Of a DNA stretch of 64,000 nt, positions 1-64,000 are shown piece by piece. The translations under genes and the position numbers were made by a program. Under the pieces are notes generated by a model. It was not told where the DNA came from. It ran no database searches and saw only the letters and a program-made list of their open reading frames with translations. Each line of letters starts with the position of its first letter. The stretch's first letter is position 1. This stretch comes from Bryoerythrophyllum caledonicum (taxonomy: Eukaryota; Streptophyta; Bryopsida; Pottiales; Pottiaceae), in NCBI GenBank assembly GCA_963971425.1, contig OZ020517.1, forward strand, positions 11,162,501 through 11,226,500, in the 5' to 3' direction.

Positions 1-32
1 ACTACAAGTAAAGTTGGATTTTGTAATATATT

Positions 33-2826
33 ATGTATAAAAAAATGAATTCAAAACATGTATTGAAATGGCCTGATATCATTGATACATTTATAAGTAA
101 TACCATTCAATTATTTCTAGACATTCCTTCTAAGCACATGATAGAACAACTTGCTCAAAAATTCCCCACATGTCAGATCTCAATAAAACAATTATCTCAA
201 CATTTAAAATATTTCAAGGAAAAATTGAAATCAAAAGATGAAACTTCTACACTTCAAAAGAGTATTATAAATGAACTAAAATTAGATCAAATGCCAAGTG
301 AAAATGACAAATACAGTACATAACAAAATATCTTGATAATATTACAGACACACCAAAATATGCATGTTTTACTTGTAGAAGGCTATGGTTTTGTCGACAA
401 GTGAATTATGCATGAATTTTTCTTATCATGTCATTGCCAAAAGCTTATCATATTGATGCTTTGGAAAAACCAATTTTTGTATGTAAAAGTTGTCATCATA
501 AATTTTTACATAATAAAAAATGAGACATGTCATTACAAGATCACATAACAAACAATGTAAAAAATATGGATATTGTTTCATCATTGAACAAAATTGAAGA
601 GCCATTAGTGTCTCCACGCTTGGCCTTTGCCCAAATATATCAATTAAAAGGATATGGACAATATGGTATATGTGGAAGTATAATTAATATTCCTACCAAT
701 TTAGATTTGATTTAAACTGTTTTACCACGTCTACCGCATGATTCATCTACTATAGTTGTATATTTAAAAAGGAGTTGGCATATAAACCCATATATATGTC
801 TGGGTTTGTTCGTCCAAATATTGTAATGAAGGCTTTACATGTCCTTTGCAAGACACCATTGTATATAGATGCAAAAGTTTCTATTAAAGAAAATTGGAAA
901 AACATTATGGATTCTTCAATAATTGATGTTTTTACCTTGAAAGAAGAAAATGAATGTAGTGTACTTCAAACGAACCAATATCTATGGATGGTTTTGAAGA
1001 GATAAAAGATAATGAAGGCAGAGATACATTGATTCAAAATATTCTACATCCAGAAAGTATAGTTGATGATAATGATTCAATTGCTATTGCTCCAGGTGAA
1101 AATTTTCGGCTACTTGGCTTATTTAGGGACCTTCACTTAGAAGAATATAACTTTCCCACTCTATTTTTTGGTCATCAAAGACCAAATTTTCATACCAAAA
1201 AATTGCTGAAGCAGAATTAACAAGCACAAATAGAAAATTTGCTAATGATGTCACTAATCTTTTTATTAAAACTATTAAAATATCGATTCATTTTATCTTA
1301 TCGTCATATTGGATTTGTGTACGAAAGACTATTTTGAAAGGACGTAAACCAACTCCATTTGAAATCTTAAATAATAAGAACATTGAAAATTTGTTAAAGT
1401 CAAATATGGGTTATAGAGAACTTGGCAAAATAAGAACGTCTCCTGATTATTTGGATCAATTAAGAAAAAATGTCTTTGCTATGATTAGACAACTTGGTCC
1501 TCCCACATTCTTTGTTACTTTTACAACGGGGATTAATAATTGGCCAGAAATTGTCCAAACATTAGAAGAACTTTATAACATTCATAATTGCAATAAATAG
1601 AGGATATTTAAAAATAATGATAAGAAAAAAATTGCAGAACTTGTACGAATGGATCCTATAACATGTGCTCGATACTATGATAAACGGATTGGTTGGTTTC
1701 GAAAGCTTTTTGAAAACTGCAATTTATTATTTGGTGAGTTGAATGATTTATTTTTTATAACAAAATTTCAAAGTGAAGGCTATCCTCATGATCATGGTCT
1801 ATTATGGATTGCCGATGCTCCTCAATATGGCATACAATACAATGAAGAAATTGAAAACAATCCAAATAAGAAATTGATAAATATCTCACATTAGATCGCT
1901 TTATTCTAAAAAATACCCTACGTAGTGCACAAGTTCACCAACACAGACAAACGTGTCAGAAAAAGGGTAAAGCAACATGTCGCTTTCATTATCCCAAACC
2001 TCCAATGAGAACGACATAAATTTTATTACCTTTAGAAGAATGCAAACGAGAATTTTTCCATAAAATAACAATTAGAATATTTGAACAACTAGGAAAAATA
2101 GATCTTGGAGAAGACATGACATATGTTGATTTCTTGAATAGATTGAATTTAAATGAAGATGCGTACATAATGGCTTTACGTAGTATTCTAAAGAAGCCTA
2201 CTACATTCTTAAAACAAAATGTGATTGACATAAGAACTAATGTCTTTGGTAAGTTGGCGGGTCCATTATGGCAAGCAAATACTGATGCTCAATTTATACT
2301 TGATCCATATGCTGCTGCAAGTTATTGCACATCGTATTTAATAAAAGTTGATAAATCAGTAACTGCCGAATTGAAAGCAGCTTTAGAAAAATGTAAAAGT
2401 GAACAAACTAGGGATGTTGATCGTATAAAAAGAATGGGAAATTCTTTTCTAAATGCACAACAAATGCCTGCTCAATTGGCTATATATTTAGCACTATCTA
2501 TACCTCTTCATCATGCATCTCATTCATTTCAATTCATAAATACCTCAGAAGAACAATCAAGGATATAAATATTGCTTCCATCTAGTGTATTACGAAAATT
2601 GGAACCAAATTCAACCAATATATTTTGTAAATTTGCAATTGGGAAATATAGAGGTAGACCTCAATATTTGGATAATATTTGTCTTGCAGAATTCATTTCC
2701 AAATTTAGAATGAATGATATTAAGAAATTTTTTGTTCCTCAAATTATAAGATGGATAAACTTTAATTTACATAGAGACCCTCAAAATCATTATCGCGAGC
2801 AACTTCTTTTATTTTCTCTTTTTTGA
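33..2826 (+). pseudogene. Helitron N-terminal, DUF6570-like and Rep (HUH/Y2) region, broken
   Basis: Open segments at 33-323, 527-715, 775-1005, 984-1220, 1334-1600, 1649-1894, 2116-2568 and 2572-2826 join into one Rep-type protein if stops and frameshifts are ignored. Near 590-900 the text matches the DUF6570 style (SPRLAFAQIYQLKGYGQY, then a VRPNIVMKAL block). Rep motif 1 is visible as FFVTFTTGINNWPE near 1510. The HUH motif is intact as YPHDHGLLWI near 1785-1815. The paired nicking tyrosines appear as YCTSYLIK near 2322. In Helitrons Rep nicks and joins single DNA strands through these tyrosines, with a metal bound by HUH. The segments 1334-1600 and 1649-1894 share a frame and are separated by a single TAG. 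The segments 2116-2568 and 2572-2826 are also in frame, split by one TAA. Confidence 0.85.
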
Positions 2827-3041
2827 GGTTTAGAAGAATCTTTAAAAAATGGCCATGGTACTTGGTATGAAACTTTTAATTATAAACAAGAATACATGAT
2901 GTTCATTCGTAAGCATTTTGTATATCAATTTAATAGTAGAAGCCAATACAATGATGAGTGGAATACGCTGCAATCTTGTATTTACAAATATAGTAAAATG
3001 CATATGAATGATTCATCCCATTACCTAGATTAGTAAATGAA

Positions 3042-4399
3042 ATGAGTAATCCACTGAATTGCACTATTTCTACAAACATTGAAGGAATTGAATCATATGA
3101 TATATCCATTGAGAGAAAAGAACAAAAGCAAGCAAATATATGTAGAAATGAAAGTGTTTTCAATTGTCCTGATGAAATTCTATCAGACAATGAATTTGCA
3201 TCACTTATGCAACAATTGAATGGTGAGCAACGAATAATTGTGGATGATATTACATATAGAAAAAAAGAAATCAAAATACACCTTTCTTCATATTTTTAAC
3301 TGGAGGAGTTGGTACAAGAAAAAATTTCACATTACTTTATAACATCCAATACCTATTATGATATTATAATAAAATCAATGTGGATGCTGATCCGCTAAAA
3401 CAAAAGGTTATGAAACTTGATTATACTGGTAAAGCTACTTTTAATATAGGTGGATCAACAATTCATTCTACTCTTGCAATTCCTTTAAATAAACGTCTTC
3501 TTGAATTAAAAGGTCTATGTGATGAGAGATGTGACTACTTTATAAAAAGATATAACCAACTTCGGTTATTAGTCATTGATGAAGTATCTCTTGTTGGAAG
3601 TCGTATGTTTGCAATGGTTGATAGAAGGCTACGAGTTATCATGCAAGCACATAATAGTTTTAGGGGTGGCGTAGATGTCATTGTCACTGGTGATTTATTC
3701 CAAGCGCCACCAGTCCGTGATGCATGGATATTCAAACCTCAAAGTATTGGTCTTTATCAACTAGCTCCAAATTTTTGGATAGAAAAGGTTAAGTGCTATG
3801 AACTTACACAAGTTATGCGACAAAAAGACTCACGATTCATTAGCATCCTTAATCGCTTTCGAACTGCAACTCAAACTATGCATGACATTACATATATTAA
3901 TAAGATATGCTTCAAGTCACTACCAAATGACATTACATTTCCACATTTGCTTTATACAAATATGAAAACAAATCAACACAACAAGTATGTTTTTGATAAT
4001 ACTCCCGGAGAAACATATAAATTTGTTGCTGAAGATGTTCCGTCTGAAACATGTCCACCTTCTTTTAAACTTTCTAATATATCCAGTTCAATTGGTGGTT
4101 TGCATTATGAGACATTCATTAAAAAATATATGTTGGTAGATTTGTGTGCAGGAAATCATGTCACGAGTGATGGCCTTGTCAATGGGGCTGATGGTATTTT
4201 CAAAGATTTCACAACCACCCCACAAAATTTAATATGGATAGAATTTGGATCACCACGTATAGGTATTGAAACAATGTTTACCAAGAATATCCTAATATTC
4301 ACAATCATTGGACACCTATTACACAAAAAACTGCAGAAATTCAAATTGGAGAAAATTCTTTACATATTGTTACAAGAATTCAATTTCCCATCCAGCTAG
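3042..4399 (+). pseudogene. PIF1-like Helitron helicase, broken
   Basis: The segment 3042-3299 carries the pre-helicase block (LNGEQRIIVDD). From about 3287 a second frame holds a Walker A-like GGVGTRKNFT, then runs through one TGA into 3380-4399. That stretch has Walker B (LLVIDEVSLVGSRM), GDLFQAPPV and a QVMRQKD block, in the order of PIF1-family SF1B helicases. Walker A is altered: the family pattern GxGKS/T reads GTRKN here, so the glycine before the lysine and the following serine/threonine are lost and ATP binding is probably abolished. A frameshift near 4300 moves the remaining helicase motifs into the frame of the next entry. The helicase would unwind DNA during rolling-circle transposition. 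Confidence 0.88.
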
Positions 4400-5274
4400 C
4401 AACAATACGTACAATACATCGAGCTCAAGGCTTAAGTCTTGATTCACAATATGTGACGAAACATGGATTGAGCTATACTGCTTTGTCAAGGATTCATTTA
4501 AAGGAACATTTGTTTTTATTATATCCATTATGTTCAAAAAAAATTCATGTAGATCCATCTGTAAGTATTGAGATGTCTCGTCTTCAATCTGAAGCAAAGT
4601 ATAAGATTTCCATTCCTCTACTAATTGGTCATAAAAAAGATAATATCATTCTTCAATCACTCAATACTCGATCATTAAATCGTCATTACAAAGATGTTTT
4701 GGCTGATCCAAATTTAATGGCATCTGATGTCCTATGCCTCAATGAAACACAAATTTCTTATTTACAAAATAGTTTAGAAATTCATAAAGCATTATTAGAA
4801 AAATTCAACATTTTATCATGTCACAATGGCCATGGAACTATTGTACTTTTTGACAAAGCTATGACTTTATCTAGAAGTCACATAAGTATAGATTTTGATT
4901 CAGAATTCATACAAATTTTACTTAATGATAACACATCAAAAGCCATAAATATCATCGCAACTTATAAGCCTCGTGCAATGTCGTTGCTTGATTACCTTGT
5001 CGTTTTAAAAAATAAAATAGAATCAATGCCTACAAATTGTCCTACTTTTATTCTTGGAGATTTAAATATTCATATGTTGGTGAAAAACCTTCTCTCGACG
5101 ACCTTGCATGATTTCATGATTACCTACAACCTTCATTTATCCTTCTCTGAAAGCACTAGTGATTATTATTCACAACTGGATCATATGTGGACAAATGCAC
5201 TATTGTCACTTTATATTTCAAATACCTTAGATGCCTATTGGACAAATCACAAGCCCATTTTATTTGATTTATAA
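4310..5274 (+). pseudogene. Helicase C-terminus fused in frame to an EEP (AP-like) endonuclease domain
   Basis: One open frame continues from the helicase end (TIRTIHRAQGLSLDSQ, then YTALSRIH) directly into an exonuclease-endonuclease-phosphatase domain without a stop; the longest ATG-started part is 4453-5274. Endonuclease motifs are SLNTRSLNRHYKDVL near 4655, the catalytic-type ETQ near 4744, ILGDLNIH near 5056, LDHMWTN near 5180, and a terminal TNHKPILFDL. Related domains in Helentrons and LINEs end in an SDH motif whose Asp and His are catalytic. Here it reads TNH, so the Asp is replaced and activity is doubtful. The single-frame join shows that the endonuclease belongs to the Helitron protein and not to a neighbouring LINE. 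Confidence 0.85.
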
Positions 5275-5830
5275 AATCCAAATTAAAAAACACATATTCA
5301 AAACATTACTATAAATCTTTCATGATTAGATAGTTTAAATTAATATCACTTAAATTAAATGGACCAAAATCACAATCATTATTGAAACTTCACTACATGT
5401 ATACTTTTTAGACCATCTTTTTACTTAAACTTCATTGAAATAGTAGAACTTATGAATTATAATAAATTTATATATTATGAAAATTTTAATTTATTCCATA
5501 CGTTTCAAGAATTTGGAAGTTTAAATTCATTAGTTGATTAAATTAAATTCTTTAATTTATTATATTGAAAATATTTAATACAAATTTCGAAGGAAAAATA
5601 CCAGGGCCCATTGTATCTATCGATATCTTGTTTGATATCTCATAGAAGGCGACCTACGAAGCGTAGACCTCTATTTAATGCCGACGTCACAAACGCAAAT
5701 CCGAATTCCTTCAACGAAACGCTCACAACGCTCACTTCCAATGTAAAAGTCGCACTTGTTCAAATAGACTTGCTGCGCGAACAGAAAGTGAAGCCGCAAA
5801 GTTGTCCGACCTCGCATCGCCAGCCTATCC
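5275..5830. other. AT-rich tail after the Helitron and start of a more GC-rich promoter zone
   Basis: 5275-5590 is AT-rich with short direct repeats and no coding signal; it may include the unplaced Helitron 3' end. From about 5600 the composition changes to GC-richer DNA that belongs to the upstream region of the next gene. Confidence 0.6.
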
Positions 5831-5995
5831 TCTCTTCTCTTTCTCCATCGCTACCTCGGACCATCTCTTCTCTTTTTCCATCGCTACCTCGGATCATCTC
5901 TTCTCTTTTTCCATCGCAACCTTGGATCCTCTCTTCTCGTTTTCCATCGCAACCTCGGATCCTCTCTTCTCGTTTTCCATCGCAACCTCGGATCA
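5831..5995 (+). repeat. Five tandem 33-bp units upstream of the LisH/CTLH gene
   Basis: Units start at 5831, 5864, 5897, 5930 and 5963. Each contains TCTCTTCTC, TTTCCATCGC and ACCTCGGAT with few substitutions. 33 is a multiple of three, so open frames appear on both strands, but these are by-products of the repeat. The array lies about 510 bp upstream of the start codon in a CT-rich promoter or 5' leader zone. Confidence 0.95.
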
Positions 5996-6508
5996 TCTTC
6001 ACGGACGGCTCAAACCCTAGGGCTAGGGTTTGCTCACGGATTGCAGTCATCCGAGGCTTGGATTGCCGTCATGCGCGGGGTTTAGGACGAGGACGGACGC
6101 GGCTCTTGCGTTAGGGTTTGGAGGTGTCACTTTCCTTTTGTCGAGGTAAGAGGCGTGATATTCTTTGCCGTGACTGGAGTTTTTGTTTTCTGACCTAGTG
6201 GCCTACCGTTAGAAATTTGGCGAGGTGGATTGGCGGAGGATTTTTTTTTTTTTTTTTTTTTTTTTTTCTGTTGCGTGTTGTTAGTTGGAGGAGCGGTAGC
6301 AGAATTGCAGCTGGATGTTTTTTTTTGTAGCGTTGAGATCAATCTTCCCCGAAGAAACTGGTGTTTTGGATGCTGTCGTGTGTTTTTACGGGATGAAATA
6401 CTCTTCAATTTTGGTCTACTGTTTTGGATGCCAAGTTTTGGAGAAGATGAAAGCGTGGAATTGAATTGTCGTCGCATCTTGTGTGTGATTTGGCGCAGGC
6501 AGGGATTG
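5996..6508 (+). promoter_or_regulatory. Promoter/5' leader of the LisH/CTLH gene with a probable leader intron
   Basis: Telobox-like AACCCTAGGGCTAGGGTTT lies near 6011 and TTAGGGTTT near 6111. A strong donor (GAG|GTAAG) at 6146 and acceptors at 6498 or 6502, just before the ATG at 6509, suggest an intron in the 5' untranslated region. A run of about 27 T lies inside it at 6241-6267. Transcription start was not determined. Confidence 0.5.
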
Positions 6509-9500
6509 ATGGACACACAAGCTGTGAATTGGAGTGCGCTGGATGAGTTGGTTCGAGTCTACCTGTATCAGGAGCAGCTGCTCGAGGATTCCGAGGATAA
6601 TAGCAATGTCATTTGTCCGCGCGAAATGATTAGGCTCATACGCTCGCTCATTGAAGCAGGTTATATTACGGAGTCGCTGACTCTTCTGCAGCAACATGCT
6701 CATGCGGTGTTGCAAGACCAGCGCCTCCTTTTTCGACTTTATAAACAGGTTTTGTACAATTCTCTCTTTGTTTCACGTTTAAAGTAGATCGTGTTAGTCA
6801 TTTAATGGATCACGACAGAGTGTGGAAATGTTGCCGCATCCGGTAGAGAGGTTTTGTTTACAAGATAAGACAGAGCAGTGAATGAAGTTTCACGTTAACG
6901 GTCAGATGCAAAATTTCTCATAGAGATGGTATTTATTACCTTAAGTTTTGGATTTTCAGCACCTTCTGGTTTTTTCTTTGGTTTTGTCGTCTTTAATACA
7001 AGGGTTTATGCGTCATTAGCCCTTGTACGTTCTGAATGCGCTTTCTCGGCGGGAATCCTTCATGATCAAGGGTGGTTTGTGGATATCAAGCAGACTTTTA
7101 TCGAGTTGTTACGAGCTGGAGGTCCAACTGCACATTTGAAGGCCATAGAGTGCTCACGCACTCAGCTGGGCCCATGCGCTTTGAATGCCTATCCTGTACG
7201 TTCTTATCTCAGGTTGTGCTTCAATTGATAAGTATAACCTCAAGGTAGCATTTATGTTGTCAGCATTCATGCCATGTTAAGTTTTTCATTGACTGCCTTC
7301 GAGTTGTTCTAAGCCTGTGAGACGTCCTCGGAGATTTTGTAAAGTCTGATGTATTCTGAAAGCTAATTTGGCATCGGTTTGCAGGAGGCATATGAGGAAT
7401 TTAAGCGCGTGTTGTTGGCACTCATGTATGATAAAGATGATGAGAACTCACCCGTTGCTGAAGAGGTAGTGTTGTCTTGTTGCAGCCTTTAACGAAATAA
7501 TCACTTTGTCATGAATGTGGATGATTTATATATTTCTTTCTCTCGAGTTATAACTATTTTTAAAAGTAGACGCTTGTGGGGATGGTGCGCTGTGTAGTAG
7601 TGGTCAGAAGTCAGGAGGTTTGAGCTGGCTGCAACGATTGCTTCTACTCTCACGGCTCAGCTGCAGGCATACGATCCATTACTGTCGTCGACTATCCGCT
7701 ACTTGATCAGGTTCGTAAGACTTGATAGTGTCAATTTTTATCTGCCTCTGCTTTTATGATCCTCTAAGTGGCGCAGCCTTTATCGTTGAAGTTACTACTT
7801 TATGAGTACATACTTTTATCTGAAAATATTTTAATCATGAGGCTGGAAGAATGGATTTGCGGCGGGTAGTTTCGTTTGTGCTATACGGTTGTCTTTAACC
7901 TGTTGGATCATCACAATTACTGATTGTCGTAATGCTCCAAGTTTTAATTTCATGGAAATCTAACCTGCTGAAGGTTTGGGTACAACTTGCAGTGTTCATA
8001 ATGGCTACTGTCAACGACAAGCTTTGCCCTCTTCAATCGTTGAAATCTGTTCCAATGTGCTCTTCAAAGACCGTGACCTTCCTGCCACACCACAAGAGTG
8101 CTTGCTGGAAGCTCCCAAGTTCAGTGAGGTATTTAACTAACTGCTCTGTTGGCAAATCTTCCTTGGTAGCTGACGGTGTCTGTTCTTCACACGAGGGAAA
8201 AACATCCTATCTCATTTATGATTGGTTATGATTGACATTATTATTTGCACGGTAGTTTGTTTTCCTTTAGATTGGCTACCCCTTCTCTTCAAAGAAGTCG
8301 TGAAATTCCAGGCTTGATGGCAGTGTGGAGCAGTAGTGGTAGTCTACTTTGAAGGGCTTACTTATAGCGTGTGGAATCAGAGGTTCAGATACTGTCATGT
8401 TGTGGTTGCGATTTCTGAAGCATAGTTGTTGTGGAACTTTGCTTATGGCAGAGTGATGTACAAGACTTAGCGTCAGCATTGGTGCTATCCAGACAAGAAG
8501 CAGTCGATAGTCTGCGTTGCACTGGTGGTGATCTTCGAGCTGCTTTTATGGTTGACATCACCTTATTTTCCCTCTCTCCCCCACCCTCCTCTTTCTCCCC
8601 TTCTTATGCAGTCTTCCTTGGTCTTATTTACTGGTCGTGAGTATGAAATCTTTTTGGAAATTCACAGTAATACCCAGTTTGCAGTGGCAAATGTTAGAGG
8701 GTGTGAGTTCAAGCAAGTTTAAGTACTGAAAGGATTGTACTCTAATTATTGTTCTCGTTATCCTCATCGTTGCTCCTTGTGCACTGCAGAATGAGTTGAG
8801 CCGTTTGAGGGTGAACGCTGCTGCAATGGACGAGCTTGTTCGTGAGTATTGCATGTATAGAGGACTCATTGAAGGAGGTGCCAACTTCACACCAGGTGCC
8901 AAGGGTAGTTCAAGTGATGCTGTAGCAGCGCAATTAAGTGACGTTCTTGCAGCTGGTGTGGTTAATGGTTTCAAGGCTGTTGGAGCCAAAGGGCCGACTC
9001 TTGAACCATCACCTCCAGATATGTGCAGAATGGAGGAACAGGGACCTTCCGGTGTTCTGAATGGCGTAACCACAGATCAACAACCAGATCTGGTGTTGGA
9101 GGATCTAAGTACTCTGACTGATTTGCAAGACAACATGGACTTTTCTCCACCCAAAGAATTAGAAGATATGCCGAGCGATGTGATTATGGAGGAGCCTGCC
9201 GCGCCAATTTGTGAAGGTAAGAAGAACCCGTCTAAGTTTGATTAATCCTGTTCTTTTTCTCTTAGGGACAGATCAACGAACCAAGTTAGTATTAGTGTAT
9301 GTGGCGGCATTGTCATATTCCCTCAGAGAATTTAGTTAGACATCGAATTTTATCTTAGAATAGTTGATTTCTATCTATGGGCCAGTTGTTACATGGTGGT
9401 AACACGTGATAGTGTAACTTCTTCTTTTTCTTCTTCTAGTTCAAGTCTTTTAAGTCTCAAGACAACTACCCTAATTGGCACCAAAGAGCACTGGCACATT

Positions 9501-12500
9501 TGATTTGTTTGTCCTCAGAAATCTATTATGTTTTCTGTTTACATCATTGCTTTCTTTCCAACACCTGGTTTTTTGTATGGCAGTGGCTGCAGAGTCTCCT
9601 TCTCAAGGATCTTGCAGTATGGCAGCACCTGAGGAGAATCAGAATTCTGGAATGTGTAGCACAAGTGGATCAACCCACCTCAGCGTCAATGGTGGGCGTT
9701 TAGCAACTACCCTTGGTGCTTGCAGCAAAGAGGATCGGAGATGTCGCAGATGGAGAGGAAGGCAATCTGTAGAAGCTAAGGATTATGTAGAGGCCTTGTG
9801 GGGTTCTTCTTCAGATTGTAGGGAACCAAAAAATGGTGCAGCGGCAAGTGACACGGATGGATCTGCTATTCTTAATGATTCGAAGATGGTATTCTACCTC
9901 ATTAACATTGACTTTCATATGAAGTATATTTCAAATTAAAAGCATGTTGTGGGATGTTGTATGCATTTTGGTATCCGACTAAGTCATATGGATTCCTTAG
10001 AACAAGTTGAACTGATTATGGTAATTTGATTATGCATTTTGCAGGATCATGAAGATGATATCTTTGAAATGTATGGAAAAGCCCTAGAAATTCGGCAGTT
10101 GGCAAGCGATGGAAAAACCGAGGAAGTCATTTTGGAAGTGGTCAAATTAAACCCTGATTTTTTTGAGCAGAATCCTCAATTACTTTTCCAGCTCAAGCAG
10201 GTATGGTACCTTTTTCGTCTACTGAATTATTTTTTTATCCAACTTGAATCTTGTGTCTTTCTAATCCAAGCATCATGGCAGTCAACTTGTGGCTCCGTTA
10301 TTCTGTATGCCAATTATGGAGGCATCGCTACAATGATTGTTAACCCCTAAATTTCTTTGACAATTTTACACCGAAACACTTCAAAATTGCTTGTTTTATG
10401 CAATGAGTAAGGACGAAACAACAATTATCACTTAAAGTCTTAACTGTAGGTTTTTAATTTTAGACTTATTAAGTAACTTACATAAATTTTTTCATAAAGT
10501 TTGACCGCACAGATTGTAATATTATAGTGTTTGAAGGGTCCATTTTCTTCCCTGCGTTTGCACTTCACTTGGTGTCAAATTTTTGCACTACACAAGGTCT
10601 AAATTCATTTCCATCATGTTAAGCATGATATTAATTCCTTGTTCTCCAATTATAAGAGGTAGAGGTGGGGTGTACCATAATTAATTGTGCAAGGAGTAGA
10701 GGTTCAAAAATTGTCAATTTGTGTTATATTTTTCTTGTGAACTTAGTAAGTTTTAAAATGAGAATCCGAATGGTCAATAAGAAGGTTTACACCACATAAT
10801 CCTGCGGAAAAAATAAATAGTAAGAAATGTGATGATCTTGAAGTCTTATGTGAAAAAGTAGTTTTTTTGGTACCTTGCCCGACAATGTGCGATAATGTGT
10901 GACAATGTTTGACTTGGATTTATATGCCTTTTTTCACTAAAGATGAGATTTTTTTTGACAATATGAAAGGAAAAATATTACTTGCTAGTATGGAAAATCT
11001 CACCTTCAATAAAGTGTCCTAGTAAAAGTTTTTGGAGTTGCCCGACGTGCCTGCTCTCCCCATTAGAACTTCAAAACCCTATAACTTTTTCATTAAATGT
11101 TGGGTTTAGGACTCACACAATGCTTTTATTAATGTCCATCTACATGATAAATATCAAAGAAAGTTGTTATAAAATTACAGCATAGGAATCTACTTTTGGA
11201 AATTTAGGGGTTAAAATACTTGTGTAGATGGTGGTGCTAAAGAAAGCGTGGTAAACATTGATAATTGCTATCGTTTCACTTATATGACTGCGTACTTACC
11301 AAGACATGATTTTGATGTAGGTTGAGTTTCTCAAGCTGGTCGAAGGAGGAGACTATTTTGGAGCTGTGGGCGTTGCTCGAGCAGATTTAGGGCCTCTCGC
11401 CGCAAGGTTCCTTGAACTACTTCGGCCACTCAAGGAGACGCTGCTTGCCCTTGCACGGCCTAGAGGTGAACCAGCTCTTAAGTCAACTCCGCCATCTGTG
11501 CTAGCAGCTGCCCTTCAGGTATTTCACTCAGGCTTCACTTTTCCTTCACCCAGTATGTTCGTTTCTTATGAGAATGGTGTTAGTCGCAAGTACACTTGAT
11601 TAGAAATCAAAACATACAGCCTAAGCTCAGCGTGGGGGTTGTCCGCTGTTTCGCTGGGTGATTTTCTTTGAAATTTTGGCGAGAGGACCTCAACGTCCTT
11701 AATTATCAAATGATTCTGTGGGGGGTCACTTTGGCGTCCGTCTTTAATATATTGTTTGCTTCGTGTCACAGGTTGCCTTAGGAGCAAGTTTGGGCATAGC
11801 AGAGCCACAGCTGATGAAGGTCATGAGAGCCACTTTGTTTACTCATACGGAGTGGTTCAAAGTTCAAATGTGCACTGATCGTTTTGCGGACCTCCTTAAC
11901 ATCAACAAGCTCAAGGAACCAGATGCGGTGGCTGAAGCTTCAGAACCCACGATCGAGGACTTGAAAACGGTTGGAGGGTCAGGCTCCTGCATATCTACAA
12001 GCGAAACGAGTGGGACTCAACTTCCTGACGTGCCAAGGGACGGACCCCTCTTTGACGACGGTTCTATCCTGACATTAATGGTAACTCCGTAACACTCAGT
12101 ACCTGGATAATCCTCGTCCTCCCTGATGGTGGGCATAAGTGAGTTGTTCCCATGCTATTCCTACTGTAGATCATTCTTAGCTAAAGTTGAGCATAAGAAG
12201 AAGAGGTGATTTGATTGAGTCCACAGTTTATTGTAGGTTTGCATTTTTGACCTCGTAATCAATGTTAGTGTTTTCATCCATGTAGCATGCATAACTTAAC
12301 TTGTTATTCTGCCATTTTCCTTCTACCGCTAGTCGTAGCCATTTTATACCCTTCACAATTCATGATTCCTCTTTGAAGCAAATTTCTGAGGTTGAAAACT
12401 TGGTTTTTGCAGGAATTCCTTGCTTTACCAAGAGGAGATGCTATCCAGTTGCTTGAGCAGTACGATGGGAGCGTGGACAATGTGTTCGCAAATCTAATGT

Positions 12501-12505
12501 CGTAG
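6509..12505 (+). CDS. LisH / double CTLH-CRA domain protein, 12 exons, about 751 aa
   Basis: Coding exons are 6509-6748, 7094-7195, 7385-7465, 7601-7710, 7993-8128, 8452-8550, 8790-9216, 9584-9888, 10045-10200, 11321-11518, 11772-12080 and 12413-12505. All have GT-AG borders, and the total of 2256 bp is an open frame. Residues 1-150 hold a LisH-like start (SALDELVRVYLYQEQLL), CTLH (LIRSLIEAGYITESLTLL) and CRA (CALNAYPEAYEEFKRVLL). A linker with a basic RRCRRWRGR motif near residue 450 precedes a second CTLH (RQLASDGKTEEVILEVVKL, then NPQLLFQLKQ near 550) and CRA-like helices to about 720. CTLH/CRA proteins are scaffold parts of GID/CTLH ubiquitin ligases and RanBPM-type complexes; that role here is inferred from the family. 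No SPRY or RING domain is seen. The ATG is the first one after the leader intron. Intron 9 carries a TTAA-flanked element. Confidence 0.92.
10344..11210. mobile_element. piggyBac-like non-autonomous element in intron 9
   Basis: An 867-bp segment is flanked by TTAA on both sides (10340-10343 and 11211-11214). Its ends are inverted copies: the left starts CCCCTAAATTTC and the right ends GAAATTTAGGGG. TTAA target duplication with C-rich termini is the piggyBac signature. No transposase is encoded. It accounts for most of the gene's largest intron. Similar AAATTTAGGGGTT ends recur near 41490 and 44570. Confidence 0.65.
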
Positions 12506-13236
12506 GGGTCCTCTGTCAATAAGTAACTGGCCTAGCAACGTTCACATATCGAAAGCTTTGTGTAAAAAAAGCTTTTCTCTTCTCGTATGGGCAGGAGAAG
12601 TATCTGTGCATTTCATCTTACTGGAGTGGCACTTGTAAAATCATTGCGTCATGGAGGGATTGTTACCTTTATTGTACAGGTTGTGTATACAACAATATCA
12701 CCTGTCTGCATGGATATCATATGAATATCTTGACAAGTGTAGCTGTAGAAAACATTGCTAGAGCTTCTGTTGCAGCTTGTGAGTTGGGTTGGGTACAGCG
12801 ATTCTCAAAAATAAAGCTATGAGTTATCTGCTGTAGGCTCACATTTTTTATCGGCGGTAAAGTAAATACGAAGTGATCCGCTTATGAGTGCGCTTTAAAT
12901 ATGCTATTAAATATGGAAATGTAAGCCACACTTTAACGTCTTTATATGTGCCTTGTGTAATATCACAAAACCCTTGATCCTGAGTATATCCTCAGAATAT
13001 TGATACTATATTAACCTGTAAAGCAAGACACCTACAATCAAGCTGGAGAGATGCCACAAGTAGGTACATTTCATTGTGGCTAGTGACTACAAACATCACT
13101 ACAATTCACCTGTGAGATTTTGGTGCACACTCTCACCACATTTGTTGGAAGCACAAGGATCCAAGGAATTTAATCCTTACATGTCAGTTGGAAACCGTAT
13201 ATATATGACCGTATTTTACATTGGAATACATAAAAT
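12506..13236 (+). terminator. 3' untranslated region and poly(A) signal of the LisH/CTLH gene, then intergenic DNA
   Basis: AATAAA at 12810-12815 lies 305 bp after the stop codon and is the best poly(A) signal. From about 12840 to 13236 I see ordinary AT-rich intergenic DNA with no gene. Confidence 0.6.
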
Positions 13237-13239
13237 GTA

Positions 13240-13390
13240 CTAAAGTTTGCAAGACTTACACGTTTGGATTGAAGAATCTTCAACTAACATCTTTCCTTTC
13301 GGAGTCATTTCAATATCTAAACCTTAGCATGTTCAAATACGACACCATACATGTAGAATACGGTGGCCACCAGCAGCACCTTCAAACTTT
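13240..13390 (+). repeat. Dispersed repeat family R1, copy 1
   Basis: About 150 bp containing TTGCAAGACTTACACGTTTG, CTTCAACTAACATCTTTC, ATGTTCAAATACGACACC and CATGTAGAATA. Two further copies in the same orientation lie at 15397-15540 and 59672-59805. No coding potential. Confidence 0.85.
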
Positions 13391-13657
13391 TAAGGGTTCA
13401 ATTAGGCCACGGATCAAACAAAGATGAAGTATCAGTCCACCAATTCGCAAATTACTCCAAAAGTGACCACCTGTGAATTAAGATGTGTCACACAAAAGCC
13501 AAAACTTAACAAAAGCTCATATCTCTACAAAACCACCAAAAACACACCAACCCATGATAAATATCCACACATCCAATTCATGCAACCCTAATTTACATTC
13601 CCGACCTGGAACCCTAAATTTTCAACTTCCCTACATAGAACCCTAAAGCATCAGGCA

Positions 13658-14002
13658 TCACACTTTGATCTCCCAGGCAAATCCTTTGTAGAAAGGCTGG
13701 CCGTAGCAGTGGAAGGGCAGCGGCAGAAGCGCAGCCGGCGGGTTGTAACGCGCCGCACCCGGATGCCACTCCCACACGCGCGACTCCGCCGCGAAGAACC
13801 GGCTCCCGTCATCGCCACCGCCACCGCTCTCATCACATGCAAGCGTTGCCTGCTTCTGCTTCCGCAAGCTCTGGATAGCACACCTCAGATTGCACAACCA
13901 TGATGCAGCCATCACGTCACGCGGAGGATCATGGTCACCTTGAAGCAGACCTCTGAGCGACCTCATCCCATTCTGCCCCTGGATTTCGACGAAATAGAAT
14001 GT
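13658..14002 (-). CDS. Unrecognised coding fragment in a GC-rich island
   Basis: The minus strand is open from a possible acceptor (TAG at about 14003) to a stop near 13658, giving about 115 residues; the ATG-started part is 13658-13966. It reads FYFVEIQGQNGMRSLRGLL, then SWLCNLRCAIQSLRKQ, a short Gly/Asp-rich linker, and VWEWHPGAARYNPPAALLPL with a C-terminal GQPFYKGFAWEIKV. The composition is clearly GC-richer than its surroundings, and aromatic and Trp residues are spaced as in a folded domain, which favours real coding sequence. I find no upstream exons or promoter, so it is more likely a last exon, or a captured or broken fragment, than a complete gene. Family unknown to me. Confidence 0.4.
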   Translation of the reverse strand, partial: TFYFVEIQGQNGMRSLRGLLQGDHDPPRDVMAASWLCNLRCAIQSLRKQKQATLACDESGGGGDDGSRFFAAESRVWEWHPGAARYNPPAALLPLPFHCYGQPFYKGFAWEIKV

Positions 14003-14040
14003 CTACTTTTTAGTATCTAACTTTACAAAATTGAACTAAA

Positions 14041-14598
14041 CCCTTTAAGGCCAAGGAGCTTTTTCTGCTTGTGAGGATCAACTAGTATTTTGGATTATGT
14101 AGAACGGCATCTACGCATATAGTACATTTCAACATAAAAATCTACAAACTCATTTCATGGAAACCACTGTTGCTTGCCCATGCTTGCACCGATTGCGGTG
14201 ACAATGGTCTCAATAGATGCGCATCTTCTTCAACCTCTATGTCACGTTCTATTTTTTTTCCTTTGGGGTGGCCTGTAGCGCTTTCTATAAAGGTTTTTTT
14301 GTTTAGAACCGACCCATATATGGCCGATGAGCCTTTTTAGCCTATGAGAATCTATGAGTGTTCTAGATCATGGAGAACATCATTTACACCTAAGGGATAT
14401 TACATTGTGAACCACTTCATGGAAATCACTATAGCTAGTTGATGTTTGCAATGATCTTTATGGCAATGGTCCCAATAGATGCCTATCCTCTTCCACCTCT
14501 TTCTCATAGTTTAAGTCTTTCATGGAGGTGGCCTGTACCAATTGCTTCAAGATTAACGTGCTAAAATGACCCAAAATGGGTTGCTCGTCCTTAAAGGG
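14041..14598. mobile_element. piggyBac-like non-autonomous element with an internally duplicated unit
   Basis: The ends are inverted: the left starts CCCTTTAAGGCCAAGG and the right ends CGTCCTTAAAGGG. The right flank is TTAA (14599-14602); the left flank is TAAA, one change from TTAA. Inside are two related units, about 14060-14245 and 14330-14510, sharing blocks such as ATGGAAA-CACT, CAATGGTC-CAATAGATG and CTTC-ACCTCT. A relative of this unit is inverted at about 61610-61800, and a tiny element with the same ends is at 59825-59946. Confidence 0.6.
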
Positions 14599-14602
14599 TT
14601 AA

Positions 14603-15396
14603 ATGTCAATTGGAATTGTATACACAAACACGTGTTTTATTTTGTAGAATATTAAAGAATGTATTAATCCCTAAAGGACACTTTGTACCTTCGGGGTACA
14701 AGTTGATTTTGGGTATATTCTTTGGAAATCTACTTTCAAAGATAATTTTTTGAAAGTTTCAATGAGAATAGGAATATGGGTTATCTTTGCAAGTCATTTT
14801 TATTTCTTTAATTGGACTTACATGGAAAAAGTTATGGCGCTTCAAACATCAAAAGCTCAAGTTTGAGGGAGCTAGGCAGATTTACTTTTGTTCAAAAATG
14901 ATTTTTTAATTATTAGGATAAGACATAATAATTGTATCCATTGTTCAGAATTTTGATCCAACAATTATCTCTTTATTTAAAAAATGAAAGTGCTTTCCAA
15001 AGTAAAGGGCCACTTCCTATACCTCTAGTCATCACAAGTCTATTTTTCTTATCATGAACACCTCCATTACTTGTGAATTTGGCGTGCAATGACCTGACAC
15101 AAGGTAGAACATGGCTTTGAACAATGTGTAGTGGAAAAATATGCCATTTTCTTGAGTCAAAGTATGCTAATCATTTATGCGTAGGGAGGAAATAACTTTA
15201 TTCCACTCTTCAAATGCATGTATCTTACAATCTGTATGGTCAATGTCTATGAAATGTTTTGAGTGTCTCTTTGTAGTAGAAAGAATTAAAGATCCTACGG
15301 TTGAAAAATAGTAAAACATTGTTTAAATTAGTTTTACAAAGTCTCATCAAATTTGGGGTGGTTTTGGTGAAACATAGCCTCCTTCCTTTAGGGAAA
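14603..15396. other. AT-rich intergenic DNA
   Basis: No gene seen. The end of this stretch (about 15355-15390) resembles repeat text near 41455-41500 and 44527-44577 (TTTTGG-TGAAAC followed by a TTTAGGG-type end). Confidence 0.5.
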
Positions 15397-15540
15397 AAGT
15401 TTAGCAAGACTTACACCTTTGGATTGAAGATTCTTCAACTAACATCTTTCATCACAATTTGGAGGTGAACCTTATCATGTTCAAATACAACAACATACAT
15501 GTAGAATATTGTCGCCACCAATGGCACCTATTGACATTTA
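15397..15540 (+). repeat. Dispersed repeat family R1, copy 2
   Basis: Matches copy 1 at 13240 through AAGTTTAGCAAGACTTACAC, the CTTCAACTAACATCTTTC block, ATGTTCAAATACAAC and CATGTAGAATATTG. Confidence 0.85.
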
Positions 15541-16225
15541 TGGGATAATCCATGATCTAAATCTTTTGGAAAATTTGCACAACAACCAATTGTTAATGGA
15601 ATAGATTAAGTCAATTTATATTGGTAGTGAAATTGTGGAATTGGAGGGTGTATACTTTACCAATCAATCTGATCTTGTAAGAAATCTTGTACTTTAGATG
15701 GTCAAGGTTCAGAAGTGCAGTAGGTTGATAGCTTCAAATTGACATATGACATGTATGGTAAATGACTTTTAGTGAACTTTCATCTTTTGTCTAATTGATT
15801 GTGTACGGAGATGTCCCAAAACATATTTGATCAATAACAAAAAGTTTTATATGCAATCAATAGGTAGATCAACATTTAGAAGACATTGAAGAGTTTCCTA
15901 AAAACAAATTTCAATCAAAGTCTTAGACCAATTTTTTTTCCATATGTATGTAATACCACAATGTGTGTTTTGTAGGTACTCAATTTATTTGAGTGAATTT
16001 GCAGCATTTGGCAATGAATTTCAGGGTATTCCAAAAGTTGTATAGCTCCAAATATTGATCCGATTTTGGGAAAGTGTGCATACAATGTGTGTGCACAGAA
16101 AATAATTACTATTTCACTTGAGCAAGGGTCCAATGTTCATCCTATTTATGTGCCAAATAAGAGAGTAGAAAATACGAACTTCTGATGATACCACTGATCT
16201 AAAAACTTGCTTGTTCAACTGCGGT

Positions 16226-16681
16226 TTAATAAATTTCCTGATGGTGGCATTCAACAAGAGTGATGCATTTGCCCCAAAGGCGATGTTCAAGAGTTGTTAG
16301 TTGATTCTCATACCAAACTATCTGCATTCTAGAGAGGTCCCCATTGTTCCACATGGTTTCCATCTTGTCTTGCAACTCCATCATTTGCATTTGCACTTCA
16401 ACAACCTTGAAATCCATCCTCATTCGGATGTTTCGGATGATTTCAATCATCTTCACGAAATCTTCAGGTGCCATGTTGATGCTAGCCATGCTCGATATGC
16501 TACCCATGGCATCACACACATCCACCATCCGTGCAATGCCCCGCAACGTGCCCCTTACCACCTTCACATGCTCCGAAACCATGCTCTTCATGGGTGGCGA
16601 CATGTTGACACACCTTTGCCTTTGTCCAATATTAAGCTCTGGAGAGAATGGAAGACAAAGCAATAATATATGGATAACCAA
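16226..16681 (-). CDS. Hypothetical Met-rich helical protein, 151 aa
   Basis: A single open frame on the minus strand. It starts with a hydrophobic segment (MVIHILLLCLPF) that could act as a signal peptide, followed by amphipathic, Met-rich sequence (MRMDFKVVEVQMQMMELQDK) with heptad-like spacing suggesting a coiled coil. I recognise no family. Against it: plus-strand frames of 121 and 116 codons overlap the same DNA, no promoter is evident, and Met content is unusually high. It sits in repeat-rich intergenic DNA, downstream of the YIP gene in its reading direction. Treat it as a weak candidate. Confidence 0.25.
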   Translation of the reverse strand: MVIHILLLCLPFSPELNIGQRQRCVNMSPPMKSMVSEHVKVVRGTLRGIARMVDVCDAMGSISSMASINMAPEDFVKMIEIIRNIRMRMDFKVVEVQMQMMELQDKMETMWNNGDLSRMQIVWYENQLTTLEHRLWGKCITLVECHHQEIY

Positions 16682-16727
16682 ATGGATGATGTGAAGGTTA
16701 GGTCCCCATTTTATACAACCGAGACGG

Positions 16728-16852
16728 CTGAAAGTAAAAGAAAAGTAAAAGTAGACCTATGAGAGCCCGAGATGTGGAGGCCGAATCAGACGTTTGCACT
16801 TTTACATTACGTATCCTCTAAAGACTTTTACTTTTACTTTTACTTTACGTGA
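16728..16852. repeat. Inverted AAGTAAAAGTA / TACTTTTACTTT hairpin
   Basis: Purine-rich GTAAAAGAAAAGTAAAAGTA near 16730 is complementary to ACTTTTACTTTTACTTTTAC near 16822, with about 70 bp between. A similar AAAAGTAAAAGTAAAAGTA run is at about 59015. Fold-back or microsatellite origin. Confidence 0.6.
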
Positions 16853-17125
16853 CCAAGTAAGGAAGCCGAGTTGTCGCAACTAGAAACAGTCTTCATGTTG
16901 AGCAGTAGATTGAAAAATGAATAAATTGCAAAACCTATCTATACTGAGAAATGTATGAGTCCATCAAATTCCATAAGAAACTGAAATTGTAAAAAAGGAC
17001 CGAGTTTAAAAATGGTTTCAGACGACTTTCTACACTTGTACAGTACAAACAGTGGGCTTCGTATACCCACAATGGCCAGTTCAGCTGCTCTAATATATAC
17101 ACAGCGACAATCCCGACGTACCACC

Positions 17126-20100
17126 CTAGACTTTGATTGCCTCATGGTTGAAGTATGTGAAGAAATACAATTTCAGAACCAAACCCAGAGCTAGATGCAA
17201 TGCGACGGTACCAAGTACGATCGCCAACCATCGCTCACTTGAAGTTTTGATCTGTGACCGGACGTTACCACCCACAAAGATTGCTGATACAAAACTTGCG
17301 ATGCCGACGACCAACCACCTCACTATCTCCCAGGGAACTACAGACAGGAGCTGCAGCAAAAGCAGCCAAAAGAAAAATCAGTCACATGAGCGCAGGGGCA
17401 ATCACCAAACAACAGTTTGAAAACGACGGCATGCAAGATAGTAGTCTACTTGAACGCTCAAATATTTACAAGCTACAACTACTTCACAACCAACAAATTC
17501 TTCATAAGGCAACCGACTCAACCTAGCTGCTCCGAATGCTGATTTTTATATTATTTGGAGCATAATATGAAAATAATACGTAAAGATGAGGATAGTTACT
17601 TACGGAGGCCGGGATGAATACGAACAGAGAATAGCCGTACAAACACCAAAGCTGGATGAGCCCGGAGACCACCCCTAAGTACCGCAGTAGGAAATACAGA
17701 GCCAAAGGTACGACACAAATATATCCATAAAACAATAGAGCTGCAGTGGACATCAGGCTGATATCGTAATGCCAATGGCCTCCTGCAGTCTTTGATTTGT
17801 ATGACAAATAGGCCGCGAAGTTCCCCAGCGATGCCGTAAAAAATATCAGAGTTGAGCAAATCCAAAAAGGACCATACCTGTATGTACAAAGCGACACAAT
17901 TCCATGTTTTACTTGCACTACAACAATTCCACAGCACTAAAGCGTTGCTACAGAAGATTCCCACGCCATCAGAGCTCGTCAGAAGGAACTTGTAAACACG
18001 ACACAGCATGAAAAACGGAAGCCTATATCCAGAGTATACAATTCACTCCATCGTACTTGGGAACGATATCATCAGAAAAGCAGCGAATGAAGTGAAAAAT
18101 AAGATTCAAACGAATTACATTGAATTATTAGTGACATATTTGAAATACCGCCAAATATACCATTCGAAATGAACTAACTCGAAAGGCACATGGAAAAACG
18201 ACATGATTGTAGAAGTATGACTGCAAACAACCTGATAACTGTAACTCACATGTCAGGGTTATGGCTTGTCTTTTCGATAAAGTCTGCATTCACCATCAAC
18301 GAGTCCTTTATTCGGTGAATCACGTCGGTTGAGTCAACATCAAAGTAGGGCCGGTATGATAGAACATTGAAATAACCCTGCCAAGTATGACTTGGTCCAG
18401 AAGGACTTCCTTCCCCGCCTTGCCCGCCCTGTCCGTTTTGCCAGCCTTGCCCACCTTGCGCACCAGGTCCTGGTTGCGAAAATGGTTCTGTAAACACATT
18501 TAAAAAAACGCACAGAGAAGCTGATAAGAGCATGGATGCAACCGAACTGAAGTTGCTCGTAATCTATCAAGAAGTGGAACATGATACAAAACTTCACAAT
18601 AATCTACCATCTAATAGAAAACTACATAGAAACAATGATACCAACTCAAAGTTGCTCTTTAAGATAGATTATCAGACCAAACAGATCTGAGAAGATAACT
18701 TCAGCGGTACAAAATCTCAGCATCCATGTTGCAAAATTGAGAGGGACCATAAACTGTCGAAGGCCATATTTTGATATTTTTTCAGAGGGACCATCAAGCA
18801 TAGAAAAGTGGCTGATTGAAAAATAATTCGAGGACAAATGCATACCATCAGCATCATGAGGAGGCCGTAATGAACTTGTCATCTTTCCTCGTGTGTCATG
18901 TGCAGGAGGGAATGTGTGCAGGTTAGAATCTGCATAACCCATGACCCCATGACCAGAAGTGTCAAAACACTTCTGATAGCCTACAAAGGATACCCGACAC
19001 GGGACACACTACTAATTACAGTTCGAGATTCGAACCTATCTCCGACAACTAATTCCAAATACTAGCTGCGTACCCTTTAGAATTGATATCTTGCGGCTAT
19101 TTTTAATGATACGCAGACAAACTCGCCCCAAAAGAAAAGTTTTAAGAGCGTAGACACAGGTAATTGGAAGCTAACACAGAGCACAGAGGCTCTCTATACA
19201 GTGAACTGGACTTCAGTACTTCAAACTACAACTATTTTTTTTTTAAATTCATAATTCGAAGATTTTTAAACAATCAACACTTTTCAAAATTTCCATGTAA
19301 GTCAGCAGGTCCTCCAAAACAACTCTCACCACCCAACAAAAAGCTGATCTCCAAAATAACGACACATAAACTCTAGGTTTCAAGGGTGAAAAGGATGAAG
19401 TACTTGATTACTTGGCATGAGCAATGGTATTTTCATAGCAGAATACGTTCCAAAAAAACCTTGAAAGATCCAATAGCAGATAACATCATATAAATTGTGC
19501 AAGAAAACATCTCTGCGTTTAACTCCACTCCCAAACTGACTATATTGCATGAAAACACCCCGAGAACAAGCCTCCTGCACCACTGAGCGGATTCTCACGG
19601 TACACTGAACAACACTGCCTCATGCTCCAAGTATTGATCAAACATTCAGGCTCATTCTACAACATGTGAACATCTCTGTATATCCCACATACAGAAGCAC
19701 ACAGTGATTTCTTCATTGCTTACAACACCAATCAACAACAACAGAGAAATTCCAACACAGCAACACAAAAATTAGGGTAAAGCAAACTACCTTGAAAACG
19801 AAGAACATGATCAGCTCCAGCAGCAGCCTGTTCGAGAAAAAGTACTCAGCAAATCATACATACTTCTCCCCGAAGCTGATATTCCCTAAACCCTAAACAA
19901 TCACATCTCCAACTGAACTTGTATCTATAAATACCTCTTAAAAACATACGTTCACTTATGTCCATAACTTCCTTTCACAAATCACATTATCAAAGGCTAC
20001 ACCCTGAATTGATCATCTGTTAGCAACAAATCATCGGCCTAATTGCACAACAAGGACAGTAAATTACACCTTCAACAGCCTCTACTCTGCATTCCCGACT

Positions 20101-20439
20101 AATTTTTAGATGAAAATGATATATCCTCATAGAAGCAGTCGATAAAATCATACATACTTCTCCCTTCCACTGATATTTTCTCTTGACTCGTATTGATTAA
20201 TTTCCTATACGACATCAACCTAAGTTTCACTAAGCATCACCAAAAGCTACATCTGGAAATTAATCATCAGCATAATTGCTCAACATACGCAAAACCTATC
20301 AAAACACATCCAACAATCTCTACTCCGCATTCCCGGCCAAAAATTAGTAATTTAAATTCCTCACAGAAGCAGTGGATAAAGAACATACCGGAACAGTGCC
20401 GGTGGCTTCAGACGCAAGAGCCGCATACGCGCCTGCCAT
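17126..20439 (-). CDS. YIP1-domain family (YIPF1/2-like, plant YIP5-type) Golgi membrane protein, 6 exons, 319 aa
   Basis: Coding exons, from the start: 20389-20439, 19791-19827, 18846-18980, 18250-18487, 17604-17877 and 17126-17350. They total 960 bp with matching phases and GT-AG borders. The N-terminal cytosolic part (MAGAYAALASEA start, then LHTFPPAHDTRGK and RPPHDAD) leads to a Gly/Gln-rich linker. Conserved YRPYFDVDSTDVIHRIKDSL follows, then NPDMYGPFWICSTLIFF. Five hydrophobic segments fill roughly residues 155-315, including YSLFVFIPAS-LLSVVPWEIVRW, the usual Yip1-domain topology. Such proteins sit in Golgi/ER-Golgi membranes, bind Rab GTPases and help vesicle traffic. The length fits the family. 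The ATG lies just downstream of a CT-repeat leader, and the gene shares its promoter region with LSM1. Confidence 0.93.
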
Positions 20440-21701
20440 CGCGGGAGAGAGAGAGAGAGGAAGTAAACCTCTAAAAAACCTCCAAACGCGCCTCGATTTT
20501 CGAAACCCTAGCCTGGCAGCTTCACATATTCTCCCACTCGATCGCTACAGCAACACAGCATCAATTCCAAAACGGCGACGTCTGTACGCTGTCTCTTCCG
20601 CGGCATCCCGGATCGTCGAACTGAGCTTCTGGCAATGGCGCTGCACATCGCAAATACAAGCAACGACGCCAGAAACACTGGTTGACGTGACTCATGGGAG
20701 TCTCCTCCCTGCCTAGATTTAGGGATAGTGTATCTACAGAGGGGGGAGATAGCGTTGGGTTTAGGGTGTGGCGGCTTTGAGGGTGTGTTCGATGTTGAGT
20801 GGAGTGTGAATCGGGACTGAAACTGGGCTTGATTGGGGCGTTCACACTAGAAACGGATTTACGTAAAGGTTAAAGCAACTTTAAACGTGAAAGTTAACCG
20901 CTCATGGAATTAAAGCATATTTCAGGCGGACTTTTCAACCCCAATTGACCCGTAATCCGTGCCGAAGATTATTGCATGTCGAAAATGCCCACAATAGGCA
21001 CCACAGAAATAGCCATTGAACCAGCCCTGCCAATTATCGCACATGGTCCCCTGACCTTCACAGGTAACACACAATCGCTAGGGAACCAAAACCGACAGAG
21101 TCTACCCGGGGAGTACATCCTGTCTCTGAATTCAACAAGACCAGGAGAATCGACGGCCTAGAGACCCTAATCTGTTTGAGGTCCTCTCTCCACAACAGAA
21201 ATCTCCTGGGGACGAGAAAGCGGAAGATCTAGGCGGGGGGTACAGGGATCAGTCTAACTCGTAGATGGCACGGCCACTGGTCCCCTCGCCTAAGACCCTA
21301 AACCAACATAGGACCTCTTTTCTACGGAATGGAACCAGGAACCGATTGGGGATCAAAACCCGCAGGGTCTACCATAATCACATATTTTGGTAGATAGGAT
21401 CCGCTATCGGTTTAGGGTTCTCTCTCTAAGCGCTCGTTAAACTTACACACAAGCACTTGTCGGGTGAGGTTGTCGCAGTTCTGTTGTTCGCAGGCACCGC
21501 ATTGGCTATGGTGCACCACCACGAACTCCAAGTTCGCCTGACCCCCTCCTCGTCCTCTCTTCTGCTGCTGCTGCACTCGTCCGCTTCGCTCCTGCGCGCG
21601 TGTCGTCATTGAAAGAGTTCATCGGTTCGGAGGGGGTTAGGGTTAGGAGTTTTTCTGCGTTTGGAGGTGAATCTGGAGGGCGCGGGGAAAAAGAGAGGGG
21701 G
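20440..21701. promoter_or_regulatory. Divergent promoter region between the YIP gene and LSM1
   Basis: The two start codons are about 1.26 kb apart on opposite strands. The region holds a (GA)n run at 20443-20459 in the YIP leader and several telobox-type motifs (GTTTAGGGT near 20758, TTTAGGGTT near 21410, GGGTTAGGGTTAGGAG near 21634). It is GC-richer than the intergenic average and carries no gene. Teloboxes are common in promoters of plant housekeeping genes. Confidence 0.65.
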
Positions 21702-22970
21702 ATGTCGTGGGCGGGACCGGACAACTTTCCTGCGACCTCCCTCGCTGACAATCTCGACAGTGAGTTTTAGTTTTCCTTCGTGCGGACATTTGCGCGTTTT
21801 GGAAATTTGCCACTGAAGTAGGATTTTGTTTCATGAAGCAGCGAAGTTTTCTGTTTCTAAGGAATGCTACCTGAATCTATACGCTAAAATGGCGCTATTA
21901 GGGTTTTAAGGGTTTGCCAACAGGGCTTTTGACCGGATGTATTCAGGCGTTAGGATTTGTGGATATGCACGTTCTTGCTTAGGGCTGGAGGTTTGGTTTA
22001 GGAATGTGTTTACGAGACTCTTAACACTGTCCTGGTGTGGATAAATTCTTGCAGAGAAACTGCTAGTGATATTGCGAGATGGAAGGAAAATAATCGGCAT
22101 TCTTCGTTCTTTCGATCAATTTGGTAGGGACCTCGGACCTATGCATATGTAATGAGGCTTTTCTCGTTTATGTAAACTTCTCTTTTGGTTTGTACCAGGA
22201 AGTATCTTTTTTTGGATGTCGGAGGTTTTTTTGTGGTCATCAGTATTTTATGTTTGGGAATGCAGCAAATGTAGTGTTGGAGGGAGCGCTTGAAAGGATA
22301 ATAGTGGGAGAGCTGTACTGCGATCTTCCTTTGGGCCTGTATATCATCCGCGGAGAAAATGTTGTTCTCATTGGTGAATTGGTAAGCTTTCTATGGCATG
22401 TTTTCAGTCACTTCAGCATCTTAGTATCCATGAGAAATATGGAGTATGCAGATGGAAAAAAGTGATGGATCATAGATCACAAACTATTCATTATCTGAGA
22501 TTCTAGAATTGAGTTAGTTGAAGTTGTGAAGTCGTTTGAGAAGTTATTCAGTTTGAAAAGCAAACTCCTGCTTTTTAACTTCCCAGCAGAAGATGATGAC
22601 ATATGAAACCTGCTGGTTATGTGATCCAGGATCTTGAGAGAGAGGAGTTGCCAGATTTTATGGTGGCCGTCAGTCCTACCGAAATCAAGCAGGTATGGTA
22701 TTTGACTCGAGAAGATATGCCCTCTTTAAACCTATTATTTATAGAAATACCAACTTACTACCGTGTCGTGTAGGACATATTTCATTTGTGCCCCTTTCTA
22801 GAAGTTTTAATGATTCATTTTAGGGTTAATGACTTATCATTTTGTCTTCGGGTTAATTATCTTCAAGCTTAGAAAGTGTGTTGTTGGTACAGGCACAGAA
22901 AGCAGAGAAAGATGCGACAGAATTGAAGGGCACTATGAGGAAGCGCATGGAGTTTCTGGACCTTGATTGA
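21702..22970 (+). CDS. LSM1: Sm-like protein LSm1, 5 exons, 127 aa
   Basis: Exons are 21702-21759, 22055-22123, 22266-22381, 22630-22692 and 22893-22970 (384 bp, consistent phases). The protein starts MSWAGPDNFPATSLADNLDK. It contains the Sm1 motif (LLVILRDGRKIIGILRSFDQ) and the Sm2 motif (LYIIRGENVVLIGE). It ends in the LSm1-specific tail (REELPDFMVAVSPTEIKQ, then MRKRMEFLDLD). LSm1 forms the cytoplasmic LSm1-7 ring that, with Pat1, binds the 3' end of deadenylated mRNA and promotes decapping in P-bodies. Length and order match plant LSM1. The start is fixed by the conserved MSWAGP beginning. Nothing appears broken. Confidence 0.97.
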
Positions 22971-23434
22971 GCCATGCTGCTGCTGCTCCTGCTGCTGCTG
23001 CTAGAGGAGGCTCTAGAGTTCCTCACCAGTCTGTACCACCCATTTCTGTAAACCTCACAAAGCAAACGAGGGGGGAATACGCCCCGCCAGTGTGGCGAGT
23101 TTAAAGTGTCATGCTGGCCCGCACATTTTATCGCGGATCTGCGTTCCTAGTGGTGGTATTCACCACACAATTTACCCTCTAGGGTGCCCCCACCTTTTTT
23201 TATTCTAGCTCCTTGTTGATGTTCCTTCCAGTTATGGACCACTGAATGTAAACCATGCTCTTCTGCCTACTTTCAGTGAAATCCCCTTTTGTGTCCTTTT
23301 TTCTCATGCTTTTTATGTCTGATCTAAAACTCGGTCATACTTGTGTACATGCTCATATCTTGCCTTATATTCATGTGATTTGATTTCGACATACTAATTT
23401 TTGGCTTTTTGCACATGCTAATCCTTGGCTTTGA
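22971..23434 (+). other. LSM1 3' region, convergent with the DUF4378 gene
   Basis: A (CTG)n-type run at about 22974-23012 follows the stop codon. The rest is T-rich 3' flank. No other gene is seen between the two convergent stop codons. Confidence 0.7.
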
Positions 23435-26400
23435 CTATCGTCTTAGAGCTGTGATTTGTTCCAGTTCTTCCAGAAGCTCTTGAACCAGATTCTTGAAGAT
23501 CATGTCTACGAGTTCTCGTACCACTTCACACACTTCGACCAGTGTGGATTCCTTCTCAGCCTTGAAGTCTTGCTCCAGAATGAGTTGCACTGCTGCGCAG
23601 ATGCCAGTTGAAGAAGAAGAAGCAGCAGCAGCAGCAGCAGGACAGGGCAAAACTTGAAGATTATTCCAGACCTTCTGCACCAGCGCCTGTCCCTGGTACT
23701 GCTCCTGACCCTGTCTCAGGTAGAGCCCAGCGTTTCGCATGAGTAGCTCATGTCTCAGGATCTCGTCCACGAAGTCACACAAGATACGTCTCTTCGTCTC
23801 TTCCTGCTCAGTTTGAAACCTTAGTTTCAGGAAGTGTCTTCTCACAGTGGGCTCACTGTCCAGCCACTCTTCGTTTGTGAGGTCTGAGGTGACCAGGAGG
23901 TCTCGGATGAACTCTCGCTCCTCCTCTCGACTTTTCAGGACTCGCCCCTGGCCAGAGATTGGGATGCCTTCGTCGTGTGGGAGGAGTATTCTTGGTTTCC
24001 AGGATTGGAAGGAGGGGTTTCTGTCTATGGCGGCCTTGGTAACTCTGGCAAGGTGGCGGAGGGTTCGAGCTCCCCATTCATTCCATCGATGGGCGCACTC
24101 CAGTGCCTCTAATGCATCTGCAAGGTCATGTGTGAAAGGGTTAGTCGACTTCATCCATGTGCAGGGTTTAGGGTTTAATCGTTCACTGAAATCTGCTCTT
24201 CAGTCATGTAGTCAAAATATGTAGTTGAAATCTGCTCTCTAGTCATGTTTATGTTTAGGGTTTAAGGATTCAGGTAGATTTTGATGTAAAGCCGCGTCTC
24301 TTGTACTTGGCATGTACAATTATGGCTGATGAGCATTCTTGCCTTGTATTGTATGATTATCAAGTCATCTTCATGATGTAATGCAGCTGGAATTTATTGC
24401 TTCTGTCTGTAAATAGTCCTTTCAGACTCAAGACTGTGAAACCTTCATTTCATTTGTGTTTCATGTTTAGGGTCAGGGGTTTTAGGTTCCAGGTAGATTT
24501 TCAACCCAAGCTGCGTCTCCATGGCAGTCGGATATACTCGCTCGTCAATGTCGTGTCTATGCAGCTGGAATTCATGGCTTATATGACTCAAAAAGGTGGA
24601 GCTTCATCACATACCTTGATGGATGGCAGTGGCGTTCCTCGCAGTAGCAACAGGGCGCCTCTTAGCAAGTGACTCAGGTCCGACCTCATAGCCTCGTCTT
24701 GCCACTACTTCGTCTTCTTTCTGTGTCAATCTAGTCTCCTGAAAACAATTCTTTCTCAGAGCCTGCAATTCACACTCAGGCAATAGAAAAGCTTGCTCAC
24801 AGGTCCCACTAAGAAGGTGGTACATGACTTATGCAACTCTAGGATTTAGAGATCTGATTCTTAGCTGAATGTCAGAGCCATTAGATTATTCAAGGCGCTT
24901 GGTGGTGAAGTATGGAAGAGCCTGGTGGTCTTAGAACTCAACTCAGAACTAGTTTTAGTCGCCTTTGAGAAGGAAGAAGAAGAGGTCATTTTGAACCATG
25001 AATCTCCCCCCTTTTTTCCTCTTTGAACTGATCATAGAAATGTAAAGCTATTTAGGGTTGATGTTAATAATTAAAAATGAGAAAAGAGGTCAGAAGATTG
25101 GTATCATTGCCTGACTGCTTTCGTCTAAATATTGATGTTTAAAGACCTCGTCAGAAAGCAAGAATAGAATTTCACAACGATTAGTTTGTTCAATATTCTT
25201 ACCTCTGGAAGGCCTTCGTTCTCTTTTCTGAGCGCTGTTCTGCTTTCATTCCTGTTCCTGCTTCTCACGCTGACAATGTGCATTGCTTGGCGCTCTCTTT
25301 TCCTCAGTTCAAGTTTTGCATTCAGAGCCCGTTGCCTTTTGACCTCCTCAATGAGGGCGCTGCAGGTGAGTTCTCTTCTCATCATCGGCCTCCTAGTTAG
25401 AATTCCTTCAGCGTCGTACTTCATGTCTCGGACATGAAAAAGCTTGCTACTGCATTCTGTCTTGGTGGGCGGCAGATGTGATGTGGTTGTCAAAGTCTCA
25501 CAACCAACTGTTGTCGTTGTTGCTGCTTTTGTTGCTGTAGTACGCTTCCTGACCTTCCTGTAATTTGCGAAGAAATCATAGTTCTATTTGTCATTGATTG
25601 GCACCATATTTCAGTACCATTGACACTTCTGTGCAGATGCAAATTCCAAGTCCAATTCATTCACATGAAGGTTCTCGAACAGGATTATTGTATACTAATA
25701 ACAGGCTTTGTGTAGGCATGTTAGATTTATCATGTGTAGGAATCTCCATTAGTACCTTTTCTAACGGGGTAAGGCCACAAAGGGTTTAGCCACTTATTGT
25801 TGGTTCTAGAATGTTATGACGTAATAGGATATGTTAGATTGATCATATGAGTACAGGAAAATGACAACCCATCAAAAAAGGAATTAATCACTATTGAGAC
25901 TCAAGTGATTCCAACAATGTAAGAGGCTTCTTAGCAATCATGCCGCTTCTCACTCAACGAGTGTCACTTGTCACTGAACAGGAGAGTCACTTGTTCTTGT
26001 CCTCTATGACAAGGTCCTCTTGAAAGGTTTACTAATTGTGGCCTTGGTTTTAGACTCTTACAGATAACCCAATTGGCAAAAGTAGGTGTTTCACCGGAGA
26101 AGGAAAATGTGAAGACTGAGAATAGTTGGGAGTGGAAATCAATTCTTCAACTTCATTCTTCACCTCTAAAGGTGAAGAGTGCATATTCTCAATCTTCGAA
26201 GGACAGGTGCCGCGTTGCCCATTTTATGAAGATCAAGAATGGGCAACAATGGGTGTGACATCCCGAACATAAAAATGTGCCTTAACAACAACAAATATAG
26301 CCTTGGTTGTCAATAATCATGTGAGGAGCTTACCCGATTGGAGGTGATGTCTTAGGTTTGGTGAACAGGCATCCAACTTCTCTATCAGCTGATGGAGCTT

Positions 26401-26593
26401 CTGTTTTCTGTTTCCGCTCATTTTGGTTGGCAGTTCTGTTGCGATGGTTCCTGTGCTTTGGAAATGCATGGCACTCCAACCTCACAGAATGAATTGTCTT
26501 GAAATCCTCTTCTGGATGTACAATTTGATCCGCCTTGCGACGCTTGAAACGCATCCAGTCCTTCACTTCTGTTGATTGCAGATATTTCTTCAT
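23435..26593 (-). CDS. DUF4378 domain protein (TRM/LONGIFOLIA-like C-terminus), 4 exons, about 473 aa
   Basis: Exons, from the start: 26334-26593, 25203-25557, 24615-24738 and 23435-24117, totalling 1422 bp with matching phases. An in-frame stop four codons before the ATG supports the start. The N-terminal part is basic and unrecognised (KRRKADQIVHPEEDF). The last 150 residues fit DUF4378: EEREFIRDLLVTSDL, WLDSEP, KRRILCDFVDEILRHELL, LVQKVWNNLQVLPC, then VCEVVRELVDMIFKNLVQEL. Known plant proteins with this end include TRM/LONGIFOLIA proteins linked to microtubules and cell shape; the M-motifs typical of TRMs were not identified, so only the domain is firm. An Ala/Ser run encoded by (GCA)n interrupts the domain near residue 410. 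The exon 3 acceptor has an alternative at about 24768 that would add 10 codons. Confidence 0.85.
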
Positions 26594-27790
26594 GTTGTTT
26601 TCCTATCTCTCTAGAAAAAGGGGGAATATTAGATAAAAGAGTCCTACCAAAAACTATGAATTGTCTTTGGCGACCCCATTGACTCGCTCACTTCTAAAAT
26701 GCTTGAAACAGTAAGTGAAAAACAACAAGGTTGCAGAATTCTACAAAAAATTACTACATCAAACCAACCTTGTGTGCAAGATGACCCACACCAGAAACCA
26801 GGTCCTGGAGACAACTCAGTTATACTGTATGTCCACGCACTGATTATCGCATGTAATCTGGGGTCCTCCGATTCTAGCATTGAAAATAACTCTAATTCCC
26901 AGCGGTGCCGCTAAATGTGTGGTAGCAGACAAGATATCAAGGTGCATCAGTCTGAAAATTGCAAAGAACGGGGCACACTCATACTTGTCACAGATCATTT
27001 TCCATGGTTTTTCTAGAGCTCTGAAACACTGTAATCTGTGGTCTGTCAATTCTCGCCTCTTGCAGCAAACAAATGAGCCTGAAAACTGCAAAGAACAGAG
27101 GTGAAGCTGTGCACATAGAGCTCATAAATTACAGCATTTCCTTCACAAAAAAGAGAGCATGTTGGAGGAGAATTTTGAGAGAGAGAGAGAGACAAGACTT
27201 GGAACGTTACAGTTTCTGGCACCTAACAAGCTAGTTTTTTTGTTATGAGAACTAGGAAGAGGATCCAATAATTGTTTATTTTTATTTTTTAAATAAATTT
27301 CTTTTCGGATATTAATAAGGTGGTTGCTTCAATCCAATTCCTCCCCTGCACTTGGCTGTCCTGTGGCCACCCCACAGCTCCCGTTTCCCTTAACTCCCCA
27401 GGTACCTCTCCCCTTCCACTATAATTGTACTTCATAACTGATCTAATATACATCTTGTGACTGGAATTGATGTGTGGAAATTGATATTTACCTTCCCTAT
27501 TCTACTAGGGACTACATGTTATTTCTAAAGTCACCTACAGTGTGATTAAGGCCCTAGTGTGCGGTCAATATCTAGGTGATACCCTCTTCTCTAGGAAGTC
27601 GACATGTGGCATTTACTTTAATACTTTTACATTATATACATATGCAATCTCGGTATCTACAGTAAATAACCAATTTACTTTATTGGCGATTGTCCTTGGC
27701 ATGTTGTGGACAACAAGGGGTCAACTAGTATATATATAGAAGAAGAAAAACTTCGGTCCTCAAAGGGGCCACAAGGATGATTTGTAGAGG
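26594..27790. other. Upstream region of the DUF4378 gene and intergenic DNA
   Basis: A (GA)n run at about 27178-27191 may be leader or promoter sequence of the minus-strand gene. No coding stretch is supported here. Composition turns AT-rich after 27200. Confidence 0.5.
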
Positions 27791-28049
27791 TTAAATGTGT
27801 GTTTTCAAGTTTTATAATTTTTAATCTTTAAGAGGTGTCATATAAGTCTAGAAGAGGTTGGTTGTTTTTGAGTTTACGTTTGTGTAGAAGTATGGACATT
27901 GCGTGTTGGATAGCGATGGTATTAATTTTAGTGAAAGTCTTTTTAATTGGGTTAATAGGGATATTAAATGTTTTTTCAAGACTTAGCATAGAGGGGATAA
28001 AGGTAGTAGCTCTAGCTCCAGTGGTAATGACAATAAGGGGGTCAACGTT

Positions 28050-29340
28050 CTATCCAAGAGCTGCAATGTCCTTAATACGTGGTTGGTATTTATTAAAAAA
28101 ATATTCAATTGCTTCTCGAGAAAATCTATCATTACAATATTTGAGTTTGATAAATTGGATAGTAAGGTTTGTATTTATGTGGTCCGGTGGGGGGTCTTTA
28201 TATTGTAGTCCTTTGACGCATAGTATGTATGGTCTAAATTTGGCACTACAATGACATCTTTGGATTCCACATGTCCATGGAAGTAGCCATGAAGGGACGG
28301 TGTTCTCTTGTGGGTTGTTGTAGAAGGTTTTGGCGTTCATAAGTATAAAACACCTCGATTTATTTGAAGATACAATTAGTTTTCGAATCTCCTAAACCGC
28401 TTTGTTGTGTCTTTTGACAATTAGAGAGTGTATGTGATGGTTTTGGCATTTGAGGAGTATGTGTAGCCATGTGTCCGGGTCGGTGGAGGTGCACATTGGG
28501 CATGTTATGGAAGGAAATTGTTCTATTCCAAACAAGAGTTGTTTGCGGGCATTTCCCATATATTGTCCAGTACAAAACTTAATAAGGCATATTTTTTTGT
28601 GAGTAAGTAATTGTGGGGTTTTCCAAAAGTTTGTAGAGAGTTTGTTGTCAATGTTATTGTTACCGGTCCATTTTTCTATGTTCGGGAAACTTTCCGAGAT
28701 TAAATCAAGGTTGCTAATTACATCTTGTTAATTGAGATATTTGTCCATAAATCTGATGGGGCCTTTGTCCGGGGTGTCTTCCATAGAGGACCAACTATCT
28801 CTTTGGAAGTAGTATGGGTTGGCGTGGGCGTATTCGTGCAAATGTTTAGCATCTCTATGGGATTTGCCTAGTCCTTCTTTAGCTAGTTTATCCGCTTGTT
28901 CGTTTCCCTCTATGTTGACATGTGCTCTAACTTTACAGAGGGTTGTAATTTGTGTTCAATTGTGGAGCATTTGAACCATAGATGTTAACACGGATTCGTC
29001 GGGATGACTACTGTGAGGATAGGGTGTGTTATTTGTGTGTTTGATAGATATAGTACATTTATGCAATCTGTAAAGATGTGTGCGGGTTTGTTAGTGTATT
29101 GTGTGGTGATAATTTAGAGGATTTTATATAGGGCCATGATTTCAGCTCTGAGGATATTTTGAAGTCCATGTAGTCTTTTGGATATCTTTATTTCTTTGGT
29201 TGAATTATATATTCCATATCTTGCTTTTTCTTTATGCCAATGTCTCGGATTGGCTTCTGTTGGTTCTTTGAAGGAACCATCTGTATAGTAGCTACATGCG
29301 GGGTCAAATTTTAAGGGAATGTGTTCTGAGTTTGTGGGGA
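28050..29340 (-). pseudogene. LINE RNase H domain and C-terminal zinc knuckle, broken
   Basis: RNase HI residues are recognisable: YTDGS near 29278, LRAEIMAL near 29145 and HIFTDCINVLYL near 29065, giving the D-E-D acidic set. Further downstream on the minus strand a CPMC-x11-H-x4-C knuckle (CPMCTSTDPDTWLHILLKC) lies near 28440-28505. Stops interrupt the frame repeatedly. The knuckle probably contacts template RNA or DNA, as in related LINEs. Confidence 0.8.
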
Positions 29341-29953
29341 AGGGGGAAGCGAGGTGAGGTAATTTTGTGTTGTGTTGGCATATCTAAGTTTGGACCATTT
29401 TTTGTTGTTGTTTACTGGGGTTATGGAGGGTATAGGCAGGGCTATTTTTGTATATAGTTGATGTATGTTCAGATTGTTTATTATAGAGGTGAGTGTGGCA
29501 AGTTGTTTCGTAGTGCCAACATTATTATTTTGGTGGTGTATGCATAGTATTTGTATGGTGGATGGCTCTAGTCTTTGTTTATTTCTTAGTTCTGGTGGTA
29601 ACATGGGTTCTTTGTATGGTACTAAATCTCCTTGAAATAATGCAATGATGTGAGAATCCAAAAATGGCCCTGAATGTGGCTTAAAGTTTTGGTATTGATT
29701 ATTGTCTGGTGTGATGATTAGAGTGGAAGTATATTTAGGATTGTTTCTGGCCACAAGTCTAGCTCAATATATTGCTTGTTGTGTTTCTTCTATGTTGTGG
29801 GGGTGTGCAATACCGTTTCCAGTCCATTTGTGGTCAAAGGCGTTTCCTAGTGAACCAAAGATTGTCTCTTTTGAAAGGTGAATAAAACTTAGTGAGTTGG
29901 ATGGAACATGTGACGGAGGACAAAAAGTATGATTGTTGAATGTTGAAGAATGA

Positions 29954-30490
29954 GGGCTGCTTCACACCAAGCCGAGTCGAAAGTTCGTCCATCAAAATTT
30001 CTACCCAAACTATGGCAAGAGTCCAAACTTTTGGATTAAAAAAAAACATTAAAAAATATATATATTGAAGCCTTTGGGCGGTTGTGGTGTGAAGCCCCAA
30101 AGCCCAAGTCCAAACTCCAAACTCCATATCATTACGCCAAAACAAATCAGCCCAAAATACTCAGCAAAAAAAAATTAGCCAGAAAATTTGGCCTCTTTTA
30201 TCTAACGGTCTAGATCTTGTCAGATTTTGATTATTTTATTGAAAAAATCAATGAACTCTCGAAGGAAGTTTGGGTCAACTGAAAACGGCGAACCAAGTTT
30301 TACTTGAGAGTTTGTTGCCTTGGCGCCAAAATTCTCCAAAAGTACTGCCATATAGGCACATTGGAAGACAACGACCTTTGGACTTTGGCCTTTGATGTGA
30401 AGGCCGAGAGGCCGGACTTTGGCCATTCAAGCAATCTCATTGGTGGAAACTGACGGACTCTCAACTCGGGCATTAGGTGTGAAGCGGCCC
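29954..30490. mobile_element. PIF/Harbinger-like non-autonomous element nested in the LINE
   Basis: The ends are imperfect inverted repeats: the left is GGGCTGCTTCACACC and the right, read in reverse, GGGCCGCTTCACACC. Similarity continues through GAGT-GA-AGTCCGTC. TGA flanks both sides (29951-29953 and 30491-30493), which fits a TNA target. LINE-coded protein text is found on both sides, so the element came later. 537 bp, no transposase. A hAT origin was considered, but no 8-bp duplication is present. Confidence 0.6.
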
Positions 30491-32165
30491 TGAGATTAGT
30501 GAGTCTAGGATGGGCGTGGGTAGTGTGTATTGTGCAAGTTTAAGGGGGTTAGTTTTTTAGATGCGGTATTTATATCTTTGGTATAGCCAAACTATTTCGG
30601 TTTCGAATGGTTGCATTATTGGCTCTATGTTTGTGGAAGTTTGAGATTTGTTTTGGTATTGGTTCCATAGCCATTGTAGTCTAGTGATGGGGATGGAGAT
30701 TAGATGTCTTCCATTATCTTCTATATATATGTGTGGTCATCAATAATTCTAATTGTATTGTTTGATGTCAAAATGTCTTTTTTGGGGTTGCATTTGGTTG
30801 TGTGGATATTAAAGAGGGGGATGATTATGGGTGGAATGACGTATCTTGGGTCATGAGATTGTTCTTGGGGGTGGTGTGCTTGAATGATTTCTAGATAGAA
30901 TTTATTTTCAGTGTTTTGATAATATTGTATTAATTGTGTGGAGTTATGGGCGGAGGTGTTCTCGTCATGCCATGGGAAGAGGTTCCTTTGGGGTAACCAT
31001 TTGTTGTAGGTATTGTTATTACATTGCCATTGGAAAAAATATTTGGTATCATTTTTTATAATTTTGTTTGAGTCCATATGTTTTCTGTGTTTGGGTGTGT
31101 AGAACGTGGTGATGCGCATGTATTAGGGCATGGGGTAGCAAAATAGTTGTTGGGCAATATTAAAAGTGCTTTTAACTAGTTTGGATGGTGTAACATGAAA
31201 TGTTTTGAAGTCATTGTGGTTTATAATATGTGTTCGATTTGGTAGTGTAATTTGTTTTATGTCGGTAATGTTTACTGAGAGTAGTTTTTTGTAAGAGTTT
31301 TTGGGAGAGTTGTCGGTTAATTCTTGTGTCATTTTGGGTTTCTTGTAGCCACATTTGTTCCAAAGATGAAGTTCCAAAAGAAAATCTGTGAGTGTACTTT
31401 TAAGGTAGGTTTGTGCTTCTTTTTATAGTAAAAAAATCTTTGGGTGATTGTGATCTATTGCAATCGGCTTAATTTTTTCAAGGAATGTTATTAGCACCAC
31501 CATATCTGGCAAGGATAGAGTGGGTGAGCCTTTTCTGAATCTTTCCAAGTCTACCTTTGTCATTGAGTGCATTTTGAAGTTGCTAGCCTATACATCGGAG
31601 GCTTTTTTAAAAAGGAGAAAGCTTCTAATCATTTTTAAAAAGGAGAAAGCTTCTAATCCATTAAAAAAAATTGGGAGTTGGTTTATGACATTTGACATAC
31701 ATTTGGGGAGGCTACAAATGGTTTTTTGTATGGCTATGTTTTTTTGTCTAGTTTTTTTTATGGCGGACATGGAGTATGGTACTGCGTAAAAGTTGTGTGC
31801 TAGTCCGGGTCCAATTATTGTGTCTTCCATTGTTGTTTTTTGTTTCATATTGGCCGGGCATGTTAATAGCTCTTTGCATTGTTTAGTGAGTTTTGTGGTA
31901 GTGGTGTGAATTTGTATTTTCCATTTTAGTGAGGGACAAGATGTGTGCCTAGATACACGTAAGGTTTGTTTTGGTGTAGTATGGGAATGGGTTTAAAGTT
32001 GCGGTATTTTATGTTGGCGGTTTGCAGAAGTGCTTTGAATGTGGTAGGGTTCATTTTGAATTTGTTTGGACATCTCGTGGCAGGGCATTTATGGGTGGCG
32101 ACATCCTTACTGGAACATTTGCAAAATTTGTGGATTTTATTAAGTTGGATTTGCATTGATCATAA

Positions 32166-33873
32166 TTACCCTGTTACAGCGGCGAGGTTGTCTATATATG
32201 CACCCAAGTTTATTGTGACTTGTAATGTTCCAAAGATATAGCTGTTATTACTCCTTTGCATCCATCTTAGTAGTGGTTCTAAGAAGATAATGAATAGATA
32301 TGGGCTTAAGGCATCACCTTGTATAGTTTCCTGTTGTATGGGGATGGATTGGGTTGTTCCAAAGTATTCTTCAAAGTATGAGGTAGAGGAATGGGAGTAT
32401 ATGTTTCCAACTAGTGCAACCGGGTCCGTAGGATATCCTAGGTCAGACATAATTGCGAGTAATCTAGCGTGATCAATAGAGCCAAATGCGTTTTTGAAAT
32501 CAAAGTATAAAATATATATGTCTTGGTTTGTAAATTGTGCATCTTCTAGTGTGGCTAGTATGGTTTGAAGTTGCCTAGCAGTACAGTCTAACCTTGATAA
32601 TATCACACCCTCCGTTTCACCCAAAAATGTGATATCAAGGTGTGACAATTTTGATAATATCTCGTTTGGCAATTTTAGGCAAAATGTGATATTATCAAAA
32701 AAGAAGGCAAAAAAAAATTCAGAAAAATTCAAAAAAAATAAATTAAATTACAAACTGTCATACACTTGATTTTCCAACCTGAATCAATCACCATCAGATG
32801 TTATAAATCACAAAAATCAAATAAATGAATGAGTGAAATCTCATACTCAGACTTAACAAACTAGTAAATCCATTGAAAACTAACATATGATTTATCTCAC
32901 CTCATGTCGAATGGTCATTGAGAAATAACACGTGACAAGGTGTAACTGGTTCACATTACACATGTAGTATCATCAATTCATCGCCATTCCAGCAATGAAC
33001 TTACATCCCAACGACCTGTACTATACTAAATGTGTAAAGAAACCAACCGCAAACAAACCCTTGTCCTCTCCCGAGTCTCAATGCTTTTGGAGCTCACAAC
33101 CCTCGCTCTTCCTAGAACCCTCGTCTTCACCAAAATCTATGATTTGCGCACATTTTTCATTCATGAATCACCCCCAATCGTAGATACAGAAAAATATTCC
33201 GTCGAGATATGCCATCATCCACACTTATTCATCCATCCATTTTTTATATTGTCACACTTACACTACAGATTTTGAAAAAAAAAGTGATATTATCAAGGGT
33301 CATAGTGATATTAACAAGGTAATTTTACATTAAGAAAATCTGTTTCAAGGTTTTGGGTGACAATATCAAGGTGTTATTTTAACAAGTGTGATATTATCAA
33401 GGTTAGACTATACTCATTTCCGCACGGAAGCCTTCTTGACTATTGTGTAAGATTTGGTGTTTTTCTCCATATGAAGATAATATGTATGTGAATGTGCTTG
33501 TGAAGAGTTTATAGATTGTGTTGGCTAGGGCAATTGGTCTGTGATTGGGAAGCAACAAGGAGTCACCTTTTTATATAGAAATATTGTAGAACTAGTTTTC
33601 CATAAGGCGGGAATTTGTTTTTGTTTGTAGCAGTGGGAGAACATTTAAAAATAGGAAGGGAAGTTCATGAAACCCAGGGGGCACTAGTTTTAATATGGAG
33701 TTTGGGATACAATGTGGGCTTGGGGCGTAGTTATTGCCTAGATTTTTGATGCACATGTCATATGTGGCTCGCTTAAAATAAGTATGTAGTGGGATTTGTG
33801 GTTGACTATGTTTATCTGTAGTGAAGCCGTCAAGGTCGTGCCATGGATATTGTCTTACCATGTACATGTACAT
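32166..33873 (-). pseudogene. LINE reverse transcriptase, split by an inserted element and with a mutated active site
   Basis: RT motifs read QEGFRAEMSTARQLQ across the insertion point, YILYFDFKNAFGSIDHARLL (palm motif A with its Asp), then IQGDALSPYLFIIFLEPLLR (motif B). The catalytic motif C, usually YADD, reads YIDN here, so the second catalytic aspartate is gone. RT of LINEs copies its RNA at the target site. This copy cannot do so. If the 827-bp insert and one TA copy are ignored, the two halves join in frame. Confidence 0.88.
32584..33410. mobile_element. Tc1/mariner-pogo-like non-autonomous element nested in the LINE RT
   Basis: Terminal repeats of about 25 bp (AGTCTAACCTTGATAATATC and onward) are flanked by TA on both sides (32582-32583 and 33411-33412). 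Several further GATATTATCAAGG/CCTTGATAATATC motifs sit inside both ends as subterminal repeats. The 827-bp element encodes no transposase. The CAGT-start and TA duplication point to the mariner/pogo superfamily. Confidence 0.78.
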
Positions 33874-35100
33874 AGGTGGTCAGGTAAATAATTGCATGTA
33901 GGTACAATGGATCTGATATTTTTTGTTTGTTGGTTATATATCCCATTTGGAATGTCTTTGGGGCTATTTAGGATATTATTATACTCGTTGGTGATATAGT
34001 CTAGTGGTGGAGATTCACTATTTTTGAAGACTCTTCTATTAATTTTCTTTGGGCTAGTTTCATATAATTGTATGTATTTGGAGATGGCTTTTTTCATGTT
34101 CTTTTTTGGATACATGTCGTAGTCTACTAGTTTGTAATTCTCAAAGTTAACCGAAATTAACCTTAAGCGAGCCCACCTAATCAGATCGTTTCCAGGGATT
34201 CTATCGTGTGTCAAACTTTCTAAATCTGAAGACAATTCACGCTTAATACCTCAGCACCTCCCGGAGGATGGCTTCCCTTTACTTTAGTGACCAGTAACAA
34301 GTATCCACAAGTGTTTAGTTTAAACTCTGTTGAGCGTCAGAGTAGGTTTTTGGCAAGTTTTTACAGTGCCCGGAAAGTCACTATCCTCCATTGTCACAAT
34401 CCAGAGGCCACAATATCCACAGTCTAATTCTACAACTTGAAAGAGTTTAAAGGTTGCAGCTAGTTTACCGGCCTTTACAAACTACCGAAAAATAGTCTCG
34501 GTAAACTATTCACATACATTCACGTTCCAACTACAACCACACCCAATGAATCAAACAAAAAAGATACAAAAATCACAACAGTCTAGTGCTAAGAAAATCA
34601 CATAAGCAAGGGACCTCATCCACTGTAAGGGTAGAAACCCCATAATACTCCGGACTCAGACTTAGCCAAGATCTCTTATGGTGTATCAATATGGGGGATA
34701 TCACCCCTCCTCCCCACCAATCCAAACATTTCCGACTTAAGGGAGGCTATTATAAATAGCAGTGGGCTTCTCGGATCCCATCCGGTAAGCAACTCTTCTC
34801 GGTCCAACCGGTCAAGGATTTGGAATAAATCCCGGATCTTACTCCACCATCTAGCTTGGATATCCTACACCCTCCGGTAGCCTCAACTCGCATTCAACCA
34901 CATAACATTCAACAAGCCACAACCTTGCACATCTTAGCAAAGACTCACTAGGAGGACTCAACCCTCTCCCTCTCTACTCACACAAGCTCAACAAAGACTC
35001 TAGACACAAACAATGAAGGCAAGACACAAGCAAATCAACAAAGAGAAGAGTATTTAAACCAAGAACCCAAGGCTCCTTAACTACACAAAGGTCACTAAAT

Positions 35101-35182
35101 GGTGGAAATGGCATCTAGATCCTAAAAGGTGGAAATGGCATCTAGATCTCCAAAAGGTGGAAATGGCATCTAGATCCTAAAA
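35101..35182 (+). repeat. Three tandem 27-28 bp units
   Basis: GGTGGAAATGGCATCTAGAT begins at 35101, 35128 and 35156, with CCTAAAA or CTCCAAAA tails. Nearly identical copies, so a recent expansion. Confidence 0.97.
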
Positions 35183-37757
35183 TTAAGGGTTGCCTAGTCA
35201 CCGGCGGATTTTGGGTAGATTGATAAACCGGAAGACTCCCGGTCCGAGACTGGTAAAACTTTCTTTAACAAAAGCAGCTAGCCGAATAAATCACTCAAGT
35301 GGTAGTGACCGGGTGTACAATGGGGCCCCAACGACATCACTACTCTCACCCTAGTGTTTAAATCTACCAACTTTAACAAGATCCCATCAACCGGTGGGAT
35401 AAATCCACAATAACACATAACACATGTAACAAAGGCTCAACCGGAAGACTCATCCGGATGAGTGGAATTATCTTCCGCTTGATCCATAGGGGGATTGACT
35501 GGAAGATTGGGAGTACCCACGGGTACATGGTCAAGAGAATCCACCGAAAGGTTGGAAGTTTCAACCAGGAGGTCTACCGGTGGATTAGAAGTATCCACCG
35601 GTAGATTGGAAGTATCTAACAATACATAAGGAGTCTCCACTGGATCAACAAGCATAGCTACTGAAGACTCAATCAAAGAATCCGTTTGTGAGAAAGAAAC
35701 GTCAATCGGTTCATTCCCGGGAAGTTTTACTAGAAGGCATCGTTGCCTCTTATAGACTTTCACACCCCACTCCTTGGAAGATCGAGAATCCGATCGACTC
35801 ACTGGACATTGAGTGGGTGGATCATCATCTTCTGAAGAAAAAGAACTATCACATACAAACCTTCTCTTCTTCCGGGGTGGGCTCCGAGCTTACAATGGCA
35901 TGGTGGCACTCGTTTGTTCAACAAGTAACTTGGTCAGTGCCACCATGGTTTATTGAGCCTTGACCTTCGTGTGCAGATGCTCCTTCTGAGATGTTCGGAA
36001 ACCTTTCTTCTCTTTGGTCAATTGTTCCCGGTCTTCATGGGCTGCAGCCAAGATGTCTCCAGTGTTTTCCACTCCAAATACCTTCCGGAGAGCCCTCTAA
36101 AGACTCTTTGCCTTCAGGAGCTTCATCTCCATTTGTTGGACATCCCGGGTCACATCCTAGGAGAACTGGGCTATGTTCTTCACGAGAGTGAGATTTTTTG
36201 ATGGTCGGGGGTGGTGGTGATAGTTTCTTCCGATGAGACCTGGAAGACCTACCAACATCTTCCAACAAAGACCTCCAATCTGAGAAGGAATCCTCAAAAA
36301 ATGCATGATGTAGGTGGTGGTCAGCCGTATTGTGACCCATTCACGTCGGTTGAGGTGGAAGATTGGGTTTAAAATTTCAACCACCCTCCTCAATCGGTGG
36401 TTCGTGAATTAATCACTCTAGAGTTTGGTAGTAGTTCGACACGTCGTAGGAATTTGGCACGTACTTATCCAGCACCTCCCGGTTGACTTTGGATGTCTAC
36501 CCATCCTCTTGACGAAAGGAATACACCTCACGACATACTTCCGTGGTCCATGACCGAGGAATAGTCCAATAGACTTCCCGGGGCGTCTGAAGAGATAACA
36601 ACTCTGCAGCTGCACGTCCCTTCCGGAAGATCCAAGGCTTGTCGTATAATTCCCTGCAATCTATCCAGATGAGGTCATCTTCAAGCTGTCTACTTTTCTC
36701 AGTCCCCTCCCGCTTGTTCGAGTCAATCTTTGAAAGCGTCAGTTGTACCGATCGAACCATGTTGTCCGGGATGGACTAGTTCGGCAATGTGCATGTACCT
36801 CCACCAATCTCCCTATCAACATATCACAACCTCTGGTCCGGCCCGGAAAACATAAGTATACCAGACAACTGGTGTACTTTCTCCGGAACACTTTACTAGA
36901 CTAACGTGGATGGAGGAATCTCACGTATCTAGTAACACAACTAACGAAACAACATCACAATTGACCACTTCAAACAAAAATGTATGACTTTGGAAAACAA
37001 GAATTTCGGAAGGGGATTTTCCGGTTGACCGGAGAGATCGGGAAAAAGATGGAAAATTTAGGCAAGACCTAGAGAAGAGGGGAGAATAGAGAAAACATAA
37101 AAGAAGACTTGCCACGAGGCCAAGACAATGGAAAATCAAATGATGGACAAGAAGGTAGACGCACAAGTACAAGAAATCAAGATCTAGGACATACAAGGTC
37201 TAGGTAGAGTCTACCAGGAGACTTTTCTCTAGACCGGAAAGAAGGTAACCGGAGTTCACCCCGGGAAAAGAAAAATGAGAAGAGATCTAACAAACAAGAA
37301 AGTTGTACAAACAAGAAAAATCCATCAATTGGCAAGAATCACCTTGTTCACAACTTCTTGCCACCTCTGTGTTGCACCTGCAGCCTCCTTGAAATCGTGG
37401 TTTAGTCTCTAAATCTTCTCACCGCGGCTGTGAATCTCTTTGCACCGCCTCCACGCTTAGGAATCTCCTCCTCCGTAGTGTCAAAAGCCTCCTCCACTAC
37501 AATCTTCTTCCAAACCCTAGATTTGAAGATTCAAACCCTAGGTGCTACAACTCTCCTTTAAAACACTAGCTCCACAATCCTAGCTTCTGCACCCTTCCTT
37601 CATGCTTCCTCCAACAACTCCTCCAACCTCCTTCTTTTTCTTCTTCACCTCTTCTTTGAAATCCCAACTTCTTAAAACAACCCAACTCCTTGAAAGAAAA
37701 CCCAACTCCTTAAAAGAGAATATAAAAGAGAATACAAGCTTGGGAGAGTCCGTACTG

Positions 37758-37760
<3 letters not shown>

Positions 37761-37793
<33 letters not shown>
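37761..37793 (+). repeat. (GA)n microsatellite
   Basis: About 16 GA units flanked on both sides by CGTACTGTTT. It lies in a CT-rich zone that could be a former 5' leader of the minus-strand region. Confidence 0.95.
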
Positions 37794-37795
<2 letters not shown>

Positions 37796-37800
37796 CGTAC

Positions 37801-38652
37801 TGTTTAGGAGAGGAGGAGTTCAACGATGTATTAGGAGAGAAAGAGCTCAACATTGTGAGGAGCGTCAGCTTGTGAAAAGCCTGGTACCCGGGCTGAACGG
37901 TACCCGGGATGGTACATTTTTATTTTTATTTTTATTTTGAATTTCTTTTTCTTTTTCTTCATATAAAATGAAATTCCTATTTTTCAAACAGAAATTTAAT
38001 TTTTCTACAACAATAAAGTAAAAAAGAAAAACCTAAACAATTAACACTAAAAATAACACTACTAACACGCAATTAAGCAATTATGCCTTGGCCAAGTGCG
38101 CTAATTGGCGCTCAATAACAACAAGAATTTGAGCAGAAATGTCTTCTGGAAGGAAAAAAAATCCGAGAATCCCTATTTTTTCTTTGCTATATTTTGTGAC
38201 AATTTCATTGAATATTGGTTTCTCGAAGTGTACATAAGTAAATCATTTTCACCATTTCGGTAAGATTATGCATAATATATGATTACGGTATTTCATTTTT
38301 ATTCCATTGACAATATTATATTGACCATGTACTTACAAGAAACTATTCACATACAATTTGTTGCATGAAATAAATTTTATATGAATTTAAATAAATTTTA
38401 GTGTCATGCTACAAATACAATTTGTAGGGGATGTAATGATAAAGCACGCAATTCAATGATGAAGTGTGAGGTTTAGAACTCTATATTTTTCATATATATA
38501 AAACCATACATGATATAACTATTGAATACTACAAAGATCATATACTACAATCAAACAAACAGTTTCTGAAGCAAATATACCAATCACACTGTACTAGTCA
38601 CCTAAACATCATGTATGCTTAGCTACGGTATGACCTCAAAGTCTTCATCATC
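37801..38652. other. AT-rich intergenic DNA
   Basis: Contains a short self-complementary GGTACCCGGG pair near 37885-37910 and a long T/A-rich tract. No gene seen. Confidence 0.6.
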
Positions 38653-39000
38653 CTATGGCGATATTACTCCCGTAGCGTGTTCCATGGCGATATTTACCAT
38701 TTTAGCCATCTCCTCTTCTCGCACCGGACTATCTCCAAGACTGACTGATGCAGACTGTTCATATATGTAGTTGCCAAGGTCGCCGTGCCGCGTGTGCCTT
38801 ACACCATCTGCATCATAATAGAAGCCATCCCTAAATGTCATTGGTGCAGTGAAGGTCTCCCAAAATTCAACAACATCTTCTGATTCGCTCTGTCTTGAAA
38901 CAAATGGCAATATTGGTCCAGTGCCACCTCCAATACCTTCAGCGCTCCGATGTGTCGCAGATCCAAGCTTTGATGGAGCAGGCCCCAAAAGCATGATCAT
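38653..39000 (-). CDS. Unrecognised coding stretch, 115 aa
   Basis: Minus-strand open frame starting MIMLLGPAPSKLG. It continues with VVEFWETFTAPMTFRDGFYY, a DADGVRHTRHGDLGNYIYE block and an acidic C-terminal stretch. Composition is GC-richer and more protein-like than the surrounding AT-rich DNA. Just after the stop codon the same frame continues DDEDFEVIP before another stop, suggesting the original protein ended slightly later. It may be an isolated exon or a transposase tail; I do not recognise it. No flanking exons or promoter could be assigned. Confidence 0.35.
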   Translation of the reverse strand: MIMLLGPAPSKLGSATHRSAEGIGGGTGPILPFVSRQSESEDVVEFWETFTAPMTFRDGFYYDADGVRHTRHGDLGNYIYEQSASVSLGDSPVREEEMAKMVNIAMEHATGVISP

Positions 39001-39254
39001 TGCTTACACCTTCTAAGAAAAATATTCAAAAGCATCATGTTACAACTCAAATGTGGCTTCCTTGACTTGTAAAGGTAAACCCCTAATTTTTATGACTCTA
39101 CAAAATGTCAATTTTAAAAATCATTAGTCCCATTTTTTTAATTTCCTGCTAAATGAAAACACACCTAAGAAGTTCAAATCCTAAGTCGAAATTCCAAAAA
39201 AATTATTATTTGGGAAGTTATAAACTCACTGTTAAGTGAATCTTCCAAAATTAC
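39001..39254. other. AT-rich intergenic DNA
   Basis: No gene seen. A TAAACCCCTAATTTTT sequence at about 39077 resembles the left end of the element at 10344, and a matching opposite end (AAATTTAGGGGTTTG) lies near 41488. Confidence 0.45.
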
Positions 39255-39470
39255 AGTTTCATCCATAAAAGATGAAAATAGTAGCACGGATGAAAACAGA
39301 GGATGACGAATCACAACAGATGGAAAATCACAACGGATGAAATGCGTAAAAACAATGGATGAGGAGGCAAAAATATAGCGGATGAAAAGGCAAAAAATCA
39401 ACAAATGAATTGCCAATAAAGGGATGAAAAACATTGGATGAAAAATTGCGGATGAAATGCCCAAAAGTGG
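39255..39470 (+). repeat. Irregular GGATGAAA iterations
   Basis: About ten copies of GGATGAAA or close variants (often CGGATGAAA) occur at irregular spacing over about 215 bp. The spacing is not fixed, unlike a simple tandem repeat. The minus strand across it is open for 96 codons only because of the repeated motif. Confidence 0.7.
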
Positions 39471-40446
39471 CTTCCGCTCTAAATCTGAAATTAATATGTA
39501 ATTAAAGAATTACGGACTTGGCTAATTTCAGCAAATAAACCACAAAAATATGCCCGGATTTTTTTACAAATTTTTTACAGATTCTTTTGAATTTTTTACA
39601 AACTTTTCATATTTTCAAATTGGAATGGAAAGTAGGCTTCATAAACTTCATTTCATTATTTGGACTCAAAATCACAAAATATCATGTTAATGACTCAAAT
39701 TTAGATTTAGAGCTAGTGCTAGAATCTACGAAATCTGAAGAAATTATGCAAATCTTCACTATGGTGATTTCAATTTTCAGCGACCTTTGAGGTCTTTTAG
39801 AAAAAAAAGAAAAAATTTAAAAAAATCCGAAAAAAATTGGGATGATACCTCCAGATTCAATCTACAAGGGAAATAAAATTGAAGTTATTTTGAATTGTTG
39901 AAAATTACTTATAGGCATTTCAGTTTCGTCCAAATCTATGGAAATTTTTTTTTTTTTTTTTTTTCCCCCTTCCAGCAATACAAGGTTTGACCAGGTATAC
40001 GACAGGATCAGGGTATGACCCGATACATGACTAAATAACGGGTATCAACGAACTCTGGAAGGGGTATCAACCAAGATCAATGGCACGATTAAGAGCCTCG
40101 TGCATACGCACGCGCCGCAAGAGAGTTGAGCCCGCTCAACATTGCCGACGCCAGATCCTAGCCCACCCACACTGCCAACGTCTCTCCGAATTCCACTACG
40201 CCGCTCTGACCCTAGCTGTTTTCATACTACTGACTTCGACACGCACAACACATGGAGGAGAGAGAAGGAGAGAGATGAGGGTGAAGTGAGGAGAGTGGAC
40301 CAGTAGATTAGTTAGGACGTTTGCAAGTTGGTGATGTAGCTTGTAGGTGTTTTGCACGTTGTTCACTCATCTACTCACAGGTTATTAACGCAGCTTGGAT
40401 CGTTACTGACTCACTCACAGGTTGTACACTCGCACCTTGTTCTTTA

Positions 40447-40556
40447 GGTGAAACCCTTAAACACCCTAGGAGAAACCCTAAGACACCCTAGGAGAAACCC
40501 TAAGACACCCTAGGTGAAAACCTAAGACACACTAGTCGAAAGCTAAGGACACCCCC
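40447..40556 (+). repeat. Five tandem 22-bp units with telobox cores
   Basis: Units start at 40447, 40469, 40491, 40513 and 40535. The consensus is GGAGAAACCCTAAGACACCC plus TA, and the last unit is the most diverged. Each good copy contains AAACCCTAA, the plant telomere/telobox sequence, but the 22-bp period shows it is not telomeric DNA. Confidence 0.95.
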
Positions 40557-41602
40557 ACGTACGCACCCCCCCGAGGTGAGAAGTCCAGCCATGAAAATGG
40601 CAGCGCCGCCGAAATTAGGGTTCCAAAAATTTGGGTTTCCAGATTGCCGACAAAATTTAGATAATTAGGGTTTTCAGATGTAGTGTCTCATGTTTTTCGA
40701 ATTAAATAATGACCCAACCTTAAACCCTAAACTGAAGTTTACAGGATAAAATGCAAACAAAATTAAATTATAAGTAGTTTAGAATGGTTGTGCACCTGAG
40801 TAGTTTAGAAAGGACGTGCTACTTTCCGCTTTGAACCTGCAATCACATAAAAACCAGTGAACAACATGATAGGATGAAGTTGAAATCTTGACCATCTAAA
40901 AACATCTAAAAACATGATATGTGGAGCTCACCTTTGGATGATCGTAAAAAAGAGACTCTCTATTATGAAATGGCTGCCTTATATGGATGGAGAAACTTTG
41001 TGGTTAACTACTCTACTTTAATACATATACCAAATATTACCTTCTTTTAAGAATATTACCTTGTGGTCAAAAATTCTACTATTATACATATAAACAATAT
41101 TGTTTTATGGTCAAACAATCTACTTTTATACATATAAATATTACCGTCTTTTTTCTTACCAAAAAAAAAATTGTCTAGTGTAAAAAGTCCATTTTAATCC
41201 AAGTCGAACATTTTTAGACATTTTGAGGAAGGGGGAATAAAACTTGTTTTCTACATAAAAACTAGAGATCTTCAAAGTCTTTGCTATTATTTTTTTTTAC
41301 CACAATATGTGGTGAAAACCTTAGTATCAACCGTTTGGATTATCAAAGTATTCCATATTTGTGTTAAAAAAAAGGTAAAACATGAATTGGTAATTTTTCA
41401 TTTGTTTTCATTTAGACGTCAAAATTAGATGTTTTGCCACTTTTTAGTTGTGGTAGTTTTGGGGTGTTTCTTGATGGAAAAAGGCTTGGAAATTTAGGGG
41501 TTTGTTCCTTGAGGATACTTACGTTCATTGAAATTTTAATATGAAAATGTCCTTCATAACAACTTTTGGAGGTATTTAAATTATTGTATTTGGGTTGATG
41601 GT
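40557..41602. other. GC-richer segment grading into AT-rich DNA
   Basis: A short plus-strand frame begins ATGGCAGCGCCGCCG at about 40597 and encodes only some 24 codons before a stop. It might be a first exon of a lost gene. Nothing else is supportable here. Confidence 0.3.
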
Positions 41603-42153
41603 TTGAAAGTTAGTTCATACCTAATATTGGAACTTACAACTTTTGCTATTCAAGGTAATCACGACCCATTTCCACCATATAATCCACAATCTAATATTTG
41701 TTGTGGACAATTTGTAGCCTTGAGTGTTGATCGAGCAAAAATAGAAGGCGGTGTACCATTCTATGTAGGGAAAGTGATTGAGGAAGGAAAAAACCGATGG
41801 AGACTTAAGATAAAGGTTTGTTGGTATTGGCCCATCATCCAAAGGGGGGTTGTTGATGGACATGGGTCTTCTGCACAACGGCATGCAAATTGCATGGATT
41901 CATTATGGGAGCCATATTGGGAGAGCCATAGTTGGGTAGAGAAAGATGCATGCATTTTTCATGGGTAGACACAGCGGAAAGAACCATGTCCTAGGCCGGC
42001 GGGTGGAGAAAGCGCAATGTATTTGGAGTGCAGGTTGAAAGCAGGATTCGCATTCTTCAATCGGCAAAGGCTCACGTACTACAATATATTGCAATGCAAA
42101 CCGAAGCTATCGATGACGACCGTTTCGAAGCAGCCCTAAATTCTATGGAGTAG
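41603..42153 (+). pseudogene. C-terminal part of an unknown protein, frameshifted
   Basis: The frame 41603-41968 contains a conserved-looking block: FVALSVDRAKIEGGVPFYVG, KVIEEGKNRWRLKIKVCWYW, then SLWEPYWESHSWVEKDACIF. After a stop, another frame continues with RKRNVFGVQVESRIRIL, AKAHVLQYIAMQTEAIDDD and FEAALNSME, ending at a stop near 42153. The Val-Gly-Lys-Val and Trp-Tyr-Trp-Pro pattern is reminiscent of BAH- or Tudor-like beta modules found at the ends of some transposon-associated proteins, but that is a guess. At least one frameshift near 41966-42020 breaks it. No upstream exons were found. Confidence 0.5.
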
Positions 42154-44759
42154 ATAGTGTGCTTTTATGAGAGTATACTAGTTGTGTATGATAATTGATA
42201 TATAGTGTATGTGTAAGAGTAGTATATTCTAAGGGTGATGTAAGACGTTATGTAATTAATCCCAAAGGTATAAAGGAGTTTTTACTATTGGTACTAAGTC
42301 CAATTGTAGAAGCATCTATATTTAGTTTCCACCATTGTATGCATTATGTACTACGTAGAATATCTTTTAATCAACTCCCCACCCTTGCATAAAGTATGTT
42401 TTTTGTGATTACGCCTGTTTATATACTACAATCCTTCAAATCTATCTTTGAAATATTGTGAAACTATATTAAATACACATTTATCTAGTAATAACGAGGG
42501 TCCACAAAAAATTAGTTGAAAATGCCAAAAAATTGCTTACAATATTAACATCCATGATTGTACGTAATATTGTTGCAGAAGCACTTATAATTTTTTTTCC
42601 TTTGAAAATATTTTTTTTCTTTGGAAAACATTTTCTTTTTGCAATTTTGCCACTTTTGTTCGCAATGGCCGCCGTTGTACCCAAGTGCACTTTTAATTGG
42701 CTAAGTGCATAATTGCTTTATTGCGTGTTATACATCCATTTTAGTAGTACAACACCATTTTCAACCACCTCAATAAGACTTCAAACTCTATCATAAAAAA
42801 GTTAAGAATTTACATCCAATGAAGAAACAAAATAGAGATGAATGTCTATCCATGAATCAATTTCTTCTTTGGATGAATGACTACATGGACTAGGGTGTAA
42901 GAATTTGGCTAATTATTATTGGATTTGGTTCAAAAATTTCCTTGGCCAACTTCATTCAATTCTATTATAAAAAATATGTTGTACTATGTTTTCCTTACAT
43001 AATTGCTTTGTTACATCAATAACTCTTAAAACCTTTGGTTTGATTGAACACTTTTAGTTCTTTTCTTGGTGTAATTGGAAACTTTTCTCACTAGTGCTAA
43101 TTGCTATCCAATACAACATAGCATAGTCATTACATTTTTTTGAATAAAAATTCCCTCTTCTCAAGAGAAATTAGGTGACCTCCTCTGACTCCCAAAGAAT
43201 ATAACATTGAATGTTAAGCAATTGCATAGAATTGTGTTGTGCCTAAATTTTAAAAAGTATTGTTTTTTATTAAAGTAAATAAATTTCATTTTTAAAAAAG
43301 AAAAAAGATAAACAACCAAACCAAAATAAAATCTGAAGTACTGTGCTTGGGAAGCATGTTTGTTTCTAAATAAATTTAAGATAAGAAAACAAGAAAATTA
43401 GACATTTTAGGGATGAAAAAATGAGAATATGAGAAATTATTTTTTAGTGATATTTATCTATTTTAAATCTATTTAAGACTATTTTTAATGATTTTTCTTT
43501 TTTTAAATCGCAAATCAAAAATTACATTTTTAATTAATAATATTTTTAATTTAAAACTTAATAGTAGTGGATATATGGGATGCAAAATTGATTAAGGTTA
43601 TTTTATATTAATCAAAGATGGTTACATGTGCTATATTTTTGCACAGCAAGTGAAGTTAACCCTAAAGGACAATTGTCCTTGAATGGGCTTTTTTGAATTT
43701 CGAGCAGGTACCTATAATGTCAAGTTTAGATATTTGTTTTTGGAATTTTTTGTGAATGTAGGCCATAACAAGAACTTTGAGGGGATCTAATTTTTTTTCA
43801 ATTAGACATTTTAAAAAATAAATATGGTACCCAAAGTGGAATTTTGTGTCTGGTGGGCAATTCGGGCGGCCATGCTAAATACATTTGTAACCTTTGAGAT
43901 TATTTCTATAAATACACAATGTTGTCGTCTTTGAGATTTCCAAAAAAAAAACATCTTTCAGTACAAAATGTTCACTCTACAAAATGTCAAAGTTTTCTCA
44001 CGGTTTTGGGCAGTGTACTAAAAAAACTTCTTCTTTCCCTCATAAAACTTAGAAAATTTGTTTTTTTAGATTTATTTTTTTTCACTTAAAGAATGGACAT
44101 CAATCTTTACTTTGACCGTTTGGATTGGGACTTTATAAAATAATGGAATTTCTAGGAAAGAAATATGATAAGGCATTCTTATGAATTCAATTTAATAAAA
44201 ATATTGCTTTCAACATGCTACACTTGTCTTTTGTGCGTAATTGTTTTTATACAATTAGCTAACTTAGTTGTTTTTGTCATGCACCAAAACCTCCAAATTC
44301 CATAATGCAAAAACCTAAGAAAAAAAAGTTAGAGTGTATCAACCTAGTCAAAAATCTTGTCAAAAAACTTTGTTTTTAAATTTCAATACCTATAATCTTC
44401 TAATCTCTACGGTCGATTATGATGAAATTTATCAAGCTATCTACTACAATAATCAGACTAAAGATCTTACGGTTATAATTTTAAAAATAATGATTTTTTA
44501 GTCATTCATGCTTTTTACATTGGAAATGGCAGTTTTGGAGCGTTTTTTGGTGAAACGTAGTCACGGAATTTTAGGGGTTAAGTTGTCAATAAAAAAAATC
44601 ATATAAAAATGTGATGTTTTCACAAATTCCAATGTATCTTGGATTTGAATTTTTAAGAATTTGATTGCAAATACTTGCTTCATGTGATGGTTTATGGCTT
44701 GTCAACTTAAAAAAAATACCTTTTGTATTACAAAAATTTGATTCTCTTTGCTGTAATAG
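42154..44759. other. Long AT-rich intergenic stretch
   Basis: No gene seen on either strand. It contains poly(A)/poly(T) runs and pieces of dispersed repeats, such as TTGG-TGAAACGTAGTCACGG next to AATTTTAGGGGTTAA near 44550-44577, similar to the right end of the element at 10344. Confidence 0.6.
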
Positions 44760-47743
44760 TTTTGATGATTCTAGAATGTATTTCGGCATATGTATGGTCT
44801 TCCTTTGACATTTAGATATTGTAGCTATTCTCTTGTACCTAAAACATTATAATTCCTACACAATCTTTGTATTTCCATATTTTAATAAAAATTCATAATC
44901 CTTGTAAATTTTAAATCATATAAACTTTGAAATGCTCTAGTCTAAAAAACACATGGAAATACTGAATTGAGCGAATTAAAATCTATAAAATCTAAATGAT
45001 TAAAATCTACAAAATTCAAGAACATTGTTTTGTCAATATGAAATGAGTCTTCTTACATGCACATGTTTAATTAGGAATTTCAAAATGAAAATGTACATGC
45101 ATTTTAAGACTCTTTGTTTTGTTTAATAAACAACAGAAATTGGAATGTGAATGTAAATTACAACCCCAAAAAATACCATTACAATTGCACCTTGATCTTA
45201 CTCTCAAATGTGCTAAACAGAATCTAGTCTATGTTTTTTAATTTTTTTTAATTAAAAAAAATTATAAATAAATGAGCATGGAATTTTTGCATACAAATAA
45301 CTTAGTCACGTGCATTCATATGCATTCAAGCCAAACACATCCACAGTGAAAGAACTAAATGCAATGAACCTGAGTACACTAGAATCATTATATACTGTGG
45401 GTGGTGAATGATGTGGGGTTCAAAATTATTGTGGTTGTCTTCACGGCTGTTAATAGTGTGGCTTTGAAATCTATAATTTTTGAAACAAAAATTGAAATTA
45501 AGGCTTATTTTGGTCAATCATAGTTTTTTTCACTCTTGATATATTTTCTCAAGACTTCAAACATTTTAACCCCTAACACTACCAGCATATAGATTTTGGA
45601 TGATTGACTAACTGAAAGTTGTAGATCTCTCTTATATGGCATTCATCCAATTGCCAAGAAATATACCATAAAATCCTATGGTTGTTAGCTTTGTGCATAT
45701 GTGATATTTATAGAAAGTAAATGAGAAGTGAAATTTCTATGCTTCATTTCATGTTGAAGTGTCTCACAAAACTCTCTTGAAATTTTAATTCAAAAAGAAT
45801 CCTTTCAAAGTGCCTTCAAAATGCTCATGAAATATAGTAATTAAAAAATATAGAAAAATCACCACTATCAAAGCGTTACATTTCAATCCATCACAACGAA
45901 TTTCACCCATAGACTGTTAATATTCTTTTTTCTATTAATTTGAAAAAAAAACATCAAATTTGAATTTCTAAAAATTACAAAAAAAAATTGGTGATATCAA
46001 TCATAGATCTAACCATACATATGTAATCTAAAATTTACAATCTACAACTTTATTTCAAACATCACCATATGATTTTTCCTTCTATACAAATTTTATAATG
46101 AATCTTTACAGCTATACAAATTTGAAGAAGAATAAAGTCATTTAGGGATTAAAAGCCTTAGGATTTTTAAATTGCACTAGAGTTATTGTTACCTCAAAAG
46201 ACTTTTTCCTCACAATATTTTCAAAAAATAAGAACTACTAACCCATCTTGTAAATACTGTGGCCCACACTAGATGGTGATTTTGGTGAAGTATTACCCAT
46301 ATAAGAGTGAATTCCACTCTATTATAACAATTCTTCTGGTGCTTTTCAACACCAAAATTTCTATTGTGGCACAAAATTCAACTGTGGAGCCGATTTCATT
46401 AGACTGGGATTCTCGATGACCTTTGAAAGGACATCACAAATATCTCCCACAATTCTTTCACATAATATACTTTGGATATCCTCTTTCGGTATTCTGACTT
46501 TAACATCACCACTAGCACTACAGTGCCCTTCTCTAAGCTACAACAGCTACACATTGTACATAAGTTGGAAGAACAATTGGTAAACTTGCAAAATATATCT
46601 TCACTTTTTAGTTACTTTACCTTGTACAGCCAGAATTAATTGCTGCAGTGCCACTCACTTGCAATTTAAATGAGTCACTGTCGGCTCCTTGAACCAAGTT
46701 TTACCCACATTAGACTGTTGGTTTAAAAATATATCTTGCAGAAGGTGTTTGTATAATCAGGCTTGTAAACGTATTTGAAGCATGTTTTTCAGCATGATAG
46801 TATCGTAAACAATTATTTAAAGAATGCATGTTCAAGTAGATCTGTTTTGGAGCGGTGACTTGCAGAACAATCTTACCGACCTGCAAAGACCTCTTCAACT
46901 ATGTTTGCACAAGTTGACGATCTTCTGTGGCCCACTGTTTAAAGGTATAATTTGGATCTTCTTTCAATACAAAGGAAGGTGTAAATTGATGCTCTTTCAT
47001 GATATTGTAAACAACACCACCGTGACCTTTAGCGTTACTTTTGATAAATTGGTTCGTCAGATTGGTCATTCAGGCCCAACAGTAATTTAAATAAATTATA
47101 CCAGTGGACACAAAAGTCTACGCCGAGATGTTGTTTGTTGACATACCAGGAACTTACATCACCCATAGTTTGTATTAAATCCCCTTCGGAAGTAAATAGT
47201 TGTTTTTTGATTTCATGAAAATTGGTTTCTCCTAGTGTGGGACAGAAGTCATTTAAAATATATTACCACTGGTATTCTCTGGGATCAAAGCATCGTAGAC
47301 TAGTAAAATTTCAGGTGATGACTCCTATTCTCTCTATCTGCTAGAAATATATTCAACTGGAGAAGCTCAATAAATGCAGGAAAAGGTTGTATTTTCATAT
47401 CAATTTCACTACCTTCTATTCTTCTTCACAACAGTCTAGACTTTGGTTTGGTCCTGAACCATCCTACTATAAATTGCAACAAATTCTTATTCAGCTGCAA
47501 TTTCTGATGGAAAGATGTTGTGACACATCATACATGGCCAAAGGTGAGAATTCCTCGGAGCTTAGAATTCCAAACCAAATGACAAATGTACTAAATTCAT
47601 AGTATGTCGTTGGTTTATATAACCCTAGATTTCCAAGCCATAGTGTGCTCACACTCGCATGAAAAGCTACTCAGATAGAATGCTTCATAAATTCACAGTA
47701 CCTGTTTCTTTTCACTGTATCCCTTGATTGATTACAATATTCA
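44760..47743 (+). repeat. Left arm of a 3-kb inverted repeat
   Basis: 2,984 bp, the reverse complement of 54779-57762. Matching landmarks always satisfy left + right = 102522, from the outer end (44760/57762) through 45326, 46824 and 47602 to the inner end, so there are no net length differences across the arm. Spot checks of homopolymer runs (nine-A tracts near 45950 and 45980) agree exactly. Mismatches were seen only at 47717, 47735 and 47737, next to the inner edge. It encodes only short frames (88 aa or less) with no recognised product. Confidence 0.97.
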
Positions 47744-48390
47744 GAATCATGCATGTATGCGCGACACAATGAAGCCAGTACTTGGGGAAATCCTTCCATA
47801 TTATCAGTCCTTGCTCTGACACGGAAGAATGCCGGCCAAGAACAGTTCAAAATTGACCTGCCACGGTGATTTTCGGATCCTTCAGTTTGTCCGATTCTTC
47901 TCAAGGACGTTGATGCAGAAAGGCTCTACGATGGGAGTCTAATTGGAAATTGTAAATTTTTAAACTGTAAACTGGAAACTGGCGGGACCACTTAGTCAAG
48001 TATGAAATGATGAATGAACTTGCATGCCCACTCGGTCCAGTTGATCGTGGAAAAGACAAAAGAAGTCTGTAATATCACTAAACATGATTTGCCATGATGT
48101 TATGTATACCCAATCTATCACATCTGTCATTATCAGATGCATAGTCATGGGAGTGGGTGATGGAGAGATGCAGTCATGGGTCCCGGATAGCAAAGTGACG
48201 ACGTGCAGTGCAAAGCACATGAACTGGAGTGGGTTGTAGAAACACACAGCGATACGCAACAAGTTTACACACAACTTACACACAGTTTCTAGGGTTGATA
48301 GAATTACATCAACCAAGGTTCTAGCGAAATTCCTTCGACGGTCTGGACTGAGGAAGCTTTCGTGGTGCTGCGGTGTACACTTACCAGGGG
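47744..48390. other. Start of the inverted-repeat spacer
   Basis: A relic of the tandem unit starts at about 48321 (CTAGCGAAATTCCTTCGACG). A minus-strand frame of 137 codons (47996-48409) overlaps this and looks like a by-product. No assigned gene. Confidence 0.4.
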
Positions 48391-49006
48391 CTAGCGAAAT
48401 GCCTTCCATGGTTGAAATGGGGTGGGTGTAGGATATGACTTGGATGATGATAAGGAGTCGCGCCGCTCGGAGCTACCGCTGACTACGATAAGGTATGAGT
48501 TACATTGGTGTCATGTACTTGACATGCTTGTGCAACATTACTATGGGCTGACGTTTGTTTCTGTGGATTTTTTTGTGTGTATATTGAGTTGGATGATTGG
48601 ATCGGTGCAGGTGTACGAAGGCAAGTCCTGCTTGAATACTATCCAGATCAGTGCATTGCTGGCTCTTGACGCCAGACGCGCTCTTGACCGAGCTGCCAAA
48701 AGCGTTAAGTCCCTGGACAAGCAATGCTACGATGTGTAGGCCGTGTTCGGTGACATCCGACACTCTGGAGGTACAAACAAATCTGAATCCACTTAATCTT
48801 TCTATTGTTGCTTTCAATTGTTGCTTTCAATTTTCCACATGAATTGTAGAAAATTATGTACATATGGCACAAGTGAAGATTAGCATTTTACAAGATTGCT
48901 GAGTTACACATGCTCACAATTCTAGTCACCTCTTAAGTTTTCGTGCAATATCGATTAATCTTTGTAGCTTGGAATTTTAGTTTCAATTCATTTGTTTGTG
49001 TCTGGG
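48391..49006 (+). pseudogene. Tandem unit 1 of an unknown spliced gene
   Basis: A 616-bp unit beginning CTAGCGAAATGCCTTCC. It contains two exon-like pieces with good splice borders: one ending at 48492 (DDDKESRRSEL, then GATAAG|GTATGAG) and one at 48611-48770 (LNTIQISALLALDARRAL, RAAKSVKSLDKQCYDV, then a stop, then AVFGDIRHSGG). Compared with unit 2 it has lost bases in both exons and carries an in-frame TAG. Product not recognised. The helical, Arg/Ala-rich text suggests a real ancestral protein. Confidence 0.6.
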
Positions 49007-51003
49007 CTAGCGAAATGCCTTCCATGGTTGAAATGCGGTGGATGTAGGGTATGACTTGGATGATGATAAGGAGACGCGCCGCTCGGAGCTGAGCACTGTC
49101 GTCGCTGACTACGATAAGGTATGAGTTACATCGGTGTCATGTACTTGACATGCTTGTGCAACATTATAGGCTGACCTTTGTTTCTGTGGATTTTGTTGTG
49201 TGTATATTGAGTTGGATGATTACACTATAAGAAACCCGTGATTTTTGTGACGTTAGCTGTGATCTAGTGTGTTTTTCAAAACATGTTTTTGCGAACGGGC
49301 CGTGCCTTGGGCTTTCGGATTTTGGTGGATGTTGCACCAAACATGAAAAATTGGCGGAAAAACACAGAGATGTTAGCATAAACGTATTTGTTTTGCGGGA
49401 CGTCCTAGTGAACATAGTCATGTTTTAGACAACGTCCTCAGAAAGGTGACAATGCCACGTCGGCAGGGGGGTTTCAGATTCACCATGAGTAACTTCGAGA
49501 TTGTTACTGCAACCTCCCGTAAAACACTGCCCAACGGTTAAAACACAATAGAGATGGGCTGACCCCTACAAAAATAAAAACGTGGATGTCGTTACTGACG
49601 TCACAAAAAACGTGTTTGAGCCACGTAGGCAAGGTAGAAATTGGATTCTTTTTAAAATGTTTGTGCCACGTAGGCAAGGTTGAAATCAGCTGCCACGTAG
49701 GCAAAGAGGATGTTGGAACAGACGTCTGGATGGACGTCTACTGTGACATTTTAATGTTTATGCTAACACGAGGCTAATACCATGACAAATCCAATAATCC
49801 CATATGGATTGTCACCACTTGTGCATCCTATTGTATATATATGTAAGGCCTTCTCTCCTATCTCATCACACTTGAATCAAGAGTGATTCACTTTCATCCA
49901 TCTATTTGGATGAATTTGAATTACCCTTGAAACTTAAAGTAATACGGTACTTTTTGATGACATGGCGTTTCTTTTTGGTGACATGGCACTTGCTTTTGCT
50001 GACTTGGTGCTTGCTTTTGGTGACCTCCATCTCAACGAACGTCACAGAAAACGTCATAACGAACGTCACAGAAAACATACCGTGTTAGAAATGACGTCCC
50101 AATTTACACTGTCCACAATTAATTATTGCATTAAACTATGCTGATTGGACATGCCACGTCATATTTTAAAAGTGACACGTCATATTTTAAAGGTGCCATG
50201 TCATAAAATGGCGGGTCCACGTATGCAAGCCTAGTCACAATCGTATGCCACATCATGCGCCACATCATGGGCCACATTACCAAGGGCCCGGATGAAAAAA
50301 TTGGGGATGTGGCACTGCCTCTCCATGTGGCGATGATGTGGACGCGACGTGGCAGCCACATGGCAGATTTTTAACACCTTCAACCCCCAAGTTTTTGTGA
50401 CGTTTTAAAAAACATGGGCCTGTTTTTTGAGATTTTGGCATGTTTTTCGCACGTCAATTATAACGGATTTTTTTGGACGTCAACGTTGACGTGCCGGATG
50501 CTGCACAAAACGTAATTGCACGTTAGTTGCCCTGTCACAAAAAACATGGGTTTCTTATAGTGTTAGATCGGTGCAGGTGTACGAAGGCCTGAAAGCAGGT
50601 GCAAGTCCCTGGTTGAATACCATCCAGATCAGTGCACTACGCCTGGCTCTTGACGCCAGACGCGCTCTTGACTGAGCTGCCGAAAGCGTCAAGTCCCTGG
50701 ACGAGCAATGCTGCGATGTGCTGGCCGTGTTCGGTGACATCCGACACTCTGGAGGTACAAATAAATCTAAGCGCCCCCTTCGTTCCGAATCCACTCAATC
50801 TTTCTTGCTTTCAATTGTTGCTTTCAATTTTCCACATGAATTGTAGAAAATTATGTACATATGGCACATGTGAAAATTTAGCATTTTACAAGATTGCTGA
50901 ATTACACATGTTGACAATTCTAGTCACGTCTTAGTTTTCGTGCAATATCGATTAATCTTTGTAGCTTGGAATTTTAGTTTCAATTCATTTGTTTGTGTCT
51001 GGG
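49007..51003 (+). pseudogene. Tandem unit 2 of the same unknown gene, split by a CACTA element
   Basis: Same order as unit 1. The first exon piece ends at 49118 (RRSELSTVVADYDK), and the second at 50577-50754 reads VYEGLKAGASPWLNTIQISA, LALDARRALD, stop, AAESVKSLDEQCCDVLAVFG. It keeps the bases lost in unit 1 but has its own TGA. Without the 1,340-bp insert and its 3-bp duplication the unit is about 654 bp. A third, partial unit starts at 51004 (CTAACGAAATGCCTTCC). Each copy is broken in a different place, so a working ancestor predates the duplication. Confidence 0.65.
49223..50562. mobile_element. Non-autonomous CACTA (En/Spm-type) element, 1,340 bp
   Basis: Termini are CACTATAAGAAACCCGTG on the left and, read in reverse, CACTATAAGAAACCCATG on the right; the inverted repeat runs about 29 bp with two mismatches. 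TTA is duplicated at 49220-49222 and 50563-50565, the 3-bp duplication of this superfamily. The interior holds subterminal motifs typical of CACTA elements: GCCACGTAGGCAA copies, AACGTCACAGAAAACGT copies and CACGTCATATTTTAAA copies. No transposase. Tandem unit 1 preserves the equivalent empty site near 48600. Confidence 0.93.
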
Positions 51004-51542
51004 CTAACGAAATGCCTTCCACAGAAGCTTTCGATGCGGTGTATTTCATGACATATGTCCTAGGTTTATAGCGGCTTAGACAGAGAAAGGAGATTTCGTT
51101 AGAATTGTTGTGTACTGTAATCTAAATCTAAATTTCAATGTGTTGCAGATTGGAACATGGTGACTGTGTGGTGATAATAAAGATTAAGCAGAACTGAAAT
51201 GCCCAGGGTTTGTTAAAGTTATTCAACTTCTCATCAGGTAATTTTTTTTTCAAATTTCAATCTTGTGAAATGATGATACATGTATGTTTAGTTATCTGAA
51301 AGATCATGTATGTTATAATTATCAAAAGTATCTTATATGGAATATCATCATGTATGAACTATTGATAAATGATGAGTTACTTTTTCTTTAATATGATATA
51401 AATATAACATATATGTTGAATTACTTTTACTTTGATTTCTTCAAAGTAAAAGAAACTCTTATGGTATAAATTACAAATTTTTTAATTAATTTAATATAAC
51501 TAACTATGTCAATCTAAAACAATTTGTGTGTATCACAGAACC

Positions 51543-52487
51543 ATGTCAACTTGGAGTAGACAAACAGGGTGATCAAAAACAGAAAGATCAGGGAAGGACC
51601 TGATGAGAGGTAGTTCTTCTTCTGCACCTTCACAAGACCTTGTGAGAGGTAGTTCTTCTTCTGCACCTTCATAGGTACCTTCAAAGAAATTTGGAAAAAA
51701 AACAGCAGTTGTATCTTTGGTGCACAGGGGTACTCCTCCCAAATTGGATGCAGCTGCAGGACATGTGTATCGCGTTTCTCCTCTTGCTAAGAAAACAAGT
51801 GAGCTCAACCTTCACCAGATTGGTATCATTAGGTCTTTTGAAGAGTCTTCAAAAATACCTTTGTTCTTAAACAACAAAAATGTTGTTTCATATGTGAAAG
51901 AGTTTGTAACAAATTATGAAAAAGAGAGAATGGAACTTCGAGCAGAAATTGAGAGGCTAACAGAAGGAAAAGCTTCTAAGGAAGAATTTTATGCGAGGTT
52001 TGATACTTTGGAGGAAGTCATTGGATTAAAAAATCTAGAGAAGGGCATAACTATCAAACGTATGGTCACTGAGTGGAAAAAATCTAAAAATGGAAAAATG
52101 GTGCTCAAAGCAATTGGCAATGTTGTCAAGAGCCAATATGATAAAGATGGCATTCGAGAGCATTGAAAGAACTTCAACAACATACTATCAGAAATCAAAG
52201 ATGTGATTCGAATGGAGGACTGTGAGAAAGCAACACCAATATTGGCTGCTATCAAGACAGTTATTTCCAAAATGGATGAAGATGATAGCTTGAAAATGAA
52301 AGATGTTAAAAATGCATCTGATGGTTTGATTCACCTTATGAGTGAATATCTGGGAACCAACAAAAAGGTTCATCGTACCTTGCAGAAAGCAGAATTGGAT
52401 AAAATAGCTACACATGGCTATGATATGGGGAACGGAGAAAAATGGTTGACCTTTTTTGTCAACATTTTGAAGTGTGAGAAAACTTGA
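51543..52487 (+). pseudogene. Unknown coiled-coil-like protein gene with in-frame stops
   Basis: One frame from ATG 51543 to 52487 is interrupted only by TGA at 51570, TAG at 51672 and TGA at 52164. Reading past them gives about 315 residues. First comes a Ser-rich start with two 39-bp repeats (RGSSSSAPSQ), then LDAAAGHVYRVSPLAKKTSE. A charged helical region (YEKERMELRAEIERLTEGKA) and LVRSQYDKDG-like helical blocks follow, ending NGEKWLTFFVNILKCEKT. The long open stretches (150 and 94 codons) suggest recent loss of function. Family not recognised. It may be a later exon block of the tandem gene or a separate gene. Confidence 0.6.
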
Positions 52488-53074
52488 ACAATTTCAGTTT
52501 TCATATTTTGAAGATTACAGGAAGTTAGGAAAAGAAGGGAAAGCTTTTAGGGTCCTTCTGATGCTCATTGGTGTTGTCTCGTTTACTCCAGTTTGTTGTG
52601 GACCAGGCTTGCTTAATTGTCTTTCTAGCTTGATATCGGTCCTTCCATGCCTGTATATACAATGGTCCAAGACATTTGGTACCCATTTTTGCCAATGAAC
52701 TTGTCTAGCTCATAATTGATGAGCAAATTCAACAATCCTTGTGCTTGAGAATTATGTGGTTGCTGAACAGGGTCAGTTACCAGCTTCTGACCTTGATCAG
52801 CAAGTAGACTGCTAGTACTACAAGGATTTCTTTTCTCAGTAGTTTGATGATAGATCAGATATGCTGAATACTCTTTTCATTTTGGAAATTATGCTCATTC
52901 TCGAAAACTTATAATTTGTACCCTAAGTTGGGCATTTGCGTTGAGCGTCTTGCCGGTATCATCATGTTCTCATCTTGTGATCTCTAATGAGATTTTTCGG
53001 CCAGTTTGCAGATTTTTTCGAGTGAGGTTAGTTAGCAAGAGAACTTGATGGATTGAAATTTCACCTGGCTCCAA
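52488..53074. other. Spacer DNA without a supported gene
   Basis: A 74-codon frame at 52474-52698 has no recognisable features. The text looks like decayed 3' flank. Confidence 0.4.
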
Positions 53075-55255
53075 GAGCCTTGTGTGTAACTAGCTGTGTC
53101 ACTAGAGGGTGGATTTTCCAACTTCCATGACTAATTAATCAGACAATTTTGCTATATTATTTAATTCTCTATTAATAGATATTAGTGACTTGTGCTGAAG
53201 ACAATGCTAAATCAAATTGGGTCTTGTGACTTAGGATAGTGTCAGTTTAGCTTTTCATATTCGGATAAGAGAGATTTGAGCTGAGTGACAACTGATACAT
53301 CAACCTCATTTTATGGTATCCTCAGTTTTCTGTGGTGTTTCGACAATGTTTGATGATTGTGCAGGGACAAAAACTGGAAGAGAATTCAAATCATCAATAA
53401 TAGGCCGACGGCATTATGTGAGCTTTTTTAAACAAAACATCTCAATGTTGTGAAAGACGTTACCATGAATTTTGGAGGCAATGAGAGTGACTTGAAAATG
53501 ACATTAAGTTTTTCATGACAGTCTGATGAGCACGATATGAAATGGAGATCTGGACATGCAAACTAATCACCTACTGTGAATTTAGTTGATGTGTCTATCG
53601 GCATATAAGTGCCCCAAATTGCGTAATTCTCAGCTATGGCCACATGTATATATCACTTTAGATTGCATCATTACATCATAGATTGCCGCTGAATAACAAT
53701 TTGTTAAATATGTTCTTGCAGTTTTTGGTAGAATAGTTTAGGCAGCGAACGAGACTGTTGGAAAGAAAGAATTAGAAGCAGTGTGGTTGATCTGAATATA
53801 CCACCTTTTCTTACATTTATTGAGCAAGTTCTCCAGTTGATATGTCCAGAAGATTGGAGACAGTGTGACTCATGACCTGAAATTTTAGTAGTTTAAGATG
53901 CTTTGCTTCCAGAAATTGTTGGAATACAGAGACCAGTTGTGTCACAAGAGAGTGGATTGAACTTTCCAACTTCCATGACTGACAGTTTTGCAGACTAAAA
54001 GACGTTCAGTGTGAAGAAACTTGTACTCGTGGCTGAAGAAACTGTGCAATTAAGTTGAGATTGGTGGCGTATGCTTGTAACATTTCAACTTTTCATGTTC
54101 AGGTTAGGAGCTGAGCGACAACTTGTGTACTGACCGCATCATTTGTATGTTATCCTTCTGTTTCTGGAGTGTTTCAATAGTGTGTGATCATTGTGCAGGG
54201 AAAAAAACTGGAAAGGGACCAAAATTAGCAATAATAGCCGGCAACATCACATGATCAGCTCCTTCCAGTAAAACATCGCTATGTTGTGAAAGAGTTTGCT
54301 ATGAATATTGTTGGGGACAATGACAATGACTTAGGAACGACACGAAAAAACGTTTCAGATATTGTATGAGGAATTGGTGCTCTGTTTGCTTGTTGTTGAA
54401 ACTTGAAATGCAAATAATTTACATTCCTTTCCAACGTACGCGTACAAAAGGACCTCCAATCAAGAGGGATACGATCTACAGTTCTTTTTGGTGATGACAC
54501 AACTGTTTGTCTATTTGTTTTCTCCTCACAGCTGTGTAGCTTTCAAATGGGAGGTAAAGCATTTCAAACACAATCATAAATCTCACACTTGAAAGGGCTC
54601 GAAGCGTCTGTCAGTGCGGAGCTTACTTACCATTATTTATAACTCACTGGATATCTCGACTCCGTGTTGCTGCACACCCTGCTCACTGGCGAGTTTGTAT
54701 ACACATTGATCACTGTGTAGGATAATATTATTGGAAAACATTGAATTCCTTCCAATCGCATCCCTCAAGAAAGAATGTTGAATACTATAATCAATCAAGG
54801 GATATAGTGAAAAGAAACAGGTACTGTGAATTTATGAAGCATTCTATCTGAGTAGCTTTTCATGCGAGTGTGAGCACACTATGGCTTGGAAATCTAGGGT
54901 TATATAAACCAACGACATACTATGAATTTAGTACATTTGTCATTTGGTTTGGAATTCTAAGCTCCGAGGAATTCTCACCTTTGGCCATGTATGATGTGTC
55001 ACAACATCTTTCCATCAGAAATTGCAGCTGAATAAGAATTTGTTGCAATTTATAGTAGGATGGTTCAGGACCAAACCAAAGTCTAGACTGTTGTGAAGAA
55101 GAATAGAAGGTAGTGAAATTGATATGAAAATACAACCTTTTCCTGCATTTATTGAGCTTCTCCAGTTGAATATATTTCTAGCAGATAGAGAGAATAGGAG
55201 TCATCACCTGAAATTTTACTAGTCTACGATGCTTTGATCCCAGAGAATACCAGTG
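53075..55255 (+). repeat. Diverged tandem duplication running into the right arm
   Basis: 53075-53530 resembles 53920-54350 at an offset of about 850 bp (shared CCAACTTCCATGACT, AGCTGAG-GACAACT, TGTGCAGGGA-AAAACTGGAA, ATGTTGTGAAAGA). 53585-53940 resembles 54925-55255 at an offset of about 1,340 bp (TTGC-GCTGAATAA-AATTTGTT, CATTTATTGAGC, CCTGAAATTTTA). The second copy therefore carries some 490 bp extra, and its end lies inside the right inverted-repeat arm. Many substitutions separate the copies, so this duplication is much older than the inverted repeat. Confidence 0.75.
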
Positions 55256-57762
55256 GTAATATATTTTAAATGACTTCTGTCCCACACTAGGAGAAACCAA
55301 TTTTCATGAAATCAAAAAACAACTATTTACTTCCGAAGGGGATTTAATACAAACTATGGGTGATGTAAGTTCCTGGTATGTCAACAAACAACATCTCGGC
55401 GTAGACTTTTGTGTCCACTGGTATAATTTATTTAAATTACTGTTGGGCCTGAATGACCAATCTGACGAACCAATTTATCAAAAGTAACGCTAAAGGTCAC
55501 GGTGGTGTTGTTTACAATATCATGAAAGAGCATCAATTTACACCTTCCTTTGTATTGAAAGAAGATCCAAATTATACCTTTAAACAGTGGGCCACAGAAG
55601 ATCGTCAACTTGTGCAAACATAGTTGAAGAGGTCTTTGCAGGTCGGTAAGATTGTTCTGCAAGTCACCGCTCCAAAACAGATCTACTTGAACATGCATTC
55701 TTTAAATAATTGTTTACGATACTATCATGCTGAAAAACATGCTTCAAATACGTTTACAAGCCTGATTATACAAACACCTTCTGCAAGATATATTTTTAAA
55801 CCAACAGTCTAATGTGGGTAAAACTTGGTTCAAGGAGCCGACAGTGACTCATTTAAATTGCAAGTGAGTGGCACTGCAGCAATTAATTCTGGCTGTACAA
55901 GGTAAAGTAACTAAAAAGTGAAGATATATTTTGCAAGTTTACCAATTGTTCTTCCAACTTATGTACAATGTGTAGCTGTTGTAGCTTAGAGAAGGGCACT
56001 GTAGTGCTAGTGGTGATGTTAAAGTCAGAATACCGAAAGAGGATATCCAAAGTATATTATGTGAAAGAATTGTGGGAGATATTTGTGATGTCCTTTCAAA
56101 GGTCATCGAGAATCCCAGTCTAATGAAATCGGCTCCACAGTTGAATTTTGTGCCACAATAGAAATTTTGGTGTTGAAAAGCACCAGAAGAATTGTTATAA
56201 TAGAGTGGAATTCACTCTTATATGGGTAATACTTCACCAAAATCACCATCTAGTGTGGGCCACAGTATTTACAAGATGGGTTAGTAGTTCTTATTTTTTG
56301 AAAATATTGTGAGGAAAAAGTCTTTTGAGGTAACAATAACTCTAGTGCAATTTAAAAATCCTAAGGCTTTTAATCCCTAAATGACTTTATTCTTCTTCAA
56401 ATTTGTATAGCTGTAAAGATTCATTATAAAATTTGTATAGAAGGAAAAATCATATGGTGATGTTTGAAATAAAGTTGTAGATTGTAAATTTTAGATTACA
56501 TATGTATGGTTAGATCTATGATTGATATCACCAATTTTTTTTTGTAATTTTTAGAAATTCAAATTTGATGTTTTTTTTTCAAATTAATAGAAAAAAGAAT
56601 ATTAACAGTCTATGGGTGAAATTCGTTGTGATGGATTGAAATGTAACGCTTTGATAGTGGTGATTTTTCTATATTTTTTAATTACTATATTTCATGAGCA
56701 TTTTGAAGGCACTTTGAAAGGATTCTTTTTGAATTAAAATTTCAAGAGAGTTTTGTGAGACACTTCAACATGAAATGAAGCATAGAAATTTCACTTCTCA
56801 TTTACTTTCTATAAATATCACATATGCACAAAGCTAACAACCATAGGATTTTATGGTATATTTCTTGGCAATTGGATGAATGCCATATAAGAGAGATCTA
56901 CAACTTTCAGTTAGTCAATCATCCAAAATCTATATGCTGGTAGTGTTAGGGGTTAAAATGTTTGAAGTCTTGAGAAAATATATCAAGAGTGAAAAAAACT
57001 ATGATTGACCAAAATAAGCCTTAATTTCAATTTTTGTTTCAAAAATTATAGATTTCAAAGCCACACTATTAACAGCCGTGAAGACAACCACAATAATTTT
57101 GAACCCCACATCATTCACCACCCACAGTATATAATGATTCTAGTGTACTCAGGTTCATTGCATTTAGTTCTTTCACTGTGGATGTGTTTGGCTTGAATGC
57201 ATATGAATGCACGTGACTAAGTTATTTGTATGCAAAAATTCCATGCTCATTTATTTATAATTTTTTTTAATTAAAAAAAATTAAAAAACATAGACTAGAT
57301 TCTGTTTAGCACATTTGAGAGTAAGATCAAGGTGCAATTGTAATGGTATTTTTTGGGGTTGTAATTTACATTCACATTCCAATTTCTGTTGTTTATTAAA
57401 CAAAACAAAGAGTCTTAAAATGCATGTACATTTTCATTTTGAAATTCCTAATTAAACATGTGCATGTAAGAAGACTCATTTCATATTGACAAAACAATGT
57501 TCTTGAATTTTGTAGATTTTAATCATTTAGATTTTATAGATTTTAATTCGCTCAATTCAGTATTTCCATGTGTTTTTTAGACTAGAGCATTTCAAAGTTT
57601 ATATGATTTAAAATTTACAAGGATTATGAATTTTTATTAAAATATGGAAATACAAAGATTGTGTAGGAATTATAATGTTTTAGGTACAAGAGAATAGCTA
57701 CAATATCTAAATGTCAAAGGAAGACCATACATATGCCGAAATACATTCTAGAATCATCAAAA
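54779..57762 (-). repeat. Right arm of the 3-kb inverted repeat
   Basis: Reverse complement of 44760-47743. Its inner part is related to the neighbouring tandem repeat at 53585-53940, whereas the left arm has no such neighbour. This suggests that the right arm is the original location and the left arm the inverted copy. Flanks outside the arms (CTGTAATAG on the left, ACATAAAGA on the right) do not form a target-site duplication. Confidence 0.97.
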
Positions 57763-58479
57763 ACATAAAGACTTTATGATGTATAATGTCTTGATTCTCC
57801 TCGATAAGTTTTTTATATGGATGCTTTGTGTTAATGTGTTGTTTGGGTGGATGATGTAGGGCAGCTAATTTGTTTAGAAGAGTGTTGGTCCATAGTGTTA
57901 CAGATAATATATGTGGTGGTGGGTGCATATTATTTTGTTGGATGTATTGGGCGATATGCGGAAATGCGACATTTTGTGTATTGTGTAGTGCGTGTGCTAT
58001 TTAGAAGGGGTGCAAATGTTTTAGAGATATGTTGGTATTTGGGGTGAAGTATTATAGTGCTTGGGATAAAGTACATTTTGGCTCTTTTTTTATGTGTTGA
58101 GGGGTGTGTTTTTACTAAGTTTGGCATGGAACCAGGATTTGTTTTGATGTCTCCACGAAGTCGTAATAGAAGTTTGTAATGAATAAGTTTAGTTGAGTAT
58201 AGGGTTTTGTTTTGTTTTGTTTATTATTTTTGTATTTTATTTGGTATTTTTGTGTTTTAGTTGTAGTGTTTGGAAGGGTGTGTATTGTATCTTGTAACCA
58301 ATTGATGTTGTTTTTATTATTTTTGTCGTTTGTGGATCTAGGAATGCTATGTTTATTCTGCCATTTTTTTTAATTTTTTTTTGAGTGGTTTTGTAATAGT
58401 TGTGGTTATGATATTTGTTTGGTTTGGGATTCTTGTGGTAATATTTGTCCCTAGTTTAGTGTTTGTATATGTATTTGGA
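57763..58479 (-). other. T/G-rich segment resembling retroelement coding DNA
   Basis: The strand bias matches the LINE at 27.8-34.2 kb. Minus-strand open pieces (57707-57928 and 57930-58127) read like the Thr/His/Lys-rich LINE text (LAALHHPPKQHINTKHPYKK). No RT or endonuclease motif is visible, so the assignment is tentative. Confidence 0.35.
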
Positions 58480-58855
58480 TTGTTGCCGTTATTATTGTTG
58501 TTATTATTGTTGTTATTATTGTTGTTATTGATGTTGTTATTGTTGATGTTGATATTGATGTTGATATTTTTGTTGTTGTTGATGTTGATGTTGGTATTGG
58601 TGTTGCTATTGATGATGTTGATGGTGTTGATGTTATTCATGTTGTTGGTTTTGATGTTGGTGGTCAAGTCGATGTTGGTGTAGGTGGTCGTGTGGATGTT
58701 GGTGTAGGTGGTCGTGTGGATGTTGGTGTAGGTGTTGGTGTTGATGTTGGTGTTGGTGTTGGTGTTGGTGTTGTTGTTGGTGTTGGTGGTGGTATTGTTG
58801 TTGTTGTTGGTGTTGGTGGTGGTATTGTTGTTGTTGTTGTTGTTGTTTTTTTAAA
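58480..58855 (+). repeat. GTT/GAT/GGT trinucleotide-derived microsatellite
   Basis: About 370 bp of mixed GTTATT, GATGTT and GGTGTT units. The minus strand reads as long Asn/Ile or Thr/Asn runs, but this reflects the repeat and not a gene. Confidence 0.95.
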
Positions 58856-59251
58856 AAATTGTTTTGTAGTATATAAATATACTATATTTTAAAAAGTTTT
58901 TTGGATTTTTCTAATATATATTTTAGTATATATAAATAACCTATACTAGTATATCGATCCATTGTCCCCAACGGATAATGTAAGTTTAGAGAAGTTAACT
59001 ACAATTGTAAAGATAAAAGTAAAAGTAAAAGTAATAAAAGTAAATGCTACAAGTTGTAGCCTCCTACGACGGGTATCACCTTGGTATTCCTCGGTTTCCA
59101 TCACCGGGTATGTCCCTTCCTCTTTTATCTAGCTATTGCCACATGTGATGGAAGGCCAATATTCGGGTAGGCCGGGTATCTCCACATGGCGCAACGGATT
59201 GCATGGGCACTAATTGGGTATTGGCCCCTCCCCTTTTATTATATGTAGTAG

Positions 59252-59290
<39 letters not shown>

Positions 59291-59671
59291 CCTATGGGAT
59301 CATGTGATGCTTTGGTGATATCAGCTATAGAAGGCAACGACACTTAGCATTCACTTTTATTATATTTATTTTATTTTGACTTTTACAATTTCAGTTAACT
59401 TACCTAAATTACATACCAGTTGGAGACAATATGTAAGTATACTAGTCTATTAGAAGTGTAGATCACTAGTATGATGCTCAACTAGATGAAAGAAATCATT
59501 GATTGGATGAAAGAAAAATCTATGAGTAGAATAGATTATAGAGACCATTATCTACGTGTTTTGTACACATCATTTTTGTTTGGTTGCTAAGTGGTTTTAA
59601 CCTTTATACGTCAGGCAAGAACCATATATATAGGCAAATATTATACTCTATAAAATAGAAAAAAATGTATT
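58856..59671. other. Intergenic DNA with an (AT)n run
   Basis: (AT)n covers about 59253-59288. Short ACCGGGTAT/GCCGGGTAT repeats occur near 59065-59190, and AAAGTAAAAGTAAAAGTA lies near 59015. No gene seen. Confidence 0.6.
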
Positions 59672-59805
59672 AAAGTTTAGCAAGACTTTCACTTTGGATT
59701 GAAGATTCTTCAACTAACATCTTTCATGTGGAAGTCATCTCAATATTTGAACCTTATCATGTTCAAATATGACACTGTACGTGTAGAGTATTGTGGCTAA
59801 AAGTG
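59672..59805 (+). repeat. Dispersed repeat family R1, copy 3
   Basis: Starts AAGTTTAGCAAGACTTTCAC and keeps the CTTCAACTAACATCTTTC and ATGTTCAAATATGACAC blocks. Ends about 20 bp before the TTAA-flanked element. Confidence 0.85.
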
Positions 59806-59824
59806 GGTCATTTCTAACAATTAA

Positions 59825-59946
59825 TCCTTTAAGGATGAGGTGTCTATGGATGATTCTAAAATCTACAAGTATAATAGATTATGTAGAATATCATCTATTA
59901 CACTTATAGATTCTCCATCATCCATAGCCACCTTGTCCTTAAAGGG
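59825..59946. mobile_element. Tiny TTAA-flanked fold-back element (piggyBac-like MITE)
   Basis: 122 bp between perfect TTAA copies (59821-59824 and 59947-59950). The two halves are nearly complementary: the left arm CCTTTAAGGATGAGGTGTC through CTATGGATGAT pairs with the right arm of about 55 bp, leaving a loop of about 12 bp. The ends match those of the element at 14041-14598. Confidence 0.7.
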
Positions 59947-60087
59947 TTAAGGATTAAGTTACCCAATATTAAATTATCGGCTGGCAATTAATCTAATACC
60001 AACTCAAAGGAGAGAATGGTGGCTCTTATTCATGGAAGAGCTTTTTTCTTCTCTCTCAAAGGTGGCAACAACTACTTTGACTTGAAT

Positions 60088-60395
60088 TTAGAGACCACCG
60101 AGCTCTTTTACTAAGTAGATGAAAGGCAATCACCGGGGAGCACTTTCACTAATTAGATAAATGTTTAGAGTGAGAAAGAGTGGTATAATAAATCAAAAGA
60201 GGGGGTATGTTATTGAGACTTTGGGTAACTTTTCAAACAACTCTAAGAGTCATAAGATTGACATCATGAAAACTCATTTTTCACTATCAAAGATTAATAT
60301 AACTAGTTAAACTTGAATTAGAGACCACCAAGTTCTTCGAGTGAATGGATTGAAAGAGAGACCACCAAGCTCTTCTATTGATTTAACTCAAGTAA
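60088..60395 (+). repeat. GAGACCACC-AGCTCTT repeated motif
   Basis: GAGACCACCGAGCTCTT at about 60090, GAGACCACCAAGTTCTT at about 60324 and GAGACCACCAAGCTCTT at about 60358, each followed by T-AAT/AAG and a GATGAAAG-type or similar tail. A decayed local duplication. Confidence 0.7.
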
Positions 60396-60430
60396 CTTTT
60401 TGTAGCAGAAAAAAGCTTCAATTAATATTT

Positions 60431-60467
<37 letters not shown>

Positions 60468-61609
60468 ATCTGGTATGGCTGCGTAACTAATGGGGAGATG
60501 AGGTGTAAGGTTCTCCTACTCCCTTAGCTTGGGTTCACATGTCCTGATATTCTTCTCAATAGAAAATACACTCTATTTTCTATTTAATGTTAATTAAACA
60601 TTTGCTACACTATTCGGCATATGTCACAAAAAATTGTTGAAAACTTGTCATACGCCAGTGAAAATTGTTTGTAACTTTGGAACCGTATGTCGGATTTCAG
60701 CAGAAGTTATGTCAATAGAAAGCTACCGAAAAGTTGTCCATGTAAAATGATGAAATTAAATAAAAACCAAGCCAATATTTGAGATTGAAGGACTGGATTG
60801 AAACTCAATTTGTTCCCCGACGACAATCGTCCTTTCCTGGTTAAGAGTCTATTGTGTGGATAGAGCTCAACCCGGACGGAGCTTGATTACATCCAATAAT
60901 GTATTTGGCAATATTCATTGAGCTTGACTCACAGTTTGGCTATTACTTCCACCAACTGCCCATGGACAGGTCCATTTCACCAGACAAGTTGATAACCTGG
61001 GAGACACTTCTTGAGCTGCTTGGCGTCCATAATCTACTGCCCATTATGTGTCATAATGGAGTGTCCTCGCAATGTGTAGTGTGTGTAATGTGCGTACAGA
61101 GCACGTACAATTACAACGCAACTTGGCTCGTGCTTCTCTTGAAAACGGAAACTTCTCGCTCCTCACTTCACAAAAACTTAGTGAGAATACTGTCAAAGTG
61201 TCAAATTTGGAGTATAGGAATCAACCCTTTTTCCAAATCAATTAAGTAGTGCTATAATTTACTCACTTCCCCTTAATATCGTTCATTGCCGCATATTCCA
61301 CTTATAAATATATTTTTTCAATCTTGGCACTTTTCACTTAATTATTCCAATTCATTTGGCATGCCTTTTTTGAAGTAATTAAAGTTGAACCCAACCCTTA
61401 CCTACAGTAAATGCAACTTCAAGTCAAACTTATGGTTCTCATTGGATAATCCCTAACTTTCATGCATTAGGTAATTGAAACAAGTCTTTTCAATTCCGGT
61501 TAATGCATCCTTAACAATGGATCAACAAAGAATCCACATTAATTTTGAAAGAGTTTGTGGTCTCAACCCTTTTAGAACCTTGTAGCAAGCGCTATTGGCC
61601 ACCTCGAAG
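60396..61609. other. Intergenic DNA, no convincing gene
   Basis: (AT)n run at about 60430-60452. A 116-codon plus frame at 60899-61249 has no recognisable domain and may be chance. The rest is AT-rich. Confidence 0.5.
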
Positions 61610-61800
61610 GAAAAATACACCATGACTTAGAGGTGGAGGATGATGGGCATCTATTGAGACCATTGTCACAACAATCTGTTCAAGCATACACTGATTTTTG
61701 AGGAATTGTGGATTTTTGTGCTGAAATGTATCCACTGGGTAGATGGCATTTTGCATGATCTAGAATGCAACTAGATTCTCTGAGGCAAGAAAAGCTCATT
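61610..61800 (-). repeat. Inverted relative of the unit inside the element at 14041
   Basis: Shares GAGGTGGA-GATG-GCATCTATTG, GAGACCATTGTCAC and CATTTTGCATGATCTAGAA-type blocks with the two units at 14060-14245 and 14330-14510, but in the opposite orientation. Confidence 0.65.
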
Positions 61801-62698
61801 TGCCTGAAAGGATTATACTCAAGTTAGAGTCAATTCTTAGCCGTCTCTAAAAATGAAGAAGAAGTTGTGTTGTACCATGAATCTTAGCTTTCTTTCTCCT
61901 CTCCAAGTTGAGTATGAAAATTCAGGGCTATTTAGGACTAATTTTAGTCATTCAAAGAGGTCAAACCTCCTAGCATTTTTGCCTCACTTTACAAATAACT
62001 CTAATTTAAATACAAACTCCTCACATCCTTTGATGGACAGGAAACCTTGGACTATGATTTTCTTTCAAAGGGGGTGATTAGAGAGACTTGAGGTGGAATG
62101 AGTTGAAATTACGTACTTGAATCTGATTATTATGATGACAAGGACCAAAGTAGTTGCCAAACAAGAAAAAGGATCCAATCTTCCAAAGCACTTGAGATTT
62201 GAAGCCAAGTTCATACCAAGTTTATTATTTCATCATGGATTTTGTACACTAGTGTGACTTACATTGTATTCATTTTTTCCTCTGCTTCTAAAATTTGGTG
62301 TATAAGGAGTTAACATTATATAAACCATAATGGTAATACATCTAGACCTTGTATTATGCAAAAACTTGATACAAACTAAAGTTAAAGTGTATTTAAGTGT
62401 ATTGATCCTTTTCATTCAAAAGAAAATATCCATTATTCTCATGTTAAAAATTATTATAATCTTCCAACCCTTACAATTATAGTTTATATGAACATGTTTT
62501 TTGTAGTCAAAATGAAGATCTCATGGTGAAAATAAAATAAAATATTTTTGGTTTTTTTTCCTGAAGTGATTATGATGAGAAATAGTCAAGAATTTTGAAG
62601 GGTTAATCCATACAGTATCACTAATATAAAATAGTTGTACTTACATGAATTAGTGATTGATTACTTATTATATGTAGTCATCCCAAATTGGGCCCTTT
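61801..62698. other. AT-rich intergenic DNA
   Basis: No gene seen. Frames of 60-74 codons lack features. Confidence 0.55.
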
Positions 62699-62776
62699 CA
62701 ACCTCAAAAAGATCAAAAGTCCCCCGAAGGCACTCGTATAGTCTCCGAAAGGGACTCTTGGGTCTTTAGAGGTTAA
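62699..62776. repeat. Short fold-back repeat
   Basis: CAACCTCAAAAAGATCAAAA followed by GTCCC pairs with GGGAC then TCTTGGGTCTTTAGAGGTTA, about 26 bp per arm with some mismatches. Could be a small MITE. Confidence 0.65.
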
Positions 62777-63070
62777 GTAAAATCAAGATTTAATAGATGT
62801 ATCAAGTTAGAAACATCAAAGCCTTGTAACCTACTCTCTAAACGTCTATTGAAATTATCATGTCTTGTTGTAAATGTCATACTCATTATGGGAATGGAAG
62901 AGACTTCACTAAATATGACAGTTAATCTATCAATTACATAGTATGACTATCAAGATAAGAATGTCCCTTATAGAAACTATTACTAGTTACACTACGATAT
63001 GTAAAATCAAATTTTGGGAGACAAAATGTATTTTTTAACATTATCGATTGACAATCTACTCTGAGAATGT
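62777..63070. other. AT-rich intergenic DNA
   Basis: Nothing recognisable. Confidence 0.5.
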
Positions 63071-63198
63071 CTACTGAAAAAGAAAAGAAATGAACAAGGG
63101 ATCAACTTGACCCTCTTAAATGAAGGGTCTTTTCCTTCTGAAGAAGAAAAGAAATGAACAAGGGATCAACTTGACCCTCTTAAATGAAGCGTCTTTCC
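63071..63198 (+). repeat. 64-bp tandem duplication
   Basis: AGAAAAGAAATGAACAAGGG starts at 63081 and again at 63145, followed by ATCAACTTGACCCTCTTAAA in both. Nearly identical copies, so a recent event. Confidence 0.95.
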
Positions 63199-63400
63199 CT
63201 TTTATGACCAGTGTTAGAGGCCACAAACCAAAGGTTGGGTTGATAAAATTACTTCTTCTAATAGTCATCTCCCTTTACAACATTTGTTAGATCAACATTC
63301 CATATGTTGTTGTAAAGAGAGCTATCTATTCTTGTGGTAAATGTGAGACGAGGACTCGGTAGGTGATGGTAAATAGAAGAAGAAGAAGAATATTGTTCGT

Positions 63401-63730
63401 GGTGATGGTAAATAAACAAGGTTGTTGTAAAGGGAGCTAATTGTATCTACTAGAATTAGTGTGTGCAACGCTAAGGTAAACCCCCTATAACCAACAAGTT
63501 AAACAATGTGCATAAATAAAGAGAAGAATAATGATACTACTAGTAATCTTGTACTAAATACAAGGGGTGGGCTTAATAGATGATGGTAAACAAACAAGTC
63601 TGTTGTAGAGGAAGCTAACTGTATTTACCAAAATTAGCATATGCAATACTTAGGTAAACCCCCCTATAACCGATTAGTCAAGTAACTTGCATGTATAGAA
63701 AGAAGAAATAATGATACGTTTATTTTTTAG
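63401..63730 (+). repeat. Diverged tandem duplication of about 180 bp
   Basis: GATGGTAAATAAACAAGGTT at about 63404 and GATGGTAAACAAACAAGTCT at about 63581 start two copies sharing GGTAAACCCCCTATAACC and GAAGAAATAATGATAC-type ends. An older copy than the 64-bp duplication nearby. Confidence 0.85.
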
Positions 63731-64000
63731 TGATAGCAAATAGAATCACAATTTCAATCCAAGTGCTTTCATATTTTTCTAATGATAGTTTCCATCTTTA
63801 GCCAATGGCCACCAATAGCTACCCCTCATGAGTGCCAACAAAAAGTAAGGGGTCTTGTTTAAAACCAAACCTCCATATGGATGGGTGAATGGATGGTAAT
63901 GGGATGGAAGTGGGTTGGATATATCCCAATTTTACAAGTGTCGGTTATGGCTTTTGGTTATCAGCGGTTACCTTTGTTGTGTGCAACACTAAATGTCATA
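63731..64000. other. Intergenic DNA to the window end
   Basis: No gene or clear repeat recognised. Confidence 0.5.

Follow-up and report, generated by a model that had tools for sequence, protein, structure and literature searches.

The DNA analysed here is a stretch of 64,000 nucleotides without any N (the window), and it harbors two nearly identical arms in inverted orientation around a spacer, together with a CACTA-type element, a tandem duplication and a diverged tandem array (Table 1).

Table 1. Features of the inverted structure, with their positions in the window.
Feature	Position	Strand	Description
Left arm	44760-47743	-	putative inverted copy; matches the reverse complement of 54779-57762 at 2,981/2,984 positions
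Inner-edge block, left arm	47717-47743		24/27 identical to 54779-54805; holds all three differences
Spacer	47744-54778		7,035 bp between the arms
Tandem duplication, 616-bp spacing	48388-51021		copies from 48388 and 49004
CACTA-type element	49223-50562		1,340 bp; inverted ends CACTATAAGAAACCC; 3-bp TTA target-site duplication
Tandem unit A-B	53089-53913	+	A 53089-53503, B 53507-53913; 68-69% identity to A' and B'
Second unit	53932-55244	+	A' 53932-54342, ~0.5 kb of other sequence, B' 54854-55244; contains the boundary at 54779
Right arm	54779-57762	+	putative original; contains B', continuing the array A-B-A' of 53089-54342
Inner-edge block, right arm	54779-54805		counterpart of 47717-47743

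Geometry and identity of the inverted arms

A search for inverted repeats in positions 40000-62000 (minimum 40 nt, seed 15) returned a single inverted pair, whose arms measure 2,984 nt each and which spans 13,003 bp in total. When compared base by base along the axis on which left and right positions sum to 102522, the arms were ungapped and differed at exactly three positions, all of them transitions (47717/54805, 47735/54787 and 47737/54785). All three lie inside the innermost 27 bp, leaving the outer 2,957 bp without a single difference. The preliminary description had reported a 13-kb inverted structure with nearly identical 2,984-bp arms, landmarks obeying the same sum without indels, and three changes at the inner edge; each of these statements proved exact, the three changes being the only ones in the arms. 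In the whole window, 5,866 exact inverted 25-mers (counted from both sides) fall on the arm axis and none falls off it, words without any G or C having been left out. The inverted pair is far beyond chance. No further copy of the arms was found elsewhere within the window, and the spacer matched only its own internal repeats and, through unit B, the arms at 69% identity, so that, judged within the window, the spacer between the inverted copies is unduplicated, a feature of fold-back and template-switch events. The arm identity also exceeds 99%, a feature of sex-chromosome palindromes. Diverged or short inverted matches do occur elsewhere in the window, for example between 14039-14295 and 61576-61814 (72%).

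Contents of the spacer and the arms

The CACTA-type element of the spacer, which is presumably too short to be autonomous, is a separate, ordinary insertion that interrupts the second copy of the tandem duplication. A six-frame Pfam scan of 47801-57783, covering nearly all of the spacer and the whole right arm, gave only two matches: a gag-like part of the spacer, below threshold (E 0.028), and a hit to adenovirus hexon that we took as chance (E 0.12). No transposase appeared at E values up to 0.5. Non-autonomous elements may themselves lack transposase. With the spacer frame 51675-52163 searched alone, the gag match reached an E of 0.0018, scoring 18.9 bits against a cut-off of 24.1. The same frame has one relative, a 125-amino-acid reading frame (60% identity over 55%), and its four solved-structure matches (E 0.28-0.47) were likewise taken as chance.

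Six of the ten reading frames in the scanned set belong to the right arm, with a best Pfam E of 0.023, and every Pfam match of the arm frames stayed below its curated cut-off. Up to E 10, frame 55260-55484 had no solved-structure match, and the joined arm frame had no homologue among 32 candidates. The right-arm reading frames are short and apparently decayed. Across the window there was no Rfam match at gathering score and no tRNA. The window also contains a match to the DUF4378 domain (Pfam), which is not known outside plants, and a helicase whose relatives, in a search giving 87 proteins, share 65-77% identity with it. It is on this domain and the CACTA-type element that we base our description of the DNA as plant-like.

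The right arm continues a diverged tandem array

On its right side the spacer carries a diverged tandem array, A-B-A'-B', whose units share 68-69% identity. Its last member, B', belongs to the right arm, which carries the array across the right inner boundary at 54779. A search of the 1,000 bp inside the left arm gave no match for A' and a single one, of 30 bp, for A (E 0.06). Since the array crosses the boundary on the right and is missing inside the left, the simplest reading of the sequence is that the right arm would still be where it was ancestrally, with the left arm as the inverted copy, unless the spacer has been flipped; recombination between the arms could have done so, exchanging the roles of original and copy.

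Arm edges and outer junctions

Base-by-base comparison showed that identity collapses at once past both arm edges. Alignment of the 400 bp beyond the inner edges scored 10, against a mean of 10.8 and a maximum of 16 in letter-shuffled controls, and that of the 400 bp beyond the outer edges scored 11, against a mean of 11.9 and a maximum of 17 (200 shuffles each). The outer edge of the arms is itself without mismatch. Among exact direct matches of at least 6 bases within 30 bp of each outer end, no target-site duplication was found: the matches comprised one palindromic word that lies within both arms, together with its sub-words, as well as ATGTAT and CAAAAA, the latter placed 29 bp beyond the left end but within the right arm, and none of them abuts both ends. 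Nor do the flanks share any word of 1-5 bases that touches both ends; for imperfect duplications the comparison was made by eye. Abrupt breakpoints that lack a target-site duplication, as expected of fold-back or template-switch events, are thus present at this locus.

These junctions bear on the idea that the structure is a large DNA transposon, non-autonomous and bounded by terminal inverted repeats of 2,984 bp, which we regard as very unlikely. It would account for near-identical inverted ends around a spacer, and long terminal inverted repeats are described in some plant elements, above all Mutator-like ones (PMC3310237). The repeats of Mutator-like elements, however, are given there as typically 100-500 bp with duplications of 9-11 bp, and no such 9-11 bp duplication was found at the outer ends; moreover, the six-frame scan of 47801-57783 contained no transposase, and the right arm belongs to a local diverged array.

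An assembly or polishing artefact, in which one arm is false or multi-mapped reads removed true differences between the arms everywhere but close to unique sequence, is also improbable, though less so. Near-perfect arms that differ nowhere but in the 27 bp next to unique sequence are a pattern that polishing over a repeat could leave. Polishing should, however, have spared differences at the outer edge as well, where there are none, and the outer junctions showed no homology by which an assembler might have been led into a misjoin. Four unrelated edges and a 7-kb spacer would also fit poorly with a chimera from a hairpin read.

The inner-edge block

Were three changes placed at random, the probability that all would fall in these 27 bp is 6.6e-7, a figure to be read knowing that the stretch was chosen after seeing the data. 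The 27-bp block, with 24 of 27 positions identical, lies at the spacer boundary and is a candidate for inverted homology used as an annealing site. In the neighbourhood reconstructed as it would have been before the duplication (4 kb on the left versus 2 kb on the right), it is again this block that gives the best inverted match, with a score of 22, of which 21 come from the block and 1 from the artificial join. None of 60 dinucleotide shuffles reached 21 (mean 14.6, maximum 18), and so a pre-existing chance match of this quality would be unusual, which counts against the block as an annealing site, though a repair event would still pick the best match at hand, softening the argument. With up to three mismatches allowed, the 29-base motif occurs nowhere in the window but at the two arm edges.

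The sequence allows several accounts of the block. It may be pre-existing inverted homology at which a repair end annealed, each side keeping its own version. Since no shuffled control matched its score, it may also mark an error-prone start of copying or an edge that conversion has left untouched in an older palindrome. The last of these would mean that gene conversion has kept the two arms of such a palindrome identical, an explanation we hold to be unlikely, if somewhat less so than an artefact. All three differences cluster at a single edge, and conversion is credited with the arm identity of palindromes on the willow W and the human Y; the clustering may speak against a recent duplication. 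Conversion would explain the one diverged edge but not the clean outer one, no diverged homology continues past either edge, and a young copy would account for zero differences in 2,957 bp even without conversion. Very unlikely, in our view, are a converting palindrome in the non-recombining region of a sex-chromosome plant and an undescribed, large mobile element whose inverted ends measure 3 kb and whose insertion leaves no target-site duplication.

Age of the arms

Zero differences in 2,957 bp limit the divergence of the arms to about 0.1% (95% upper bound). At the rate given for Populus tremula, 2.5e-9 changes per site and year (PMC7023750), this bound corresponds to at most some 200,000 years, which, the rate being that of Populus, gives a scale and no date. 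Should the arms undergo conversion, the bound would apply to the last such event instead of the duplication.

A recent inverted duplication as the probable origin

We consider it probable that the structure arose as a recent inverted segmental duplication through fold-back or template-switch repair. Its geometry fits such repair: the copy is inverted, the spacer is unduplicated and measures kilobases, the spacer boundary carries candidate homology, and the outer join is non-homologous. The preliminary description had left the choice among a very recent inverted duplication, ongoing gene conversion and an assembly artefact; the first is now the best supported, by the absence of differences in the outer 2,957 bp and by the polarity of the array, and the other two stand as rivals.

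Repair of this kind would have started near 47.7 kb, where a fork stalled or the DNA broke, and the end so formed would have annealed in inverted orientation at ~54.79 kb by fold-back or template switch. Copying would then have run outwards for 2,957-2,984 bp, as far as 57762, before the new copy was joined to the left flank at 44759, and the outcome would be an inverted copy 7 kb away from its source. The sequence itself shows the geometry, the arm identity, the abrupt edges, the lack of a target-site duplication and the polarity of the array. We infer the repair route, and the use of the 27-bp block as the annealing site, from this arrangement, presuming that the spacer has stayed unflipped since the duplication and that the assembly is right.

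We propose no function for the inverted structure and found no sign that it is mobile or works as a gene; a recent copying error in the course of DNA repair is its most likely source. Instability is its likely consequence, in the form of spacer inversion or arm-to-arm conversion, and inversion of the spacer through recombination between the arms is what the duplication predicts. A cruciform, with 7 kb of spacer, seems unlikely. The analysis lent no support to sex linkage or double-stranded RNA, which the preliminary description had mentioned for palindromes of this kind. If real and young, the locus offers a clean, single, interstitial inverted duplication with readable polarity, in which all differences are confined to the inner edge, where fold-back models place annealing. 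A single case alone alters no general picture.

Comparison with known systems

With the Mutator-like elements described in PMC3310237 the structure shares long inverted ends, in what is here a plant-like genome, but it differs in that no 9-11 bp target-site duplication and no transposase were found, and in that its arms are several times longer than the typical range reported there.

Palindromes of sex chromosomes offer a likeness in arm identity. The four arms of the willow W palindromes are reported to exceed 99% identity on average, with conversion shown for a 3-kb region (PMC7023750), and the arms of human Y palindromes to exceed 99.9%, which is credited to conversion (PMC3723533). As in willow W.P1 and W.P2, inverted arms more than 99% identical surround a spacer; the willow arms, however, are 14-73 kb long and carry genes, whereas those described here are 3 kb with only short, apparently decayed reading frames, and for the willow palindromes there is outgroup evidence of conversion (PMC7023750).

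Human fold-back inverted duplications share with it an inverted copy and an unduplicated spacer on the kilobase scale, and their inverted homology at the spacer boundary has a candidate counterpart here (PMC3907307). In the 21 sequenced junctions reported there, the spacer ranges from 766 to 70,466 bp (median 3,428), and since the 7,035 bp measured here fall inside that range, we counted this for the fold-back explanation. Thirteen of those 21 junctions have inverted microhomology of 2-8 bp and three have homology of ~300 bp, whereas the candidate pre-existing homology here is an inner block of 27 bp with three mismatches. The human events are also large and lie beside terminal deletions, translocations or rings, while the present one is interstitial and 3 kb, a difference that counts against the fold-back explanation (PMC3907307).

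Imperfect short homology has been reported at 19 of 57 template-switch join-points, the microhomeologies being 7-14 bp (PMC6902434), and the block of 24 matches in 27 bp is longer than these, again a point against. Microhomology-mediated break-induced replication (MMBIR), as set out in PMC2621351, allows the template to be switched in inverted orientation and then switched again, so that a viable chromosome is restored.

CpG content and repeats in and around the inverted pair

The left arm of the inverted near-identical pair (44760-47743) has a CpG observed/expected ratio of 0.33, low compared with the 0.66 of the spacer between the arms, and the ratios in the flanks (0.62 left, 0.45 right) both exceed that of the arm as well. 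Judged by its low CpG, the left arm looks as if it had been methylated for a long time. Within the spacer, the CACTA-type element lies inside the tandem duplication with 616-bp spacing.

Dispersed matches also occur in the window: 14039-14295 and 61576-61814 form a diverged inverted match of 72% identity, and additional dispersed matches join 13-15 kb with 59-62 kb, likely copies of one repeat family. Between 58001 and 59000 the sequence is G+T-rich and strongly strand-asymmetric (GC skew 0.69, AT skew -0.45), with GTT-type repeats, and an open frame at 5569-6114 contains the 33-bp tandem repeat.

Features located in the window
Feature	Position	Strand	Details
Helitron-like remnants (Helentron-type)	3362-5274	+	PIF1 helicase frame, then endonuclease/exonuclease/phosphatase frame
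33-bp tandem repeat	5827-5998		5.2 copies
Exon-like frame with DUF4378 domain	23438-24199	-	E 1.1e-10
Reverse transcriptase frame	32169-32747	-	PF00078, E 1.9e-11
CACTA-type element	49223-50562		1,340 bp; TTA target-site duplication

Helitron-like remnants

In these Helentron-type remnants the PIF1 helicase frame (E 2e-17) is overlapped by the endonuclease/exonuclease/phosphatase frame (E 2.6e-7), and the helicase shares 65-77% identity with its close relatives, mostly JGI records.
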